Source: a virus. Taken from it: DNA of 55,138 bases. The position numbers and the translations under genes are program-made. The stretch lies in IMG/VR virus record IMGVR_UViG_3300027861_000039, positions 1 to 55,138 of that record. One strand, given 5' to 3'. The notes below the pieces were generated by a model. The model was not told the DNA's origin and did no database searches. It worked only from the letters and a program-made list of their open reading frames with translations. Numbering within the stretch: the stretch's first letter is position 1; each line of letters starts with the position of its first letter. Of the stretch, positions 1 to 55,138 are shown one piece after another.

Positions 1-1347
1 GGCTGTAAACATGTCTCCAGTTCCAGTATAAGTTATAATATCTTGTTGAGGGTTATGACCTCTAATTGATGAATTAACACCAAAGACAATTCTATCCGTT
101 CCGATATTAGTTGCACCAATTAAAGTGTAAGTTGTATTATCAGCTAATGTGATTACTCCAGTTATTGCTGCTGGTAAAGCATCACCAACATTAATAAAAT
201 CTGATACATCAACCTTCTTCAGATTACCTGTATCACCAGTATCTGATATTAATAGGAAGTCTCCACTTACAGCAGTAACTGTAGTTTTATTTGTTATAGA
301 TGTTTTATCTACAGTCAACACTCCCGATCCTGTTACTTCTCCCGTATGAGTGGCATTAGTTACTTTAGAACTGTTGACCGTAACCGAAGTATTATTGCTA
401 ACCTCCGTGTCGAAGTCTGAAATTGTGGAAGCGACTTGTGTACCTGTGTGATTCGCCCTATTCCTGTCGGTCGTGTTTGCTATCGCTTGTGCAGTTGATA
501 CGGGCTTATCTGCATCTGAAGTGTTATCTACATTTGGAAGTTCTATTGTGACATGGTTTATATCACTGACTTTAGCATTGTTTAAAACATGATCATCATA
601 TATTGCCTCAGACATTATTCCGGCAGTTGTGGCAGTAGCAGCATTAATTGTAGCGTCAGTTCCATCAGAGCTGGTTACAACTACCGTACTAGCATTATGT
701 GTTGTAGCTAAATCAGTTGTTACATTAGTTACTTTAGCGGTGTTAGTATCAACATCTGCTTGTATTGTTGCTAAACTTGCTGCTGTGACAGCTCTTGTTG
801 TGTCTGTTCCAATATCCACTTCAGCTAATGTTGCAAGCTCTACAATACCTTCTATAGTTACGGTAGCACTTACCTCATCACCAGTATTAGTTCCAGTAAT
901 GGCATCTAGTTTAGTTTTATCAGCACCTGTCTGAAGACCAGCTAAAGACGTTGTTGCTGCTGGAAGAGTTGCATCTGTACCATCAGAACTTGTTACTGTT
1001 CCAGTTGTTGCTGCTGTAGTGTAAGCTAAGTCAGTTGTTACATTAGTTACTTTAGCATTATTGGTAGTTATGTCAGAAGCTTGAGTAGGTGTTATTCCCA
1101 CTTTTGCATTATTTAAACCTACTTCTGTATCTAAAGTAGCATGTGTTTTTACACCTATATTACTTAATAATAAGTGATCTGTTACTCCACCTCCACCAGC
1201 ACTAATTGGAAGGGGTATTCCATCAGACTTCATATAGTAAGGTTCTACTGTTCCAGCCCCATCATCGTAGATATATTCTAAAGTTCTACCAGCTGCTGGA
1301 GCACTAGGATGTGCTAGAAGTACTGGTCTGTTTATTAATCCACTCAT
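1..1347 (-). CDS. Tail fibre / appendage protein, 3' end cut by window edge
   Basis: Open on the minus strand from an ATG at 1347 (MSGLINRPVLLAHPSAP, preceded by AAGGAA) to the left edge without a stop, so the C-terminus is missing. The chain is rich in T, A, V, D and N. It holds imperfect repeats: VTNVTTDLA occurs twice, SSDGTDAT occurs twice, and NNAKV recurs. This low-complexity beta-rich repetition is typical of phage tail fibres and baseplate appendages. It is the last gene seen in the minus-strand tail cluster, downstream of tube and sheath, which fits a fibre or baseplate role. No receptor-binding tip or chaperone domain can be seen in the part present. Fibre is an inference from composition and place. 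Confidence 0.6.
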   Translation of the reverse strand, partial: MSGLINRPVLLAHPSAPAAGRTLEYIYDDGAGTVEPYYMKSDGIPLPISAGGGGVTDHLLLSNIGVKTHATLDTEVGLNNAKVGITPTQASDITTNNAKVTNVTTDLAYTTAATTGTVTSSDGTDATLPAATTSLAGLQTGADKTKLDAITGTNTGDEVSATVTIEGIVELATLAEVDIGTDTTRAVTAASLATIQADVDTNTAKVTNVTTDLATTHNASTVVVTSSDGTDATINAATATTAGIMSEAIYDDHVLNNAKVSDINHVTIELPNVDNTSDADKPVSTAQAIANTTDRNRANHTGTQVASTISDFDTEVSNNTSVTVNSSKVTNATHTGEVTGSGVLTVDKTSITNKTTVTAVSGDFLLISDTGDTGNLKKVDVSDFINVGDALPAAITGVITLADNTTYTLIGATNIGTDRIVFGVNSSIRGHNPQQDIITYTGTGDMFTA

Positions 1348-1359
1348 ATTATTCCTTGA

Positions 1360-1536
1360 TTATAGTAAATACAATTCTCCGTCGATAATCATGTCACCAT
1401 CAACGATGGGGTCTTTGAGAATCAACACTTTATTTGCAGGGACACATATGTCTCCAGTAAATCTTGTTCTTATGTAATTAAATACTTTACCAACCCTATC
1501 AAAAGCATTGGTAAATGGATTAAATCTATAACTCAT
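1360..1536 (-). CDS. Small conserved-looking virion-cluster protein, 58 aa
   Basis: A short minus-strand frame beginning MSYRFNPFTNAFDRVGK and ending in an acidic, hydrophobic stretch (DGDMIIDGELYLL). Its ATG overlaps the end of the upstream gene by 11 bases, and its stop lies 12 bases before the fibre gene start, so it fills an otherwise empty gap in a tight operon. No family is recognised. The pattern of a short basic N-terminus followed by beta-strand-like repeats of hydrophobic and acidic residues resembles small proteins found next to phage fibres. Coding status rests on packing, overlap and sensible composition. Confidence 0.55.
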   Translation of the reverse strand: MSYRFNPFTNAFDRVGKVFNYIRTRFTGDICVPANKVLILKDPIVDGDMIIDGELYLL

Positions 1537-2128
1537 TGTATGTCACCTTTAAAATATCTTCCTTACAGGCATCGGTGTAATCAATAGTAACTGTTCTAAC
1601 TGATACTGCCGATAGCGTGTAAGTAAATAGTTCTTGTGTTGTTGTTGGGTATGTAATGTCTATTTCATCATAATCTACACCAGGAGTTAATGTATCTGGC
1701 TTTACGGGTATTGGGTTATCTACATTGTAACTACGACCTAAATAATCAACGCTAAACATTCTTAGGGCTACAGTTGGTTCTTGCTCATATATAGCAGCCC
1801 AAACATCATCAGGCTTAAGTCTTACCTTATCTTGTTCTTGAGCACGAATCCCTGCACCATCAGCTACAGTATAAGCTGATATGTTTGTTCTTGATAGTAA
1901 ATTTCCTTTAGGATTTTGTTTATCTTTTATTGGTCCTACCAAGAGTATGGTAGTAGATATTACTTTTTTAACTTCTAATCTTAAATCTAGTTGTGTATTG
2001 GAAGATAAAACAATTTTTTGTTTTACTTTAAAGTTTTCGACATCATTTAATGTAACAGTACCATCTTCTCCACCATCTGCTGTAAACAGTAGTGTGTCTT
2101 GACGCTCCCATTTGCGTTCAATTGCCAT
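1526..2128 (-). CDS. Putative tail/baseplate structural protein, 200 aa
   Basis: Starts MAIERKWERQDTLLFTADGG at an ATG preceded by GGGAAG. Predominantly beta-type sequence with alternating hydrophobics and no signal peptide or membrane segment. I do not recognise a family. It is the first gene after a minus-strand terminator and an inverted repeat at 2144-2163, so it probably heads the fibre transcription unit with the 58-residue gene and the fibre gene, which overlap or follow closely. A structural adaptor between baseplate and fibre is the simplest guess, from context only. Confidence 0.6.
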   Translation of the reverse strand: MAIERKWERQDTLLFTADGGEDGTVTLNDVENFKVKQKIVLSSNTQLDLRLEVKKVISTTILLVGPIKDKQNPKGNLLSRTNISAYTVADGAGIRAQEQDKVRLKPDDVWAAIYEQEPTVALRMFSVDYLGRSYNVDNPIPVKPDTLTPGVDYDEIDITYPTTTQELFTYTLSAVSVRTVTIDYTDACKEDILKVTYNEL

Positions 2129-2143
2129 CTTCCCATACCTCTT

Positions 2144-2163
2144 GGATATGACCGTTCATATCC
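2144..2163. promoter_or_regulatory. Perfect 8-bp inverted repeat upstream of 1526-2128
   Basis: GGATATGA (2144-2151) is followed by CCGT and its exact reverse complement TCATATCC (2156-2163). It lies between the minus-strand terminator and the start codon at 2128, about 16 bases upstream of the ATG. It could be a 5' leader hairpin, an operator for a dimeric regulator, or an RNA-processing site. Nothing in the sequence decides between these. Confidence 0.4.
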
Positions 2164-2193
2164 GAAAAATAAAAAGGAGGTATAAACCTCCTT
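2163..2193 (-). terminator. Rho-independent terminator after the 2215-2556 gene
   Basis: On the minus strand, AAGGAGGT pairs with ACCTCCTT around a four-base loop (hairpin 2174-2193) and is followed by the T-rich tract TTTTTATTTTT. It lies just after the stop of the membrane protein gene at 2215 and separates the tail tube/sheath unit from the fibre unit. Confidence 0.8.
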
Positions 2194-2214
2194 CTTTATA
2201 CTTTATTTAATTTA

Positions 2215-2556
2215 TTAGTACCAGCCAAATATTTTGCCTAAACCAGCAGCGATACTTACCGTAATAGCTACAACCCCAGCTATCTTCATATACTTTTTTC
2301 TTAAGTATGCCTTCGCTTTAACTGGTTCTTCTAAGGTATCAAGTCTACCGTCACGAACAACGCCAGCATCACGATTTTGGATTACACCTTCTTTGTGTTC
2401 TCTTAAATCTTCTTCGATACGTCCAGTTCTAGCGTCAGATTGAGTTTGCCATTTGACAGTTTCTTCACGATGAGCAGAAGAGAGTTTTGCGTGTTCTCTC
2501 TGTTCATCTCTCATATCTTTCATTAATTCTAACATTAATTCAGATTCCCTACTCAT
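2215..2556 (-). CDS. Coiled-coil protein with C-terminal membrane anchor, 113 aa
   Basis: The first 75 or so residues are strongly charged and helical (MSRESELMLELMKDMRDEQR, then heptad-like repeats). They are followed by a single hydrophobic helix near the C-terminus (IAGVVAITVSIAAGLGKIFG, about residues 91-110). There is no signal peptide. A soluble coiled coil plus one C-terminal transmembrane helix occurs in several phage small membrane proteins, including some called holins or holin-like, but that function cannot be assigned here. It lies just downstream of the tail tube gene and just before a terminator, so it is the last gene of the sheath/tube unit. Confidence 0.65.
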   Translation of the reverse strand: MSRESELMLELMKDMRDEQREHAKLSSAHREETVKWQTQSDARTGRIEEDLREHKEGVIQNRDAGVVRDGRLDTLEEPVKAKAYLRKKYMKIAGVVAITVSIAAGLGKIFGWY

Positions 2557-2568
2557 TTAAACCTCTAG

Positions 2569-3030
2569 TTATGGTAAACTTACTGCTCCACCTTCGTCTT
2601 GAGCGCCTGACTCGTCAGATGCGTGTGTTCCAAGATACGAAATTTGAACTCTAGAGTTAGCCTTAGCATTGCCTCCAGTACTATACGATACTGGGATACA
2701 ATTCTGAACAGTCATTATTGGTTCAGAACCTGCTTCAGCTTGTCTGTCAACCATCGCCAGTGTTATTGATTCTAAGTTTAATAGGTCTTGAAGTTTTGGA
2801 AACTTTGGAAGTATGTGACCGCCATTACCTATAATTCTAAAACCTGAACAGTTTACGCTCACGGCTTCATAAGAAGTTTGCGTGATTTCAGCAGCTCCGT
2901 ATCGACCTAAAATGTGAACTGGTTCAGCTCCGATATTAACTGAATATGAACAGCTATCGAAAATACCAACTAGTACGTTGTCCACGTAAACTTTTGCACG
3001 GGCACCATTAAAAACCTTAGCTTTTGCCAT
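2569..3030 (-). CDS. Tail tube protein
   Basis: A 153-residue beta-rich protein, starting MAKAKVFNGARAKVYVDNVL, with the N-terminal pattern of inner tail tube proteins of contractile-tailed phages (short lead-in, then a strand with a 'V..G' turn, then a 'IGAEPVHILGR' segment). It follows the sheath gene with only a homing endonuclease between them. The usual order sheath then tube in myoviruses supports the assignment. It would polymerise as stacked hexamers inside the sheath. The C-terminus is glycine/acid-rich. The family is judged from length, composition and position. Confidence 0.75.
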   Translation of the reverse strand: MAKAKVFNGARAKVYVDNVLVGIFDSCSYSVNIGAEPVHILGRYGAAEITQTSYEAVSVNCSGFRIIGNGGHILPKFPKLQDLLNLESITLAMVDRQAEAGSEPIMTVQNCIPVSYSTGGNAKANSRVQISYLGTHASDESGAQDEGGAVSLP

Positions 3031-3048
3031 TTCTTTACTCCTATTATT

Positions 3049-3705
3049 TTAAATATTGTCATTTATTCTTTCAAACAAATAACCTTTATGTTGTTTTCTA
3101 GTATTTATTAAGCACGATCTAATATGACCGCTATTTATTTTTAAATCTTTAGCGCATTCAGTTGTCATTAACCATTCACCAACATATTCGCCTTTTTTAT
3201 AAACACTTAGTTGATTTTTCTTCCTAAAACTTACACGTATTGCTTTGTAAACCCTAAAAGGTTTTGAGCCGTTACTTATTGCCCATTTTTCGTCTTTAAC
3301 GAGTTTTAAACCATTTACCCTAGCTATCCCTGACTTCTCTTCTTTAGATATTTTAGGAATTTGTTTTCTACCTAAAAGACTATTGCTTATTTTATCCCTA
3401 ACAGACTGTGGCATCTTAAAATTCTTACCGCCAGGCAATATGTTGTAACCGTTTTGATCAGTTAAACTTTTAAACATATAGATGTAGTGTTGCTCTAAAT
3501 AATTTAATTCGCTTAAACTATTAGCCCCATCAATCTCTTCTATTATAAAACTATCTTCACCGTATTTGCGGATAGCTCTATAGAAAGGATAATTAAAACT
3601 TCTACCATCTCTTAAATGCTGTTTCCACCTATCGCTCAAAGGTCTAATGGTTTGACCTATATAGACCTTATCGTTTACTGTATTCGTTACTTTATAAATT
3701 ACCAA
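3049..3705 (-). CDS. GIY-YIG homing endonuclease between sheath and tube genes
   Basis: The 218-residue protein has the GIY-YIG core at its N-terminus: VIYKVTNTVNDKVYIGQT, then the catalytic-type R in DRWKQHLRDG, and the E in LSELNYLEQHYIYMFKSL. The C-terminus ends with a NUMOD/IENR1-like DNA-binding repeat (ECAKDL..NSGHIRSCL..RKQHKGYLF). The start is taken as TTG at 3705, two bases after the sheath stop, giving M-V-I-Y-K like its four paralogues in the window. No clear ribosome site is visible, so it may be translated by coupling to the sheath. It is free-standing, not in an intron, and separates two genes that are normally adjacent. Confidence 0.9.
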   Translation of the reverse strand: MVIYKVTNTVNDKVYIGQTIRPLSDRWKQHLRDGRSFNYPFYRAIRKYGEDSFIIEEIDGANSLSELNYLEQHYIYMFKSLTDQNGYNILPGGKNFKMPQSVRDKISNSLLGRKQIPKISKEEKSGIARVNGLKLVKDEKWAISNGSKPFRVYKAIRVSFRKKNQLSVYKKGEYVGEWLMTTECAKDLKINSGHIRSCLINTRKQHKGYLFERINDNI

Positions 3706-3707
3706 TA

Positions 3708-5858
3708 TTAACTTGCAGAGTTAGTAACTTGACTAACTTCAATTGAAATTGGTATGAAATAGATACCTGTACTAGGTTTAATTTCTAAACTAACAGTCAT
3801 AACTGGACCGCTGATTGTAACTTTCGCATTCTTAAATCCAAGAGGAGCGTCGTCAGATGCTGTAATTAGTTTTTGTTTCTTATAAGAATCCATCTTAGAG
3901 GCTAGGAAAGAAAGCGCAGTAGAAGAATCTACGTCGGCTAATGACTTACCAGTAAACGCCGTATGGAAACTTTGAGATAGATCAAGAGATACAAGATCGA
4001 CAGCATACATTGCTTGAATTGAGTTATATACAAAGTTTGTATCTTGCCCGTAAGATGTTTGGTCAGATACCCATTTGTTACCGCCAACCTCTTGCTCAAG
4101 AAACAATAGACCTGCGTCTAGCGCTCCAGAAATATCTCCTTTTGAGCCTGAATCAAAACCACTAGGGTCTGTGAAGCTAATGATGTTTGCAGATTTATTT
4201 ACAATTGGTTTGTAAAAACCAGCGGTTTGCATTCCAGCAGCGATACAAGCAGTATGCCAAGGAAAGAAAGATTGAGTAGTTCCAGAAGAATCTACCTGAC
4301 TTGATTTTTGCATTGCTACAGATACTCGAGCGCTAGCAGCAGTACTTGCTTCAGCTTTTGCTTCGGTATAGCTATCGTTCCAGTAACTTACGATTGCACT
4401 TCTGTGCTTTCTTACAGCAGCTGTTGACATTTTTAGTACGTGACTTTTAACTAAAGCATTGGTAGCTGAGATTGTATATGTTGAAGAGCTATCAGTTAAA
4501 CCGTCTGTGATATCAGCGGTAGCGTCTCGTGAAAAGAGAGGGACTACAAAGTTAGCATTAACGCCTTCAATTGCAATAGTTGCCGCTACAATATCGGCTG
4601 CTACAGTTGCTCCTCTAGCGCCTGTAAACAAGTAGTCTACAGCTGCCATAGTGTCTGGTAAACCAGCAGTTGCAGTAGCAACGAAGTCTAAAGATACTGA
4701 CTGCCCTACGGCTGTCTTAAAGTTACTAAGACCTTTCTTGATTTTACCAGGAGTAACACTTGCTGCAGTTGAGCAAATTCCAATTGCAGCTACAATATCT
4801 AATTGAGATGTTGGAGATTGTGATGAGCCTGAGTCAGCGCTAGCAGTGTAGCCTGTTCTAGAATTTATAAAATCAGCTAAGTCTTTTATGGTAGCATATT
4901 TTGAAATATCAACGCTTAGATTAGCTCCAGCGCCGGCAACAACAGTAGTTGTAAGGGTTGTTCCAGAGATAGTAAGAGTTGCGGTTGTTCCAACGTAGCC
5001 AACAGACATTGATACTTGAGCTTCAGCTATGTGACTTTCGTCAACGTTAGTATCAGCTCGTTTAATATCGATTTGATGTTGAGGCTCTTGAGAAGATGTA
5101 TATAAACCTTCAGTTAATTTAAGTGCAGCGAGATCGCCAGGAGTACTGTCGATAAGTTCAAAAGATTTACTAAAACCTTTAGTGTGAGCTGTTGCATCCG
5201 TATCTGATTCAATTTTAAGAGAATCAGCGGCAGTACCAGCAACACAACTAAAATTTGCAGGTAGAGCCGCATCTATTAAGGCAATCACTTCTGCAATAGT
5301 ATCGTAATCCCCAGCAGCTCCACCAAATACAGCTATTACTGATTCAGCGCCGCCTTGAGGTCTGATTGTAAATGATACGCCCGATAAAGCTCCAAAGTCA
5401 GTAATGACAGTACCTTCATGAGAGGCTCCAACTTCAGCAGCAACTTCCGTTACTTGGTAAAAATATCGATTACCGTCAATTCCAAAGTTCTTATCAGTAA
5501 GACTACCGTAAGCAGATGCTACCGTAGCGGTTGCTTGAACCCCAGCGTTTGTTTTAACAATGTAAATTCTATTGGCAGAGCCTGTAATGTCGGCGTCAGC
5601 ACTAGGAGATGAGAGCGCTCTAAAAGCGTCTACGATCTGACCAGATAGGTATTTGTTTGTAACCTCTTTAAGTTGATCTGGAGTAAACCAGTTATCTTTA
5701 AGACTTTCAGCAGTATACTTAGCGCCGCCGTCAGCTTCACCTATAATGATGATATTACCGCTAGAAGCAACGCCAACTGGGTTAGACTTGACATTAACCT
5801 CGAAAGGCGCACCTGGAATGTTAGTGTTTATAAAACTTGTGGTGACTCTTTGTGACAT
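3708..5858 (-). CDS. Tail sheath protein
   Basis: At 716 residues, this is in the size range of T4 gp18 (659). The N-terminus (MSQRVTTSFINTNIPGAPFEVN) has the usual sheath opening with a proline-glycine extension. The C-terminal 200 residues contain the conserved sheath core (YDxVYNSIQAMYAVDL-like segment, then a beta domain around SGPVMTVSLEIKPSTGIYFI). The middle is long, alanine/threonine/serine-rich and probably carries surface-exposed domains. It contracts to drive the tube through the host envelope. It lies immediately upstream of the homing endonuclease and the tube gene. Confidence 0.85.
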   Translation of the reverse strand: MSQRVTTSFINTNIPGAPFEVNVKSNPVGVASSGNIIIIGEADGGAKYTAESLKDNWFTPDQLKEVTNKYLSGQIVDAFRALSSPSADADITGSANRIYIVKTNAGVQATATVASAYGSLTDKNFGIDGNRYFYQVTEVAAEVGASHEGTVITDFGALSGVSFTIRPQGGAESVIAVFGGAAGDYDTIAEVIALIDAALPANFSCVAGTAADSLKIESDTDATAHTKGFSKSFELIDSTPGDLAALKLTEGLYTSSQEPQHQIDIKRADTNVDESHIAEAQVSMSVGYVGTTATLTISGTTLTTTVVAGAGANLSVDISKYATIKDLADFINSRTGYTASADSGSSQSPTSQLDIVAAIGICSTAASVTPGKIKKGLSNFKTAVGQSVSLDFVATATAGLPDTMAAVDYLFTGARGATVAADIVAATIAIEGVNANFVVPLFSRDATADITDGLTDSSSTYTISATNALVKSHVLKMSTAAVRKHRSAIVSYWNDSYTEAKAEASTAASARVSVAMQKSSQVDSSGTTQSFFPWHTACIAAGMQTAGFYKPIVNKSANIISFTDPSGFDSGSKGDISGALDAGLLFLEQEVGGNKWVSDQTSYGQDTNFVYNSIQAMYAVDLVSLDLSQSFHTAFTGKSLADVDSSTALSFLASKMDSYKKQKLITASDDAPLGFKNAKVTISGPVMTVSLEIKPSTGIYFIPISIEVSQVTNSAS

Positions 5859-5877
5859 ATTACTATCCCCTTAATGA

Positions 5878-6168
5878 TTATAACTTGTATCCAAAATGGT
5901 TAATACCTTCTTGAAATTTTTCTTTCTTATCAAAACCAGAAGCCTTAAAGTGCATCCAGATAACGTTTTCCAAATCTCTACCAAGCTTAAGCTTGCCTTT
6001 GATTTTAATGAAAAATTTCCTAAACTCTTCCCTACTATCTTCAACAGCTTCTTTCTTCTTTTGAGCTTCGTGAAGTAGGCGTCTTTTCTTCTTAGCTTCA
6101 GCAAACTGATCTTTAACTTCTTTATGCTCTTCAGCTACCAATGCTTTATCTTTCTTACTCTTAGCCAT
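5878..6168 (-). CDS. Small basic helical protein of the virion cluster, 96 aa
   Basis: Starts MAKSKKDKALVAEEHKEVKD. The first 55 residues are highly charged helix, and the C-terminus (LGRDLENVIWMHFKASGFDKKEKFQEGINHFGYKL) looks like a small folded domain. No family is recognised. It sits 19 bases upstream of the sheath gene in the same direction and follows two other small charged proteins, so it belongs to the neck/tail structural operon. An alternative frame over the same bases encodes only low-complexity lysine/leucine sequence and is rejected. Confidence 0.6.
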   Translation of the reverse strand: MAKSKKDKALVAEEHKEVKDQFAEAKKKRRLLHEAQKKKEAVEDSREEFRKFFIKIKGKLKLGRDLENVIWMHFKASGFDKKEKFQEGINHFGYKL

Positions 6169-6189
6169 AATTATTCCTCAATTAATGGT

Positions 6190-6351
6190 TTAAAGCCCTT
6201 TTTTAGTACCAATACCTAAGAATCTTTCCATACCTTCGGTCTTAGCCTTTTTCTTCTTTTGAGCTTCCAAATCGTTTGGCTTACTCGGAATCTCTTGTCG
6301 TGGCTCGGGCTGACCACCAGTAGGACTCTGCATAGATGGATTCCCATCCAT
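6190..6351 (-). CDS. Small protein, 53 aa, unknown
   Basis: A short frame starting MDGNPSMQSPTGGQPEPRQE and ending ERFLGIGTKKGL. Half is proline/glutamine-rich and probably disordered, and the C-terminal half is lysine-rich. It fills the gap between the acidic 172-residue gene and the 96-residue gene, with 8 bases to the upstream stop at 6360. Coding is supported by tight packing and an in-frame ATG with a weak purine-rich ribosome site (AAGAGA). Function unknown. Confidence 0.5.
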   Translation of the reverse strand: MDGNPSMQSPTGGQPEPRQEIPSKPNDLEAQKKKKAKTEGMERFLGIGTKKGL

Positions 6352-6359
6352 TCTCTTAT

Positions 6360-6878
6360 TTAACCCTTTTTTTTTAAGGCTTTAGCTGCCATAAACTTCA
6401 TCAGAGGTTTCTCTGATTTTTCAAAAGGTTTCTTGTCTTTTTTATCGTCTTTTTTCTCTTCTTTATCTTCAACGTCGTCAGAGTCAGCTTCATCAGACTC
6501 TTGAGCTGCTGCTTTGTCGTCTTTTTCAGACTCTTCAGCGTCAGATTCAGATTCTGTAGCGTCATGAGACTCTTTTTCTTCTGAAGACATATCTTCTTCA
6601 TGCTCTGGCATATCTTCGTCATAGTCCATATCTTCAGAGTCTTCCGATTCGCCGTCTTTTTTCTTCTTTTTCTCGCCATCGCCAGGTTTAGTGACTTCGC
6701 CGCTTTCTAACTGTTCTGGACATTCAGCCTCATCATTGTTAGGCTCACTACCTGTTTCGAGTTCGTGAGAAGAGTTTGACTTAGATAAGTCGCTGTTTTT
6801 ATACAGTTCTTCACACTTCTTAAGAATAGCTTCAGCTACCTCTCCTGCGGTGTAAGTTTTGTCCTTATTTTCAGCCAT
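6360..6878 (-). CDS. Highly acidic low-complexity virion-cluster protein
   Basis: 172 residues. A short helical N-terminus (AGEVAEAILKKCEELYKNSD) is followed by about 100 residues of D/E/S/K low complexity, and a basic C-terminal tail PFEKSEKPLMKFMAAKALKKKG. Such acidic linkers in head genes are usual in scaffolding or internal proteins and are often removed by the prohead protease. The tail carries an F-x-K-S-E motif that recurs in other virion proteins here (see findings). The gene is preceded by a CAATCTTTA promoter motif 28 bases upstream. Function unknown. Confidence 0.6.
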   Translation of the reverse strand: MAENKDKTYTAGEVAEAILKKCEELYKNSDLSKSNSSHELETGSEPNNDEAECPEQLESGEVTKPGDGEKKKKKDGESEDSEDMDYDEDMPEHEEDMSSEEKESHDATESESDAEESEKDDKAAAQESDEADSDDVEDKEEKKDDKKDKKPFEKSEKPLMKFMAAKALKKKG

Positions 6879-6906
6879 AATTAGTCCTCTATGTTATCCA
6901 ATATAC

Positions 6907-6915
6907 TAAAGATTG
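6907..6915 (-). promoter_or_regulatory. Candidate late promoter element CAATCTTTA
   Basis: The exact 9-mer, preceded by CATAAATAA, lies 28 bases upstream of the ATG at 6878, directly after the stop codon of the previous gene. It is one of ten exact copies in the window. Confidence 0.6.
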
Positions 6916-7524
6916 TTATTTATGTGTGTTTTTGATGAATTTCTTAAGTTTATTAATCCCTTTTTCGCTTTTAACAAAATCAACTTCAGATTTAGGTAAG
7001 TTAGGTTTTTTCATACGTCTCTGTTCACTTATAACCTTACGATGTTGATCTCTAACATCACTATTATTTTCTCTATTAGAAACAGCACCCCAATCGGAAG
7101 TGGCACGTCTTTTGTTTCCTTTAACATACGAGCCGGACTCTGACTGTCCAGGTTTGTTTTTCTTCTTGTCAACATATCTATTAAAATCCCTGTCAGGCAA
7201 ATGAACACCCTTTTCTTTAGTTCTTTTTTCTTTATATTTAGCTTGCCACTTGGATTTTTTACCTTCAGACACATCTTGATTGTGTCTTTTTCCAGCTCTA
7301 TTGCTTTTATTCATTTGAGCAGTTCTTTTAGGTGGGACTTTATCTTTAGCCTCAGCTATAAAATTTGGGTCCATCAAATCAGCAACTGCGTCTTTTCCAG
7401 TATCACCGTGAGCTTTTTGTCTAATTTTAGATGTAGAAGTTCCAAGCGCCTTTTTTATAGTTTTATGCACTGCCTTGTACATAGATTTTGCTATAAATTC
7501 CGCTTCTTCTTTAGTGTATTTCAT
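6916..7524 (-). CDS. Basic virion-cluster protein, 202 aa
   Basis: Strongly basic and hydrophilic throughout (K/R/N/Q-rich). The N-terminus (MKYTKEEAEFIAKSMYKAVHKTIKKALG) is helical, the middle is probably disordered, and the C-terminus (LPKSEVDFVKSEKGINKLKKFI) carries two copies of the KSE motif. Basic internal proteins of this type often bind DNA inside heads. That is only a suggestion here. It has its own CAATCTTTA element 16 bases upstream of the ATG and an AGAGG ribosome site. Confidence 0.6.
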   Translation of the reverse strand: MKYTKEEAEFIAKSMYKAVHKTIKKALGTSTSKIRQKAHGDTGKDAVADLMDPNFIAEAKDKVPPKRTAQMNKSNRAGKRHNQDVSEGKKSKWQAKYKEKRTKEKGVHLPDRDFNRYVDKKKNKPGQSESGSYVKGNKRRATSDWGAVSNRENNSDVRDQHRKVISEQRRMKKPNLPKSEVDFVKSEKGINKLKKFIKNTHK

Positions 7525-7540
7525 TAATTACCTCTTATGT

Positions 7541-7549
7541 TAAAGATTG
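7541..7549 (-). promoter_or_regulatory. Candidate late promoter element CAATCTTTA
   Basis: Exact 9-mer preceded by TTAATAG, 16 bases upstream of the ATG at 7524. The ribosome site AGAGG lies between motif and ATG, so a start of transcription must be within a few bases of the motif. Confidence 0.6.
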
Positions 7550-7552
7550 CTA

Positions 7553-8542
7553 TTAAGCATCTTCATCAATCGTAACCCAAAGGTCATTATCTTCCTCTTC
7601 AGAACCATCCACTGTAGGTAAATTACTACAAACTTTAATACCAGCCGTATCTAAGGCGTCGCCTTTTTCGATAAGCTCAAAAGCCTCAATAACCCTATAT
7701 GGAGATTTAATCCAACTTTCTTCAGTCTGTCCTGTTAGTATGATGTATCTTGAGTAGATGTTTTCAGACTGAAACGCATCATTCTTAATCATGTCAGTGC
7801 ATTTGATAGAGCTTAGCTGAAAATTGTTGTATTCAAACAGCCCTTCTCTATATCTAAGCATAGCGTATTTAACTAAATTAAATAAAAATATAGTATTCAT
7901 TGGGTCGCCGTGAGCATGACATCCAATATTGTACTGCTCTTGATTTATAATTCTTTCTCTTCTAGCTCTGTATATTTGGTATTGAGGTATAATTGCTAAC
8001 TCATCAACATCTAAGTCAGAGTCAATATCTATCCTAAAAGTAGTGGCGCTTATCTTTTCTCTAATGATAAATCCATTACCAGTTTTTGGGTCTATAGCAA
8101 CCATATCAGCGCCAACATGCTGAAAGCCACTTAAGTTAGCTGGAACTGTTATAACTCCAGTGGTTTTCTCATAGTTAGCTACTTGAAAGGGTTTTACAAT
8201 AAAGGCAATTGGCTGTCCGATATCTGACGGGTCAAGAGTTTCAATATCAATATCTTGATCACCTAACGTTGCTAGAGAATCATCCTCATCAGACTTACCC
8301 ATAGCTATAGTTACTTGAGGAAATGCTTCAGTATCGGTAACCAGCTTCATACTGTATTGAATTTTGTTATTCTTAATCCACTCTTTAGCTCTATTGATTT
8401 CTTCCTGACCATACTTAGCCTTTAAGATAGGATTATCTACAAAATCAGAAAAGATATCATCAACCAACCAAAGGTTCTTTTTGATATCTTCAATAGCCAG
8501 CTCAATCGCTGTGCGTATAATTACGTCGCCTTGAAATAGAAT
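7553..8542 (-). CDS. Neck/tail structural protein, probable ATT start
   Basis: The frame runs from an ATT at 8542, six bases after a perfect AGGAGG (8549-8554), and encodes 329 residues opening with LFQGDVIIRTAIELAIEDIK. No ATG, GTG or TTG lies between the ribosome site and the TTG at 8467. Starting at that TTG would lose 25 well-formed residues, including the GDVIIRTAIE helix that I associate from memory with the start of a conserved myovirus virion protein of the neck/tail region. The rest contains AxLGDQDIDIETL and a beta-rich middle, and the C-terminus is acidic. No enzyme motif is visible. The family link is from memory and unverified. The start choice is an inference from the ribosome site. 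Confidence 0.7.
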   Translation of the reverse strand: MLFQGDVIIRTAIELAIEDIKKNLWLVDDIFSDFVDNPILKAKYGQEEINRAKEWIKNNKIQYSMKLVTDTEAFPQVTIAMGKSDEDDSLATLGDQDIDIETLDPSDIGQPIAFIVKPFQVANYEKTTGVITVPANLSGFQHVGADMVAIDPKTGNGFIIREKISATTFRIDIDSDLDVDELAIIPQYQIYRARRERIINQEQYNIGCHAHGDPMNTIFLFNLVKYAMLRYREGLFEYNNFQLSSIKCTDMIKNDAFQSENIYSRYIILTGQTEESWIKSPYRVIEAFELIEKGDALDTAGIKVCSNLPTVDGSEEEDNDLWVTIDEDA

Positions 8543-8552
8543 AAAAGACCTC

Positions 8553-8741
8553 CTATAAAGGGTTGTTTAATAATGATAATATTACTAACGTCGGTAAAAA
8601 CAAAAAGAAACTCCTTCCTATCTTTTTATCGATAGTCCAAGATTTCCACTCTCTAGTAATATTAACTCTTTCACGACCTGCGATAATTAAACTTATTGTT
8701 TGTAATATTATCATCAAATCAATAGTATTCTGGTTATCCAT
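8553..8741 (-). CDS. Small membrane protein, 62 aa, two predicted TM helices
   Basis: Two hydrophobic segments (LMIILQTISLIIAG, about residues 9-22; FFLFLPTLVILSLL, about 45-58) are separated by a charged loop containing NITREWKSWTIDKK. Start ATG at 8741 with GGGAAG upstream. The stop overlaps the ribosome site of the following gene, suggesting translational coupling. The size and two-helix layout are compatible with a holin or other small phage membrane protein, but there is no direct evidence for lysis. Confidence 0.55.
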   Translation of the reverse strand: MDNQNTIDLMIILQTISLIIAGRERVNITREWKSWTIDKKIGRSFFLFLPTLVILSLLNNPL

Positions 8742-8772
8742 ATCTTCCCATTCTAATATAGCCCAATAATCG

Positions 8773-8781
8773 CAATCTATA
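8773..8781 (+). promoter_or_regulatory. Variant late promoter element CAATCTATA (plus strand)
   Basis: One mismatch to the 9-mer CAATCTTTA, preceded by AATAATCG, facing the plus-strand homing endonuclease whose ATG is 35 bases downstream. It sits opposite an exact copy on the minus strand at 8792-8800, making a divergent pair. Confidence 0.45.
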
Positions 8782-8791
8782 AGCTATAAGT

Positions 8792-8800
8792 TAAAGATTG
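8792..8800 (-). promoter_or_regulatory. Candidate late promoter element CAATCTTTA
   Basis: Exact 9-mer preceded by TTAAATCG, 50 bases upstream of the small membrane protein start at 8741. With the variant at 8773-8781 it forms an imperfect palindrome of about 40 bases between two divergent genes. Confidence 0.55.
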
Positions 8801-8816
8801 CGATTTAAGAGGGTGT

Positions 8817-9587
8817 ATGTTTATATATAAGATAACTAACAAAAATAACAATAAAGTTTATATTGGTCAGACTATTTTTAATATAGACGAAAGATTCAAA
8901 CAACACATATACGCTGCCTTAAAAAGAAAAACAAAATCGATCATTTATGCCGCCATCCGCAAATACGGACCAGAAAATTTCACTATAGAAGAAATTGACG
9001 GCGCAAACTCTATGAGTGAACTAAACTATTTGGAAACACACTATATTTACAAATTCAATAGCTTATCTCCAAATGGGTATAATTTGAGCAGTGGTGGTGG
9101 AAATAAACGTACACATCCTGAAACTAAAAAGAAATTATCGTTAGCATTAAAAGGACGTAAAATAAGTCAAAAACATAAGGATATCTTAGTAGATATACAT
9201 TCTATAGAGATACACCAATATGATCTTGAGGGAAATTATATCAGATCATGGAAGTCTGCTATGGATGCTTCTAGATCGTTAAATATAGAAAATTCAGAAA
9301 TCAACAAATGTGGTAAAAAAAGAAGAAAAATGTGTGGCGGTTTTATGTGGCGATACACTAAAGAAGACAAGCTAACTCCTTATAAAAGAGGCGGCGGCGG
9401 CAAAAAAGGACATAAAGGATACAACGCAAAAAAATGTGCTTTAGTTGATAGTTCTGGAAAAATTATTAAAGAATATGAATCAGCCAAATTAGCGGCTATT
9501 AGTAATAGTTGTGATGTAAGTACAGTGTGTAAAATTTGTAATAACAAATTAGAAAAAACCAAAGGTTTAATTTTTAGTTATATCTAG
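8817..9587 (+). CDS. GIY-YIG homing endonuclease, inverted in a minus-strand operon
   Basis: A 256-residue protein with FIYKITNKNNNKVYIGQT at the N-terminus, DERFKQHI with the conserved arginine, and MSELNYLETHYIYKFNSL with the conserved glutamate. The C-terminus has two NUMOD-like DNA-binding repeats (SWKSAMDASRSLNIENSEI and EYESAKLAAISNSCDVSTV). It is the only one of the five free-standing GIY-YIG genes on the plus strand. Its 3' end overlaps the convergent gene at 9574 by 14 bases. Ribosome site AGAGGG, 4 bases before the ATG. It has probably inserted between two tail/neck genes. Confidence 0.9.
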   Translation: MFIYKITNKNNNKVYIGQTIFNIDERFKQHIYAALKRKTKSIIYAAIRKYGPENFTIEEIDGANSMSELNYLETHYIYKFNSLSPNGYNLSSGGGNKRTHPETKKKLSLALKGRKISQKHKDILVDIHSIEIHQYDLEGNYIRSWKSAMDASRSLNIENSEINKCGKKRRKMCGGFMWRYTKEDKLTPYKRGGGGKKGHKGYNAKKCALVDSSGKIIKEYESAKLAAISNSCDVSTVCKICNNKLEKTKGLIFSYI

Positions 9588-10344
9588 ATAGTATTTCAGG
9601 TAATATTACTGTGTCGAACTCCTTTTCTGCCCACGCAAAAGCTTTTTCAAATAATTTAACTCCTGTAGCATACTTAGCACTTTCAGGATAAACCCACTTA
9701 CCCTCCTCACGATGTTTTTCTGTAATGATTCTAAAAGTCATCACATCCCTACTAACCTTACCAGTCTTTTCATCTTTTCTTTGGTATATAGCAACACCCT
9801 TAAGAGGTGGGTCTTTATGTTTTTCTTTTAACCTAGCAGAATCTATATTAAACCTATGTAGTAATCCCAACTTAGGGCTTCCGTCTGGGTTGTGCTCTAG
9901 CTTACGATAGTTTACGTTTTCTTTTTTTAAAGCAGCTCTAATTTCATTTGTTAATGCTCGAGCCTTATCTGTTTGCTGTGTAGGATTCTTTGAATGCTCA
10001 AAAGGGATAACAGCATATCTCTTACCGTCCTTCCCAACCTTACTGGATTTGCCGTGAAGCAACTCTTCCATAAAACCAGTCTTACGCCCTTCTTCAGCCC
10101 ATAACATACTAGCGTCTAAAGAGATCACATAAAGATTTTCTTCAAGCTGTTGAAATTGAACGGCGTCTTGATATTGTTGAGATATAGAGTTTAACTCAGT
10201 AGTTGCTAAGTCAAGAGTTTTTTGATGAGTCATTTTAGCAAGCTCACCAACGGCGTCTTGAAGCTCTTTAGCTAGTGACTTTTTAGCTTCACCAAAAGAA
10301 CTTGCTATTTCTTGAACGTCAACGTCAAATCTTAAATCGCTCAT
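9574..10344 (-). CDS. Putative neck / head-tail joining protein, 256 aa
   Basis: Begins MSDLRFDVDVQEIASSFGEA. The first 70 residues are helical, followed by a folded alpha/beta region with WAEEGRKTGFMEELLHGKSSK and a long basic segment. This helical-then-mixed layout is seen in minor tail or tail-completion proteins (an HK97-gp10-like type), and the position between other neck genes agrees. I cannot confirm the family. Its 3' end overlaps the convergent homing endonuclease by 14 bases, so the nuclease insertion has not truncated it visibly (it ends EFDTVILPEILSRYN). Confidence 0.6.
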   Translation of the reverse strand: MSDLRFDVDVQEIASSFGEAKKSLAKELQDAVGELAKMTHQKTLDLATTELNSISQQYQDAVQFQQLEENLYVISLDASMLWAEEGRKTGFMEELLHGKSSKVGKDGKRYAVIPFEHSKNPTQQTDKARALTNEIRAALKKENVNYRKLEHNPDGSPKLGLLHRFNIDSARLKEKHKDPPLKGVAIYQRKDEKTGKVSRDVMTFRIITEKHREEGKWVYPESAKYATGVKLFEKAFAWAEKEFDTVILPEILSRYN

Positions 10345-10632
10345 CTACTCTTTCCAAGAAGACTCGCCAGGATGGTGTATGTCCTTCTTAGACTGTCTAC
10401 CAGCATGTACTGTGTGGGTTTTATGTTGCTTCATATCTCTCTTATTATAGTTGGTAGAGATTGCGTCTCCATCCCAATCGGCAGACATACCAGACCTACC
10501 AGAGCGCCAAGACACTTTACCAGTAGTCCCATCTTTTACTCTGATCTTGCCATTTTTTACAGCACCAACACCGAGCTGTCTTTTAGGTACATGTTTTGTG
10601 CTTTTCTCAGGAAGACCTTTTTTCTTTTTCAA
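10345..10632 (-). CDS. Small basic protein, 95 aa
   Basis: Starts MKKKKGLPEKSTKHVPKRQ and is lysine/glycine/histidine-rich throughout, with a tight WRSGRSGMSADWDGDAI segment in the middle. The pI must be very high. It lies between the acidic 542-residue gene and the 256-residue gene, with its stop immediately before the next ATG. Such basic small proteins of the head operon may be internal DNA-associated proteins. No family is recognised. Confidence 0.55.
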   Translation of the reverse strand: MKKKKGLPEKSTKHVPKRQLGVGAVKNGKIRVKDGTTGKVSWRSGRSGMSADWDGDAISTNYNKRDMKQHKTHTVHAGRQSKKDIHHPGESSWKE

Positions 10633-10652
10633 GTCAGGTAAAGCCTTCCTAA

Positions 10653-12281
10653 CTACTTTTTTTTGGTTGATACCTTTTTATCAACGCCCATTTTTCTTTG
10701 AACATCTTCCATAGCAACATCAAGCGGCTTTCTACCGTCAGCCCTTTTTTCATGGAGCGGAGCTTTTTTTCTTTTAGCATAAGATGTATTTCTCTCTCGC
10801 CATGTTTTAGGCTTCTTTTTTACTTTCTTTTTATCGCCTTTAGAAAGAGTTTCACACCCCTTAATAAGATCGCCGTAAAGCTTTACAATTTCAGATTTAC
10901 CAAAAGGTTTCTTTTCTTTGTCCTCATCCTCTTCTTCTTTTTCAGCTTCAGGAGGTAGCTCATCTTCCTCTTCAGGAATTTCATCTGGAGTTTCAGGAGG
11001 TAGCCCATCTTCTTCAGGAGCGGCTTCTTCAAACTCTTCCCCATCTTCCATTTGAGCTTCTTCAGCTCCTGGTAGGTCGTCCATAGACTCTTGCCCCATA
11101 ACGTCTTGCTCGGGGTTCATATTAAGTTTCTTAGCCATTTCAATCATAGATCGTAGCATTAGAATAGTAGCTTCATAAAGTTTAGGATTTTCAGTCTTAG
11201 CCTGTTCTAGCATTGGTTTGTTTTCTTTAAAAGTCATTAGAGAGGCTGCTATATCTTGACGTAGCTCTTCAGTATCTCCCTCTTCGCCTTCTGGAGATTC
11301 TTCCTCACCCATGTTAGCGTGAATCATATCTGTAAGAGCAGACTCACCCTCTTCGCCTTCCATAGGTATTTCTTCACCCTCTTCACCAGGCATCATTTCT
11401 TCTTCGCCTTCCATACCTTCTGGAGCCATTTCTCCTTCATCTTCCATAGGCATAGCGTCTATATCGCCGTCGCCGTCAATATCTGTACCAACAACGTCGT
11501 CAAGCTTATCTTCAGGATTAACGTCTAAATCACTCTCGCCCAGCTCTCCTTCTTCAAATAAACTTTCATCTTCTTCGCCATACTCTTGACCTGGAATAGC
11601 TTCGTCTGTTTCTTCACCAACAGTTTCACCTTCCATAGGCATTTCTTCGCCTTCAGGAATTTCTTCTTGATATTCAATATCGTCGTTAGAGTCTCCAATT
11701 TCACTGTCAGGCAATTCTTCAGAAGTCTCTTCACCAAACTCACCAACAGCTCCGTTATCAACAGCGCCTTCAGGCATTTCTTCACCAGCAAACTCTTCTT
11801 CACCAGGCATTTCTTCAGAATACTCTTCTTCAGGAGCTTCTTCACCCATCTCTTCATTTTCGGCGTACTCCTCTTCCATTCCACCGTCTTGGGATGCAAT
11901 GTAGTCGTCAATATGTGGGTCGTACTCTACGATTTGATCTTTGTCATTCATCTTGCCGTAAATTAAAGCTTTACTGGCTTCAGACATACTATCACCCATA
12001 CCGATAGTAAGGGTTGTACCTGCCGATTCAGAGTATTGATTCTTTAAATTTTCAATGGTAGCTTCGTCAAAAGAATCTGCAGGAACTTTATAAATCCCTT
12101 CATCTCCTGAAGATGTTACTATTTCACCACCTACGGACTGTACCCATTCTTCGATAGCTCCGTGGGCGTCTTTTAGACCGCCTGTCAGTTTGGAAAGTTC
12201 TTCATGGTTATCACTAGCAATAGCAGAACCAATACTATCTCCAACATTATCACCATTAATAGCCAAATATTTAAAATTCAT
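10653..12281 (-). CDS. Acidic virion protein with N-terminal cyclase/mCpol-like palm domain
   Basis: A 542-residue protein in two parts. Residues 1-120 look like a nucleotidyl-cyclase palm domain (GGDEF, mCpol, Cas10 and GTP cyclohydrolase III superfamily). A first strand ends in GDN (residues 10-12) within YLAINGDNVGDSIGSA. A second hairpin GGEIVTSSGDEGIYKVP carries GDE (59-61). A C-terminal strand-helix TLTIGMGDSMSEASKALIYGK resembles the GGDEF end. Residues 130-480 are an E/M/P-rich acidic tract. The C-terminus is basic, with FGKSEIVKLYGDLIKG (the KSE motif). The place inside the structural operon suggests it is packaged. Whether the domain is catalytic is unknown: the second metal site is GDE rather than GGDD/GGDEF. 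The domain call is mine, from motifs only. Confidence 0.6.
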   Translation of the reverse strand: MNFKYLAINGDNVGDSIGSAIASDNHEELSKLTGGLKDAHGAIEEWVQSVGGEIVTSSGDEGIYKVPADSFDEATIENLKNQYSESAGTTLTIGMGDSMSEASKALIYGKMNDKDQIVEYDPHIDDYIASQDGGMEEEYAENEEMGEEAPEEEYSEEMPGEEEFAGEEMPEGAVDNGAVGEFGEETSEELPDSEIGDSNDDIEYQEEIPEGEEMPMEGETVGEETDEAIPGQEYGEEDESLFEEGELGESDLDVNPEDKLDDVVGTDIDGDGDIDAMPMEDEGEMAPEGMEGEEEMMPGEEGEEIPMEGEEGESALTDMIHANMGEEESPEGEEGDTEELRQDIAASLMTFKENKPMLEQAKTENPKLYEATILMLRSMIEMAKKLNMNPEQDVMGQESMDDLPGAEEAQMEDGEEFEEAAPEEDGLPPETPDEIPEEEDELPPEAEKEEEDEDKEKKPFGKSEIVKLYGDLIKGCETLSKGDKKKVKKKPKTWRERNTSYAKRKKAPLHEKRADGRKPLDVAMEDVQRKMGVDKKVSTKKK

Positions 12282-12290
12282 TATGTACTC

Positions 12291-13235
12291 CTATTTATTT
12301 GATTTTATTGCGTCTAAAAGCATAACTACATTATCTGTATCAAAAGATTTTGGAAACTTTAAGTTAAACCTACCATCCTCTGCTTTTTTTATTTTAATTT
12401 CTTTATTGTGAAACTGTCCAAAACACACGCAAAGCTTAAAATGGTTCTCACCTTTATAGAGCATGGTTTCACAGTCTGGGCAGTTAATTTCTTCGCCCTT
12501 ATCAAGCTCTACGCTTTCCTGTCTTTTCTTTTCTTTACTATCTAAAAACTCTCTAAGTTTACTTTTTTTACTAGTAGTGTTCATAACATCTTCCTCAGAA
12601 TCATCCATTACCTCTACGCTATCTTCTTCATCGGAATGCAAAGGCTCTTCTTCAAAGTCCTCTTCACACTCTTCATCTTCATCTTCATCTTCATCTTCAT
12701 ATTCAAATCTTTCAGATAGTCTTTCATTAATCAATTGTTGAATAGCATCTCTTTCAGTGATTCTCTGATCAACAACACCTCTAATAAGGGTGTGGAGCTT
12801 TAGCCTTTCATCGACAATAGCCTGTAGCTTATCAGAGTTATCGGGCTGCTCTTGTGACAAATCACTAACGTTGTACAGTTCAAAGGTAGACATTAGTATT
12901 AAACCAATCCCTGGTAGTGATCTAAACTTAAATTCGGTAATTCTCTTACCTTCAGATACAACGTCACCATTGTAAACGTCGTTTGATATTTTATTAACGT
13001 GTAAGGTAGCGTTTGCAAAAGGTAAGGGCAGTTCTAATACGCCGCCGCTATGAAGAGGTTTTAGGTTTGCTATTAAAAACCCCAATACGGCTCTTGGTAC
13101 TATTTGCAAGGCTATTTTAATTTCAGCAGGGTCTAGTGTTGTGGTGCCGCCTAGCTTGATCAATTCATTTTTCTCAAGCACTTCAAAAATATCCTCACCC
13201 AAAATGTTTTTAACTATTTGGATGCTTTTGTTCAT
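12291..13235 (-). CDS. Virion-cluster protein with acidic middle and C-terminal zinc-like knuckle, 314 aa
   Basis: The N-terminal 170 residues form a folded alpha/beta domain (LGGTTTLDPAEIKIALQIVP; FKFRSLPGIGLILMSTFELY). Then comes a D/E tract with an (ED)n run, and a C-terminal part with CPDC and CVC pairs (NCPDCETMLYKG ... KLCVCFGQFHN), suggesting a small metal-binding knuckle. No family is recognised. It lies 9 bases upstream of the cyclase-like gene and directly after the 238-residue gene (1-base overlap), so the three are likely cotranscribed from the promoter near 13968. Confidence 0.55.
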   Translation of the reverse strand: MNKSIQIVKNILGEDIFEVLEKNELIKLGGTTTLDPAEIKIALQIVPRAVLGFLIANLKPLHSGGVLELPLPFANATLHVNKISNDVYNGDVVSEGKRITEFKFRSLPGIGLILMSTFELYNVSDLSQEQPDNSDKLQAIVDERLKLHTLIRGVVDQRITERDAIQQLINERLSERFEYEDEDEDEDEECEEDFEEEPLHSDEEDSVEVMDDSEEDVMNTTSKKSKLREFLDSKEKKRQESVELDKGEEINCPDCETMLYKGENHFKLCVCFGQFHNKEIKIKKAEDGRFNLKFPKSFDTDNVVMLLDAIKSNK

Positions 13236-13951
13236 TATTCCGTCTTTCTGTAAGTAGTCTCATCTAGTACTGTAAAACCACCAACTGTAATAGCGTTGTG
13301 ATATTTACCTACGCAAACAATCTGTCCAGTTGCTATTGGAATACCTGTAATGGTTTTATCCGCTACCTTAGTCCACTCATCAGCGTCGAAGGCGTGAGCG
13401 TCAGTTATATGTTGATTTGCAACGTAAACAAAAGTGGTGTTTGTTCTAACTTCACCCATACGAAACGTATCACTTGCACTGTGAGCTTTACCTACGCAAT
13501 CTACGCCATAAGTTGTAGAACTATCAACGCCTGTTGCTAACACTATATCGACGGTTGGAACTTGAGTTCCGTCGCCAGATGTTAGGGTGACTGTATTTGT
13601 TGGGTTAGCGCCGTTCCAAGTAGCAATAAGATCATCAACATCATCAATGCTATCTGCAGTAAGGGTTATATTACCAGCAGTACCGGCAAAGTCTGCAGTA
13701 ACAGTAACGTCTGTAGTTAGACCGGCAACTTGACCTGGACCGAAAATTCCTAAAGTTGACCCAACGATTTTAATGTAAGAACCGAAAGATACCTGTTCAT
13801 TAGGCGTATATAGAGCCTTAATAACAGGCTCTACAGTAATCCCTTTTTGTGAGCCGGAGGCGTCATTATATATCGCATTTTGGATATAATCCATATCCCA
13901 AGTCATGCTGAACACTCGTTGGATTATGTTTTTAATTTTTTTAATCGCCAT
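13235..13951 (-). CDS. Beta-rich structural protein, 238 aa
   Basis: Starts MAIKKIKNIIQRVFSMTWDM. After a short amphipathic N-terminus it is T/V/D/A-rich with repeated beta-strand patterns (VTVTADFAGTAGNITLTADS; TNTVTLTSGDGTQVPTVDIV), typical of phage surface or decoration proteins. Similar ITLTA/TVDIV-type repeats occur in the sheath. No enzyme motif. It follows a homing endonuclease and has a CAATCTTTA element 16 bases upstream of its ATG with an AGGAG ribosome site. Confidence 0.6.
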   Translation of the reverse strand: MAIKKIKNIIQRVFSMTWDMDYIQNAIYNDASGSQKGITVEPVIKALYTPNEQVSFGSYIKIVGSTLGIFGPGQVAGLTTDVTVTADFAGTAGNITLTADSIDDVDDLIATWNGANPTNTVTLTSGDGTQVPTVDIVLATGVDSSTTYGVDCVGKAHSASDTFRMGEVRTNTTFVYVANQHITDAHAFDADEWTKVADKTITGIPIATGQIVCVGKYHNAITVGGFTVLDETTYRKTE

Positions 13952-13966
13952 TATTTCTCCTATTAT

Positions 13967-14578
13967 TTAAAGATTGTTTTTATATCTAAAGATGTATTTT
14001 ACACACCTTTTGGTGTTTTTAAGATATTGAGGCATATTACCCTTAGACATATTGATATGATTAGCACAATCCGTCATGTTAATACCTTCCCATATTAATT
14101 TGTTACTATTTCGATCTATAACTTGAAAAAACTTACCACCATGATTTATTGAGGAGTTTTCTCTGTTTTTACTGTTTAACCATCTTTTTTGCATAGACTT
14201 TTTATGTTTATTCAAAAGCGAGATATTAGCAAACCTTTTCTTTTGAGCTTTTGATTGTGATTTTTTCATTTTTTCGATAGAGTCTTTGTGCCATTTTCCT
14301 CTCGAACCACCACCCTCTCTTATGTTATATCCATTGGGAGCTAAGCTATTGAATTTATGTATTAAAAGCCATTCTTTATAGTTTAATTCACTTAAACTAT
14401 TTGCACCGTCAATTTCTTCTATAGTGAAATTTTCTGGTCCGTATTTTTGGATGGCTGATTTTAAAGCTGTACATGAATTAGAACTACAATGTACAGACCA
14501 TCTTTTTTTAATGTCCTTTATGGTTTGACCGATATACGTCTTATCATTAATTTTGTTGGTTATTTTATATATAAACAT
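13967..14578 (-). CDS. GIY-YIG homing endonuclease, 203 aa
   Basis: N-terminal FIYKITNKINDKTYIGQT, the conserved KKRWSVHC arginine and LSELNYKEWLLIHKFNSL glutamate. The middle is basic (NUMOD3-like GKWHKDSIEKMKKSQSKAQK), and the C-terminus has a short DNA-binding repeat (MTDCANHINMSKGNMPQYL). Its 3' end overlaps the CAATCTTTA element of the next gene. It lies between two structural genes, two bases after the stop of 14581-15510. Confidence 0.9.
   Translation of the reverse strand: MFIYKITNKINDKTYIGQTIKDIKKRWSVHCSSNSCTALKSAIQKYGPENFTIEEIDGANSLSELNYKEWLLIHKFNSLAPNGYNIREGGGSRGKWHKDSIEKMKKSQSKAQKKRFANISLLNKHKKSMQKRWLNSKNRENSSINHGGKFFQVIDRNSNKLIWEGINMTDCANHINMSKGNMPQYLKNTKRCVKYIFRYKNNL
13968..13976 (-). 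promoter_or_regulatory. Candidate late promoter element CAATCTTTA
   Basis: Exact 9-mer preceded by ATATAAAAA, 16 bases upstream of the ATG at 13951. It overlaps the final codons of the homing endonuclease gene, so insertion of that gene preserved or recreated the promoter of its neighbour. Confidence 0.6.
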
Positions 14579-14580
14579 AA

Positions 14581-15510
14581 TTATTCAAAATTCTTTACAT
14601 CGACCTTTACTTTAAACTTATTAGGGTCTATTGGTTGGTCCGGCGCTGGAACAGTCCTGTTGGTTTCATTGTCTTTGTCTGAATTTTGACTGTCTCCTCT
14701 CACACGTTGGTGATAAACATACTCTCTTTGAATGACGGCTTGATAAGGTAGTCTACTTTCTTTTCTAATACCGTTCTCAGTCGTTTGGCTGATTCTAAGC
14801 TCATTAACTATTTGAGCAATATACCAGTGAGCTTCATACCTATACCTAACAGAATAAACACGACCTTTACCAGTATCTGTATCTATGCCAGGATTCTTTT
14901 TTCCATCAATCCATCTAATATTTCCAGCGTTTACTTTTCCTCTAGTTATTCTAAAGTGAACGCCTTCTTTATACATAACACCTTGAGAGTCCATAAGACT
15001 TTCAACGCAAGTTACTGGAAACTGTAAATAATCATCCCCATTTGGATTGTAATTTACTCTTTGATAGTTAACTACGTCTTTTTCTTTTTTATCAACATTT
15101 TTTAAAAATATTCTATCGCCAGGACATAGGTGTATTCTTTCTCCGGCTTCTTCGTCAGAGTCTTCATTGTAAAATCTAGGCAATGTAAGTCTACCTTCTG
15201 ATATGTCGATTAGACCGCCATCGCCAGCTTTTTTACTTTTACTGTTACCCAATATTGTAGCGTTAAACTCTCCACACTTTGTATAAATAAAGCCGTTCTC
15301 ACTTAAAGTATCCAAAGCGTCGCTTCTTCTATATTCTCCACGATCTTTCAATCCAATTGGAGATGGCATGGCTCTATAGTGAACAAAACATGGACCGTAG
15401 GCTGTGACGAATTGATCTTGCTTGTCTAAGTTAAACGAAAGCTGATCTAAATCCATCGGTGATTTAGGTAGGGTGGTTGACTGTTTTCCTTTAGCGTCTT
15501 TTTTACCCAT
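14581..15510 (-). CDS. Putative neck/connector structural protein, 309 aa
   Basis: Starts MGKKDAKGKQSTTLPKSPMD. The body is a folded mixed domain with LDQLSFNLDKQDQFVTAYGP, RIHLCPGDRIFLKNVDK and LRISQTTENGIRKESRLP. There is a proline-rich C-terminus. No signal peptide, membrane segment or enzyme motif. Its place between a 67-residue gene (8-base overlap) and a homing endonuclease in the structural run suggests a neck or baseplate component. I do not recognise the family. Confidence 0.55.
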   Translation of the reverse strand: MGKKDAKGKQSTTLPKSPMDLDQLSFNLDKQDQFVTAYGPCFVHYRAMPSPIGLKDRGEYRRSDALDTLSENGFIYTKCGEFNATILGNSKSKKAGDGGLIDISEGRLTLPRFYNEDSDEEAGERIHLCPGDRIFLKNVDKKEKDVVNYQRVNYNPNGDDYLQFPVTCVESLMDSQGVMYKEGVHFRITRGKVNAGNIRWIDGKKNPGIDTDTGKGRVYSVRYRYEAHWYIAQIVNELRISQTTENGIRKESRLPYQAVIQREYVYHQRVRGDSQNSDKDNETNRTVPAPDQPIDPNKFKVKVDVKNFE

Positions 15511-15706
15511 TTCCGATTCTCACCATATCCAGAATAGTTCTTCTCATCATTGCCTTTACATTTCTCAGCTCCGGCATACCATTCATTTCAATTATCTGCA
15601 GACACTTAACTAAAGCTGTATAGCTTGCTTGAGCGTCTAAATTTCTTTGCATCTTTGCATCAATCCCATCTTTTATTACTTTGCTGAGATCAACTACGTT
15701 ATCCAT
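15503..15706 (-). CDS. Small helical protein, 67 aa
   Basis: Starts MDNVVDLSKVIKDGIDAKMQ and is almost entirely amphipathic helix, with a single CLQ cysteine. Both ends overlap the neighbouring genes by a few bases, a strong sign of a real, translationally coupled gene. Function unknown. Possibly a chaperone or adaptor for the following structural protein. Confidence 0.6.
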   Translation of the reverse strand: MDNVVDLSKVIKDGIDAKMQRNLDAQASYTALVKCLQIIEMNGMPELRNVKAMMRRTILDMVRIGNG

Positions 15707-16227
15707 TATTTCTTTACTGTAGTTAAGTTTAATTCTTTCATTTTACTAGACATTGCTTTAGATAGTGCCTGAGACACAAACATGTTAGGAGATATACTTT
15801 CTCTGAAAGAAGAGTCTTTTATATGTAAATCAGTACCGGCGTATTCAGTCTCTATTTTGGCAAGCTCGATGTTATTCTTACAAAGAACAAAGTCTAGGTG
15901 ATTAAGTTTACTCATAACGTAAAGCTCTATACCTGCATTCTTAGCCATGTCTGGTAGCTGACCAGTCCTATCCTCTACGGAAGGAAGAGCCTCTGCCTCA
16001 GACTTGTATATTGCCGGCTCAAAGTCAGCGCCGTGTATTTTTTCTATTTGATAAGTTACTAAACCAATATGACTACCGGCGGCTAGAGCTTCAGCCTTGT
16101 TGCTGTTGCGCTCTTTTTTGCCCATAGCTACGTTGAAGCCGCCTTTTAACTGGACAACTTTTACGTCGTCACCAAAAAGCTTACCTACAACCTTAACCTC
16201 TTGAACTTCTTCAGGTTTGATATTCAT
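15706..16227 (-). CDS. Unknown virion-cluster protein, 173 aa
   Basis: Starts MNIKPEEVQEVKVVGKLFGD with an AAGGAG site. A folded alpha/beta protein with segments VKVVQLKGGFNVAMGKKERN, GSHIGLVTYQIEKIHGADF and LDFVLCKNNIELAKIE. One IYKSE motif at about residues 73-77. No family is recognised. It is the first gene of a small unit whose late promoter element lies 16 bases upstream. Confidence 0.6.
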   Translation of the reverse strand: MNIKPEEVQEVKVVGKLFGDDVKVVQLKGGFNVAMGKKERNSNKAEALAAGSHIGLVTYQIEKIHGADFEPAIYKSEAEALPSVEDRTGQLPDMAKNAGIELYVMSKLNHLDFVLCKNNIELAKIETEYAGTDLHIKDSSFRESISPNMFVSQALSKAMSSKMKELNLTTVKK

Positions 16228-16243
16228 TCGATACTCCTTGGCT

Positions 16244-16252
16244 TAAAGATTG
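16244..16252 (-). promoter_or_regulatory. Candidate late promoter element CAATCTTTA
   Basis: Exact 9-mer preceded by TTAAAATAG, 16 bases upstream of the ATG at 16227. The ribosome site AAGGAG starts just 5 bases after the element, so the transcript start must be at or right after it. Confidence 0.6.
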
Positions 16253-16277
16253 CTATTTTAAAGCAACTTCCTGCTAT

Positions 16278-16496
16278 CTAGCGCCAAGGTTTGTAAGTGG
16301 TTAGTTTTTCTACTCTTGTGACTTTTTCTTTTTGATATATAACCAGTAGCTGATCATATGTTTTTAGTTCGATTTTTTTTAGGAAGGGTCTCAGCTCTTG
16401 TTTTTCAAGCTCCAAGTCTATGATAATACTAGCTAAATCATCCCACGTCATTTCAGAAGCCACAATTCTGTGGTTTTGCTGAGTTCTTCTATCCAT
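16278..16496 (-). CDS. Small charged helical protein, 72 aa
   Basis: Starts MDRRTQQNHRIVASEMTWDD, continues with acidic helix (LASIIIDLELEKQELRPFLKK) and ends in a lysine/threonine tail. It overlaps the transglycosylase stop by one base (TAATG-type junction), so the pair is translationally coupled. No family is recognised. Such a partner could regulate or assist the muralytic enzyme, but nothing in the sequence shows it. Confidence 0.6.
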   Translation of the reverse strand: MDRRTQQNHRIVASEMTWDDLASIIIDLELEKQELRPFLKKIELKTYDQLLVIYQKEKVTRVEKLTTYKPWR

Positions 16497-17095
16497 TAAA
16501 GATACCTTTCAACCATTTTTTTGTAGACTTGACAGGTATCTCTTTTAGTAGTACCTCTAGAGCCGCAGTTATATCTCAAATACCAGTCGTTATCTCTAGC
16601 TTCATATCTTTTCATGAAGCCAGCCAAAACTTTAGCGCCAGCCTCTACTGAATACTCGAGATCGCTAGTTAGTTTTTCTATATCAAATTTAAATCTTTTC
16701 GCTGTTTTGTAGTAAACTTGAGATATTCCAAAGTCAGTACAGACTTCGATCTCTTCTTTTATGGCGGCGTTGAGTTGTTTTACAGTCATACCTCTTTTTA
16801 ACTCTACATCAAAAAAGTATTGTATTTCTTCGTCAGTTCTTTTTCTAATTCCAGTATGGCAACCTTTGGCTTTAAGGCTGTATCCGCTCTCCTGCATTAG
16901 AATTGCTGTGAAGATACGGCTTGGAATATGATACTTAACGTGCATATTGTGAATGATATCGGATAGTTGCATAGCGTATGTTTTAGCTATACGAGATTTG
17001 TTCTTAAGTATTTGGCAATATATAGGGTGTTTTTCGCAGTCAGCGCCGTAAGTGACAGAGCTAAATAAAAATATTAATAATAATAGCTTTTTCAT
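16496..17095 (-). CDS. Exported lytic transglycosylase (SLT type)
   Basis: 199 residues with a Sec-type signal peptide (MKKLLLLIFLFSSVTYGADC, cleavage likely near residues 17-18). It is followed by a lysozyme-like transglycosylase domain. Catalytic-type Glu69 lies in AILMQESGYS. The substrate motif DFGISQVYYKTAKRF follows, then an AGAKVLAGFM helix and the final YLRYNCGS region. It cleaves the glycan strand of peptidoglycan without water, in the periplasm. With its own signal peptide it would not need a holin pore. Cysteines at 20, 27, 79, 119, 177 and 188 could form disulphides after export. It has a class-1 extended -10 promoter just upstream, so it can be expressed by the host polymerase, unlike its late neighbours. 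Confidence 0.85.
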   Translation of the reverse strand: MKKLLLLIFLFSSVTYGADCEKHPIYCQILKNKSRIAKTYAMQLSDIIHNMHVKYHIPSRIFTAILMQESGYSLKAKGCHTGIRKRTDEEIQYFFDVELKRGMTVKQLNAAIKEEIEVCTDFGISQVYYKTAKRFKFDIEKLTSDLEYSVEAGAKVLAGFMKRYEARDNDWYLRYNCGSRGTTKRDTCQVYKKMVERYL

Positions 17096-17112
17096 AACAT
17101 TCTCCTACTACT

Positions 17113-17121
17113 ATAATACCA
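17113..17121 (-). promoter_or_regulatory. Extended -10 promoter TGGTATTAT
   Basis: TG-G-TATTAT on the minus strand. The expected start point is near 17106, at the first base of the AGGAG ribosome site of the transglycosylase gene. The same element recurs at eight other sites. Confidence 0.7.
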
Positions 17122-17137
17122 TAATTACGAGCTTTGT

Positions 17138-20100
17138 CTACCCCATTTCTTCCATTTCTGGATTATAGCCCTTACTTTCTTTCATAGCCTTCTTAGCCTT
17201 GATATGAGCCATCATCTTTTGCCTGATCTTCTCAGCTAGGTCTTTTTTACCCATCTCTTTAGCATTAATATAGGCGTTTATGTTGCCTTGCAGCTCGTTT
17301 TTGCCCGAAAATGGGTCAAAAGAATATATACCCTTATCGTACATTTGCAGTTGATCTTTAGCGTGTTTTCGGCTTTTTTCAGTCTCAGACTTTGAACTAA
17401 CACCTCTTTGAGGAGATCGGAATGGTTCAACGCCAGCTCTTCTAGCAATGCCGGCTTCCATTTGTTGAGCTGATTGCTCTGGCATACCGCCGCCGTGAGC
17501 GTCTCTCAATTCAGTTCTATGTTTGGTTTGATGTAGTTTACCTTTATATCCAGGCTCACCGATAGCATCTTGGTACTCTTCTAAACCTGCGCCTGGAGGA
17601 GTTAGCATTGCGTGCGCTCCTTCGTGAAGTAGCTGCTGATCGTGTGGGTCGCCTTTAGCATTAATAGTAACACTTGTCGGATTGTGAGAACCAAGGTCTC
17701 TTCTATTGCCGCCGCCAGTATCTGGAGTTAAACCAACACTTTCTAAATATTTACCGATTCTATCAACTCGATTTTGTTCATTAGCCTTACCATCAAAACC
17801 TTCCGTCGCCATTCTTTTATCGTGGATAGGTTTGCTAAACTCACCTTTCTTAATAGTATGTAAGTGATTCAAAGCCTCAGCCGCATGTTTTCTATATTCT
17901 GGGTCTGGATGGTCTTTAATAGCTTTCTCAAGAAAAGAGTGAATTCCTTTTTTATTTCTAAGCCTCATGGTTTTAGAAGAATGTCTATAGTCAGGGTGGT
18001 GAACTTCAATTACCTTATGATCAGGAAAATGAATAGGAAGCTCTTTTTTAATCTTATCAACAAGCTCAGTAGTTTTACCTTCATTTCCATAGTCTGACGT
18101 ATGTAAAAGTAACGTGTTATCATTTAAAAGTTTAACAACAGGGTAGTGTGAGCCAAAAACATTAACAGTAGATGGAACTTGACCTGTCATCTTAGCCCTT
18201 TTAGAGCCTTTCATTTTATCTTCACTAGGCATAGAGTATATTCTCTGAAACATAGTCTTAGTGCTTTTTTTATCTTCTTTTAGGTCAGTAAGAGCTTGGG
18301 TTACTTTCTTATCTTCCTTACCAGGCTTATTAATTGGGTCGCTAGCTTCTGTGATGTGATCGTCAGGAGCTGGTCTGCCAGACTCTCTGATCATTTCTTG
18401 TTCGTGAGCGATATCTTTTATAGGCTTTGCAGCGTCTTCAGATTTTCCAAGCTTACTGTCATTTGTATGCCAATTTCCATTTATAATATGGTCTGGTAGA
18501 AGACCGGCTTTTTGGTCAGCATACCTAGTCTCAGCTGGAGCCGCTCTATTATGGTCTCCATGAGGACCAAAGTTTACCCAAGAGTTTTGACCTAAAGTCT
18601 CTGTTGCTAATGCTTTCTGAGCTAGTGGTGAGAACATTTTTTTATGTGTATTGTAAGCTTGATGCTCACCTTTAGCTCCAAAGCCGCTTTCCCCACCTTT
18701 GTGGTGACCGTTAATATCATGAACTATTCTGAATATATCGTTAGCTAAAAGATCATGACCGTCATGTTTAATACCAGTCTTTCCAAGCATAGGGTGGTCT
18801 TTAGGAGCGCTATCTCCACTACCAAAGCCTTGATCTGTTGGGTAGAACCACATATGGTTGTTATTTTTAATGTCGTGATGTAGCTCTTTAGAATTTTTAT
18901 ATGGGTTATCCATTCCAGGCTTCATTCTGGAAATCTTAATACCGCTATTCATAATATCATTAAATTGATTTTTAGTTTCACCAATCAAAGCGCCGTAAGC
19001 CTCTTGAACGTCAGGATTGTTAGGGTCGTGCTGTACCTTGTCGTACTCACCAGCAATAGCCTTGCCGTGTTCTTTGTTTATTTTAACTTCACCCTTTTCA
19101 TGCTGGTCTTCGCTTTTAAACATTCTACGATGAGTAAAATTAACGGCGTTTGTAGGCTCCCCAGTACTGTCTTCATTAGGCTGCTGCCCTAGTTCTGGAG
19201 CACTCATAGGCTCTCTACTAGCCTCACCGTGAGTACTCTTAATACCGTTTTTCCAGGCGTTAAGCATTAGCTCATGATCGCCTTCAAACTCTTTATGTAA
19301 TTTGTCATAGTGAGCGTTATGAACGTCATCTCTAAGATTTGGATTTTTATTAACCACTTCTTTAAGAGTTCTATTACTAAGCTTATTAATATAACCATAT
19401 TTAGCGCCAAGCTCTGGGCTAGACTTTATAGTTTGCTTATAAACATGATGACTTAGACCTTCAGAGTACTTACCTAAGAACCAATCTTTATCAGCCTTAT
19501 AGGTAGCGTCAGAGTATTCTCTTTTAAGTTTTTCACGCTCTTCGTCTCGAGAAGAAACATCTTCACCAATAGAAGCTGCCGTTCTAGCATGTTTTGGGAT
19601 ATTTTCTGATGAGAACTGTTCGTTAGCTGTTTGTTGAGAGTCTTGGTTGATACTGTGAGCGCCTTGAAACATTGCTAACGCAACGGCGGCTCCTTTAAGA
19701 GCATTCTTACCTTCACCTTTCTCTAACATCTCTAAGTAGTCTTCAATATGTTTCTTAAGAAGCTTAGGTGTTAGGTTGTATGTGTGACCGCCATGGTCAG
19801 TATCTGGCTCAGGCTCTATCGGAGCTGGAACTGGAGTATTTATTAATCCGTCGTATGTATGAGTTAAGGGAGTTTTGTTTATAATAGAATCTTTAACATT
19901 TTGCCTGTCTTGTGGACCCATAGAAGTCCACTCTGCTGTTTCATCCTCTTTATCAAAGGTACTTACAGACTGACCCATATCTTGAGTTCTTCCTTGATGA
20001 CTGTAAGCCAGATTTTTATGGTGCTGTATGGTATCTAAAAAATCATCGTCATGAACGTCAGACATATTATGATCTGCCTTGTCTCTCATAACCATTCTTA

Positions 20101-22993
20101 TGTAGTCTATATTGTTTACATGAAAATCACTAGCAGATTCATGATTAGCCGCCCTACTTTGAAATATTTGCTCTTGGTTTTCACCTTCCTTACCTTTTTT
20201 TACAAAATTACTCTTAGCATCTTCCGTTAGTGGTAACGTGTCTGAATCAGAAGGTTTAAAACCCATAGATCGTGGAACTTTTTTATAGCTATCTTTATAG
20301 ACTGAATGTATTTTGTCAGAGCCGGTATGTTTAGATTTAGACTCTGCCGAATGGGTTGAGACTTTTTGAGCGCCATGCTTCTTGGCTTCTTTCAATACAG
20401 AATTAATGATGTTTTCACGCCAATTTTTATGGTGTGCAGAAATTTTATCAATATGCTCTGCTTTTTGCTGAGAGCCGTTTTCTTTCAAATATCTAGTAAC
20501 TGTTTTGCCAAAATCTGACTGAACTTCATCAATCATCCAGTGCTCTGGGTCGGTTGTATCAACTCTAGCCCAAGCTATTGTGTTGTCATTGGTAGGGTGA
20601 CCTGATTGTTTTGAAACTTTCTGAACGTGTTTAAAAGTACCATACAGGTCTTTATCTTCCTTTAGAGGAGCTAGGCTATCTGGGGAGTGGTCAAGTCTAA
20701 AAATTACTTGATCTCTCTTATTGATATTTTGCATACTGTCACCCCACTTACTGTAGGATATATCGTACTTGGTTTTAGGTAGCTCTGAGACTTTTTGAGT
20801 AGCCTCATCACTAGTAATCTTACCTTTGCCTTTGAATATCTTTTTCCACTTCTCTTTTTGGTTAGGGTAAAGTTTATTCATAGTACCAACGTCTATTTTA
20901 CCGTTGTTGGCGTCGGCGTGATCTTTAACCATTTCATAAAAATGTTGATCTTCGCCATACTCGTGCTCATAGCCTCTATCTTTTATAGTTTTATTTAAAA
21001 AAGAACTCTCACCGCCGTCAGCTCTTTTTCTTTTGTGTCTATCATTTAACTCATTGAAGTTAGGAATGTGATCGTGTAAATGCTCTGGAATAAACCTTGT
21101 ATCTTGATGGGCGTCTTCATATAAATCATTAAGATGCTCTTGATTGTTTTCTTCAACATAATTTTCAACAGCGCTATTATACTGATCTTGCCAATCTTGG
21201 TCTTCTCGGTTTGCGTAGTGTAAGTCATGACTGTGAACTAATTCATGATAATGTACGCTATCACTATCTCCAAGAGTATCGGCACGCCAAGCTAATGCTG
21301 CGTCATCGTATCTTTGCTGATATTCAGGGTGCTCTTCAACGCTATCATCTTCAAGATGGTTTATCCTAGAAGGACCGCCGTACTGATCTAGAGCTGCTTT
21401 TATATCGTCAATATGAACCGTATTAAGACGACTATCATCTCCTTTTAGTCCTAACTCATCCCAGCTACCAACTCTAGAAGCTTCAAGAGATTGATTAGCA
21501 CGATTTAAAGGAATCATACCGTCAGAATATGTTTTATTGTTGTTGTAGATTTCGTTTAAAGCTTGAAAGGTTGGGTCTCCATAGTTTTGAATTGAGTCTG
21601 GATTGTCTCTAGTCCAATCATTAGCTGTATGCCTGTCAAACATTTTCTCTCTAACAGCTTCATCGTCATCGCCCTCGCCGCCAATTTCGGCTGCAATTCT
21701 ATCAGAGTTATAATAAAGGTGATTATATAATGGATAGTTTTCATCAGCTCTATTTGAGGCATCTTCATGAGCTTCGTCCCTAAGAGAGTCTAAAACATTG
21801 TCAGGTAAGTCGTTTGTTTCGTATATATCATCTTTATTATCTTGATAATGTATATTTAAATCTTCAGCGTCGTAGCCGTGCTCACCCTCATCATCGTACC
21901 ATTTTTGGAACATTTCAGCGCCATGCTTAGGGTCTATATTTTCATTATGATACAGATCGTATTTTTCTGTAAAATCCCCATGTCTTTTAATGTGCTCAAT
22001 TTGTTTTTCATCTAAGTACTCACCATTAATTAGCTGGTCCCTAACCTTGTTATGGTTAGGGTTGTAACTGTGAGTATTCCAATTATCCCAATTTTCAGCG
22101 TCAAACTCTTCTTTAGTGTCAAAATCATTCGGGTGAGAGTGGGAGTGCTCTCCATGCATACCTAAAACTTCATCCATCCAAGTTTTTTTCCAAGAAGGCT
22201 CTGCATCTTTTAATAGTGCATCTATATGGTGGTACGGCAGTCTGTGAGATGCATGTGTTAGTAGGTTTTGGATAATATTAGGTTTGAGGTTTAACGATAC
22301 CTCTGGTCTGTCGCCAAAAACTTCATCAAAATGGCTAATTGATGTTTTCTGTTTATTGATAATTTTAGAAATGTCGCTTCCAGATATGTTTTCAAGATTT
22401 TCAGGATTGCCTAGAGTTAAATCTATCACCTTGTCGTCAAAATGTTTACTATCAATAAGATGCTCTAACATATGTGGATGTTCTTTAGCCATCTTATACA
22501 TATGGGTTTTAGTAAAACCTGGATTTTTTATAATATGCTCATCGCCATCATTGGCTAATTCAGATATTTTTTTAGGAGATAGGTTAAAGTTCCTCTTTAT
22601 ACCTCTCATTCCTTTGCGATATTGCATGGCAAGATCACGCTTAACCGCTATTATAGCATCTAAATCATCTACACCGCTATGTTGAGCTTCTAAATCTTCT
22701 AAGGCTGCTTCGTTGTTTTCAGGAGTGTCGTGCTCTTCTATCGCCGCCGCTCCGCTTTGACTATGTAGATTTGTCCACCAGCTACCACCCTTCCTATTGG
22801 TTGTTAATTCTTTATATTGATCTGTAGACAACTTACCCCACTTATCTATAAATTTATTAAAACCTGTAGGAGTAACAACCTTTTCCCAATCCTGACTAAT
22901 TTGAGCGTCAGTTTCAGTATCTACATGGTCTGGAAACATGTCGTCCTGCTGCGCCTTAATCAAATCGATAATTTTTCTATAGTGTCTTGTCAT
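17138..22993 (-). CDS. Giant polyvalent virion protein with metallopeptidase-like motif
   Basis: 1951 residues, hydrophilic, D/H/K-rich, no signal peptide. Recognisable blocks: a segment WARVDTTDPEHWMIDEVQSD around residue 820; a compact domain around 1380-1500 with MKPGMDNPYKN, NNNHMWFYPTDQGFGSG, HDINGHHKGG and LGQNSWVNFGPHGDHN; and a zinc-metallopeptidase-type HEGAHAML (HExxH) near residue 1790. It also holds KSE-type motifs (MFKSE, LGKSE, LEKGE, IKKGE). Several separate domains in one very long protein fit the 'large polyvalent protein' class, thought to be packaged and delivered with the DNA. It overlaps the 400-residue partner by 4 bases. The ejected-protein role and domain functions are inference. 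The peptidase call rests on one motif. Confidence 0.65.
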   Translation of the reverse strand: MTRHYRKIIDLIKAQQDDMFPDHVDTETDAQISQDWEKVVTPTGFNKFIDKWGKLSTDQYKELTTNRKGGSWWTNLHSQSGAAAIEEHDTPENNEAALEDLEAQHSGVDDLDAIIAVKRDLAMQYRKGMRGIKRNFNLSPKKISELANDGDEHIIKNPGFTKTHMYKMAKEHPHMLEHLIDSKHFDDKVIDLTLGNPENLENISGSDISKIINKQKTSISHFDEVFGDRPEVSLNLKPNIIQNLLTHASHRLPYHHIDALLKDAEPSWKKTWMDEVLGMHGEHSHSHPNDFDTKEEFDAENWDNWNTHSYNPNHNKVRDQLINGEYLDEKQIEHIKRHGDFTEKYDLYHNENIDPKHGAEMFQKWYDDEGEHGYDAEDLNIHYQDNKDDIYETNDLPDNVLDSLRDEAHEDASNRADENYPLYNHLYYNSDRIAAEIGGEGDDDEAVREKMFDRHTANDWTRDNPDSIQNYGDPTFQALNEIYNNNKTYSDGMIPLNRANQSLEASRVGSWDELGLKGDDSRLNTVHIDDIKAALDQYGGPSRINHLEDDSVEEHPEYQQRYDDAALAWRADTLGDSDSVHYHELVHSHDLHYANREDQDWQDQYNSAVENYVEENNQEHLNDLYEDAHQDTRFIPEHLHDHIPNFNELNDRHKRKRADGGESSFLNKTIKDRGYEHEYGEDQHFYEMVKDHADANNGKIDVGTMNKLYPNQKEKWKKIFKGKGKITSDEATQKVSELPKTKYDISYSKWGDSMQNINKRDQVIFRLDHSPDSLAPLKEDKDLYGTFKHVQKVSKQSGHPTNDNTIAWARVDTTDPEHWMIDEVQSDFGKTVTRYLKENGSQQKAEHIDKISAHHKNWRENIINSVLKEAKKHGAQKVSTHSAESKSKHTGSDKIHSVYKDSYKKVPRSMGFKPSDSDTLPLTEDAKSNFVKKGKEGENQEQIFQSRAANHESASDFHVNNIDYIRMVMRDKADHNMSDVHDDDFLDTIQHHKNLAYSHQGRTQDMGQSVSTFDKEDETAEWTSMGPQDRQNVKDSIINKTPLTHTYDGLINTPVPAPIEPEPDTDHGGHTYNLTPKLLKKHIEDYLEMLEKGEGKNALKGAAVALAMFQGAHSINQDSQQTANEQFSSENIPKHARTAASIGEDVSSRDEEREKLKREYSDATYKADKDWFLGKYSEGLSHHVYKQTIKSSPELGAKYGYINKLSNRTLKEVVNKNPNLRDDVHNAHYDKLHKEFEGDHELMLNAWKNGIKSTHGEASREPMSAPELGQQPNEDSTGEPTNAVNFTHRRMFKSEDQHEKGEVKINKEHGKAIAGEYDKVQHDPNNPDVQEAYGALIGETKNQFNDIMNSGIKISRMKPGMDNPYKNSKELHHDIKNNNHMWFYPTDQGFGSGDSAPKDHPMLGKTGIKHDGHDLLANDIFRIVHDINGHHKGGESGFGAKGEHQAYNTHKKMFSPLAQKALATETLGQNSWVNFGPHGDHNRAAPAETRYADQKAGLLPDHIINGNWHTNDSKLGKSEDAAKPIKDIAHEQEMIRESGRPAPDDHITEASDPINKPGKEDKKVTQALTDLKEDKKSTKTMFQRIYSMPSEDKMKGSKRAKMTGQVPSTVNVFGSHYPVVKLLNDNTLLLHTSDYGNEGKTTELVDKIKKELPIHFPDHKVIEVHHPDYRHSSKTMRLRNKKGIHSFLEKAIKDHPDPEYRKHAAEALNHLHTIKKGEFSKPIHDKRMATEGFDGKANEQNRVDRIGKYLESVGLTPDTGGGNRRDLGSHNPTSVTINAKGDPHDQQLLHEGAHAMLTPPGAGLEEYQDAIGEPGYKGKLHQTKHRTELRDAHGGGMPEQSAQQMEAGIARRAGVEPFRSPQRGVSSKSETEKSRKHAKDQLQMYDKGIYSFDPFSGKNELQGNINAYINAKEMGKKDLAEKIRQKMMAHIKAKKAMKESKGYNPEMEEMG

Positions 22994-24192
22994 TGCTTTT
23001 TAAACCTTTCATTTAAATTATGCAAAAACTCATGATTAGGGTGACCGTTATCGTCAGCATATTCTTTAGCTTTATTTTTTTCTTCTTCTAGGGCATGGTG
23101 ATCTTTAGCAGACGTTTCTTTAAAGTCTTCTAAATGTATTGGGTGCTCACTATCAGGCTTCACTGTTTCAAACATACCAACCGCCCTACTCATATCTGAA
23201 GGTAGTCCAGAGTTATATATTCCACTAAAGCCGGAGTTTTTAATCTCAGCGTGAAAAGCCGGCTGTCTCATATATGGCATTATTTGTTCGCCATGCTTTG
23301 CTGTGAGCTTATCCATAGCTGTTTGGTATAGATCGTTAGGGTCTTTAGCAATATCGTATAGTTTTTTATCTCCCAAATTTGTAACATATTTTGATTTAGA
23401 GCCAGAAGTTACTACATCTTCAGGTTGAATCCCTTCAGCGTAGTAAAACGCCATTTTATGTTCAGGAGCGCCCTGCTTGGATTCAGAGCCAATTTTACGC
23501 TTTCCTTGAAAATTAGGGTCTATCTCTTCCAAGCCTTGTTCAGGAGAATAGTGAATTAACTTTGTATCAGGTCCAGCCGTTTCAAAAGGATGTTTTTTAT
23601 CTTCAGATTTTTTTAGGTGAAAATAGTTATTACGAATATAAACTTCAGATTTTTTCATCTTACCAGCAACATCTTTAATGAAGTCTGATTTTTTGTGAGT
23701 ATCTTCAAAATCAAATCCGTGAGTAAAATGACTCCCGTCTGCTAAAGTTGAATAGTAATCTTCTGGCTGATCTTTATGAAAAACAGTACTTTCACCCTTA
23801 TGATGTCTACCGGCTTTATCGCCATTTATGTAGTGCATTTCGTGCTTATAGCCGTCAGATATAATAGACGACTCTTGACCTAATGAGGCTGCAAAATTAT
23901 TTAAATGCTTATATGAGCTTTTTGGAGGATTATGAACTAAGATGCTTTTTTCTTTAGTCCCATACATCCCTTCCATACCCTCAGCCTTATAACCTTTTTG
24001 AGCTAAAAACTCTAAAGTTTCGTCGTGAGACATTTGTACTTTGGAAGGATATTTAGGGTTTTCGGATGAGAAGATAAAATGAGGTTTTTTATCATAAATA
24101 GGATGAGTACTTTCAGTTTTCCACAAACTTGTAATAAAGCTTTCTTTTTTACTAATATTTTGCTTAATATTCTTGTAGATGTTTTTATACAT
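22990..24192 (-). CDS. Virion-associated protein with ADP-ribosyltransferase-like C-terminal half
   Basis: 400 residues. The N-terminal part (1-190) is basic and unknown. The C-terminal half has the spaced features of polyvalent-protein ADP-ribosyltransferase-like domains: LIHYSPEQGLEEIDPNFQG, then AFYYAEGIQPEDVVTSG, and YDIAKDPNDLY, ending with SGFSGIYNSGL...AVGMFETVKP. Motifs MKKSE and LKKSE lie in the linker. It overlaps the giant gene by 4 bases, so the two are made together and probably packaged together to modify host proteins early. Catalytic R-S-E-type residues cannot be assigned with certainty. Start ATG at 24192 has almost no leader behind an extended -10 promoter. Confidence 0.5.
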   Translation of the reverse strand: MYKNIYKNIKQNISKKESFITSLWKTESTHPIYDKKPHFIFSSENPKYPSKVQMSHDETLEFLAQKGYKAEGMEGMYGTKEKSILVHNPPKSSYKHLNNFAASLGQESSIISDGYKHEMHYINGDKAGRHHKGESTVFHKDQPEDYYSTLADGSHFTHGFDFEDTHKKSDFIKDVAGKMKKSEVYIRNNYFHLKKSEDKKHPFETAGPDTKLIHYSPEQGLEEIDPNFQGKRKIGSESKQGAPEHKMAFYYAEGIQPEDVVTSGSKSKYVTNLGDKKLYDIAKDPNDLYQTAMDKLTAKHGEQIMPYMRQPAFHAEIKNSGFSGIYNSGLPSDMSRAVGMFETVKPDSEHPIHLEDFKETSAKDHHALEEEKNKAKEYADDNGHPNHEFLHNLNERFKKQ

Positions 24193-24205
24193 ATATACCT
24201 TACTT

Positions 24206-24214
24206 ATAATACCA
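24206..24214 (-). promoter_or_regulatory. Extended -10 promoter TGGTATTAT
   Basis: On the minus strand, followed 13 bases later by the ATG of the 400-residue gene. The leader is only about 7 bases and contains a weak AAGG. It would drive the ADP-ribosyltransferase-like gene and the giant gene with the host polymerase. Confidence 0.65.
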
Positions 24215-24236
24215 CAAAATGAACAAAAATAAGTAT

Positions 24237-25055
24237 TTATATGTTTGTTAAATAATACTTACTGTGAAAAATCGATTTAACTCTAGCCATAAGCTTGTCT
24301 TTACGCTCTTCAAGCTTTTCAATCCTTTCCTTGTATGTTTGTGGACCTAAACCACTAGTTGCTTGAGATAAGCCGTCTTGACTTAAACTTTGAGATGTAT
24401 TAGTTATTTGGTTCTGTTTAGCGCTTAATATTTCAATAGCGGTGATCATACCAATAATCTGATTAACAACTACAGGGAGTTTTCCCTCTTCCTTGCATAA
24501 ACCAGAAGTGTATTTTATCGTCCAAAAAGCCGGTAGCCATTTATAGTTACTTAAGGATTGTAGGAAGATTAAAGCGCCGTCTGGAGCAGACGTTGCAATA
24601 GTTCCTGACGTTCCAAACACTGTCAAGATCGGCAAAAGGTTAATTTGCCCTTTATGTGCAAATCCCATTTCAATCCAGTCAGCAGGTAGTTTGTAAATAT
24701 TCGTACCGTTAGAGCTTTCAACCGCAAACAGATCAACGCTTAAAACAGGCTTATGGTTCATTTTCCAATGTAGGAAGTTTTTGTATAGGTTTGAATCGTA
24801 AGGAACACGTTCGTTAAACTGCTCTCTCATTACAGTAACGCCAGAAAAAAGCTCAAACTCATTAATTGCTAGATTAATTTCGTCCTTCAACTCGTCTGAA
24901 GTATAGTCGCTTACATCAACGCCTTTTAAGTATCTTGATTTAAGTTTTTCTGGAGTCAATAAGGTTTCAACCCTACTTAGTAAGTTTGAAGTTTCTTCAG
25001 CCTCTACAGGGTATGATTTTTGGGTTCTAAGTTTAGAATCTGTTAAATCAGCCAT
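24237..25055 (-). CDS. Putative head-completion / connector protein, 272 aa
   Basis: Starts MADLTDSKLRTQKSYPVEAE with AGAGGAA upstream. The order of segments (LTPEKLKSRYLKGVDVSDYT, INEFELFSGVTVMREQFNER, then a WIEMGFAHKGQINLLPIL beta segment, and a C-terminal helix ERKDKLMARVKSIFHSKYYL) resembles neck and head-completion proteins that bind the portal. No enzyme motif. It is flanked by two GIY-YIG-associated positions, and lies 2 bases before the next homing endonuclease stop. Confidence 0.6.
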   Translation of the reverse strand: MADLTDSKLRTQKSYPVEAEETSNLLSRVETLLTPEKLKSRYLKGVDVSDYTSDELKDEINLAINEFELFSGVTVMREQFNERVPYDSNLYKNFLHWKMNHKPVLSVDLFAVESSNGTNIYKLPADWIEMGFAHKGQINLLPILTVFGTSGTIATSAPDGALIFLQSLSNYKWLPAFWTIKYTSGLCKEEGKLPVVVNQIIGMITAIEILSAKQNQITNTSQSLSQDGLSQATSGLGPQTYKERIEKLEERKDKLMARVKSIFHSKYYLTNI

Positions 25056-25057
25056 AT

Positions 25058-25726
25058 TTATTCCTCTATATATGTAAAAACATAACCTTTGTGTGATTTT
25101 TGCTTGTTAGTCAGACATCTCCAGATACCTGCCTGGAAAATACTTAAATCTCTAGCGCATTCGGATTGATTAGTCCAAGCACCAACGTAACAATCTTCTT
25201 TATTTTTTACTTTAAATCGCTTGCCGCCGTGTGCAATAGATAACTTAACTCTCTCTTCTTTGTTTAACTTTGTTCCTATTTTATGACTTATATATCCTAT
25301 TTTTGCTAATCTCATTTTTTGTTTAGTTGATTCGGTATGTTTTTTACCTAAAGCTTTTTTTCTTATTTTATTTTTATGTTCTTGAGACAGTTTTTTACCT
25401 ATTTGTTTTTGTCTCATCTTTTCAATAGAATCTTTATGCCACTTTCCTCTATTGCCACCACCCTCTCTTAAGTTGTATCCATTGGGAGCTAAACTATCGA
25501 ATTTATATACTAAAAGCCATTCTTTATAGTTTAACTCTGATTGACTGTTTGCTCCGTCGATCTCTTCTATGGTGAAATTTTCTGGTCCGTACTTTTGAAT
25601 GGCTCTGTGAAGGATAGAGCAACTTTTATCTGTACAGTGTTTTCTCCATCTGTAGCTTAATTTTCCAATAGTTTGACCTATATAAATCTTACAGTTAACT
25701 TTATTGGTCACCTTATAGATTATAAT
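25058..25726 (-). CDS. GIY-YIG homing endonuclease with probable ATT start
   Basis: The 222-residue product opens IIYKVTNKVNCKIYIGQT, with LSYRWRKHC and SELNYKEWLLVYKFDSL as conserved residues, a NUMOD3-like GKWHKDSIEKMRQKQIGKK repeat, and a C-terminal SECARDLSIFQAGIWRCL repeat. The first usable standard codon (GTG at 25711) would delete the IIYK strand that every paralogue has. An ATT at 25726 lies 6 bases after GGAGG (25733-25737), overlaps the TAA of the previous gene by one base, and gives M-I-I-Y-K, matching M-[FLV]-I-Y-K in the others. I therefore infer AUU initiation. Confidence 0.85.
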   Translation of the reverse strand: MIIYKVTNKVNCKIYIGQTIGKLSYRWRKHCTDKSCSILHRAIQKYGPENFTIEEIDGANSQSELNYKEWLLVYKFDSLAPNGYNLREGGGNRGKWHKDSIEKMRQKQIGKKLSQEHKNKIRKKALGKKHTESTKQKMRLAKIGYISHKIGTKLNKEERVKLSIAHGGKRFKVKNKEDCYVGAWTNQSECARDLSIFQAGIWRCLTNKQKSHKGYVFTYIEE

Positions 25727-26154
25727 TAGCAGCCTCCATCGTTTAACAAATCTATTTGAATAGCTTGTTTAATGATGAATTTTTTATCCACACCATCCTC
25801 TGTTAGAGTTATTTGAAAATTCCCAGCGTTCGGTAGTTGGGCTGATGTTAAGGAAAATTTATATATACTCTTGTCGTCCACAAACGGTTGAGTTGCTGTA
25901 ACCTCAAACACTTGACTGTCATCTATTGAAAAGAACTTTGCTTTAACCACAACCGCAGCTGCCAAAGAGATATACCTAATAGGGTATTGTTTAAAGGCAG
26001 AAGACTGTTCTGGGTCGGACTTTGTACTCCAATCTAAATCAACCAGCTGAATATAAATCTCATTTGCCTGTCCTTCAGCTAAACGAGCCTGATTAGAGTG
26101 TTTCCAATGGTTTTGGTCAACCACACTCTTCATTATTTTTGCACCAATACGCAT
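25726..26154 (-). CDS. Beta-rich structural protein, 142 aa
   Basis: Starts MRIGAKIMKSVVDQNHWKHS. Mostly beta (NEIYIQLVDLDWSTKSD; VVVKAKFFSIDDSQVFEVTA; GNFQITLTEDGVDKKFIIKQ), ending DLLNDGGC. The composition resembles a phage fibre, adaptor or decoration protein. No enzyme motif. It lies at the beginning of a divergent pair with the kinase gene, with a CAATCTTTA element upstream, so it is expected to be late. Confidence 0.55.
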   Translation of the reverse strand: MRIGAKIMKSVVDQNHWKHSNQARLAEGQANEIYIQLVDLDWSTKSDPEQSSAFKQYPIRYISLAAAVVVKAKFFSIDDSQVFEVTATQPFVDDKSIYKFSLTSAQLPNAGNFQITLTEDGVDKKFIIKQAIQIDLLNDGGC

Positions 26155-26187
26155 GAGTAACTCCCTTAAAATGGCGGTATTTTGCTT

Positions 26188-26196
26188 TAAAGATTG
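26188..26196 (-). promoter_or_regulatory. Candidate late promoter element CAATCTTTA
   Basis: Exact 9-mer preceded by CTCAAAATCG, 33 bases upstream of the ATG at 26154. It lies back-to-back with an extended -10 promoter on the plus strand (26215-26223), giving one late and one early direction from a 74-base intergenic region. Confidence 0.6.
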
Positions 26197-26214
26197 CGAT
26201 TTTGAGCCAGCTTA

Positions 26215-26223
26215 TGGTATTAT
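26215..26223 (+). promoter_or_regulatory. Extended -10 promoter TGGTATTAT, leaderless
   Basis: TG-G-TATTAT ends at 26223. Five bases (AATAT) separate it from the ATG at 26229, so transcription would start at or next to the A of the ATG and there is no ribosome site. The same 5-base spacing is seen at 32148 and 48743. Confidence 0.7.
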
Positions 26224-26228
26224 AATAT

Positions 26229-26858
26229 ATGAATAATTATTTAGACGTACTTTGTATAGATGGAATATTGGGTGTTGGTAAGACAACTCAAGTTGTAATC
26301 TTTCATAACCTATTAAAATCAAACAACATACCTCACAAAGTAATCTCTTTTAAAGAGGTTGACGGTACTGACTTTACCGCTCAGCAGCTTAAAAAAATAT
26401 CAGAATATCTAAAAGAAGAGCCTGACGGCGTTGTGCTCTGCGACGGCTCTATTGCTATCGATATTGTAGACGATATTGTTTCTAACATGTATCGCAGCGA
26501 TCTTTGGACCAAGCATAAGGATAATATTCAAGCTTACGAGTCTTTAAATAATCAATATAATTTTGTCAATGTTTTACTAACGCCTAATGATCTAGACATA
26601 TGTGATCGTAGGCTTAAAAAGAAAGCAGACATGTCTGGCGAAGAAAAAGTAGAGTTAAACAATAAAGAACGACTAAGGCTCATTATAAATGGGTTAAGAC
26701 AGTTTGACCATAGCATGTTAACTTGCAATGTGAAGTTTAACAACTTAAATCTAGATGGACATGAAAGTATTATGGACGTTCACGATCAAATATCTGAAAT
26801 CATTATGAAAACTCTACAAATAAAAAAACCTTCCAAAGGAAGGTCTTCTCAATCTTAA
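26229..26858 (+). CDS. Thymidylate / deoxynucleoside monophosphate kinase-like
   Basis: 209 residues. P-loop GILGVGKTT at residues 12-20, then a lid-like region (DICDRRLKKKADMSGEEK) and a VVLCDGSIAI segment where dTMP kinases have the DRY/x-like acid. It would phosphorylate dTMP or another dNMP for DNA synthesis, in line with the dCMP deaminase downstream. It has a class-1 promoter with the ATG exactly 5 bases after the -10, so the mRNA is probably leaderless. The 3' end carries the terminator of the opposite gene within the coding sequence (KKPSKGRSSQS). Confidence 0.65.
   Translation: MNNYLDVLCIDGILGVGKTTQVVIFHNLLKSNNIPHKVISFKEVDGTDFTAQQLKKISEYLKEEPDGVVLCDGSIAIDIVDDIVSNMYRSDLWTKHKDNIQAYESLNNQYNFVNVLLTPNDLDICDRRLKKKADMSGEEKVELNNKERLRLIINGLRQFDHSMLTCNVKFNNLNLDGHESIMDVHDQISEIIMKTLQIKKPSKGRSSQS
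26822..26844 (-). terminator. Rho-independent terminator for the 26872-27168 gene
   Basis: On the minus strand ACCTTCC pairs with GGAAGGT around TTT and is followed by seven T's (26822-26828). It lies within the last codons of the opposing kinase gene. Confidence 0.75.
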
Positions 26859-26871
26859 ATTTCTTTTGGTT

Positions 26872-27168
26872 TTACTGAGATTTTGCAGCTTTCTTTCGAG
26901 CCTTCTCAGCAGCTTTCTCAGCTTTCTCAGCTTCTTTAGCTTCTTTCTTAGCCTTGGCTGTAGCTTTTTTAGCAGCTTCTTTAGCCTCTTTAGCTTCAGC
27001 TTTTTCTTTAGCAGCCTTTGCTTCAGCAGCTTTTACAGCTTCTTTAGTGCCAGGTTTCTTAGAGAGTTTTTCAGACATCTCTACTTGACATTCAGCCCAT
27101 TTTTTACGAGACTCTTCACATCCACAAAGAGCTTTGTTTACTAGCTTGTAGTAATCTAATCTTTCCAT
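26872..27168 (-). CDS. Alanine/lysine/glutamate-rich coiled-coil protein, 98 aa
   Basis: The first 35 residues (MERLDYYKLVNKALCGCEES and on) form a short folded region. The rest is an A/K/E repeat tract (EAKEAKEAAKKATAKAKKEA type), a classic long charged helix. Similar histone-like or structural helices occur in phage heads, but a function cannot be assigned. It ends at a strong terminator. Start ATG at 27168 with AGGAT. Confidence 0.6.
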   Translation of the reverse strand: MERLDYYKLVNKALCGCEESRKKWAECQVEMSEKLSKKPGTKEAVKAAEAKAAKEKAEAKEAKEAAKKATAKAKKEAKEAEKAEKAAEKARKKAAKSQ

Positions 27169-27202
27169 ATAACCATCCTAATTAAATAGATTTTAATTTA
27201 AA

Positions 27203-27532
27203 TTAAACAGATTTATAATGAACAATCAAATCACCAACAGCTGGCGCTACGGCGAATTCATTGTCAGTCGCTATTGTTTGAAGAGTCTGATCTGCATCTT
27301 TAATAAGAGCAACAGTATCCCCAACCAAAAAACCCAAAGTAGCTGCATCTGTGTTATCAGTGTTTGTAGCGATCAATAGACCTGCAATAACAAAACTAGA
27401 AGTTGTTGTTTTTGCGGTGTTGATAGCTGAAGCTGCTGTGCTAGAGTCGATTGCAGCTGCAATTTCTGTTCCTGACGGTGCGTCAGCCATTGCTACTGTT
27501 AATACCTCTTTTGTTCTGTCTGCCAATGCCAT
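27203..27532 (-). CDS. Small head-associated (decoration-type) protein, 109 aa
   Basis: Starts MALADRTKEVLTVAMADAPS, with an A/T/D-rich N-terminal half (EIAAAIDSSTAASAINTAKT) and a beta-rich C-terminal half (LGFLVGDTVALIKDADQTLQ; DLIVHYKSV). Length, composition and position near the protease fit a small capsid decoration protein, but no family is certain. A CAATCTTTA element lies 61 bases upstream, and the ribosome site is GGAG. Confidence 0.5.
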   Translation of the reverse strand: MALADRTKEVLTVAMADAPSGTEIAAAIDSSTAASAINTAKTTTSSFVIAGLLIATNTDNTDAATLGFLVGDTVALIKDADQTLQTIATDNEFAVAPAVGDLIVHYKSV

Positions 27533-27593
27533 GGTTTCTCCTTTTTAAAAATCACGACTATAGTTTATTTACTATATGTTTTTGTCAATAATA

Positions 27594-27602
27594 TAAAGAT
27601 TG
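27594..27602 (-). promoter_or_regulatory. Candidate late promoter element CAATCTTTA
   Basis: Exact 9-mer preceded by GTAAATAA, 61 bases upstream of the ATG at 27532, the longest leader of the set. Confidence 0.55.
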
Positions 27603-27618
27603 TTATTTACTTATGGTT

Positions 27619-28011
27619 TTAACTGTCCATCCAGTACTTTAGAACGATATTGTGCTCTACTGGAACGTGAAGGTTATCAGAAACTTCGTTTGGGTCCATA
27701 TATTCCCAGTCATCACACTCTTTGTCAGGGTCTTTAGAGGCGTCTACCAGTTGATCTGGGTCTACTTTTACCTCGAAAACATAAACCATAACATCGCCAT
27801 TTTTACGAACTTTTACAAGTTTCGTATCGATGGCATCTAGCCCAGTTTCTTCCTTACACTCTCTTATACATCCCAAATATGGACATTCACCCTTATCAAG
27901 ATGACCGCCAGGCTGAGTAAACTTACCGTTATCGTTGCGTTTTCCCATTAGAAGATCGTCCTTCCAATCTCTAATTAAACAACATGCAACACGTTTGGTT
28001 TTTACCTTCAC
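27619..28011 (-). CDS. NUDIX hydrolase
   Basis: 130 residues with a complete Nudix box at 36-58: G-x5-E-x7-R-E-x2-E-E-x-G (GGHLDKGE ... IRECKEETGLDA), preceded by KRNDNGKFTQPGG. It would hydrolyse a nucleoside diphosphate linked to X in the cytoplasm. The substrate cannot be told. Its GTG start at 28011 overlaps the stop of the prohead protease gene by 4 bases, so it is coexpressed with head maturation genes. This is odd company for a housecleaning enzyme. Confidence 0.85.
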   Translation of the reverse strand: MKVKTKRVACCLIRDWKDDLLMGKRNDNGKFTQPGGHLDKGECPYLGCIRECKEETGLDAIDTKLVKVRKNGDVMVYVFEVKVDPDQLVDASKDPDKECDDWEYMDPNEVSDNLHVPVEHNIVLKYWMDS

Positions 28012-29432
28012 AGTTCTTCCAACTTCTTTTCAGCTTTGATCTGTTCAATATAAGAATAGGTTTTAGCAACGGCTAATACCTCTCTCTTATTCATGTTTGG
28101 TTCTTTATCTGATAGGAAACTAATCAGCTCATCTTTATACTGGTAGTTTTTCCAAGACTCTTCTGATAAGCTTTTGAGAACTTTTTTTCTTTTAGCTTTG
28201 CGTTTTTTTAGATCAATACCTAAATCTTCCACTTGAAGAGCAGCGCCACCAGTTCTAGCGCCAGGAGCGCCTGAGCCAATAGAGGCTGTTATGGCTTTTC
28301 TAACGTTAGAAGTATAAAACGCTTTTTCTGAAGCAGCCAACGTAGGATATTCAAGGTCTTGTTTTTTAGGTGTTTTAGGTCTTTTATCAAGCCTTTCTTT
28401 GAGGTTTTTCTGTCCTTCAGGTCTTTTCATTTCCCGTGCGCCTAAGGTAGTAAACTTTTCCTTAGTCTTAGGTGTAAAGCCTGGTTTTCTTTTAGCTCTA
28501 TCTCTCTTCTTTTGTTTTGGAGACTTGCCTTGATCAACTAATGCTTTTTTCATTTTCTTCTCAGACTTTTCCCAGGTTTTTGGGTCTTTGTAAATCTCAG
28601 CTCCAGTTCTAGGTCTTTTCTTGTCGTAAGAAATTCTATCACCCACTTTCATTTTGTCAGGAGCATCTTTAGGAGAAAACTCTCTTTTAGGTTTTGGCAG
28701 TGCAGAGCCAGGACTTTTTTCGCCAGAATTAGGAGCTAAAGGCTTGAAATTACTCTTACTTTTAGGGTCTTTGTCTGGATTGAACTTGCTCTTGTTTTTA
28801 TCCCACTTTCCAGTGAAATACTTCAAATCACCCTTCATAATTTCAATTTCGATCTGCTCATTCTTCTTGAATTTGCTTAGAATTTCTTTTGAAATATCGA
28901 TTCCACCTTTCTTTTTAGTGCCTTGGGATGGAGAATCGAGCTGCTCAGCATGGGCTGCTTTATTGCATGGGTGAATAGTAGCAGTTACTTTTCTAGCAAT
29001 ACATTTTGTAATGTTGGAGCCTTCTCTTCCGAGTCTAGACCCTTCTATTGAAAAATTAATTAAAGCTTTGGTTTCGTCTTTATTGAGATTTTTATCGTAT
29101 CTAAGCATAGCGGCAACATTCTCAGCCTCTTTATGACCAACTTGATCGAAAAGCTCAGCTGCTACGTATATATATGGCATTTTGACTTTATTCCAGAAAT
29201 ACTTATGGTGCTCTGTTTCGCAGTCGTCTTTTTTAAGGATTTTTTTAGCTTCTAGTATTTTACCAACAATGCAGGATGCTGTCTTACTTTCATGCTCCCA
29301 ATTGATAACGCCTTCAGTGGTAAGAGAGCTAATATCAACACCGCTTATAATGATACGTTCACCGCTAGAATCTAAATGTTCTGACGCCGCAATACCATGC
29401 AGAAACGTGCCGTGTTTTTTATTTTTATCCAT
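28008..29432 (-). CDS. Prohead protease with long basic C-terminal extension
   Basis: 474 residues. The N-terminal 160 have the herpesvirus-assemblin/HK97-type prohead protease pattern: VINWEHES with His47, PYIYVAAELFD, INFSIEG with Ser128 and VTATIHPCN. Residues 160-400 are lysine/proline-rich. Near the C-terminus lies SGAPGARTGGAALQVEDL, whose last seven residues (398-404) are identical to ALQVEDL at 29-35 of the major capsid protein. It would cleave scaffold and capsid N-termini inside the prohead and finally itself. The gene begins immediately after a late promoter element. The long basic tail may act as a scaffold or anchor. Confidence 0.8.
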   Translation of the reverse strand: MDKNKKHGTFLHGIAASEHLDSSGERIIISGVDISSLTTEGVINWEHESKTASCIVGKILEAKKILKKDDCETEHHKYFWNKVKMPYIYVAAELFDQVGHKEAENVAAMLRYDKNLNKDETKALINFSIEGSRLGREGSNITKCIARKVTATIHPCNKAAHAEQLDSPSQGTKKKGGIDISKEILSKFKKNEQIEIEIMKGDLKYFTGKWDKNKSKFNPDKDPKSKSNFKPLAPNSGEKSPGSALPKPKREFSPKDAPDKMKVGDRISYDKKRPRTGAEIYKDPKTWEKSEKKMKKALVDQGKSPKQKKRDRAKRKPGFTPKTKEKFTTLGAREMKRPEGQKNLKERLDKRPKTPKKQDLEYPTLAASEKAFYTSNVRKAITASIGSGAPGARTGGAALQVEDLGIDLKKRKAKRKKVLKSLSEESWKNYQYKDELISFLSDKEPNMNKREVLAVAKTYSYIEQIKAEKKLEEL

Positions 29433-29436
29433 GGCT

Positions 29437-29445
29437 TAAAGATTG
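29437..29445 (-). promoter_or_regulatory. Candidate late promoter element CAATCTTTA, leaderless
   Basis: Exact 9-mer preceded by GCTAAATAG. Only four bases (AGCC) separate it from the ATG of the prohead protease, the same four-base spacing as at 48714-48722, so the transcript would begin at the start codon. Confidence 0.6.
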
Positions 29446-29610
29446 CTATTTAGCAAAATCATTCATAAGTCACTAATTTAATTAATTATTGTGGGAGGGA
29501 TTTAGATCATAACTATCTAATTTTATTTAATTAAGGGTAAAAATCACTATACTTTAATTTATACGCAAGAAAACAAACCCTAGTAATAACACAATAATTG
29601 GAGGAAAACT
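29446..29610. other. Divergent intergenic region before the capsid operon
   Basis: 165 AT-rich bases between protease (minus) and the 130-residue gene (plus). On the plus strand TATACTTTA (29548-29556) is a possible -10 or a diverged late element, but its -35 match is poor. A GGAGG ribosome site lies just before the ATG at 29611. No ORF, tRNA or clear hairpin is visible. Confidence 0.4.
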
Positions 29611-30003
29611 ATGGCTAAATCAACCGCCGTCAGCGAAGCAGCTGCTCGTGAACTGAAAGAAAAACTTGAAAGACGTGGATTTACAGTCACAGAATCAAAA
29701 AGTAACGGTTACGCAAAACTAACCCTTAACACTAACGAAGCTTCAATTTTAATTGAACAAGAAAGTGCAGTATCTGTAGACGTTTTTGGAAATGCTCTAG
29801 ACGCATATACTCCACATAAGCTTTCTTTTGCATCTCGTAATGACGCTATGTCTACTCTTGTAGTTGCTCAAATTTATGCTGAACTTGGAAAAGTTGGTAT
29901 GAAAGTAATCGTCAAAACCCACGCTACTGTTTTGGCTACCGCCGAAGCTGCTACTGGAGATGCTATCGAATTTAGTGATCGTTGGAAAACTAAAGGTATC
30001 TAA
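29611..30003 (+). CDS. Small head-operon protein, 130 aa
   Basis: Starts MAKSTAVSEAAARELKEKLE, a helical N-terminus, then alternating strands (YAKLTLNTNEASILIEQESA; VDVFGNALDAYTPHKLSFAS). No family is recognised. It is the first gene of the plus-strand scaffold-capsid operon with a GGAGG ribosome site, so it is probably abundant and structural or a head-assembly factor. Confidence 0.55.
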   Translation: MAKSTAVSEAAARELKEKLERRGFTVTESKSNGYAKLTLNTNEASILIEQESAVSVDVFGNALDAYTPHKLSFASRNDAMSTLVVAQIYAELGKVGMKVIVKTHATVLATAEAATGDAIEFSDRWKTKGI

Positions 30004-30030
30004 TTCTCAACCAATAATAAAGGAGCTATC

Positions 30031-30687
30031 ATGGAATACAATGAAAATGAAATGGCAAAGCTTATTAGTGAAGTTGAGACCGAGTTCAAAGACTACCTAA
30101 CAAAAGCTGAAAACACAGAATCTGGAGAAGCAGAAGTACCTGCGGAAGAGATTGTTTTAGAAAAAAATGAAGATTTTGATTATGATGAAGCAGATATTTC
30201 AGAAATGAATGACATGTATGCGTCAATGACGAAAAGTGAAAAAGAAGCTCACTATTCTGCAATCAAGTCTACTCTCTTTGCTGAAGAAGCGCCGGCTGCT
30301 GAAGAAGCACCTGCTGAAGAAGTAAATCTTAATAAGTCAGAGTTCGATACTATAAAGACCGATCTTGAAACTTCTAAAGAAGAAAACGCTAAACTTCAAA
30401 AAAATCTTGAAACTTTAACAAGTATTATGACTAAATTTGTTAAAAAAGCACCTGTTCGTAAGGCTGTAACTCAACTTAATGGAATCGAATACATTAAGAA
30501 ATCTGAGCCTGAAGCGCCGGCAGAACCTGTAAAGGTAGATGTTGACAAACTTACTAAATCTGAAGTTAACAAAATTCTTGTAACTAAAATCAGAAATGGT
30601 GAAATTCAAAAAACCGAAGACAAAGAAAATATTAACAAATTTTGCCACGGTGAAATTAAAATAGAAAAAATTAAACATCTATTATAG
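30031..30687 (+). CDS. Prohead scaffolding protein
   Basis: 218 residues, acidic at the N-terminus (EVETEFKDYLTKAENTESGE, then EEAPAAEEAPAEE), helical in the middle and basic at the C-terminus (KVDVDKLTKSEVNKILVTKI). It lies immediately before the major capsid gene, where phage scaffolds or core proteins sit. Four KSE motifs (MTKSE, LNKSE, IKKSE, LTKSE) may be prohead protease sites. It would direct capsid assembly and be removed by the protease. Confidence 0.7.
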   Translation: MEYNENEMAKLISEVETEFKDYLTKAENTESGEAEVPAEEIVLEKNEDFDYDEADISEMNDMYASMTKSEKEAHYSAIKSTLFAEEAPAAEEAPAEEVNLNKSEFDTIKTDLETSKEENAKLQKNLETLTSIMTKFVKKAPVRKAVTQLNGIEYIKKSEPEAPAEPVKVDVDKLTKSEVNKILVTKIRNGEIQKTEDKENINKFCHGEIKIEKIKHLL

Positions 30688-30696
30688 GAGGAAATA

Positions 30697-32079
30697 ATGG
30701 TTAATCAACTAAATGATTTGATGAAGGCTCTTGAAGCCGGTCAATACAACGCTGCACCAGAGACACTGGTTCAAGGTTCAGCATTACAGGTAGAAGATTT
30801 ATCTCCTGTGATGGAAAATGTTACTTTTGATGACTCGCACATCAAATTACAAAAAATGCTTCGTATTGAAGATGCCAAGTCTACTCTGATTCAGTTCAAT
30901 AGACAACTTGATTACGGTATTTTTGGTGGGTCTGCCCAACATGAGGGTGGAATCGGCGAAGAAGACACTTCTAACTTTGCACGAGCAATTGTGCCAATGG
31001 CATACTACTCAACAGTTAGACGTGTAACTGTTGCTGCTAATATGATTGGCGCTTTCGACGGTAAGCAAGCTGAAAGTAGAGCATCTGACGACGCTGCTAT
31101 GAAACTTGCTGGAGATATCGAGTTTGACGCTTTTAGAGGCGCTTCTGATTTCTCTAACGCTGGAGTTTTTGACGGTAACCCGTTGGCTTCTGCTGCTATT
31201 CCTAATATGAGAGGAGTTGATTCTCAAATTCGTGAGTCTGACGCTCTTTCAAATACTCAAGATTTAATGTTTGCTGAATACGGTTCTGATCAGTCAGTAA
31301 TTGTATCTGTAAACGGGACTCTTACCCAGTCTTTTATTGAAGATGCCGCTGTTAAATCAGCCATGCAACATGGTTCTGCTGACAAGCTTTTACTTGACCC
31401 AGTTTCTTTGAGTCAATATAACAAGATTGCTCATGCTAAAGAACGTATCATGCTTGCAGGTTCTGCTCAAGAAGCTTCTGGTGCGAATCTTCGTACACAA
31501 TGGACTTCTTCTGCTCTAGTATCCATGGAAGCTTCACGCTTTCTATCTGGAAAAACTAGACCAGCTAGAGCAAGAGCTGGAAGTTTAGCCGCTCCTGCAA
31601 TCGCTGGAACTTCTCCAGTAAATGCTGCTTCAGTACTTCCTGCTGGAACTTATGTTTACTTCGCAACTTCGGTTAGCGAAAGAGGCGAGTCAGTAAAAGC
31701 CGCTGATGAGTCTGTAACAACTGCAGCTGGAGATTCTGGTACAATTACCATTACTCAAGTAGCTGGAGCTAAATACTACAACCTATACCGTTCAGAAGAC
31801 GGCGGTTCTAGTACAACTGCCAAATTTATTGGTAGAATTGCTGACAGTGGCGCTGCTACTACAGTATTTACTGACCTTGGAAACAGAGAGCCTGGCTCGA
31901 TTACTGGATTCCTTCTTCAGTCAAATACTATGGGACTTCACCAATTGTCTGCATATAGTAAGCTAAAACTTGCTATCAATGACTTGAGTCTTCCAGAAGC
32001 TCACTTTCGTTTCCTATGTTTAGCTGTTAAGCAGCCTCGTAAGAACGTATTGCTTGAGAATATTTCTGGTCAACTCTAA
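30697..32079 (+). CDS. Major capsid protein with inserted Ig/Fn3-like domain
   Basis: 460 residues. The first 35 end in QGSALQVEDL, an apparent processing site. The body (LVYKMLRIEDAKSTLIQFNR-like start; GGIGEEDTSNFARAIVPMAY; ASDDAAMKLAGDIEFDAFRG) is of the HK97 fold used in large myoviruses. Between about 295 and 405 lies a beta-sandwich-like insert (LPAGTYVYFATSVSERGESV; TITQVAGAKYYNLYRSEDGG), then the body resumes. Abundant structural protein, strong GGAGG ribosome site. A terminator follows 24 bases after the stop. Confidence 0.9.
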   Translation: MVNQLNDLMKALEAGQYNAAPETLVQGSALQVEDLSPVMENVTFDDSHIKLQKMLRIEDAKSTLIQFNRQLDYGIFGGSAQHEGGIGEEDTSNFARAIVPMAYYSTVRRVTVAANMIGAFDGKQAESRASDDAAMKLAGDIEFDAFRGASDFSNAGVFDGNPLASAAIPNMRGVDSQIRESDALSNTQDLMFAEYGSDQSVIVSVNGTLTQSFIEDAAVKSAMQHGSADKLLLDPVSLSQYNKIAHAKERIMLAGSAQEASGANLRTQWTSSALVSMEASRFLSGKTRPARARAGSLAAPAIAGTSPVNAASVLPAGTYVYFATSVSERGESVKAADESVTTAAGDSGTITITQVAGAKYYNLYRSEDGGSSTTAKFIGRIADSGAATTVFTDLGNREPGSITGFLLQSNTMGLHQLSAYSKLKLAINDLSLPEAHFRFLCLAVKQPRKNVLLENISGQL

Positions 32080-32102
32080 GATAGACTAAAATTCTTAATA
32101 CG

Positions 32103-32131
32103 AAAGCCCTCTTTTTAGAGGGCTTTTTTTT
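32103..32131 (+). terminator. Rho-independent terminator after the major capsid gene
   Basis: AAAGCCCTCT pairs with AGAGGGCTTT around TTTT, followed by a T-tract. A near-identical hairpin with the same TAATACGAAA lead-in sits at 55093. Both are followed directly by an extended -10 promoter. Confidence 0.9.
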
Positions 32132-32147
32132 GTCTTTTTTAAATCTG

Positions 32148-32156
32148 TGGTATTAT
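32148..32156 (+). promoter_or_regulatory. Extended -10 promoter TGGTATTAT, leaderless
   Basis: TATTAT at 32151-32156, then ATATC and the ATG at 32162. Spacing is identical to the promoters at 26215 and 48743. It restarts transcription just after the capsid terminator. Confidence 0.7.
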
Positions 32157-32161
32157 ATATC

Positions 32162-32554
32162 ATGAGCGGTAGAAAGTGCATATATACTGGAAAAGACGCT
32201 GAAGTGACGGATAAGGTAGTACCAAAAGAAGGCGGCGATGAAGTTCACAACTGGTCTAACTCTGTCCCATGCAGTAAATATTATAAAGACCTTAAAGGTC
32301 TAAGACCTCCTAACGCCTTAGAGCTACAGGCTAATAGAGTGTTTAAAATGCTAGAATTAGCTAAGCTAGATGTTGGAGTTTACAAAAAAGAGCTTGCTAG
32401 AATACAAAAACAGATAGTAGAAACTTTGCCGGAAAACATCCAAAAAGCTGCAAAGAAAATTAAAGACAAGGAGATCGAATTAGCGTATATTGAAAAAGAA
32501 ATTCAAGAGGTTGATCTTGATAAGGTTTTAGATTCAAAAAAGATGGAGTGGTAG
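32162..32554 (+). CDS. Small protein with degenerate HNH-like N-terminus
   Basis: 130 residues beginning MSGRKCIYTGKDAEVTDKVV. The N-terminal part (KEGGDEVHNWSNSVPCSKYY then KDLKGLR) has the spacing of an HNH endonuclease, but the second-position histidine/aspartate pair is altered (TDKVVPK instead of DHVVP), so a nuclease is doubtful. The rest is a coiled coil (ELARIQKQIVETLPENIQKA). An upstream GTG would extend it, but the promoter spacing points to this ATG. It begins an early-type operon with the AAA+ ATPase. Confidence 0.5.
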   Translation: MSGRKCIYTGKDAEVTDKVVPKEGGDEVHNWSNSVPCSKYYKDLKGLRPPNALELQANRVFKMLELAKLDVGVYKKELARIQKQIVETLPENIQKAAKKIKDKEIELAYIEKEIQEVDLDKVLDSKKMEW

Positions 32555-32805
32555 TGGCTAGTTTAGTAGGAAAAAGTAAATTTAGCGGTGTTTATGTAAA
32601 CGGTAGTAAATACTGCAGCCCTTCTAGAAAACACTATAGACCTTACCATAGATGTATTAACAAAAAAGAGTCTTTATTTGACAACGATATTATATGGATT
32701 GATGGTGGGGTGAAACAAAAAGAGATAGGTATTAATAAAGAGCGCTGGAACAATAGTAAACCCTACTATTATAACGACTTTAAAGATGGAGAATACCCGT
32801 GGTAA
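32554..32805 (+). CDS. Small protein of unknown function, 83 aa
   Basis: From GTG at 32554 (5 bases after GGAG, overlapping the previous TAG) it reads MASLVGKSKFSGVYVNGSKY, with C, Y and H-rich segments (KYCSPSRKHYRPYHRCINKK) and WIDGGVKQKEIGINKERWN. The C/H pattern could bind metal. No family is recognised. It is translationally packed between the HNH-like gene and the ATPase. Confidence 0.5.
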   Translation: MASLVGKSKFSGVYVNGSKYCSPSRKHYRPYHRCINKKESLFDNDIIWIDGGVKQKEIGINKERWNNSKPYYYNDFKDGEYPW

Positions 32806-33803
32806 AAGAACAGCTTGGTCATTTTAAAACCCTAAAAGTAACTTCTCTAGAAGAGCTGGTTGATCGTAGTGTTAAGGATATTCCAGAGTCTGATCTAACA
32901 ATTCAAACAGATACCCATTTAGTTCAGATGGAGTATAAAGAGTTTGAAGGCGATAAGAAGAAATTCACCATTAAGCCTGGCTGTTTTATAATGACAGAGA
33001 CTAATATGGGGATGATCTTAGAAAAATTCCAACTAAGAGAGTATAACTTGTTAAAAACAATCGATAATACGTCTGCTATTATTGCTGAAAAAGACAAGTT
33101 CTTTAACAAATTAGACGTATACAAGAGGCTAGGTAAAACAGACCCCAAAAGAGCAATACTGATAGCCTCTCCTCCAGGCGTCGGTAAAACAGCTGCTATT
33201 AATGACGTTTGTAAGGCTATATTAAAAGAGGAAGGTTCTACTGTTATTCAGTGGGATACTTCTGAGATCAAAGCTTGTTCTGTTAATAAGTTCTTTTTAA
33301 ACAGATCACAGTTTAGCAAAGATGTTAAAAAATTAATTTTAATTATTGAAGATGTTGAAGGCGGTACTAGTGAAGAAGACTATTCTGCTAGAGGCGTAAA
33401 CTCATCTTTATTGAACCTATTAGACGGCGTAGGTAGCCCTTTTAAGGGCGTTCCGACTTTTATTATAGCTACTACTAATAATCCTGAAAGGACCGTAGGA
33501 GCCTTAATAGATCGCCCAGGACGCTTCGATAAAGTGCTTGAGATGAAAACTCCAAGCGAAGAAGAGTGTAGACTGCTTTTCGCCTTTATTATGAAGGCTG
33601 ATGAGTTAAATGATAGTGAAAAAAGAGCGGCTATGAAAGCTCATAAAGGCAAGTTTTCTATTGCTCATATTGAGGAAGCTGTAATAAGGTCTTTATTGGA
33701 TGATATCACGGTTGAAGAAGCCGTTGACGAACTGTTAGCTCACAAAAAACGCTTTAAAGAGGCTTTTATGGATACCAACAAAAACGGTATTGGATTAGGG
33801 TAA
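32799..33803 (+). CDS. AAA+ ATPase
   Basis: 334 residues. Walker A PPGVGKTA (residues 125-132), Walker B LILIIEDVEG, sensor 1 FIIATTNNPE, and an arginine-finger-type RPGRFDKVLEMK box make this a classic AAA+ core of the ClpX/ARC/Vps4 type. The first 110 residues are a separate, mostly beta domain with no recognised name. It could remodel a protein complex on DNA or in the head, or load a protease such as the exported one downstream, but the substrate is unknown. GTG start overlaps the previous gene by 7 bases. Confidence 0.8.
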   Translation: MVKEQLGHFKTLKVTSLEELVDRSVKDIPESDLTIQTDTHLVQMEYKEFEGDKKKFTIKPGCFIMTETNMGMILEKFQLREYNLLKTIDNTSAIIAEKDKFFNKLDVYKRLGKTDPKRAILIASPPGVGKTAAINDVCKAILKEEGSTVIQWDTSEIKACSVNKFFLNRSQFSKDVKKLILIIEDVEGGTSEEDYSARGVNSSLLNLLDGVGSPFKGVPTFIIATTNNPERTVGALIDRPGRFDKVLEMKTPSEEECRLLFAFIMKADELNDSEKRAAMKAHKGKFSIAHIEEAVIRSLLDDITVEEAVDELLAHKKRFKEAFMDTNKNGIGLG

Positions 33804-33832
33804 AAAAAACACAGACTCTTGGGGAGAAAATT

Positions 33833-34006
33833 ATGAAGAATGAATGGAAGTGTTGTGACTGTCCTAAAATTGTTGCTGATAAGCATGAAGTTTTATATAG
33901 TTTTACACAGTATGGAAACAATGAGAAGAAAAAAGCAGATGCTCTAAAAGGCAAGGAGCGCTGTAAAGAGCATTTTGATAAGGTTGAGGCTAAGTTTAGT
34001 CGTTAG
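33833..34006 (+). CDS. Small cysteine-containing protein, 57 aa
   Basis: Starts MKNEWKCCDCPKIVADKHEV with GGGGAG 5 bases upstream, and ends RCKEHFDKVEAKFSR. Its C/H spacing (CCDC...C...H) suggests a small zinc-binding unit. Its last bases overlap the 3' end of the convergent gene at 33996-34577. Function unknown. Confidence 0.55.
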   Translation: MKNEWKCCDCPKIVADKHEVLYSFTQYGNNEKKKADALKGKERCKEHFDKVEAKFSR

Positions 34007-34577
34007 CCTCTTCTAACACTTCACGTATATTGTTTTGAAAATTTTCTCTCTTTTCGGATTTTTCTTTAGAATTTTCTTCTTCTCTTAACTCATTCCTTAA
34101 CTCTTTGAAAAATAGTTTTCTCTGATCGTTGGCGTTGTTTTTACAGTTTAACAACTCTTCCCAATTATCTTCATAATAACAGTTTTGAAAAATTAACTCT
34201 TCATACTTACATTCGCTTATTTTTTTAGCGTAATAATAGTAATCGCCCTGTAATTTTTCTGCCGAATCATAGCAGGATTCAATAGTTTGTTCAACCATTA
34301 AAGGGTCTTTTAATATCGGCTCATCCTCTTCTTCTTTTTCAAGCTTCAAAACCTTTTTAAAATCCTCTGCAGGAGGCTCTGGTACAAAAGTCGGCTCAAC
34401 CGCTGGTTTTTTAATAGGCTTAATCACAGGTACTGAAGGGCATGTAGGCTTATCTTGAAATTCTATGATAAGCTTACCGATCTTAACAGTATCTAGCCTT
34501 TTTAGTTGGTTTAATTTCATGCCGCCGTAAAAGGCTAACCCTACTGAAAGGATATACATAGTCGCATCTTTAAGCAT
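33996..34577 (-). CDS. Membrane-anchored protein, 193 aa
   Basis: Starts MLKDATMYILSVGLAFYGGM, an N-terminal single hydrophobic helix that could be an anchor or uncleaved signal. It is followed by a P-rich linker (KPTCPSVPVIKPIKKPAVEP) and a charged coiled-coil domain with several cysteines (ESCYDSAEKLQGDYYYYAKK). An N-terminal anchor plus long coiled domain resembles i-spanins, but no outer-membrane partner gene is visible here. The gene lies 8 bases after the 68-residue gene in one two-gene minus operon driven by a consensus promoter. Confidence 0.55.
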   Translation of the reverse strand: MLKDATMYILSVGLAFYGGMKLNQLKRLDTVKIGKLIIEFQDKPTCPSVPVIKPIKKPAVEPTFVPEPPAEDFKKVLKLEKEEEDEPILKDPLMVEQTIESCYDSAEKLQGDYYYYAKKISECKYEELIFQNCYYEDNWEELLNCKNNANDQRKLFFKELRNELREEENSKEKSEKRENFQNNIREVLEEAND

Positions 34578-34585
34578 TCTTCCTC

Positions 34586-34792
34586 CTATAGAACATATCC
34601 ATTATATTCATACTTACCTGAATCTAGGCGGTATACTTGGATATGTAGTTGTTTCTTTTTGTGACCGATATCAAAATGAAATTTACGATACTCACCATAC
34701 TTAATACCTCCCGTAATCATGGGAACTTGGAATTTGTAAGTTTTACTTACATCATCAAATAGGTGCCATAAAGTATTGTAGTGAACTTGCAT
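34586..34792 (-). CDS. Small early protein, 68 aa
   Basis: Reads MQVHYNTLWHLFDDVSKTYK from an ATG at 34792 with GGAGG at 34798-34802. A more upstream ATG at 34810 is excluded because the -10 promoter element overlaps it and the transcript starts downstream. The product is beta-rich with a basic middle (GEYRKFHFDIGHKKKQLHIQ). No family is recognised. The consensus promoter suggests strong expression at the start of infection and a host-interaction role. Confidence 0.6.
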   Translation of the reverse strand: MQVHYNTLWHLFDDVSKTYKFQVPMITGGIKYGEYRKFHFDIGHKKKQLHIQVYRLDSGKYEYNGYVL

Positions 34793-34811
34793 TAAAACCT
34801 CCGTCAACATT

Positions 34812-34840
34812 AGTATAAATGAAAAATAAATTTAAGTCAA
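34812..34840 (-). promoter_or_regulatory. Consensus sigma-70 promoter (TTGACT, 17 bp, TATACT)
   Basis: On the minus strand, TTGACT (34835-34840) and TATACT (34812-34817) are separated by exactly 17 bases, the best match to a host housekeeping promoter in this window. The start point, near 34805, is just ahead of the GGAGG of the 68-residue gene. It is divergent from the GroEL promoter. Confidence 0.8.
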
Positions 34841-34862
34841 GCGCTAATTTTAACTAAAACTA

Positions 34863-34881
34863 TGGTATTATAAGGTATTAT
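34863..34881 (+). promoter_or_regulatory. Tandem extended -10 elements before groEL
   Basis: TGGTATTAT (34863-34871) and a second GGTATTAT (to 34881) lie 10 bases apart. The GroEL gene follows with its own AAGGAG. Two tandem copies of the class-1 element suggest strong expression. Confidence 0.65.
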
Positions 34882-34901
34882 AATTCAAGGAGAATGCACA
34901 T

Positions 34902-36668
34902 ATGTCAGTGAGAAAGGTAAAAGCACCTGCTAAGATGTTTACTAGTGATTTAGAACACTTAAAGGATGTTATCTATCATACGGTAGATAAAGTGGTCGGA
35001 ATTGTAGGTCGCTCTCTAGGTCCAGGCGGTAGAAATATTATTATTGAGTCAGACCTACCAGGAATTCTTAATAAAAATACAAAAGACGGAGTTACTATTT
35101 TCCGATCTCTAGGCTCTAATAACGCTTACGAGCAGTTAATTATTGAACAGATTAGAGATGTTGCGGTTAGAACCGTAGGAGAGGCTGGAGATGGAACTAC
35201 AACATCAACAATATTAGCCGGCTCTTTCATTCAAAACCTATTTATATTTTGCAAAGATAATCCAAAATACAACCCTCAAAAAGTTACTAGAATTATCAAC
35301 AAATGCTTAAGAGATGTTATGATTCCTTTTATTAACGAATCTTCTATTGAGATCACTACCAAGAATCAGAAGCTATTGGAAAAAGTAGCGAACATATCTG
35401 CAAACGGCGACGGCGAGATGGCTGAAGCTGTTATGGAGGCGTTTAAAATTACAGGGTTTTCAAGCTCTTCTCACGTTACTATTCAAGAAATGTCAGGTCC
35501 GAGTGGAAGCTATGACGTTAAATTGATCGAAGGCTTCCCTATCGATAAAGGGTATGAAGAATCTATTGGTAAATTTCATCAAGCTTTTATTAACGATCAA
35601 GCTCATCAAAAATGCCAACTTGAAAAGCCTTTATTTGTGCTGTTTGATGGTAAAATTACAGATATTGCGCAAATCAACCCTATGCTTCACACTATTGGAG
35701 AGGCTTATGTTTCTGGGAATACGGAGTTTAAAAACGTCGTAATAGTAGCTCACGCTTTTTCAGAGCAGGTGTTAAACTTTTTATCGTTTAACTTTCCAAA
35801 TTCAGGTACTATTAATGTAGTTCCTTTGAAAACTTCAATTTCACAGCTAGCCAATTCAGAGCTTCATTTTTTAATGGACTTGTCGGCTTTTACTGGAGCA
35901 AAGATTTACGATATGCAAAACCCTTTAGATGTTTATTCAGAGGATGACTGGGGCGCTAACGTTGATAAGATAGAAATTCATCGCTTTAGAACAACCATTA
36001 CTGGAACTCCAGAAGATATTGACATTGAAGTAAGGGCTAATGAGATACAAACTCAAATGGACCAGTCTGAATCTAAAATTGAAAAAATCCTTTTAGAAGA
36101 GAGGCTAGGTAAGTTGACTAGTGGTATTGCTCAGTTGAAAATCTTTGGAGCCTCTAATGGAGAGCTTAAAGAGAAGGCAGATAGGGCTGAGGATGCTGTA
36201 TGTGCTGTTAGAGCCTCTATTAATCACGGGTGCTTACCTGGAGGCTGTCGTGTTCTTTTAAATCTTTGTTTGGAGCTTGGAAAGAGTCAAGACGAAGCTA
36301 TTAGACATGTTGTCGTACCCTCGCTAGTGTCTCCGTTTTTTACCTTACTTACGAACGCCGGATATGATGACGACGAGATGGAAAAAATATACGACAAACT
36401 GATGGATAATACTAAAAAGGTTTATGACGTAGATAGCGCTAAGTTTGGAGACCCTAAGAAATTAGGGGTTTTTGACGCAACACTAGCCGTAAGACAGGCT
36501 CTAACAAATGCAGTATCGATAGCTTCAGTTATGGGAACTCTAGGCGGTATTGTAGCCTACCCAAGAGATCACGAACTGGAAAGGCAAGAGGCTAGAGACG
36601 TGCAGAGCCATGAAAGGACTTTAGAAAATTCAAACGACTATATTAACGAAGCTAATCAGAGAGGATGA
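34902..36668 (+). CDS. groEL: Phage chaperonin GroEL (Hsp60)
   Basis: 588 residues, longer than bacterial GroEL (about 548). The equatorial domain is recognisable: GRSLGPGGRNIIIES, the ATP-binding and catalytic TVGEAGDGTTT (residues 91-101, with the nearly invariant DGTTT), then VRASINHGCLPGGCR near 410-430 (GroEL: GGGVA equivalent) and the C-terminal LGVFDATLAVRQALTNAVSIASVM. The apical region is strongly diverged. The C-terminus is acidic and lacks the GGM repeat tail. It would fold phage proteins in ATP-driven cycles, probably with the GroES-like protein at 51.3 kb. Next to the terminase and portal it may serve head assembly. Confidence 0.85.
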   Translation: MSVRKVKAPAKMFTSDLEHLKDVIYHTVDKVVGIVGRSLGPGGRNIIIESDLPGILNKNTKDGVTIFRSLGSNNAYEQLIIEQIRDVAVRTVGEAGDGTTTSTILAGSFIQNLFIFCKDNPKYNPQKVTRIINKCLRDVMIPFINESSIEITTKNQKLLEKVANISANGDGEMAEAVMEAFKITGFSSSSHVTIQEMSGPSGSYDVKLIEGFPIDKGYEESIGKFHQAFINDQAHQKCQLEKPLFVLFDGKITDIAQINPMLHTIGEAYVSGNTEFKNVVIVAHAFSEQVLNFLSFNFPNSGTINVVPLKTSISQLANSELHFLMDLSAFTGAKIYDMQNPLDVYSEDDWGANVDKIEIHRFRTTITGTPEDIDIEVRANEIQTQMDQSESKIEKILLEERLGKLTSGIAQLKIFGASNGELKEKADRAEDAVCAVRASINHGCLPGGCRVLLNLCLELGKSQDEAIRHVVVPSLVSPFFTLLTNAGYDDDEMEKIYDKLMDNTKKVYDVDSAKFGDPKKLGVFDATLAVRQALTNAVSIASVMGTLGGIVAYPRDHELERQEARDVQSHERTLENSNDYINEANQRG

Positions 36669-37189
36669 TTATGAAAAATTTTATTGCAAAACTATTTGGG
36701 CTACTTGGTTTAACTACTAAGTCTGATTTTGAAGCTCTACAAGCAAAAGTGCTTTTATTAGGAGATGAGAATCGATCTTTGAAAAAATCAAACGAAGAAT
36801 TTAATGTTAAGTTTCAGTCGCTTTCTGACTTAAGAAGCGATATGGCAACTTTATATTCAGAAGTTGCTGCTGATATTAAGCGAGTAGATGCTAAGATTGG
36901 TATGGTTAAGCCAATATTAAAGGTTGAAGACCCTGAAGCTGTTGATTTTATTAAGGAAATCCTATCAAGACACGATAAGCAAATTACCAACCAGGCGGCT
37001 GGTATTCAAACAAAAATATTACAACTCAATAGTGTTGAAGGTAAGGCTTTAGCTGCTATTCAGCAAGTGAAGATCGATTCTGCTAAGTTAAACAATATCC
37101 TTAACGGCTTAGGTCTAAATGACCCAAGCAGTGAAGAATTTAAAAACTTTAAAGACACTCTTAGTGGAAAGTCAGAAATAGTAGGATAG
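36665..37189 (+). CDS. Coiled-coil protein, 174 aa
   Basis: The ATG overlaps the GroEL stop (ATGA); a second ATG at 36671 would also fit the GAGG site. It begins with a short hydrophobic amphipathic helix (MKNFIAKLFGLLGLTTKSDF) and continues as long helices (EALQAKVLLLGDENRSLKKS; AAGIQTKILQLNSVEGKALA). It ends GLNDPSSEEFKNFKDTL. No known family. Placed between GroEL and the large terminase, it may be a terminase partner or a virion protein. That is a guess from context. Confidence 0.6.
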   Translation: MIMKNFIAKLFGLLGLTTKSDFEALQAKVLLLGDENRSLKKSNEEFNVKFQSLSDLRSDMATLYSEVAADIKRVDAKIGMVKPILKVEDPEAVDFIKEILSRHDKQITNQAAGIQTKILQLNSVEGKALAAIQQVKIDSAKLNNILNGLGLNDPSSEEFKNFKDTLSGKSEIVG

Positions 37190-37190
37190 T

Positions 37191-39062
37191 ATGTCGTCCG
37201 AGTCAGAGGTAGAGTTTGAACATAAGTGTGACTACGTTTTAGAGCATCTCAATTCTGCTGAAGAGTTGAGGGATTGGATGTATGTTTATTTGGATTTATA
37301 TTTTCCAAATGGAATAGTCTATCCAACTTCAACGCACGGTCCAGTTGAGGCTATGTGGCGAATATATGAGCTAATGAAGACAGGTAAGAGTGAAGACATC
37401 CCTCAAGCCTGTATGTTAGCCTCTCGAGACTCTTTCAAAACCCTTGGTGCAGCCGCACTAGAAATCCTTTGTATGCTTCATTTTCGTATTAGCGTTGCTC
37501 ATATGGCTGCGATTAGTTCACAGTCAGATAAGGCTATTCAGTACGTAAACGCAATGTTTCGTAAGCTGAGACCTTATTTGAATGCTAACGGTTGGAAGCA
37601 GTCTTCAGACAATAAAAAGATGATTGCCTGGCTGACTGATGACCTACAAGAGGTTTATATTCGTATCGTTATTGCTACTATTGCTGGCGCTAACTCAGAG
37701 CACGTTCCAATGTTGTTTATTGACGAAGTTGACGTTGTTCAAGACCCTAGAGCTTTGAAAGAAGCTAAAATGATTCCTTCAGTCTTTGGTAAGTGGTTTC
37801 CTTTAACAGTATATTTATCAACACGTAAGTTTGCCGGCGGTTTAATGGAAAAAACCCTAAAGCAAACTATTCAAGCGAATGGTGAGATATTACGTTGGAA
37901 TATTTTGGACGTTACTGAGAGAATCTCTCATGACGTTGCTAAGGTTGATGAGCCAAAACTAGTTAGATACATTTCTAGAGAACTTCCAATGGAAACTCTT
38001 ATGGAAAGCGACTGGCAAGTGTTGCCAGATGAAATTAAGCTAAAATATGAAAAATTCTTAGCATACGCTGGTATTGCAGATCACCCTTTACTTCCAGTTA
38101 TGAGGAATTATTTAGTAGATAGACCTCAAGAAGATCACGGCGGCTTGTTTAAAAAGCTATCAGCTACGTTAAACAACTTTCGTCAGATTGATTCTGATAT
38201 GGCTGACGCTCAGCTTTTATGTAATAAACCATCCTCAAGCGGCTTAGTTTATCCTAGGTTTGATGAGGTTAGAAATATTTTAAGCGTTCAACAGGCTTGG
38301 GAAAGAATATCAGGGTTAGATACTCCCTGTGATTTTAACAATTTAAGACAATACTTACTTGATCTTGGTACTGAATTTATCGGCGGCGGCGACTGGGGTT
38401 TTACAGACTACACCTCTCTAGTGGTTTTAGCTCTTTTGCCTGGCGGTGAAGTATGGCATATGGAAACTTTTGCTATGCAAGGCTTAGAGGTTGATGATAT
38501 TGCAAAATACGGGGCTGAGCTACAAGATACTTGGCGAGTATCTAGATGGTACGTTGACCAAAACTACCCTTCTTATATTAAGACTTTAAAAAGAAAAGCC
38601 AGTATGAGATGTCCTAAATTTACAAAAGACGTAGCCGCTGGAATTTCAGCTTTACAGGGTAAATGCGTAAACTCAACAAATATTAGAAAATACTACGTTT
38701 TAGACGTTCCGAACAATCATCAAGTAAAAGAAGCGTTTGGAGAGTATCGCTGGAAAATAGACGGAAAAGGTGAAATTATAGAAGGCGTTCCTTTTCACGA
38801 TAAAGACGGAGTTTCGGATATTATGGACTCTATTAGATATCCGTTTCAAAACCTCTTTAGTAAAGGCGCTAAACCGACTTTTGGAGTTGCCGGCGCTGAG
38901 ACTCATGACAAGCAAAGGACGTTAATTGCTGAAGCTAAGGATTTAACTGAAATCGCCAAAAACGTCAACCAAGACCTTATGAGGCAAAAAATCGGTAGTC
39001 TAGCTACTAGCAAAGCTCCTAGTTCGCCCAAAAGTAAGGCGAAGAAGAAGATTTTGTGGTAA
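37191..39062 (+). CDS. terL: Terminase large subunit
   Basis: 623 residues. The ATPase part has a deviant Walker A (ASRDSFKT, 77-84), Walker B MLFIDEVD (174-181) and a following coupling motif (LSTRKF). The C-terminal nuclease part begins at GGDWGFTDYTSLVV (about residue 400), has WYVDQNYPSY, and a last acid in DGVSDIMDSIRYPF, the usual RNase-H-type metal site. It drives DNA into the prohead through the portal and cuts the concatemer. The C-terminus is lysine-rich. The portal follows two genes later, the classic head-gene order. Confidence 0.9.
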   Translation: MSSESEVEFEHKCDYVLEHLNSAEELRDWMYVYLDLYFPNGIVYPTSTHGPVEAMWRIYELMKTGKSEDIPQACMLASRDSFKTLGAAALEILCMLHFRISVAHMAAISSQSDKAIQYVNAMFRKLRPYLNANGWKQSSDNKKMIAWLTDDLQEVYIRIVIATIAGANSEHVPMLFIDEVDVVQDPRALKEAKMIPSVFGKWFPLTVYLSTRKFAGGLMEKTLKQTIQANGEILRWNILDVTERISHDVAKVDEPKLVRYISRELPMETLMESDWQVLPDEIKLKYEKFLAYAGIADHPLLPVMRNYLVDRPQEDHGGLFKKLSATLNNFRQIDSDMADAQLLCNKPSSSGLVYPRFDEVRNILSVQQAWERISGLDTPCDFNNLRQYLLDLGTEFIGGGDWGFTDYTSLVVLALLPGGEVWHMETFAMQGLEVDDIAKYGAELQDTWRVSRWYVDQNYPSYIKTLKRKASMRCPKFTKDVAAGISALQGKCVNSTNIRKYYVLDVPNNHQVKEAFGEYRWKIDGKGEIIEGVPFHDKDGVSDIMDSIRYPFQNLFSKGAKPTFGVAGAETHDKQRTLIAEAKDLTEIAKNVNQDLMRQKIGSLATSKAPSSPKSKAKKKILW

Positions 39063-39109
39063 AACGGCGCAAAAACGGCGTCTTAACCCTTAATCTGACG
39101 AAAAAAAGA

Positions 39110-39118
39110 CAATCTTTA
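39110..39118 (+). promoter_or_regulatory. Candidate late promoter element CAATCTTTA (plus strand)
   Basis: The only exact plus-strand copy, preceded by AAAAAAAGA, 27 bases before the ATG at 39146. It would start late transcription of the 39146-44395 unit within the head operon. Confidence 0.6.
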
Positions 39119-39145
39119 TAGAATACATACCTAATCGGAGAAAAC

Positions 39146-40099
39146 ATGTCAAGTTCCAAAATGAATTTATTACAACATTTAGCTATTTATCAAGACACAA
39201 ACGCTTCCAGTAACCCTAGTAAAAATCTTACAAAATGGACGTTTGACGAGCAAGGCTTAGACGTTGGAGAGGCTGAATCTAAATCAATCACACTACCGGC
39301 TGGGGAGACTTTAAGTCTATTTTCTGGGGCGGTGACTGTATCTGACGACGGAACTACAACCTACGATATTGCGCTAAAAGCAGGTACTGCTAATACTTAT
39401 ACGATCAGTCATAATGGCGGTACTGCTCCAGCCTTTAGAGCTGCTAGAACTGAAGGCGCTGACGCCACAACCGAAGTAACGGTTACTAAAAACGGACCTA
39501 TATTAACATTCACCTCTACTGGAGGAACTGTTTTTAATCTTATTGCTGGAGGAGTTATTGTTGGTGACGACGTTAGGATTGGAGCTGGTTTTGATACGCT
39601 AAATCAAGGAAAGTTCAAAATATTGGCACTGACAGCTACCAGCTTTCAAGTCGAAAACGACGCAGGACAGGCTGAAGGTCCAATAACCTTGGGAGCATCT
39701 TTTGCTACCGTTGTTCAGGTATTCTCAGCCGCTGGAGTTCAAGTTGATGATAAGGCTAAGTTGACTGGCGGTTTTTCTTCTTTAACTTTAGGTACTTATC
39801 TAATTACAGACGTTAATCCAGACTATATTGAAATTTACAGCATTAAAAGCCTACCTGCAGAGACTGCGGTTACTACTCAACTGACGATTTACAATAGCTC
39901 GAAACAATTCATCTACGTTGAGACTGATAAAAAACTCTCAGTAATTATCGATAGTGTTTCTATAGGAAATATCGAACAGCTAAGCGCTGGAACGGCTCTT
40001 AAAAAAGGGCTTCTTATGAAAAGCGGTGAGATGTTTCAAGCCTCTTTAACGAATGAGTCTAAAGATTCAGCGTGTATTTTCTACGTAACAGCGGAATAA
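39146..40099 (+). CDS. Beta-rich structural protein, 317 aa
   Basis: Starts MSSSKMNLLQHLAIYQDTNA and is T/S/A/G-rich with continuous beta-strand patterns (GTANTYTISHNGGTAPAFRA; VGDDVRIGAGFDTLNQGKFK; IYNSSKQFIYVETDKKLSVI). No enzyme motif. Likely a head decoration or tail protein. Between terminase and portal it may be part of the head vertex. A late promoter element precedes it and the stop is 3 bases before the portal start. Confidence 0.55.
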   Translation: MSSSKMNLLQHLAIYQDTNASSNPSKNLTKWTFDEQGLDVGEAESKSITLPAGETLSLFSGAVTVSDDGTTTYDIALKAGTANTYTISHNGGTAPAFRAARTEGADATTEVTVTKNGPILTFTSTGGTVFNLIAGGVIVGDDVRIGAGFDTLNQGKFKILALTATSFQVENDAGQAEGPITLGASFATVVQVFSAAGVQVDDKAKLTGGFSSLTLGTYLITDVNPDYIEIYSIKSLPAETAVTTQLTIYNSSKQFIYVETDKKLSVIIDSVSIGNIEQLSAGTALKKGLLMKSGEMFQASLTNESKDSACIFYVTAE

Positions 40100-40102
40100 T
40101 CT

Positions 40103-41902
40103 ATGAGCGATGATAAAGATAAAAAAGGTATAATTCTTGATAATGTCAATCCTACGCCTCAAGATATTCAGGATAGTTTTAATACAGCTATATTGAAGAA
40201 CGCCGGAGGCGGTCACATATCAGAACTAGTTCAGCACGCTATGGGTTCTGCCAACAAAAGGCGTAAAATCCCAAGACTAGCTCTTACGGAAAACCCTCTT
40301 CATAAAGATCACTACGCCGGAGTTTATAAGCTAAAAAGAAAGCTCCTACCTGATAGTGTTATTAAGACTATCCGTACTAGCAATTTACTAGTTGCTGCGA
40401 TTCTACGTGCCCGAGGTAATTCTATCTCAATGTTTGGTCATATTAGAAAAGATCGACATGATTTAGGAATTGATGTTATATTAAAAGAAGAGTTTACCAA
40501 AGTTATCGAACCAGAGCAAATGGTTAAAATCCAAGAGCGTATTGATCGTACCTTAAAGATTTTAGTTAACTGTGGATATACCGAAGATTTAGAAGAAAGA
40601 GAAAAAACTACCTTACCTGAGTTTATGGACGTTCAAACTCGAAACGCACTGTCTTTTGGTAGGTTTGCTACTGAGATTATCTATTCTGACGATGATAATA
40701 AAGAATTTCACCGTTTTAGAGCCACAGATGCTGGTACGATATATCCTTCTGTAAAGGAAGGTGAGGCTGCAGAGTCTGTTCGTAGAAGTTCAATTAAACT
40801 AATCCAAGACATGACTGGCGTTAAGATTGATACAGATATATTAGAAAAAGATCAATACGATTGGATTCAAGTTGTTGAAGGCTTCCCAAGACAGGCTTTT
40901 ACTCCTGAAGAGTTGATTGTTTACAACATGTATCCTTCAACCGACGTTGAGCATAACGGTTTTCCAGTAACGCCTTTAGATACAGTTATTAATGCAGTTA
41001 CAACTCACACATCTATTGAAGTTTATAATAAATTATATTTTCAAAACGGTAGAGCTGCTAAGGGTATGCTTGTTATTCAATCAGACGAGATTGATCAGTC
41101 CGTTATTGACGACGTTAAGCAACAGTTTAATGCTTCTATTAACAATGTTGAGAATTCATTTAGAGTACCTATATTTGGCGTATCTAAAGAAGATAACGTT
41201 GAATGGATAGATACTGTTGCTAACAAGAAAGACGGTGAGTTTGAATACTTATTTGACCAAACCACTAGAAATATCTTATCGGCGTTTAATATGTCTCCAG
41301 ACGAACTGCCTGGATTTACCCACCTATCTCGTGGTACTAACCAACAGGCTTTATCAGAGGCTAACAATGAGTGGAAACTAACAGCCGCTCGAGATACAGG
41401 TATTAGACCTTTAATTAACCACTGGGAAAACTTTTTAAATAATAAAATCTTTCCTCTAATTGACCCAGAACTGTCTCAACTATGTGACGTTGTTTTAGCA
41501 GGTTTTGACGCTGAAACTAGAGAAAAAGAAGGTCAACGTATCCAAACAGATATGCCAATTCACATGAATTATGATGATGTTTTGGAAGAGGTTGATAAAG
41601 AACAGGTTGGACCGTCAATAAGCGGTACTATACCTTTTAATGAGTTTTATAGGGCTGCTATAGATACCTACAATACTGTAGGAGAAGTTGAAAGTACTTT
41701 TCTAGACAATCCTGGCGCTATAATGGACCCAATGCTACAATATAAAAGAGATCAATTCTTTTTTCAATGGGTAGAATTATTGGCTGAATATAACCCAAAT
41801 GCTCTACAGGCTTATTTTGCCGGTATGGACGGTGAATCTAAAAAAGAAATTATGGATATGTATTTACAAGACTACCTTGAAGAAAACGACGTTAATAATT
41901 AA
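40103..41902 (+). CDS. Portal protein
   Basis: 599 residues, the right size for a large-phage portal, between terminase and the scaffold-like protein. A long helical/stem-type region (SNLLVAAILRARGNSISMFG; LTENPLHKDHYAGVYKLK) is followed by a conserved wing/crown-type stretch with VYNMYPSTDVEHNGFPVTPL, INHWENFLNNKIFPLIDPEL and an acidic C-terminus. It forms the dodecamer at one head vertex, threads DNA and binds the terminase. Family judged from place and features. Confidence 0.8.
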   Translation: MSDDKDKKGIILDNVNPTPQDIQDSFNTAILKNAGGGHISELVQHAMGSANKRRKIPRLALTENPLHKDHYAGVYKLKRKLLPDSVIKTIRTSNLLVAAILRARGNSISMFGHIRKDRHDLGIDVILKEEFTKVIEPEQMVKIQERIDRTLKILVNCGYTEDLEEREKTTLPEFMDVQTRNALSFGRFATEIIYSDDDNKEFHRFRATDAGTIYPSVKEGEAAESVRRSSIKLIQDMTGVKIDTDILEKDQYDWIQVVEGFPRQAFTPEELIVYNMYPSTDVEHNGFPVTPLDTVINAVTTHTSIEVYNKLYFQNGRAAKGMLVIQSDEIDQSVIDDVKQQFNASINNVENSFRVPIFGVSKEDNVEWIDTVANKKDGEFEYLFDQTTRNILSAFNMSPDELPGFTHLSRGTNQQALSEANNEWKLTAARDTGIRPLINHWENFLNNKIFPLIDPELSQLCDVVLAGFDAETREKEGQRIQTDMPIHMNYDDVLEEVDKEQVGPSISGTIPFNEFYRAAIDTYNTVGEVESTFLDNPGAIMDPMLQYKRDQFFFQWVELLAEYNPNALQAYFAGMDGESKKEIMDMYLQDYLEENDVNN

Positions 41903-41915
41903 ATAGGAGAATGTT

Positions 41916-42491
41916 GTGGCAATTGACTACAAACAAAAATACCAAAGCTTAAGATCAAAATTTGCAAAAGAAACTGACAGGTATTTTAGAACTGGCTATG
42001 AAGCTGGAATGAAAGAAGGGCAAATGCAAGCCCAGCAAGAGCAAATGGAAATGCAGCGTCAACAAGAGATGATGCAGCAAGGGATTGACCCAGAAACAGG
42101 TCAACCAATGCAAGGCGGCGTGGACCCACAAACAGGTGAGCCAATTCCAGGTGGAGAGCAAGCTCCTATGGAAGAAGGTCAAGCTCCTATGGAAGAAGGA
42201 ATTGATGAAGGTCAAGGTAGTGAGCTTGATCAGCATATTAATGAGCTTGAAAGTTTAGTCTCAAAAGGTAGCAAGCCTAAAGTAACCGATCTTAGAAAAG
42301 CTATTGATAATTTAACCAATTTAAGAAAAACGCAAAAACAACTTAAATCTAACCATAAAGAAGTCGTTGTTTCTAAGCAAAAAGATTTTGTAGACGGTAT
42401 TATGAAAAAATGGGAAAAAGAGGCTAACGACAAATCAGTAACTAGCAATCTAGAAGAAATTATAGCTTCTGAAGGAATTGAAATAAAATAA
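41916..42491 (+). CDS. Small scaffold- or connector-type protein, 191 aa
   Basis: From GTG at 41916 with GGAG: MAIDYKQKYQSLRSKFAKET, then Q/M/G/P-rich repeats (QAQQEQMEMQRQQEM; GIDPETGQPMQGGV, GVDPQTGEPIPGG, twice QAPMEEG), and a helical C-terminus (LRKAIDNLTNLRKTQKQLKS). The repeated DP-x-T-G-x-P unit resembles calcium-free collagen-like linkers. Position between portal and MuF protein suggests a portal-associated or scaffold protein. Confidence 0.6.
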   Translation: MAIDYKQKYQSLRSKFAKETDRYFRTGYEAGMKEGQMQAQQEQMEMQRQQEMMQQGIDPETGQPMQGGVDPQTGEPIPGGEQAPMEEGQAPMEEGIDEGQGSELDQHINELESLVSKGSKPKVTDLRKAIDNLTNLRKTQKQLKSNHKEVVVSKQKDFVDGIMKKWEKEANDKSVTSNLEEIIASEGIEIK

Positions 42492-44395
42492 TGCATGGCT
42501 TATCTCTTGACGCTGTAGATGCGATTGAAAAAATAGTATCTAGACGATTTGATGTGATTGGAATGCATTTTTTAGGCTTAGTACCAAAAATCAAGGGTAC
42601 TAAAAAAATCACCTTCGCAACTTCTCGTAACAGTCTTACATCTTTATTTCTCCAAGCTTTGGGTACTCGTGACCCTAATAAAGAAGAGGAGGATACTCTT
42701 AAGGTTTTACTTAGGATTGCAAACATGTATGTGGATGCTTTAAAAGAGCGCACTCAAGCTAGAATAGTTCAAAACGTAAACGCCTATATTTTTGACCAAA
42801 ACAATAAAGGTAAGCCTATCGATACTGATGAGACTACTAAAATTTTCAGAAAAGAGATGGATAAGGCTGGAAAGCACTTTAATATGATCGCAAATACAGA
42901 GTCTAATAAAACTACAAACGTAGGTACTGCCTTGCAAATTGCCAAAATCGGTGAGACTAATAATGAGGAAGACCCTACAGTATTTTTCGTAGTTACTAAA
43001 GATGATGTTACTGGTTTTTATGAATATATCCTACACACACTACCAGATAAGATGACTCCAAGGCTTTGGAAGTTGTCTGAAATTAGCCATGAGTATTATA
43101 AAAATGGTAATCAATATCCCAGCATGTCTGGATTACATCCGAACTGTTTTGTGGGTAATGAAGGTGTTAATATATTGACCGAAGAAAGCGGATACAAAAA
43201 CATAAAAGATATTAAAATAGGAGATAGGGTATTAACACATACTGGCAAATTTAAAAAAGTGTTAAACAACTTAAACTGGTACAATAAAAAATATTATGGT
43301 AAGTTTGTAAAAATAAAATATAATACAATGAAAAGAGACGGTTTGGAAACGATTACGTTAAGAGTTACTCCAGATCATAAATTTTTAACCAATAGAGGGT
43401 GGGTAGAAGCTAAGGACTTAAAAACTACAGATAAGTTTCAACATTTAATGACTAAGTGTGGAACTTGTAATTCTAAAACATACGTAAGACCTAAAAGAAA
43501 CTTTAAGGACGGTTTGGAAGGCTACTTTTGCAGTAAATCATGTAAGGCAAAATATCAATGGTCTTTAAAATCTCACAGAAATAATGTGTCTAAGAAGAAT
43601 AGTGATTTTATGAAAGATAAGTGGAAAAACCCCACTCAAGAGATGCTGGATAAGGTTAAAAAAATGAATCTAGCTACTCAAAAACTTATCGATGAAGGAG
43701 AGTTTTGGGCGCAAAAACCTGAAAACTTAGAAATACTGCAAAAAAATATAGCCAAAATAAATCAAGTATTGCAGAAAAACAAAACATCTATGGAAGAAAA
43801 AGAAGTATTTGATAAGGTTAAAAGTATTTTTCCAACAGCTATACCGCAACATTTATTAGAAAAATGGTGCGTCGATATTTATATTCCAGAGTTAGGAGTT
43901 AATATAGAGTATGACGGCGGCGGTCACTATTTACCTGTTTACACTAAAAAATATACTATGGAATCTTTTCTAGCCAAACAAGAAGGTAGAGATAATTATT
44001 TACAAAAATGTGGACATCACGTTATTAGATATTCTTCAATACCTTCCGAAGACCAGATCAAAGAAGATGTAATGAGAGTTTCTAAAAACCATAATTCTGA
44101 ATATTTCTTTGAAGACTATGATATTTTATCTGTAGAAACAGTTAAAAACGGCAAATGCGGATACAGATTGTACGATTTAACCGTAGAAGATGATGAATCT
44201 TTCGTTGTTAATGGAGTTGTATCTCACAATTGTAGATGTAAACTTACCTATATGTCTAAGGGTTTTACCTTCAATCAAGAAGGAAAAGCTACTTGGAAAA
44301 CTACTGGATGGGATGAGTTAGCATATCAGAGAAAAACCTATGGTTTACCTAAGGTTCCTAAAAAGCCTGGGAAAAGAACTAAAAAAAGTTCTTGA
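42491..44395 (+). CDS. MuF-like minor head protein interrupted by an intein
   Basis: 634 residues before splicing. The N-extein (1-218) is a mixed alpha/beta domain ending SGLHPN. The C-extein (581-634) begins CRCKLTYMSKG. Joined, they give HPNCRC, the signature of SPP1 gp7 / Mu gpF head morphogenesis proteins, which bind the portal or DNA. Between lies a 362-residue intein (see separate entry). Spliced protein is 272 residues. The gene follows portal and scaffold-like genes, as MuF genes usually do. Confidence 0.8.
   Translation: MHGLSLDAVDAIEKIVSRRFDVIGMHFLGLVPKIKGTKKITFATSRNSLTSLFLQALGTRDPNKEEEDTLKVLLRIANMYVDALKERTQARIVQNVNAYIFDQNNKGKPIDTDETTKIFRKEMDKAGKHFNMIANTESNKTTNVGTALQIAKIGETNNEEDPTVFFVVTKDDVTGFYEYILHTLPDKMTPRLWKLSEISHEYYKNGNQYPSMSGLHPNCFVGNEGVNILTEESGYKNIKDIKIGDRVLTHTGKFKKVLNNLNWYNKKYYGKFVKIKYNTMKRDGLETITLRVTPDHKFLTNRGWVEAKDLKTTDKFQHLMTKCGTCNSKTYVRPKRNFKDGLEGYFCSKSCKAKYQWSLKSHRNNVSKKNSDFMKDKWKNPTQEMLDKVKKMNLATQKLIDEGEFWAQKPENLEILQKNIAKINQVLQKNKTSMEEKEVFDKVKSIFPTAIPQHLLEKWCVDIYIPELGVNIEYDGGGHYLPVYTKKYTMESFLAKQEGRDNYLQKCGHHVIRYSSIPSEDQIKEDVMRVSKNHNSEYFFEDYDILSVETVKNGKCGYRLYDLTVEDDESFVVNGVVSHNCRCKLTYMSKGFTFNQEGKATWKTTGWDELAYQRKTYGLPKVPKKPGKRTKKSS
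43145..44230 (+). other. Intein (362 aa) with Vsr-like homing nuclease domain
   Basis: The first intein residue is Cys219 (CFVGNEGVNILTEESGYKNI) in block A. Block B-like LRVTPDHKFLTNRGWVEAKD follows. The C-terminal blocks are LYDLTVEDDESFVVNGVVSHN then C581 of the extein. The endonuclease part is not LAGLIDADG: it has a CxxC...CxxxC zinc unit (CGTCNS ... FCSKSCKAKYQ) and a PD-(D/E)xK/Vsr-like segment (CVDIYIPELGVNIEYDGGGH, then RDNYLQKCGHHVIRYSS). N-S/N-O acyl shift would use Cys219 and Asn580 with +1 Cys581. Confidence 0.85.
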
Positions 44396-44402
44396 CTTTA
44401 TT

Positions 44403-44431
44403 TTGAAAATAGATTAATGTATTGTTATAAG
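44403..44431 (+). promoter_or_regulatory. Sigma-70-type promoter with extended -10 before a hairpin RNA
   Basis: TTGAAA (44403-44408), 17 bases, then TG-T-TATAAG (extended -10, TATAAG at 44426-44431), just after the MuF gene stop. Start point near 44438, giving an RNA of about 78 bases ending at a terminator. Confidence 0.6.
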
Positions 44432-44437
44432 TGTGGC

Positions 44438-44515
44438 AGCTTGTAGTAAGACTAAAGAGCTAATAAGTAGGTATGCGGTGCAACGTTACAATCCGACTAT
44501 TAGCTCTTTTTTTTT
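44438..44515 (+). ncRNA. Candidate small structured RNA (or attenuator hairpin)
   Basis: From the promoter above, the RNA contains AAAGAGCTAATA (44454-44465) paired with TATTAGCTCTTT (44498-44509), a 12-bp stem enclosing 32 bases, and then T's (44506-44515). It can act as an intrinsic terminator with an unusually long apical part, in which GTAGG and CCGAC may pair. Either a small RNA, or an attenuator ahead of the next operon. There is no open frame in the RNA. Confidence 0.45.
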
Positions 44516-44530
44516 AATTCAGGAGGATAA

Positions 44531-44845
44531 ATGCAACTCAAGAAACTAAAGAACATGAAACACACCCAGATAAGAGCTATGGAGCGCTACGGCGTCTATT
44601 TATCTACTGAAGATTTAGACGGTCTAATGAACAGAATCCACGCCGGCGACGCCGACTATATAGGCATGGGTGATTTTGGAACAAACACCTCAATATGGTG
44701 TATTGAGCACGAAAGTCAGAAACTTTACCCATTAATTCACTTTGAAGAAAAATATATTTTGACTTTTCTAACAAAAGCAATGACTTACAGGACTGTAAAA
44801 ACCAATAAAAAGCTTGCACAGAAACGCAAGCTCATGTATAGTTAA
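44531..44845 (+). CDS. Unknown protein, 104 aa
   Basis: Starts MQLKKLKNMKHTQIRAMERY with AGGAGG 5 bases upstream. A small folded alpha/beta protein (GVYLSTEDLDGLMNRIHAGD; TNTSIWCIEHESQKLYPLIH; YILTFLTKAMTYRTVKTNKK). No family is recognised. It lies 3 bases before the SF2 helicase gene, so it probably works with it in DNA metabolism. Confidence 0.6.
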   Translation: MQLKKLKNMKHTQIRAMERYGVYLSTEDLDGLMNRIHAGDADYIGMGDFGTNTSIWCIEHESQKLYPLIHFEEKYILTFLTKAMTYRTVKTNKKLAQKRKLMYS

Positions 44846-44848
44846 AGT

Positions 44849-45934
44849 ATGAGAAAGCTTATCGACAAATATTCGTATCAACCCAAAGCAGCTAAAGCGG
44901 TACTAAACATGGCTTTAAACCCAAATTTTATCGCTGCAGTGCTTGGTGCGGCTCCTGGTTCTGGTAAGTCCACAATTCTAATACACGCTCTTAATGAGTA
45001 TTTTGAGCGGTATCCAGATGCGAGGGCAGTTATTCTTACCCATAATCAGAACATTTTGAAGGACCAAATGATTGAGAATTTTGAGAACCCAAACGTTGAG
45101 ATTAAATTTACATTCGGCGTTTTTGGTTCTAACTCTCAAGTTGAAATTGGTATTCCTTCAAATTCATCTAAATTATCTAAGATGGATTTACTAGTAGCTG
45201 ATGAAGCCCATCAGTATTACTGGGAGCCTATGGTTGATGCGATTGTCGATGAGTTCTCTCCTACTCATCAAATTTTAATGACTGGCTCTCCGTCATTTTT
45301 CGTTAAATATAACAAATTAGTAGATAAATCTCGAAAAACTCACCGTAAGTTCGGCATACATTTTATTGCCGCCGGCGATCTTATGAACGGCGTTTTCTCT
45401 CCAATCGATCTTGACGTAGTAAGGTATGATGGAAGAACTCTGATTGACAAAATCAAAGCCATATTTAAAAAAGCTAAAACTGAAAAATACAACATGTCTA
45501 AAGTAATGTGGGCTTGTAAAAACATAAAAGAAGCGAAAGCGACTGCTTACTATCTTCAGACAGAGTTTGGTCTTAATGTTTTTATCTCAACCTCACAAAA
45601 CGATAAAGACAACGTAGCAATAAATTCTTTTAAAAAATGTAAAAATGGAGTTTTACTAGTGGTGAATAAGGGGATATTAGGTTTTTCTGACAATACTATT
45701 ACTTCTGTTGTAGATTTTAAGTGTTCTAAGGATTTAGACACTAGAAATCAATTCTTTTCTCGTGGACTTCGTGTTCACCCTGAAGGTATTAGAAAAGCCT
45801 ATATTTCCGTTTCAAACACTAAAAATTGGAATAAGGAAGGTCAAATTTTACATCAAACAGTATCTCTAATGGACCCTGAAGTATTTAGAAACTATGACGG
45901 TACTCCACTTAAGAATAGTATGAGGGCGGCGTAA
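44849..45934 (+). CDS. SF2 DNA/RNA helicase
   Basis: 361 residues. Motif I AAPGSGKST (34-42), a DEAH-type motif II (VADEAHQYY, 118-121), motif III LMTGSPS, and a motif VI region QFFSRGLRVHPEG. This order is that of superfamily 2 helicases of the UvsW/DEAD-like type. A C-terminal domain of about 170 residues follows. It would unwind branched DNA or RNA in replication, recombination or repair, together with the UvsW-like helicase at 48.8 kb. Confidence 0.85.
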   Translation: MRKLIDKYSYQPKAAKAVLNMALNPNFIAAVLGAAPGSGKSTILIHALNEYFERYPDARAVILTHNQNILKDQMIENFENPNVEIKFTFGVFGSNSQVEIGIPSNSSKLSKMDLLVADEAHQYYWEPMVDAIVDEFSPTHQILMTGSPSFFVKYNKLVDKSRKTHRKFGIHFIAAGDLMNGVFSPIDLDVVRYDGRTLIDKIKAIFKKAKTEKYNMSKVMWACKNIKEAKATAYYLQTEFGLNVFISTSQNDKDNVAINSFKKCKNGVLLVVNKGILGFSDNTITSVVDFKCSKDLDTRNQFFSRGLRVHPEGIRKAYISVSNTKNWNKEGQILHQTVSLMDPEVFRNYDGTPLKNSMRAA

Positions 45935-46260
45935 TGAGTAAGTATGATAAAAAAATAATGGATATTGTTGTTGACGGCGTTAAAAAAGGCGAACTAATTA
46001 AAAAAAGAACAGCCGAAGAATACTCTAAAGAACATTGGGAGCTAGCACGAATTAAAAGACTGTTTTACCAATCTATAGAGAGTTGTAAAAACAAATTCAA
46101 AACACCTATATTTGAAAGTAAGTGGGAGAGAAAAGGTTTGTACTACTACAAGACTAAAAAACGCCAAATAATAGAAAACGGTATGTTTGTTACTGTATAT
46201 AGTAAACTATTTTGCATCACTTATTGGTTTTTGAAAAGGCTTCATCCAGGGAAGTATTGA
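45934..46260 (+). CDS. Unknown small protein, 108 aa
   Basis: Starts MSKYDKKIMDIVVDGVKKGE and shares its ATG bases with the helicase stop (TAATG). K/E/Y-rich alpha/beta protein (HWELARIKRLFYQSIESCKN; KGLYYYKTKKRQIIENGMFV), ending FLKRLHPGKY. No family is recognised. One of four short genes in a row. Confidence 0.55.
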   Translation: MSKYDKKIMDIVVDGVKKGELIKKRTAEEYSKEHWELARIKRLFYQSIESCKNKFKTPIFESKWERKGLYYYKTKKRQIIENGMFVTVYSKLFCITYWFLKRLHPGKY

Positions 46261-46433
46261 TGAAAAATATAAAACTTGCCATGAAAGATATTGAGCAGAA
46301 AATAGAAATGCTTACCGAAGCTTTGGAAGAGGGTGTTATACCTACCACACTTCTTACTAAGAATGAAGGTATCATAGAAGGGTATGTGAATTCATGGTTA
46401 ATATTAGAAGCTATATTAGATAAAAGGCGTTAA
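46260..46433 (+). CDS. Small acidic helical protein, 57 aa
   Basis: From the ATG at 46260 (overlapping the previous TGA by one base, with AGGGA upstream): MKNIKLAMKDIEQKIEMLTE, ending LILEAILDKRR. Mostly helix. The ATG upstream at 46212 would overlap the previous gene and is less likely. Function unknown. Confidence 0.55.
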   Translation: MKNIKLAMKDIEQKIEMLTEALEEGVIPTTLLTKNEGIIEGYVNSWLILEAILDKRR

Positions 46434-46434
46434 A

Positions 46435-46617
46435 ATGAAATATCAAAGAGACCCTCTCCTATGGAAGGCGATATGTTTTCACGCCGACAATATGGAAGCT
46501 TTCAAACTAAAGAAGCTATGGACTTATCTAAGATATAAGCATGAGCAAGAAAATGAAGAACAAATTGAAAGATTTAAAAACTATCAAGAAGAAATTAAAG
46601 AATTAATTAAGGAGTAG
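46435..46617 (+). CDS. Small helical protein, 60 aa
   Basis: Starts MKYQRDPLLWKAICFHADNM, immediately after the previous TAA. Charged helix continuing to EEIKELIKE. No family recognised. The arrangement resembles a set of small early genes of unknown roles. Confidence 0.5.
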   Translation: MKYQRDPLLWKAICFHADNMEAFKLKKLWTYLRYKHEQENEEQIERFKNYQEEIKELIKE

Positions 46618-46619
46618 TA

Positions 46620-46751
46620 GTGCCAATATATGACGAAAATGATAAATTCTTAGGCGTAACTTATGAAGGTAGAATGTTTAATCCAACAAAATTTCGTTGG
46701 GAACTTATAACGTACTATACAGCTTTATCTAAAGATTATTTTAAGGCTTAA
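46620..46751 (+). CDS. Small protein, 43 aa
   Basis: GTG start 5 bases after AAGGAG, one base after the preceding stop. It reads MPIYDENDKFLGVTYEGRMF and ends YYTALSKDYFKA. Its end overlaps the convergent endopeptidase gene by 11 bases. No family is recognised. The strong ribosome site makes it probable. Confidence 0.5.
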   Translation: MPIYDENDKFLGVTYEGRMFNPTKFRWELITYYTALSKDYFKA

Positions 46752-47283
46752 AAAACCTATTATACTTTACTTCTTTGGTGTCTATATGAACCCAACCGCC
46801 CTGAATATCTTCCATTCTAATATCAAACTCTTCTAACCACGGCAATATCATCTCTCTTACATCAGAGCAGTTTGGTATTCCACTTATGTGAAAATCTATA
46901 GCCTGTCCAAATATATGTCCTGATTTTGTAGATTTTGAGCCAATAAATAAGTTATAGTCTTGACCGTCTCGAGCGTGACCTGGACAGTTTACTTTTTTAG
47001 GTCTAATCCAAACATGAACGGCAACAGGCTTACCGATGCGATCTCTAATTTCGTCCATTATATTAGCTAGTTTTAAAATTTCTTTCTTTTCTTCTTCAGA
47101 AGGTTTGTGGTAAATATCCCAACTAGGAAGATACGTTGCTTCTTTAACTGTAAAATGTTTTGAAATTTTCTCTTTAGGGTTATCCCAGTTGATCATAGTC
47201 GATTCCTTTGGAGAGAGTTCTAATGGGGCTATCGCTTTTTTGCCAAAAATAGATTTTAGAAATTTCATTAATAAATTCAGCAC
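46741..47283 (-). CDS. M15-type peptidoglycan peptidase (endolysin-like)
   Basis: 180 residues. C-terminal M15 metallopeptidase pattern: GSKSTKSGHIFGQAIDFHIS (His123, Asp130), then GGWVHIDTK (His166), which bind zinc and act as the catalytic base. The N-terminus (MLNLLMKFLKSIFGKKAI) is hydrophobic/basic and could be a signal-arrest-type anchor. It would cleave the peptide of peptidoglycan. The GTG start at 47283 has AAGGA in good position; an ATG at 47268 lacks one. The 5' end overlaps the frameshifted gene upstream. Confidence 0.8.
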   Translation of the reverse strand: MLNLLMKFLKSIFGKKAIAPLELSPKESTMINWDNPKEKISKHFTVKEATYLPSWDIYHKPSEEEKKEILKLANIMDEIRDRIGKPVAVHVWIRPKKVNCPGHARDGQDYNLFIGSKSTKSGHIFGQAIDFHISGIPNCSDVREMILPWLEEFDIRMEDIQGGWVHIDTKEVKYNRFFKP

Positions 47284-47972
47284 CGTATTTCCTTTTTAAA
47301 AGCCAGTAGCATATCTTCTTATTAAGGTTCATTAGTTTAGACCATTTTGAGCCGGCTTCTAAGCGAGTAAACATTAGCCATTTTCCACTAGTCTCGCCGT
47401 GCGGCGTTAAACAAGTAATTATATTTGCAAAAAAGAAAATCGGGAAAAATAACCAAGATATTTTATATCCAGCGCTATTAAGCCAGAAAAACCAATCCCT
47501 AGGGTGATACTGAAAACTAGTATCCCACTTACCGTCAGGTTTTTTAAATATTAATCTAGGTTTATCAGGACAGGCGTTGTCAAAGCACATAAAGCGGCTC
47601 AGACCGTGCTTGGCAATATCCTTATGGTAGGATAGCCCTTCGTCTTCTAAAAGCCTGGAGAAGGCTGATATAGCCGTTATATTGTCATGGCTGATCTTAC
47701 GAATCTGTGCTTTATCTCCATTTAGAGATTCGCCAGCTCCACGATCATATAAGCCTTTTACTTTATTTAAATCCCCGTCATTAGCCGTTATGTTTTCGAC
47801 TATAATTTGGAACTGTGCAACATCGGCGTGCGATAATGTTCCTTTTATTTGTTTTAGGATTAAATACTCTGAAAAAAAAAAGAATACCATTTTCGTTGTA
47901 TCTTTTTCCTTCTTCAGCGATTGGTTCAAGCTCCATACCGTGATAGTTGGAAACCCATTTGTCAATATCCAT
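47180..47972 (-). pseudogene. Conserved-looking gene split by a shift at a T10 run
   Basis: The start region (MDIDKWVSNYHGMELEPIAE, ATG at 47972, AAGGAAT) and the long downstream frame (SEYLILKQIKGTLSHADVAQ ... SKGIDYDQLG) lie in different frames that meet at ten T's (47872-47881). Removing one T joins them to read NGILFFSEYLILKQ, a single protein of about 263 residues. The joined part has YDRGAGESL, ISHDNITAISAFSRL, HPRDWFFWLNSAG and two hydrophobic patches. The cause may be a sequencing error, a real mutation or programmed slippage. It overlaps the M15 gene by 104 bases. Confidence 0.7.
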
Positions 47973-47974
47973 AA

Positions 47975-48709
47975 TTATTCCTTATATATAAACATATATC
48001 CTTTTGTTTGTTTTCTTTTGTTTTTCAGTATTTGATGTATATTTCCAGCACTTAATTCTAAATCTCTAGCAGCCTCTTGGATGGAATTATAAATATTACC
48101 ATTATTTACACATTTAATAACATGTCCCAGTTCTTTAGCTATTGATTTTACCTTTAAGTGTCTTTTTTTTCTTTTAAGTTCGTATTTATTGTTTAATTTT
48201 TGATCAATATACCTAAAAGCATACCCTTCAGCCTTGTCGGATATACCTCTTAATACACTACTAATATTACTTTTACATATTCCAGTAGAAACTGAAGCTT
48301 CTTTTAAAGAGTCGTAAACACATTTTGTTTCTAAACACACTACACCCACAACACCACTTCCACCTACATTTTTATATCTACTAGATATAACTTTAGCAAT
48401 TGTTTCTTTTGATCTTTTAGAGTTTCCACCACCCTCTCTTAAGTTGTATCCATTGGGAGCTAAGCTATTGAATTTATGTATTAAAAGCCATTCTTTATAG
48501 TTTAGTTCACTCATAGAGTTTGCGCCGTCAATTTCTTCTATAGTGAAATTTTCTGGTCCGTATTTGCGGATAGCTCTGTATAGATAAGTGTCTCTTCTAA
48601 GATATTTTGATACCGTTTTATGGTTTTCCCATCTTTCTTTGATTTTTCTAATAGTTTGACCTATATAAATCTTACCGTCAATTTTATTTGTTATTTTATA
48701 TATTAACAT
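47975..48709 (-). CDS. GIY-YIG homing endonuclease
   Basis: 244 residues with LIYKITNKIDGKIYIGQT, IKERWENHK (catalytic arginine) and MSELNYKEWLLIHKFNSL (glutamate). C-terminal tandem NUMOD-like repeats (VYDSLKEASVSTGICKSNIS and IYNSIQEAARDLELSAGNIH) end KQTKGYMFIYKE. ATG at 48709 is 4 bases after a late promoter element, so it would be leaderless. It lies between the frameshifted gene and the UvsW-like helicase. Confidence 0.9.
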   Translation of the reverse strand: MLIYKITNKIDGKIYIGQTIRKIKERWENHKTVSKYLRRDTYLYRAIRKYGPENFTIEEIDGANSMSELNYKEWLLIHKFNSLAPNGYNLREGGGNSKRSKETIAKVISSRYKNVGGSGVVGVVCLETKCVYDSLKEASVSTGICKSNISSVLRGISDKAEGYAFRYIDQKLNNKYELKRKKRHLKVKSIAKELGHVIKCVNNGNIYNSIQEAARDLELSAGNIHQILKNKRKQTKGYMFIYKE

Positions 48710-48713
48710 AACT

Positions 48714-48722
48714 TAAAGATTG
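48714..48722 (-). promoter_or_regulatory. Candidate late promoter element CAATCTTTA, leaderless
   Basis: Exact 9-mer preceded by AATTATAG, with AGTT and then the ATG of the homing endonuclease. Four-base spacing, as at the prohead protease (29437). Divergent from the early promoter at 48742. Confidence 0.6.
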
Positions 48723-48741
48723 CTATAATTTATATTTTTTA

Positions 48742-48750
48742 TGGTATTAT
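48742..48750 (+). promoter_or_regulatory. Extended -10 promoter TGGTATTAT, leaderless
   Basis: TATTAT ends at 48750; AGGGT and then the ATG at 48756, exactly 5 bases. No ribosome site is possible in this leader. Third case with this spacing. Confidence 0.7.
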
Positions 48751-48755
48751 AGGGT

Positions 48756-50252
48756 ATGAAAATCATTATAGAGTCACCAACTTACGCCTATTTACATAAT
48801 ACCACGGCTGAAGAGGTTGAAACATTAAAAAAGCAATTTGCGTTTAAAAACGGTAAGATAGAAGAGCAAATAAAAAGAACTCGAAGAAAGGGCTACTGGA
48901 AAAGGCGTGACCCTGAAGGATTTCAACAACATATAGATGCTTTGAAGGCTCAAGTAGATGATAACGTATTAAAAACAGACGGGGCTTTGTATTATTTAAA
49001 GCCAGGCTCTATTTCTTATATTGAAGGTATTAATTTTGATATTGAAAATAAAATAACATACCCAGAATTAAAACCTTTAAACTGGAAGGTAGAGCCAGAA
49101 TTTACGCCCTACCAATACCAATATGATTCTGTCAGGAACTTGTTAAGAATTGGTCATGGTAATGTTTGTTTGCCGACTGGATGCGGTAAATCTTTCATAC
49201 TTTTAATGTTATCTAGACTTATCGGTGAGAGCGTGGTTGTTGTGACGCCTTCTAAGGCAATTTTTAGAGAGCTACTAGCAGAATTCCAACTAAGACTAGG
49301 TAAAGATAAGGTTGGAGGCTACGGCGACGGATTAAAAGATATTAAAAAACCGATCACTATTGTAATTGGTAAATCTATTACTATGTTAAAAGAGGGAACT
49401 CCTCAATATGAGTTCTTTAAAAGTAAGCAAGCTCTACTGGTTGATGAGTCCCATACTTGGGGAGCTGATACGTTAGAAAGTGTTTGTCATGGAGTGTTAA
49501 AAGACGCTCCACGTAGATTCTTCATGTCAGCCACTCAAACTCGAGGAGACGGTACTGTAAAACTTCTTCAATCTATTATTGGAGAAACCGTATTAGAGAT
49601 GTCTTTACTAGAGGCAATACAATCAAAATACTTATGTCCTTTACGTTTTTATATTAAGAAGACCTTTAGCCCATCTGTATTGAAGAAAAAAGACCCGTTA
49701 GAGTGTAAAAGAACGCACTTTCTATATAACCAAGAAGTGGCTAAATTTTACGGTCAGATCGCAAACGCTATGTGGAAAGTGAATCAGGAAAGTACTTTAA
49801 TTTTAGTGGAAGAATTGGTTCAGATTAAAATGTTAGTAGATTTATTAGACGTTCCATTCGCTTACGTCCATGGAGGCTCTAAAAAGGAAGCCGCCAAGTG
49901 GGGATTAGAAAAAGTAAACCTAACTACTGAAATTGAAAGATTTAATAATGGAGAGATTAAGGTTTTAATTGGAACTAAAGCTATTGCTACAGGAACTAAT
50001 ATGTACCCGACTCATAACACATGTAATTGGGTGGGTGGGGCTTCTGAGATTATAACTAAGCAAGGCGCTATGGGGCGATCTACCAGATGGATGAAGAAAA
50101 AATATGCAAAATTTCATAAACCTAAAACTCACACTAAAGTTTGGGATGTTGACGTTACTGGACAGCAAATTCTTACAAATATGCTAAAAAAACGTGTTAA
50201 ATACTACAGCGAAGCTTTAGATGAAGATCAACACATCAAACTGGTTAGTTAG
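48756..50252 (+). CDS. UvsW-like SF2 helicase
   Basis: 498 residues. A roughly 115-residue N-terminal domain is followed by motif Q-like TPYQYQYDSVRNLL, P-loop LPTGCGKSF (139-147), DESH motif II (230-233, LLVDESHTWG), motif III FFMSATQT, and a C-terminal helicase half with motif VI GAMGRSTRWMKKKY. This matches the T4 UvsW type that unwinds branched DNA and R-loops and helps switch replication mode. The leaderless early promoter suits early expression. Confidence 0.85.
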   Translation: MKIIIESPTYAYLHNTTAEEVETLKKQFAFKNGKIEEQIKRTRRKGYWKRRDPEGFQQHIDALKAQVDDNVLKTDGALYYLKPGSISYIEGINFDIENKITYPELKPLNWKVEPEFTPYQYQYDSVRNLLRIGHGNVCLPTGCGKSFILLMLSRLIGESVVVVTPSKAIFRELLAEFQLRLGKDKVGGYGDGLKDIKKPITIVIGKSITMLKEGTPQYEFFKSKQALLVDESHTWGADTLESVCHGVLKDAPRRFFMSATQTRGDGTVKLLQSIIGETVLEMSLLEAIQSKYLCPLRFYIKKTFSPSVLKKKDPLECKRTHFLYNQEVAKFYGQIANAMWKVNQESTLILVEELVQIKMLVDLLDVPFAYVHGGSKKEAAKWGLEKVNLTTEIERFNNGEIKVLIGTKAIATGTNMYPTHNTCNWVGGASEIITKQGAMGRSTRWMKKKYAKFHKPKTHTKVWDVDVTGQQILTNMLKKRVKYYSEALDEDQHIKLVS

Positions 50253-50260
50253 GAGTAAAT

Positions 50261-51298
50261 ATAAGTAAACCTAAAGATAGAGAGTTTCAGAAACTCGCAG
50301 TTAGAATTAAAAAAGTCATTGAAGACAACGAAGGTCTTATTGGAGACCAACAGGCTCAGGTGGAAAAACTGGTTGAGCTTGAACGTAAATTTCGTAATGA
50401 CATATGTAAATACGCTAGAGCTACTGAAGTTTATAGTATGTTTATTAGCTATGTTGATGATAAGGAAAATGGGCTTGGAAGTATTCTAAGCGCTCAGCCT
50501 TTTTTTAGAGAAGTATCTAAGACTTTTAGTAAGAGTATATCTCCAGCTATTAGGGATAAGAAACCTCAAGAACTAATGAAGTTTGATATAAACTATCAAC
50601 TTATTAAATTCATTGCTGACAATTGGGGTGGACCTTTGCCGGCAAGGTCTCAAAAATATTTAGCCCAACTAACCGAAGCTAGACGAATTTTAATAGAAAA
50701 CAACTTACCGTTAGCTATCAATAGAGCTAAGATATTTTACAACAAAACACCCAAAACACACTTAAATCTGTTGGATTTAATAGATATATGTGTTTATGGG
50801 CTTATAGTTGGGGTTGATAAGTTTGCAGCTGATTATTCTAAAGTTTGGTGCTCGGTAGGTATTGGTAGAATGGTTGGTTTTATGATTGAAGAGTATTCTA
50901 AATCATTTATTAGAATGTATCCTTCAGATAAGAAAATCCTATATAGAGCAAACGCTTTAAAGCATAGACTTAAAATTGAGAATGTTACGGAATTAACTGA
51001 AGCAGTAAACGAGAGTTTTTATAAGGATAAGGAAGAGGGTATTAAAACGCCGGCTCTTCCAGTTACTGAAATACATATTAGAACTTTGATGAACAGCTCT
51101 ACATATATTAGCGCTGACAGTAAGATTGGTTCAGACGACGACGATGAAGGAGGCTGCATATACGACTACACAGCACATCCAGACTCAGTAGAGGACGGCG
51201 TTGAAAAAAGAGACGTTATAAAGAAAATACTAGAAACCAGCGGTGAGTTAGCCGTTATTGAAAGAAAAATAATCAGACTAAAAGGAGTAGAGTTATGA
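50261..51298 (+). CDS. Phage sigma factor (region 2-type), probable ATA start
   Basis: 345 residues from an ATA at 50261, five bases after AGGAG (50251-50255). A GTG at 50360 lacks a ribosome site and would drop 33 coding-like residues (SKPKDREFQKLAVRIKKVIE). The sigma-70 region 2 pattern is clear: IENNLPLAINRAKIFYN (2.1), LNLLDLIDICVYGLIVGVDK with FAADYSKVWCSVGIGRMVGF (2.2-2.4). A long central part follows. At the C-terminus only a beginning of region 4 is present (LAVIERKIIRLKGVEL) before the stop, so no full -35-binding helix-turn-helix, as in T4 gp55. It probably reads the late motif. Confidence 0.75.
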   Translation: MSKPKDREFQKLAVRIKKVIEDNEGLIGDQQAQVEKLVELERKFRNDICKYARATEVYSMFISYVDDKENGLGSILSAQPFFREVSKTFSKSISPAIRDKKPQELMKFDINYQLIKFIADNWGGPLPARSQKYLAQLTEARRILIENNLPLAINRAKIFYNKTPKTHLNLLDLIDICVYGLIVGVDKFAADYSKVWCSVGIGRMVGFMIEEYSKSFIRMYPSDKKILYRANALKHRLKIENVTELTEAVNESFYKDKEEGIKTPALPVTEIHIRTLMNSSTYISADSKIGSDDDDEGGCIYDYTAHPDSVEDGVEKRDVIKKILETSGELAVIERKIIRLKGVEL

Positions 51299-51594
51299 TT
51301 AAATCGTACAATCAGGTAATTATATGTGAGCCTTATAGTGGTTCAAAAGGTTTGAGAACAAAAATTTCTTCTGGACTTGCCTCAGTTGAGCAAAAAACAG
51401 GAGTTATTGGATTGAAAGTGTTAAAAGATGCAATAATTGACGAAAATCTTAAAATAGCTGCAGGAAGTGTGGTATTTATTAAGGAGGAGATTCTGTCTAC
51501 GCATCCTTTTTACACCACAAAACACTCGTGTAAGGGATTTAAAGGTGAATTTGTTTTGGCTAATTTTGCCCACGTTCAATTTATTGAAGGATAA
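51295..51594 (+). CDS. GroES-like co-chaperonin
   Basis: 99 residues, with the GroES-type layout: SYNQVIICEPY near the start, a possible flexible loop (SKGLRTKISSGLASVEQKT), GLKVLKDAIIDENLKIAAGSVVFIKEE and FKGEFVLANFAHVQFIEG at the end. The size equals GroES (about 97) and T4 gp31 (111). It would cap the phage GroEL or the host GroEL. Identity is by length, strand pattern and the presence of groEL, and is weaker than a family match. Its start overlaps the sigma factor stop by 4 bases. Confidence 0.55.
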   Translation: MIKSYNQVIICEPYSGSKGLRTKISSGLASVEQKTGVIGLKVLKDAIIDENLKIAAGSVVFIKEEILSTHPFYTTKHSCKGFKGEFVLANFAHVQFIEG

Positions 51595-51596
51595 CT

Positions 51597-52070
51597 ATGG
51601 ATTTAAGAAAAATTAAAACTTATATGAAAATGGCTACCGATCTTAGTGAGTTATCGCCGGATGAGGAAACTCAAGTAGGAGCCGTTATGTTAAGCCCTGC
51701 CGGTAGGATTATAGCAACTAGTTTTAATGGCTTCTTACGTGGCGCTCCTGACGATAAGCTTCCTAAAACTAGGGAAGGTACGCCAAACAAATATGAATTC
51801 ATTCAGCACGCTGAAAGAAATATGCTTTATAATTGTGCATATGAAGGGATTAGAACTAAAGATACAACCGTTGTTTGTACTTTAAGTCCTTGCTTTGAAT
51901 GTTTAAGGGCTTGTTTTCAGTCTGGAGTTCGCACAATATATTTTAAAGAACTGTACCATAGGTTTGAAGATATTTACGTTTACATGCATCTAAAAGATGT
52001 TGACGTTCAAGTTTACACCTTAAAGAATGGCTTTACTCAACTGTCTATGTTTGAAAAGGGTAACGATTGA
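51597..52070 (+). CDS. dCMP deaminase
   Basis: 157 residues of the cytidine/deoxycytidylate deaminase family: HAERNML (71-77) and the zinc motif SPCFECLRAC (97-106). It would convert dCMP to dUMP for thymidylate synthesis, feeding the dNMP kinase at 26.2 kb. The N-terminal TQVGAVMLSPAG is typical. Start ATG follows the co-chaperonin stop by 2 bases. Confidence 0.85.
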   Translation: MDLRKIKTYMKMATDLSELSPDEETQVGAVMLSPAGRIIATSFNGFLRGAPDDKLPKTREGTPNKYEFIQHAERNMLYNCAYEGIRTKDTTVVCTLSPCFECLRACFQSGVRTIYFKELYHRFEDIYVYMHLKDVDVQVYTLKNGFTQLSMFEKGND

Positions 52071-53065
52071 AAATACTACGAGTTGGCGACCCACACGTTC
52101 AAGTATCAAATCTAAAAGACTCTAAGAAGTTGATGGATTTTGCTATTGAATCTGCTATTGAATATAAGTGCGATACTATTGAATTTCTTGGAGATTTGTT
52201 CCACACTCATGCTATTATGAGGATAGAAGTAGTAGATTTTTGGCAAAAAGTATTTGAAAAAATAGAGATTGAAAATATAGATTGTAGGGTTTTAGTGGGT
52301 AATCATGATCAGCCAGGCTCTAAAGAAAAAGAACAGGAAATGAACGCTTTAAATATTTTTGAAGATAATATTGGAGATTCTTTTAGGACCATTATAAACA
52401 AACCAATGATTATTGATAATATTGCATATATCCCATATATGAGTGATAAGCAAGACTTTATACACGCCGCTAAAATACTATATGAGCAGGGCGCTACTAA
52501 GCTTTTGGTAGCTCATCAAACATTTACTGGAGCAGTATATGAAAACGGCTTCTACGCTCCAGATGGTATTGACCCAGCGGAAGTTCCTCAAGAAAAAATT
52601 ATTAGTGGACATATTCATAAAAACCAAGAGATCGGCAAATGTTTATACCCAGGCACTCCTAAGTGGGACACTATGAGTGACGCTAATGAAGATAAAGGTA
52701 TATGGATTTTTGAACATGAAGAAGACGGCTCCTATGGGAATAATGGTTTTATTCCAACGTGTGATGTTGTAACTCCTATATATAAACATGTTATGAATGA
52801 AGGCGACCCAGAGCCAGAGTTTGTCGAAAACGCTAAGAACTACCTAGAGTTAGTAGGTAAGTCTGCTTGGATTACCAAGATCAAAAAGAAATACAAAGGT
52901 AAGGTTAATATTAAAGCTAGACCTACTGACAGAAAAAAGTCTTCTCTAGGTAGTCAAGAAAAACTATCTATAAAGAAATATTTAGAGGAAGATTTTGAAC
53001 AAATTGATGGAGTATCTAAAGAAGATATTCACAACTATTTAGAGGTTTTAAATGAGTCAGCCTAG
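52067..53065 (+). CDS. Recombination nuclease subunit (gp47/SbcD/Mre11-like)
   Basis: 332 residues with the calcineurin-type phosphoesterase motifs: VGDPH (D8, H10), LGDLFHTH (D43), VGNHDQPG (N79, H80, D81), AHQTF and ISGHIHKN (two His). It resembles T4 gp47, the nuclease partner of gp46; no gp46/SbcC gene is visible in this window. It starts at TTG, overlapping the deaminase stop by 4 bases, so it is translationally coupled. Role: DNA end processing and host DNA degradation. Confidence 0.85.
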   Translation: MKILRVGDPHVQVSNLKDSKKLMDFAIESAIEYKCDTIEFLGDLFHTHAIMRIEVVDFWQKVFEKIEIENIDCRVLVGNHDQPGSKEKEQEMNALNIFEDNIGDSFRTIINKPMIIDNIAYIPYMSDKQDFIHAAKILYEQGATKLLVAHQTFTGAVYENGFYAPDGIDPAEVPQEKIISGHIHKNQEIGKCLYPGTPKWDTMSDANEDKGIWIFEHEEDGSYGNNGFIPTCDVVTPIYKHVMNEGDPEPEFVENAKNYLELVGKSAWITKIKKKYKGKVNIKARPTDRKKSSLGSQEKLSIKKYLEEDFEQIDGVSKEDIHNYLEVLNESA

Positions 53066-53426
53066 TCAAACTATTGTAGACGATCACAGAAATATGCTAC
53101 AAGTATCGAAAAAAATTTCAGTTTTCCAAGAAAACAACCTTAAGTCATGGGCTTTTTTGTTTTTTGATAACGTTGATAAGGTCGATATCTCTTGGGACTT
53201 TTTTAAAAAAAATGACAATAAAGACTTTTACGCAGGTAAGGTTACTTTTAACATCAAGCTTAAGAAAGGCTATAAAGTAGATTTAGAAAAGGCTAAAATA
53301 GGACTAGAGCAGTTAGACGCCTGTACTAAATTCCTATTTTGGAAAGAAACTAAAGTTGTAATTAAAAAAAGTGGTAAAGTATGGAAGGTAAAGAAATTGC
53401 CCAAGCAAGAGACGGCTTCAGCATAG
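53052..53426 (+). CDS. Unknown protein, 124 aa
   Basis: Starts MSQPSQTIVDDHRNMLQVSK, overlapping the nuclease gene by 14 bases, and contains NLKSWAFLFFDNVDKVDISW and FYAGKVTFNIKLKKGYKVDL. Folded alpha/beta with a lysine-rich end. No family is recognised. In this place it could be the partner of the SbcD-like nuclease or of the small-terminase candidate. Confidence 0.6.
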   Translation: MSQPSQTIVDDHRNMLQVSKKISVFQENNLKSWAFLFFDNVDKVDISWDFFKKNDNKDFYAGKVTFNIKLKKGYKVDLEKAKIGLEQLDACTKFLFWKETKVVIKKSGKVWKVKKLPKQETASA

Positions 53427-54055
53427 CTGAGATTGAAATCTTAGAAAAATTCAAAAACGACGGCTGTCCTGGTTTAACTAGGGTTGTTGACTCTGATGTG
53501 TTTCAGTGGTTTGAACTATATATGGCTGGCAAAACACATATAGAAATTTCAAACCTAACCAATAGTAGTAGAGATTTAATTCTTTATATAAGCGATAAAA
53601 GTAAATGGCACCAGAAGCGTCTTCAGTATTATACTGAAATTAATGATCATATGTTACAGAAATGCAATGAAGCTAAGGTATCGTCCGTCAATACGGTAGC
53701 TAACATGGTGACGGCTCTTAATAAGTATTTTGGCGACAAGTTCGATAAATATCTACAGACCAAAGATGAAACTATAATTGAAAATTTAGATACTAGACTG
53801 CTTGCTCAGTACTACAAAGCCACTGAATCTATTGATAAGTTGATTATAGCAGCCGGAGATAATGGTGATGTTGGTGGTGGAACTAGAGGTGGAAGATCAA
53901 CCGTTGTAAACGTTAACATGTTGGGCGGCGGTAAAGTAACACAAACTGATGATAACACTATAGAAATAGACCAATCCGATGATGAAAAAGCTAAGATAAC
54001 TGGTGAGATTCTGGCTGGACTGAGTAAACTCAAGAAGAGTAAGACTCAAGATTGA
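53381..54055 (+). CDS. Putative terminase small subunit
   Basis: 224 residues. A helical DNA-binding-type N-terminus with FELYMAGKTHIEISNLTNSS then KWHQKRLQYY, resembling the helix-turn-helix of small terminases (segments 45-85), a long central helix region (NTVANMVTALNKYFGDKFDK), a glycine-rich stretch (GDVGGGTRGGRSTVVNVNML) and an acidic tail. Such a layout fits a TerS that binds DNA and TerL, although terL is 15 kb away. It overlaps the previous gene by 46 bases. Confidence 0.45.
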   Translation: MEGKEIAQARDGFSIAEIEILEKFKNDGCPGLTRVVDSDVFQWFELYMAGKTHIEISNLTNSSRDLILYISDKSKWHQKRLQYYTEINDHMLQKCNEAKVSSVNTVANMVTALNKYFGDKFDKYLQTKDETIIENLDTRLLAQYYKATESIDKLIIAAGDNGDVGGGTRGGRSTVVNVNMLGGGKVTQTDDNTIEIDQSDDEKAKITGEILAGLSKLKKSKTQD

Positions 54056-54062
54056 AAAACTA

Positions 54063-54071
54063 TGGTATTAT
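54063..54071 (+). promoter_or_regulatory. Extended -10 promoter TGGTATTAT
   Basis: TATTAT at 54066-54071, about 32 bases of leader and AGGAG before the ATG at 54110. Confidence 0.65.
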
Positions 54072-54109
54072 GTAATGCAGCAATCTAACTTCAACTATAG
54101 GAGATTTGA

Positions 54110-55069
54110 ATGAAAAAGTTTTTAGTTGCTCTTTTTGCAATATTTTTAAGTTTTACGATCAGCGCCGCTGAGGTAAAGCTAACCGCTGATAATACGGTGG
54201 TTCTTAGGGAAAGTTTTAACCCTAATTCGGTAACTTCCCTAAAGCAGGAGCTATTAAGGCTAAATGCTAATCTAAAAAGCGGATATCCGATTTACTTAGT
54301 ACTGTACACGCCTGGAGGTTCTATCCAGAAAGGTTTGGAGTTGTTCGAGTTTGTTAAAGGTCTTAATCGACCAGTACATACTGTTACAGTTTTTGCTGCT
54401 AGTATGGGATTTCAAACAGTTCAAAGCTTAGGTAAAAGATATATTCTAAAGTATGGAGTTCTGATGTCTCACAAAGCTCGAGGCGGTTTTTCTGGTGAGT
54501 TTGGAGGTGGATTATCCCAACTAGATTCCAGATATAATATGTGGTTAAAAAGAATTGATATGTTAGATCAGACTACTGTTGCTAGAACTAATGGAAAACA
54601 AACGCTCAAATCATATCGAGCAGCTTACGATAATGAACTGTGGTTAAATGGTCCTGAAGCTGTTAAGAAGGGATACGCTGACGAGGTAGCTACCGTTGTG
54701 TGTGATTCTACCCTAACATCTCAAAAGATCGAAAAAGTTTTTGATTTTGGATTCTTTAGAGCCAGACTGTTATTTTCAGGATGTCCTATGATTACATCTC
54801 CACTGGGGATTGTCGGTGAGCTACTGACCAATAAAGGATATATGACTGTTAAAGAGTTTTTAGCGGCTAATGGTAAGTTTGGTGAGAAGTGTAATGAAAA
54901 AGGTGTAAAACCCCGAAAAGATTACTATGGTAATATTATAAAAGGGAAGAAAGCTCAGCTATGCGCCTACGATAAAAAACTTACCTTTGATAAGGTTACT
55001 AAAGCCTTAGAAAAGAAAAATGAGTTTTTAAATAGAGATTTGAGAAATCACGTTGAATACTCTTACTAA
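54110..55069 (+). CDS. Exported ClpP/SppA-like serine protease
   Basis: 319 residues. Sec signal peptide (MKKFLVALFAIFLSFTISAA, cleavage near residue 20). The mature part has a ClpP/crotonase fold signature: LVLYTPGGSIQKGLELFEF, the nucleophile Ser98 in FAASMGFQTV, His121 in LMSHKARGG and Asp191 in GPEAVKKGYADEV. This Ser-His-Asp order matches ClpP/SppA. The C-terminal 100 residues (KGYMTVKEFLAANGKFGEKC) are an added domain with several cysteines. It would act in the periplasm or on the envelope. It has its own early-type promoter. Confidence 0.8.
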   Translation: MKKFLVALFAIFLSFTISAAEVKLTADNTVVLRESFNPNSVTSLKQELLRLNANLKSGYPIYLVLYTPGGSIQKGLELFEFVKGLNRPVHTVTVFAASMGFQTVQSLGKRYILKYGVLMSHKARGGFSGEFGGGLSQLDSRYNMWLKRIDMLDQTTVARTNGKQTLKSYRAAYDNELWLNGPEAVKKGYADEVATVVCDSTLTSQKIEKVFDFGFFRARLLFSGCPMITSPLGIVGELLTNKGYMTVKEFLAANGKFGEKCNEKGVKPRKDYYGNIIKGKKAQLCAYDKKLTFDKVTKALEKKNEFLNRDLRNHVEYSY

Positions 55070-55092
55070 ATAGACAATAAAAAAATAATACG

Positions 55093-55120
55093 AAAAGCCC
55101 TCCAAGTGAGGGCTTTTTTT
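55093..55120 (+). terminator. Rho-independent terminator after the exported protease
   Basis: AAAAGCCCTC pairs with GAGGGCTTTT around CAAGT and is followed by T's, with the same lead-in as the terminator after the capsid gene. Confidence 0.9.
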
Positions 55121-55121
55121 G

Positions 55122-55130
55122 TGGTATTAT
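55122..55130 (+). promoter_or_regulatory. Extended -10 promoter TGGTATTAT
   Basis: Follows directly on the terminator and is cut off by the window end, so its gene is not visible. Confidence 0.6.
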
Positions 55131-55138
55131 AGAGTGAC

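Follow-up and report, generated by a model that had tools for sequence, protein, structure and literature searches.

An mCpol palm domain with an asparagine at a catalytic position in a conserved neck-cluster protein of a phage lineage

Results

The locus and its neck-cluster setting

We analyzed a 55,138-base IMG/VR virus record (IMGVR_UViG_3300027861_000039), which carries no end repeats and is referred to in its entirety as the window. The gene of interest encodes a 542-residue protein on the minus strand (Table 1), and the plus strand at 10653-12281 has stops throughout and no open frame. The features that the original prediction had picked out by eye are present in the translated protein: GDN at residues 10-12, GDE at residues 59-61, TLTIGMGDSMSEASKAL near residues 89-106, a strongly acidic stretch (43% D/E and 1% K/R over residues 140-300, by composition) and a tail containing a single KSE. 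That prediction did not mention the helical hairpin, which is a further folded element besides the palm and is conserved in all relatives.

The same prediction placed the gene in a structural operon, and this proved right. It is encoded among virion structural genes, with sheath, tube-like, phrog_1004, portal, head and head-protease genes surrounding it. Across the lineage the gene order is p15706, p14581, p13235, Zn-ribbon, mCpol, p9574, p7553, p6916, p6360, p5878, sheath and tube, and small genes of this order are missing in some members, such as Myxococcus phage Mx1. The mCpol gene lies between the same two flanking genes in all 43 distinct clusters that contain both flanks. Median pairwise identity is 38% for the mCpol domain versus 42-46% for its neighbors and 52% for the sheath. 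This locked synteny, together with universality and neighbor-like divergence, is more readily explained by vertical inheritance of a core late gene than by an accessory counter-defense gene. No mCpol gene was detectable by hhalign beside the matching neck genes of the compared Herelleviridae, Bordetella and Bacteroides phages, so mCpol is not required for neck assembly generally.

The p9574 neck gene runs opposite to its neighbors in L003 and L004, and it does so too in the distant Bordetella phage PHB04 and Enterobacter phage phiT5282EW (positions L003 9856-10611, L104 5995-6855 and L107 5743-6582).

Table 1 Features of the mCpol gene and its neck cluster in the window
Feature	Position	Strand	Basis and remarks
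mCpol-acidic-hairpin protein gene	10653..12281	-	ORF, ATG start, 542 aa; Pfam mCpol E=3e-13; 44 distinct phage homologues
mCpol palm domain, residues 1-127	11901..12281	-	AF2 pLDDT 94.3, pTM 0.86; Foldseek OptS
N9 codon, aligned with OptS catalytic Asp6 (D-to-N)	12255..12257	-	Alignment; D29/N13/S2 across homologues
D11 codon, aligned with OptS D8	12249..12251	-	Invariant 44/44; not named catalytic in OptS
D60 codon, aligned with OptS catalytic Asp57	12102..12104	-	Asp in 42/44 homologues
Acidic linker, residues 128-330	11292..11900	-	Composition; predicted disorder from about residue 145 (pLDDT about 40-60)
C-terminal helical hairpin, residues 333-397	11091..11285	-	Hairpin HMM; pLDDT 81-90 over most
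KSE, residues 462-464, start of basic tail	10890..10898	-	Motif not conserved among homologues
Small conserved gene, 95 aa, TTG start	10345..10632	-	Directly downstream of mCpol gene; own HMM
Zn-ribbon-like neck-cluster gene	12291..13235	-	Always directly upstream of mCpol (synteny); CPDC...CxC pair
Neck-cluster gene phrog_16819 (p9574), downstream	9574..10344	-	Related to Herelleviridae neck-cluster proteins; hhalign 99.9% with LysYB2
Neck-cluster gene, phrog_1000-like (p7553)	7553..8467	-	Related to Herelleviridae neck-cluster proteins as well; hhalign 98.3% with LysYB2
Tail sheath	3708..5858	-	43% identical to annotated Mx1 sheath
Tube-like virion structural protein (phrog_985)	2569..3030	-	Weak match E=0.004; directly after sheath
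Virion structural protein (phrog_1004)	14581..15510	-	PHROG match

An mCpol domain with a palm fold

mCpol has been described as a rare bacterial defense enzyme. Term searches of the main texts of the papers that characterize this domain turned up no phage-encoded mCpol, where an unlabelled entry in a supplementary table is possible, and a comparative jumbo-phage review does not mention a CRISPR polymerase domain.

Pfam PF18182 (mCpol, minimal CRISPR polymerase) spans residues 5-120 of the window protein over the complete profile (1-114/114, E=3e-13), scoring 50.6 bits (cut-off 26.4), and the match to NCBIfam NF033576 also exceeds its cut-off. A phmmer search against the PDB matched Panoptes OptS (9nwn_B, 1.1e-7; 9mnr_A, 1.5e-7), and with a profile of 26 relatives the OptS match improved to 4.7e-20. 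OptS was the only credible solved-structure match by sequence in the phmmer and family-profile searches of the PDB; WD-repeat rows in the profile search contained no stretch that passed and were discounted as compositional. Pfam mCpol was matched in all 26 relatives scanned, and 17 of them matched the Cas10 palm as well. The resemblance of the motif order and spacing to a palm domain is thus not due to chance, given the full-profile PF18182 match, NF033576 and the phmmer match to OptS, and residues 5-120 are an mCpol domain.

Structure prediction followed by a Foldseek search had been suggested as the check, and we carried it out. The AlphaFold model built from the relatives' alignment (pLDDT 94.3, pTM 0.86) has a palm core, with the order strand-helix-helix-strand-strand-helix-strand-helix-strand. 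The outcome named beforehand as refuting the prediction, a fold lacking this core, did not arise. Against solved structures, Foldseek ranked OptS first (9pd0_D, E=1.7e-9, TM 0.81/0.87), followed by GGDEF (about 2e-5), GTP cyclohydrolase III (4.8e-5) and Cas10 (about 2e-4). The best matches are exactly the palm families originally named from the sequence. The polymerases Dpo4 and Rev1 were also matched, and the best match among viral predicted structures was an uncharacterized protein of an uncultured Caudovirales phage (TM 0.90, 18% identity).

Comparison with known systems shows what is shared and what is not. OptS (PDB 9mnr, 9pd0, 9nwn) resembles the window protein in palm fold across the whole domain, in D57, which corresponds to D60, and in an aligned KxxxK. 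However, OptS stands alone as a 2',3'-c-di-AMP synthase and has an OptE effector encoded alongside it, whereas in the window protein the domain heads a long acidic neck-operon protein, has no effector neighbor and has Asn at the position of D6. Panoptes is defined by a two-gene operon that includes an effector of the OptE/2TM-beta type; no such operon was found, and all 43 clusters had neck-cluster genes as the neighbors. GGDEF diguanylate cyclases and the Cas10 palm share the fold, and relatives of the window protein bear GGDE hairpins, but sequence similarity is weak and the window protein has neither the GGDEF regulatory parts nor the Cas10 partner domains. GTP cyclohydrolase III (PDB 2qv6) likewise has the palm fold but is larger (253 residues), and its aligned portion is only about 18% identical.

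In cellular genomes, an mCpol on a Sulfitobacter plasmid adjoins a CBASS locus, the usual defense setting. Among 392 Planctomycetota genomes mCpol was found in one, on a contig bearing this phage neck cluster. This single genome-contig match was a phage neck cluster within a Planctomycetaceae MAG and was rejected as a cellular homologue.

Linker, hairpin and tail

All 44 phage homologues share one build, in which the N-terminal mCpol domain is followed by a long linker and a C-terminal helical hairpin of about 50 residues. In the full-length model of the window protein, the domain is ordered (about 94), the linker disordered, the hairpin ordered and the tail largely disordered. The D/E fraction of the linker (residues 140-300) ranges from 0.16 to 0.54 across homologues and is strongly acidic in most. 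When run over all ORFs of the loci, the hairpin HMM matched every mCpol-type protein and no other ORF. In a few members CxxC knuckles are repeated within the acidic linker (GC[ND]CPACQERHAM and CPYC; for example L018 6314-7801 and L127 5983-7560).

We considered KSE as a conserved functional motif and rejected it; it occurs 18 times in the window versus 8.7 expected, but roughly half of the homologues lack it. Most loci have a counterpart of the 95-residue downstream ORF (10632-10345) at the corresponding position, and in L004, L024 and L055 the mCpol protein carries it as a fusion. The ORF has no Pfam, PHROG or NCBIfam match. By eye, the C-terminus of the Mx1 protein resembles this ORF.

An asparagine at a catalytic position

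We assigned active-site positions from an alignment with KpOptS. The lysines K110 and K114 of the window protein are the kept counterparts of OptS K105 and K109, and T33 occupies the position of S30, the adenine-contact residue of OptS (PMC12657230). The original prediction placed D11 and D60/E61 in a metal site. For D60 this agrees with the alignment, as it corresponds to OptS D57, but the ligand on beta1, D6, corresponds to N9, and D11 is instead the counterpart of D8. Of the two metal-binding aspartates of OptS (D6 and D57), the window protein therefore keeps only D57.

In KpOptS, D6N or D57N, singly or combined, completely abolished cyclic-dinucleotide production (PMC12657218). Because N9 stands at the D6 position, the window domain is predicted, from the KpOptS mutant, to be without cyclase activity. 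The earlier suggestion that the protein could make a cyclic nucleotide is thus unlikely to hold for this phage, and nucleotide binding or a non-catalytic fold would be the leading readings of its domain. It is conceivable that D11 or E61 makes up for N9 in a way not available to KpOptS.

Phage homologues and the history of the active site

Viral contigs were searched with the mCpol domain, a neck neighbor and the tail sheath, which gave 44 distinct phage domains. The full-length window protein found no relatives when used as the query, because the acidic linker dominates it. Among 50,697 phage records, the sole homologue was WNM70340.1 of Myxococcus phage Mx1 (a hypothetical protein, OR576727.2). 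It resembles the window protein in gene position, domain order and helical hairpin but has lost both catalytic aspartates and both lysines, and its linker is shorter and less acidic.

At the position of OptS D6, the 44 homologues have D (29), N (13) or S (2). The other positions vary little, with D at D8 in 44/44, D at D57 in 42, K at K105 in 42 and K at K109 in 41, while the S30 position is S or T throughout. The complete catalytic set is kept in 29/44. The D group has twelve invariant columns, including D6, D8, G11, S30, D57, K105, G108 and K109, a set that would be expected of a working enzyme. The N group has 17, among them N9, D11, D60, E61 and K110. Enrichment of active-site columns among the invariant ones (hypergeometric, 4e-5 for the N group and 2e-6 for the D group) is descriptive, since the ten columns were picked after the alignment had been seen.

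Changes from D to N were counted on a tree of three neighboring neck proteins. A domain tree rooted with OptS was set aside as unreliable because long branches meet. On the neighbor-protein tree, the N group is monophyletic (SH-aLRT 99), as is the S group (100), with two changes in total. There was a single D-to-N event, and the asparagine has been kept ever since, in 13/13 members of the window clade. With D11, D60, E61 and K110 also invariant in this clade, its pocket appears to be under selection rather than decaying. The S group, Mx1 and L025, has S, A/T, Q/H and G at the four key positions. These two phages have lost the entire site yet retain the domain and the hairpin, which suggests that the function shared by the family needs no catalysis.

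Two contigs showed peculiarities. In L089 (5792-7069) the mCpol gene is in two frames, reflecting a sequencing error or a broken gene. The phage of the L127 contig has, besides its D-type mCpol protein, an Acb2/Tad1 hairpin as a separate gene (G006:C1:82105-82254).

Discussion

Our best explanation, in which our confidence is evenly balanced, is that the window protein is a core late neck or head-completion protein of large contractile-tailed phages that uses a nucleotide-binding pseudo-cyclase. Its N-terminal mCpol palm would be tethered through the long acidic disordered linker to the C-terminal helical hairpin, and the hairpin may dock the protein at the head-tail connection. The palm of the window clade would be a pseudo-cyclase, with the triphosphate-binding lysines and the hairpin Asp/Glu kept and the first metal ligand changed to Asn. 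Most likely it would dimerize as OptS does and bind nucleotide without cyclizing it. A role in the virion or its assembly is suggested, and the position of the gene hints that the protein may be packaged in the virion. Neighbor-like evolution argues for a core late function over an accessory anti-defense gene. Mx1 would be the strongest argument for a function independent of catalysis, and a continued importance of the pocket is argued most strongly by the fixed asparagine with conserved D60, E61 and K110. The 29 of 44 homologues with a full catalytic set appear to speak against this explanation, as a purely structural role would not explain the set for them. A genuine candidate, although less likely than not, is that this 29-homologue clade carries an active cyclic-dinucleotide synthase within a core late or virion protein while the window clade has a nucleotide-binding pseudo-cyclase.

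The other readings differ in what they ask of the pocket. The mCpol fold could be a purely structural oligomerization or scaffold module without nucleotide binding in this phage, and probably is one in Mx1. Core synteny would suit such a module, and so would Mx1 and L025, which still carry the domain with the site replaced, but the invariance of N9, D60, E61 and K110 in the window clade seems to go beyond fold maintenance, and we consider this reading rather unlikely. A dead active site with a conserved pocket could equally belong to a nucleotide sponge or decoy, a cyclase-dead dimer that would sequester cyclic dinucleotides and dampen signaling by CBASS or type III systems. Phages have precedents for nucleotide sponges in Acb2, Acb4 and Tad1 (PMC12657218, PMC12657230). 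However, counters to defense are usually patchy, whereas this gene is locked into the late structural operon in every relative, its mCpol domain evolves like its neighbors and the domain is tethered to a conserved hairpin, all of which makes a sponge improbable.

It is quite improbable that the pocket serves some other end, for instance switching assembly in an NTP-dependent way or binding nucleic acid while the head is completed. Palm folds serve polymerases too, as the matches to Dpo4 and Rev1 illustrate, and the neck-cluster position would agree with it, but in sequence and fold the domain is far nearer to OptS than to polymerases. Least probable of all is an active signaling enzyme in this phage, making a cyclic dinucleotide that, for example, silences a Panoptes effector (anti-anti-anti-defense) or acts on the host. 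The close fold match to OptS, the 29 relatives with a complete catalytic set and the retained K110 and K114 would be in its favor. It is opposed by the natural D6N state, which abolishes KpOptS activity (PMC12657218), by the universal rather than accessory nature of the gene and by the near absence of mCpol from Planctomycetota, where the one contig of 392 genomes was the phage neck cluster. A search for Acb2 gave a match in only one of eight large relatives and none in Mx1, which also led us to reject an anti-Panoptes or Acb pairing.

For the pseudo-cyclase reading and its alternatives alike, the relatives offer a natural experiment, with intact, singly substituted and fully lost active sites. 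Here a domain known from a bacterial defense enzyme is a constant part of the neck cluster across a phage lineage. If the D-type members are active, phages themselves synthesize immune-type signal nucleotides, which serve their hosts as alarm or restraint signals. If they are inactive, phages have reused the fold of an immune enzyme for particle assembly.

Other genes of the window

Five ORFs between the structural genes (3049-3705, 8817-9587, 13967-14578, 25058-25711 and 47975-48709) look by eye like GIY-YIG homing endonucleases and have the peptide ENFTIEEIDGAN or close variants in common. An ORF at 22990-24192 has a sub-threshold match to S-adenosylmethionine lyase (E=2e-5; 24.9 bits, cut-off 28) and adjoins a 1951-residue protein without any PHROG match. 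In a gene downstream of the portal gene (42491-44395), intein-like, Hint-type ends were seen by eye (...HPNCFVGNEGVNIL... and ...VVNGVVSHNC...). The phage also encodes a GroEL chaperonin homologue (34902-36668; phrog_5725, E=1.9e-91). The head maturation protease protein (28008-29432) and the major head protein (30697-32079) both contain ALQVEDL, a possible cleavage site of the prohead protease.
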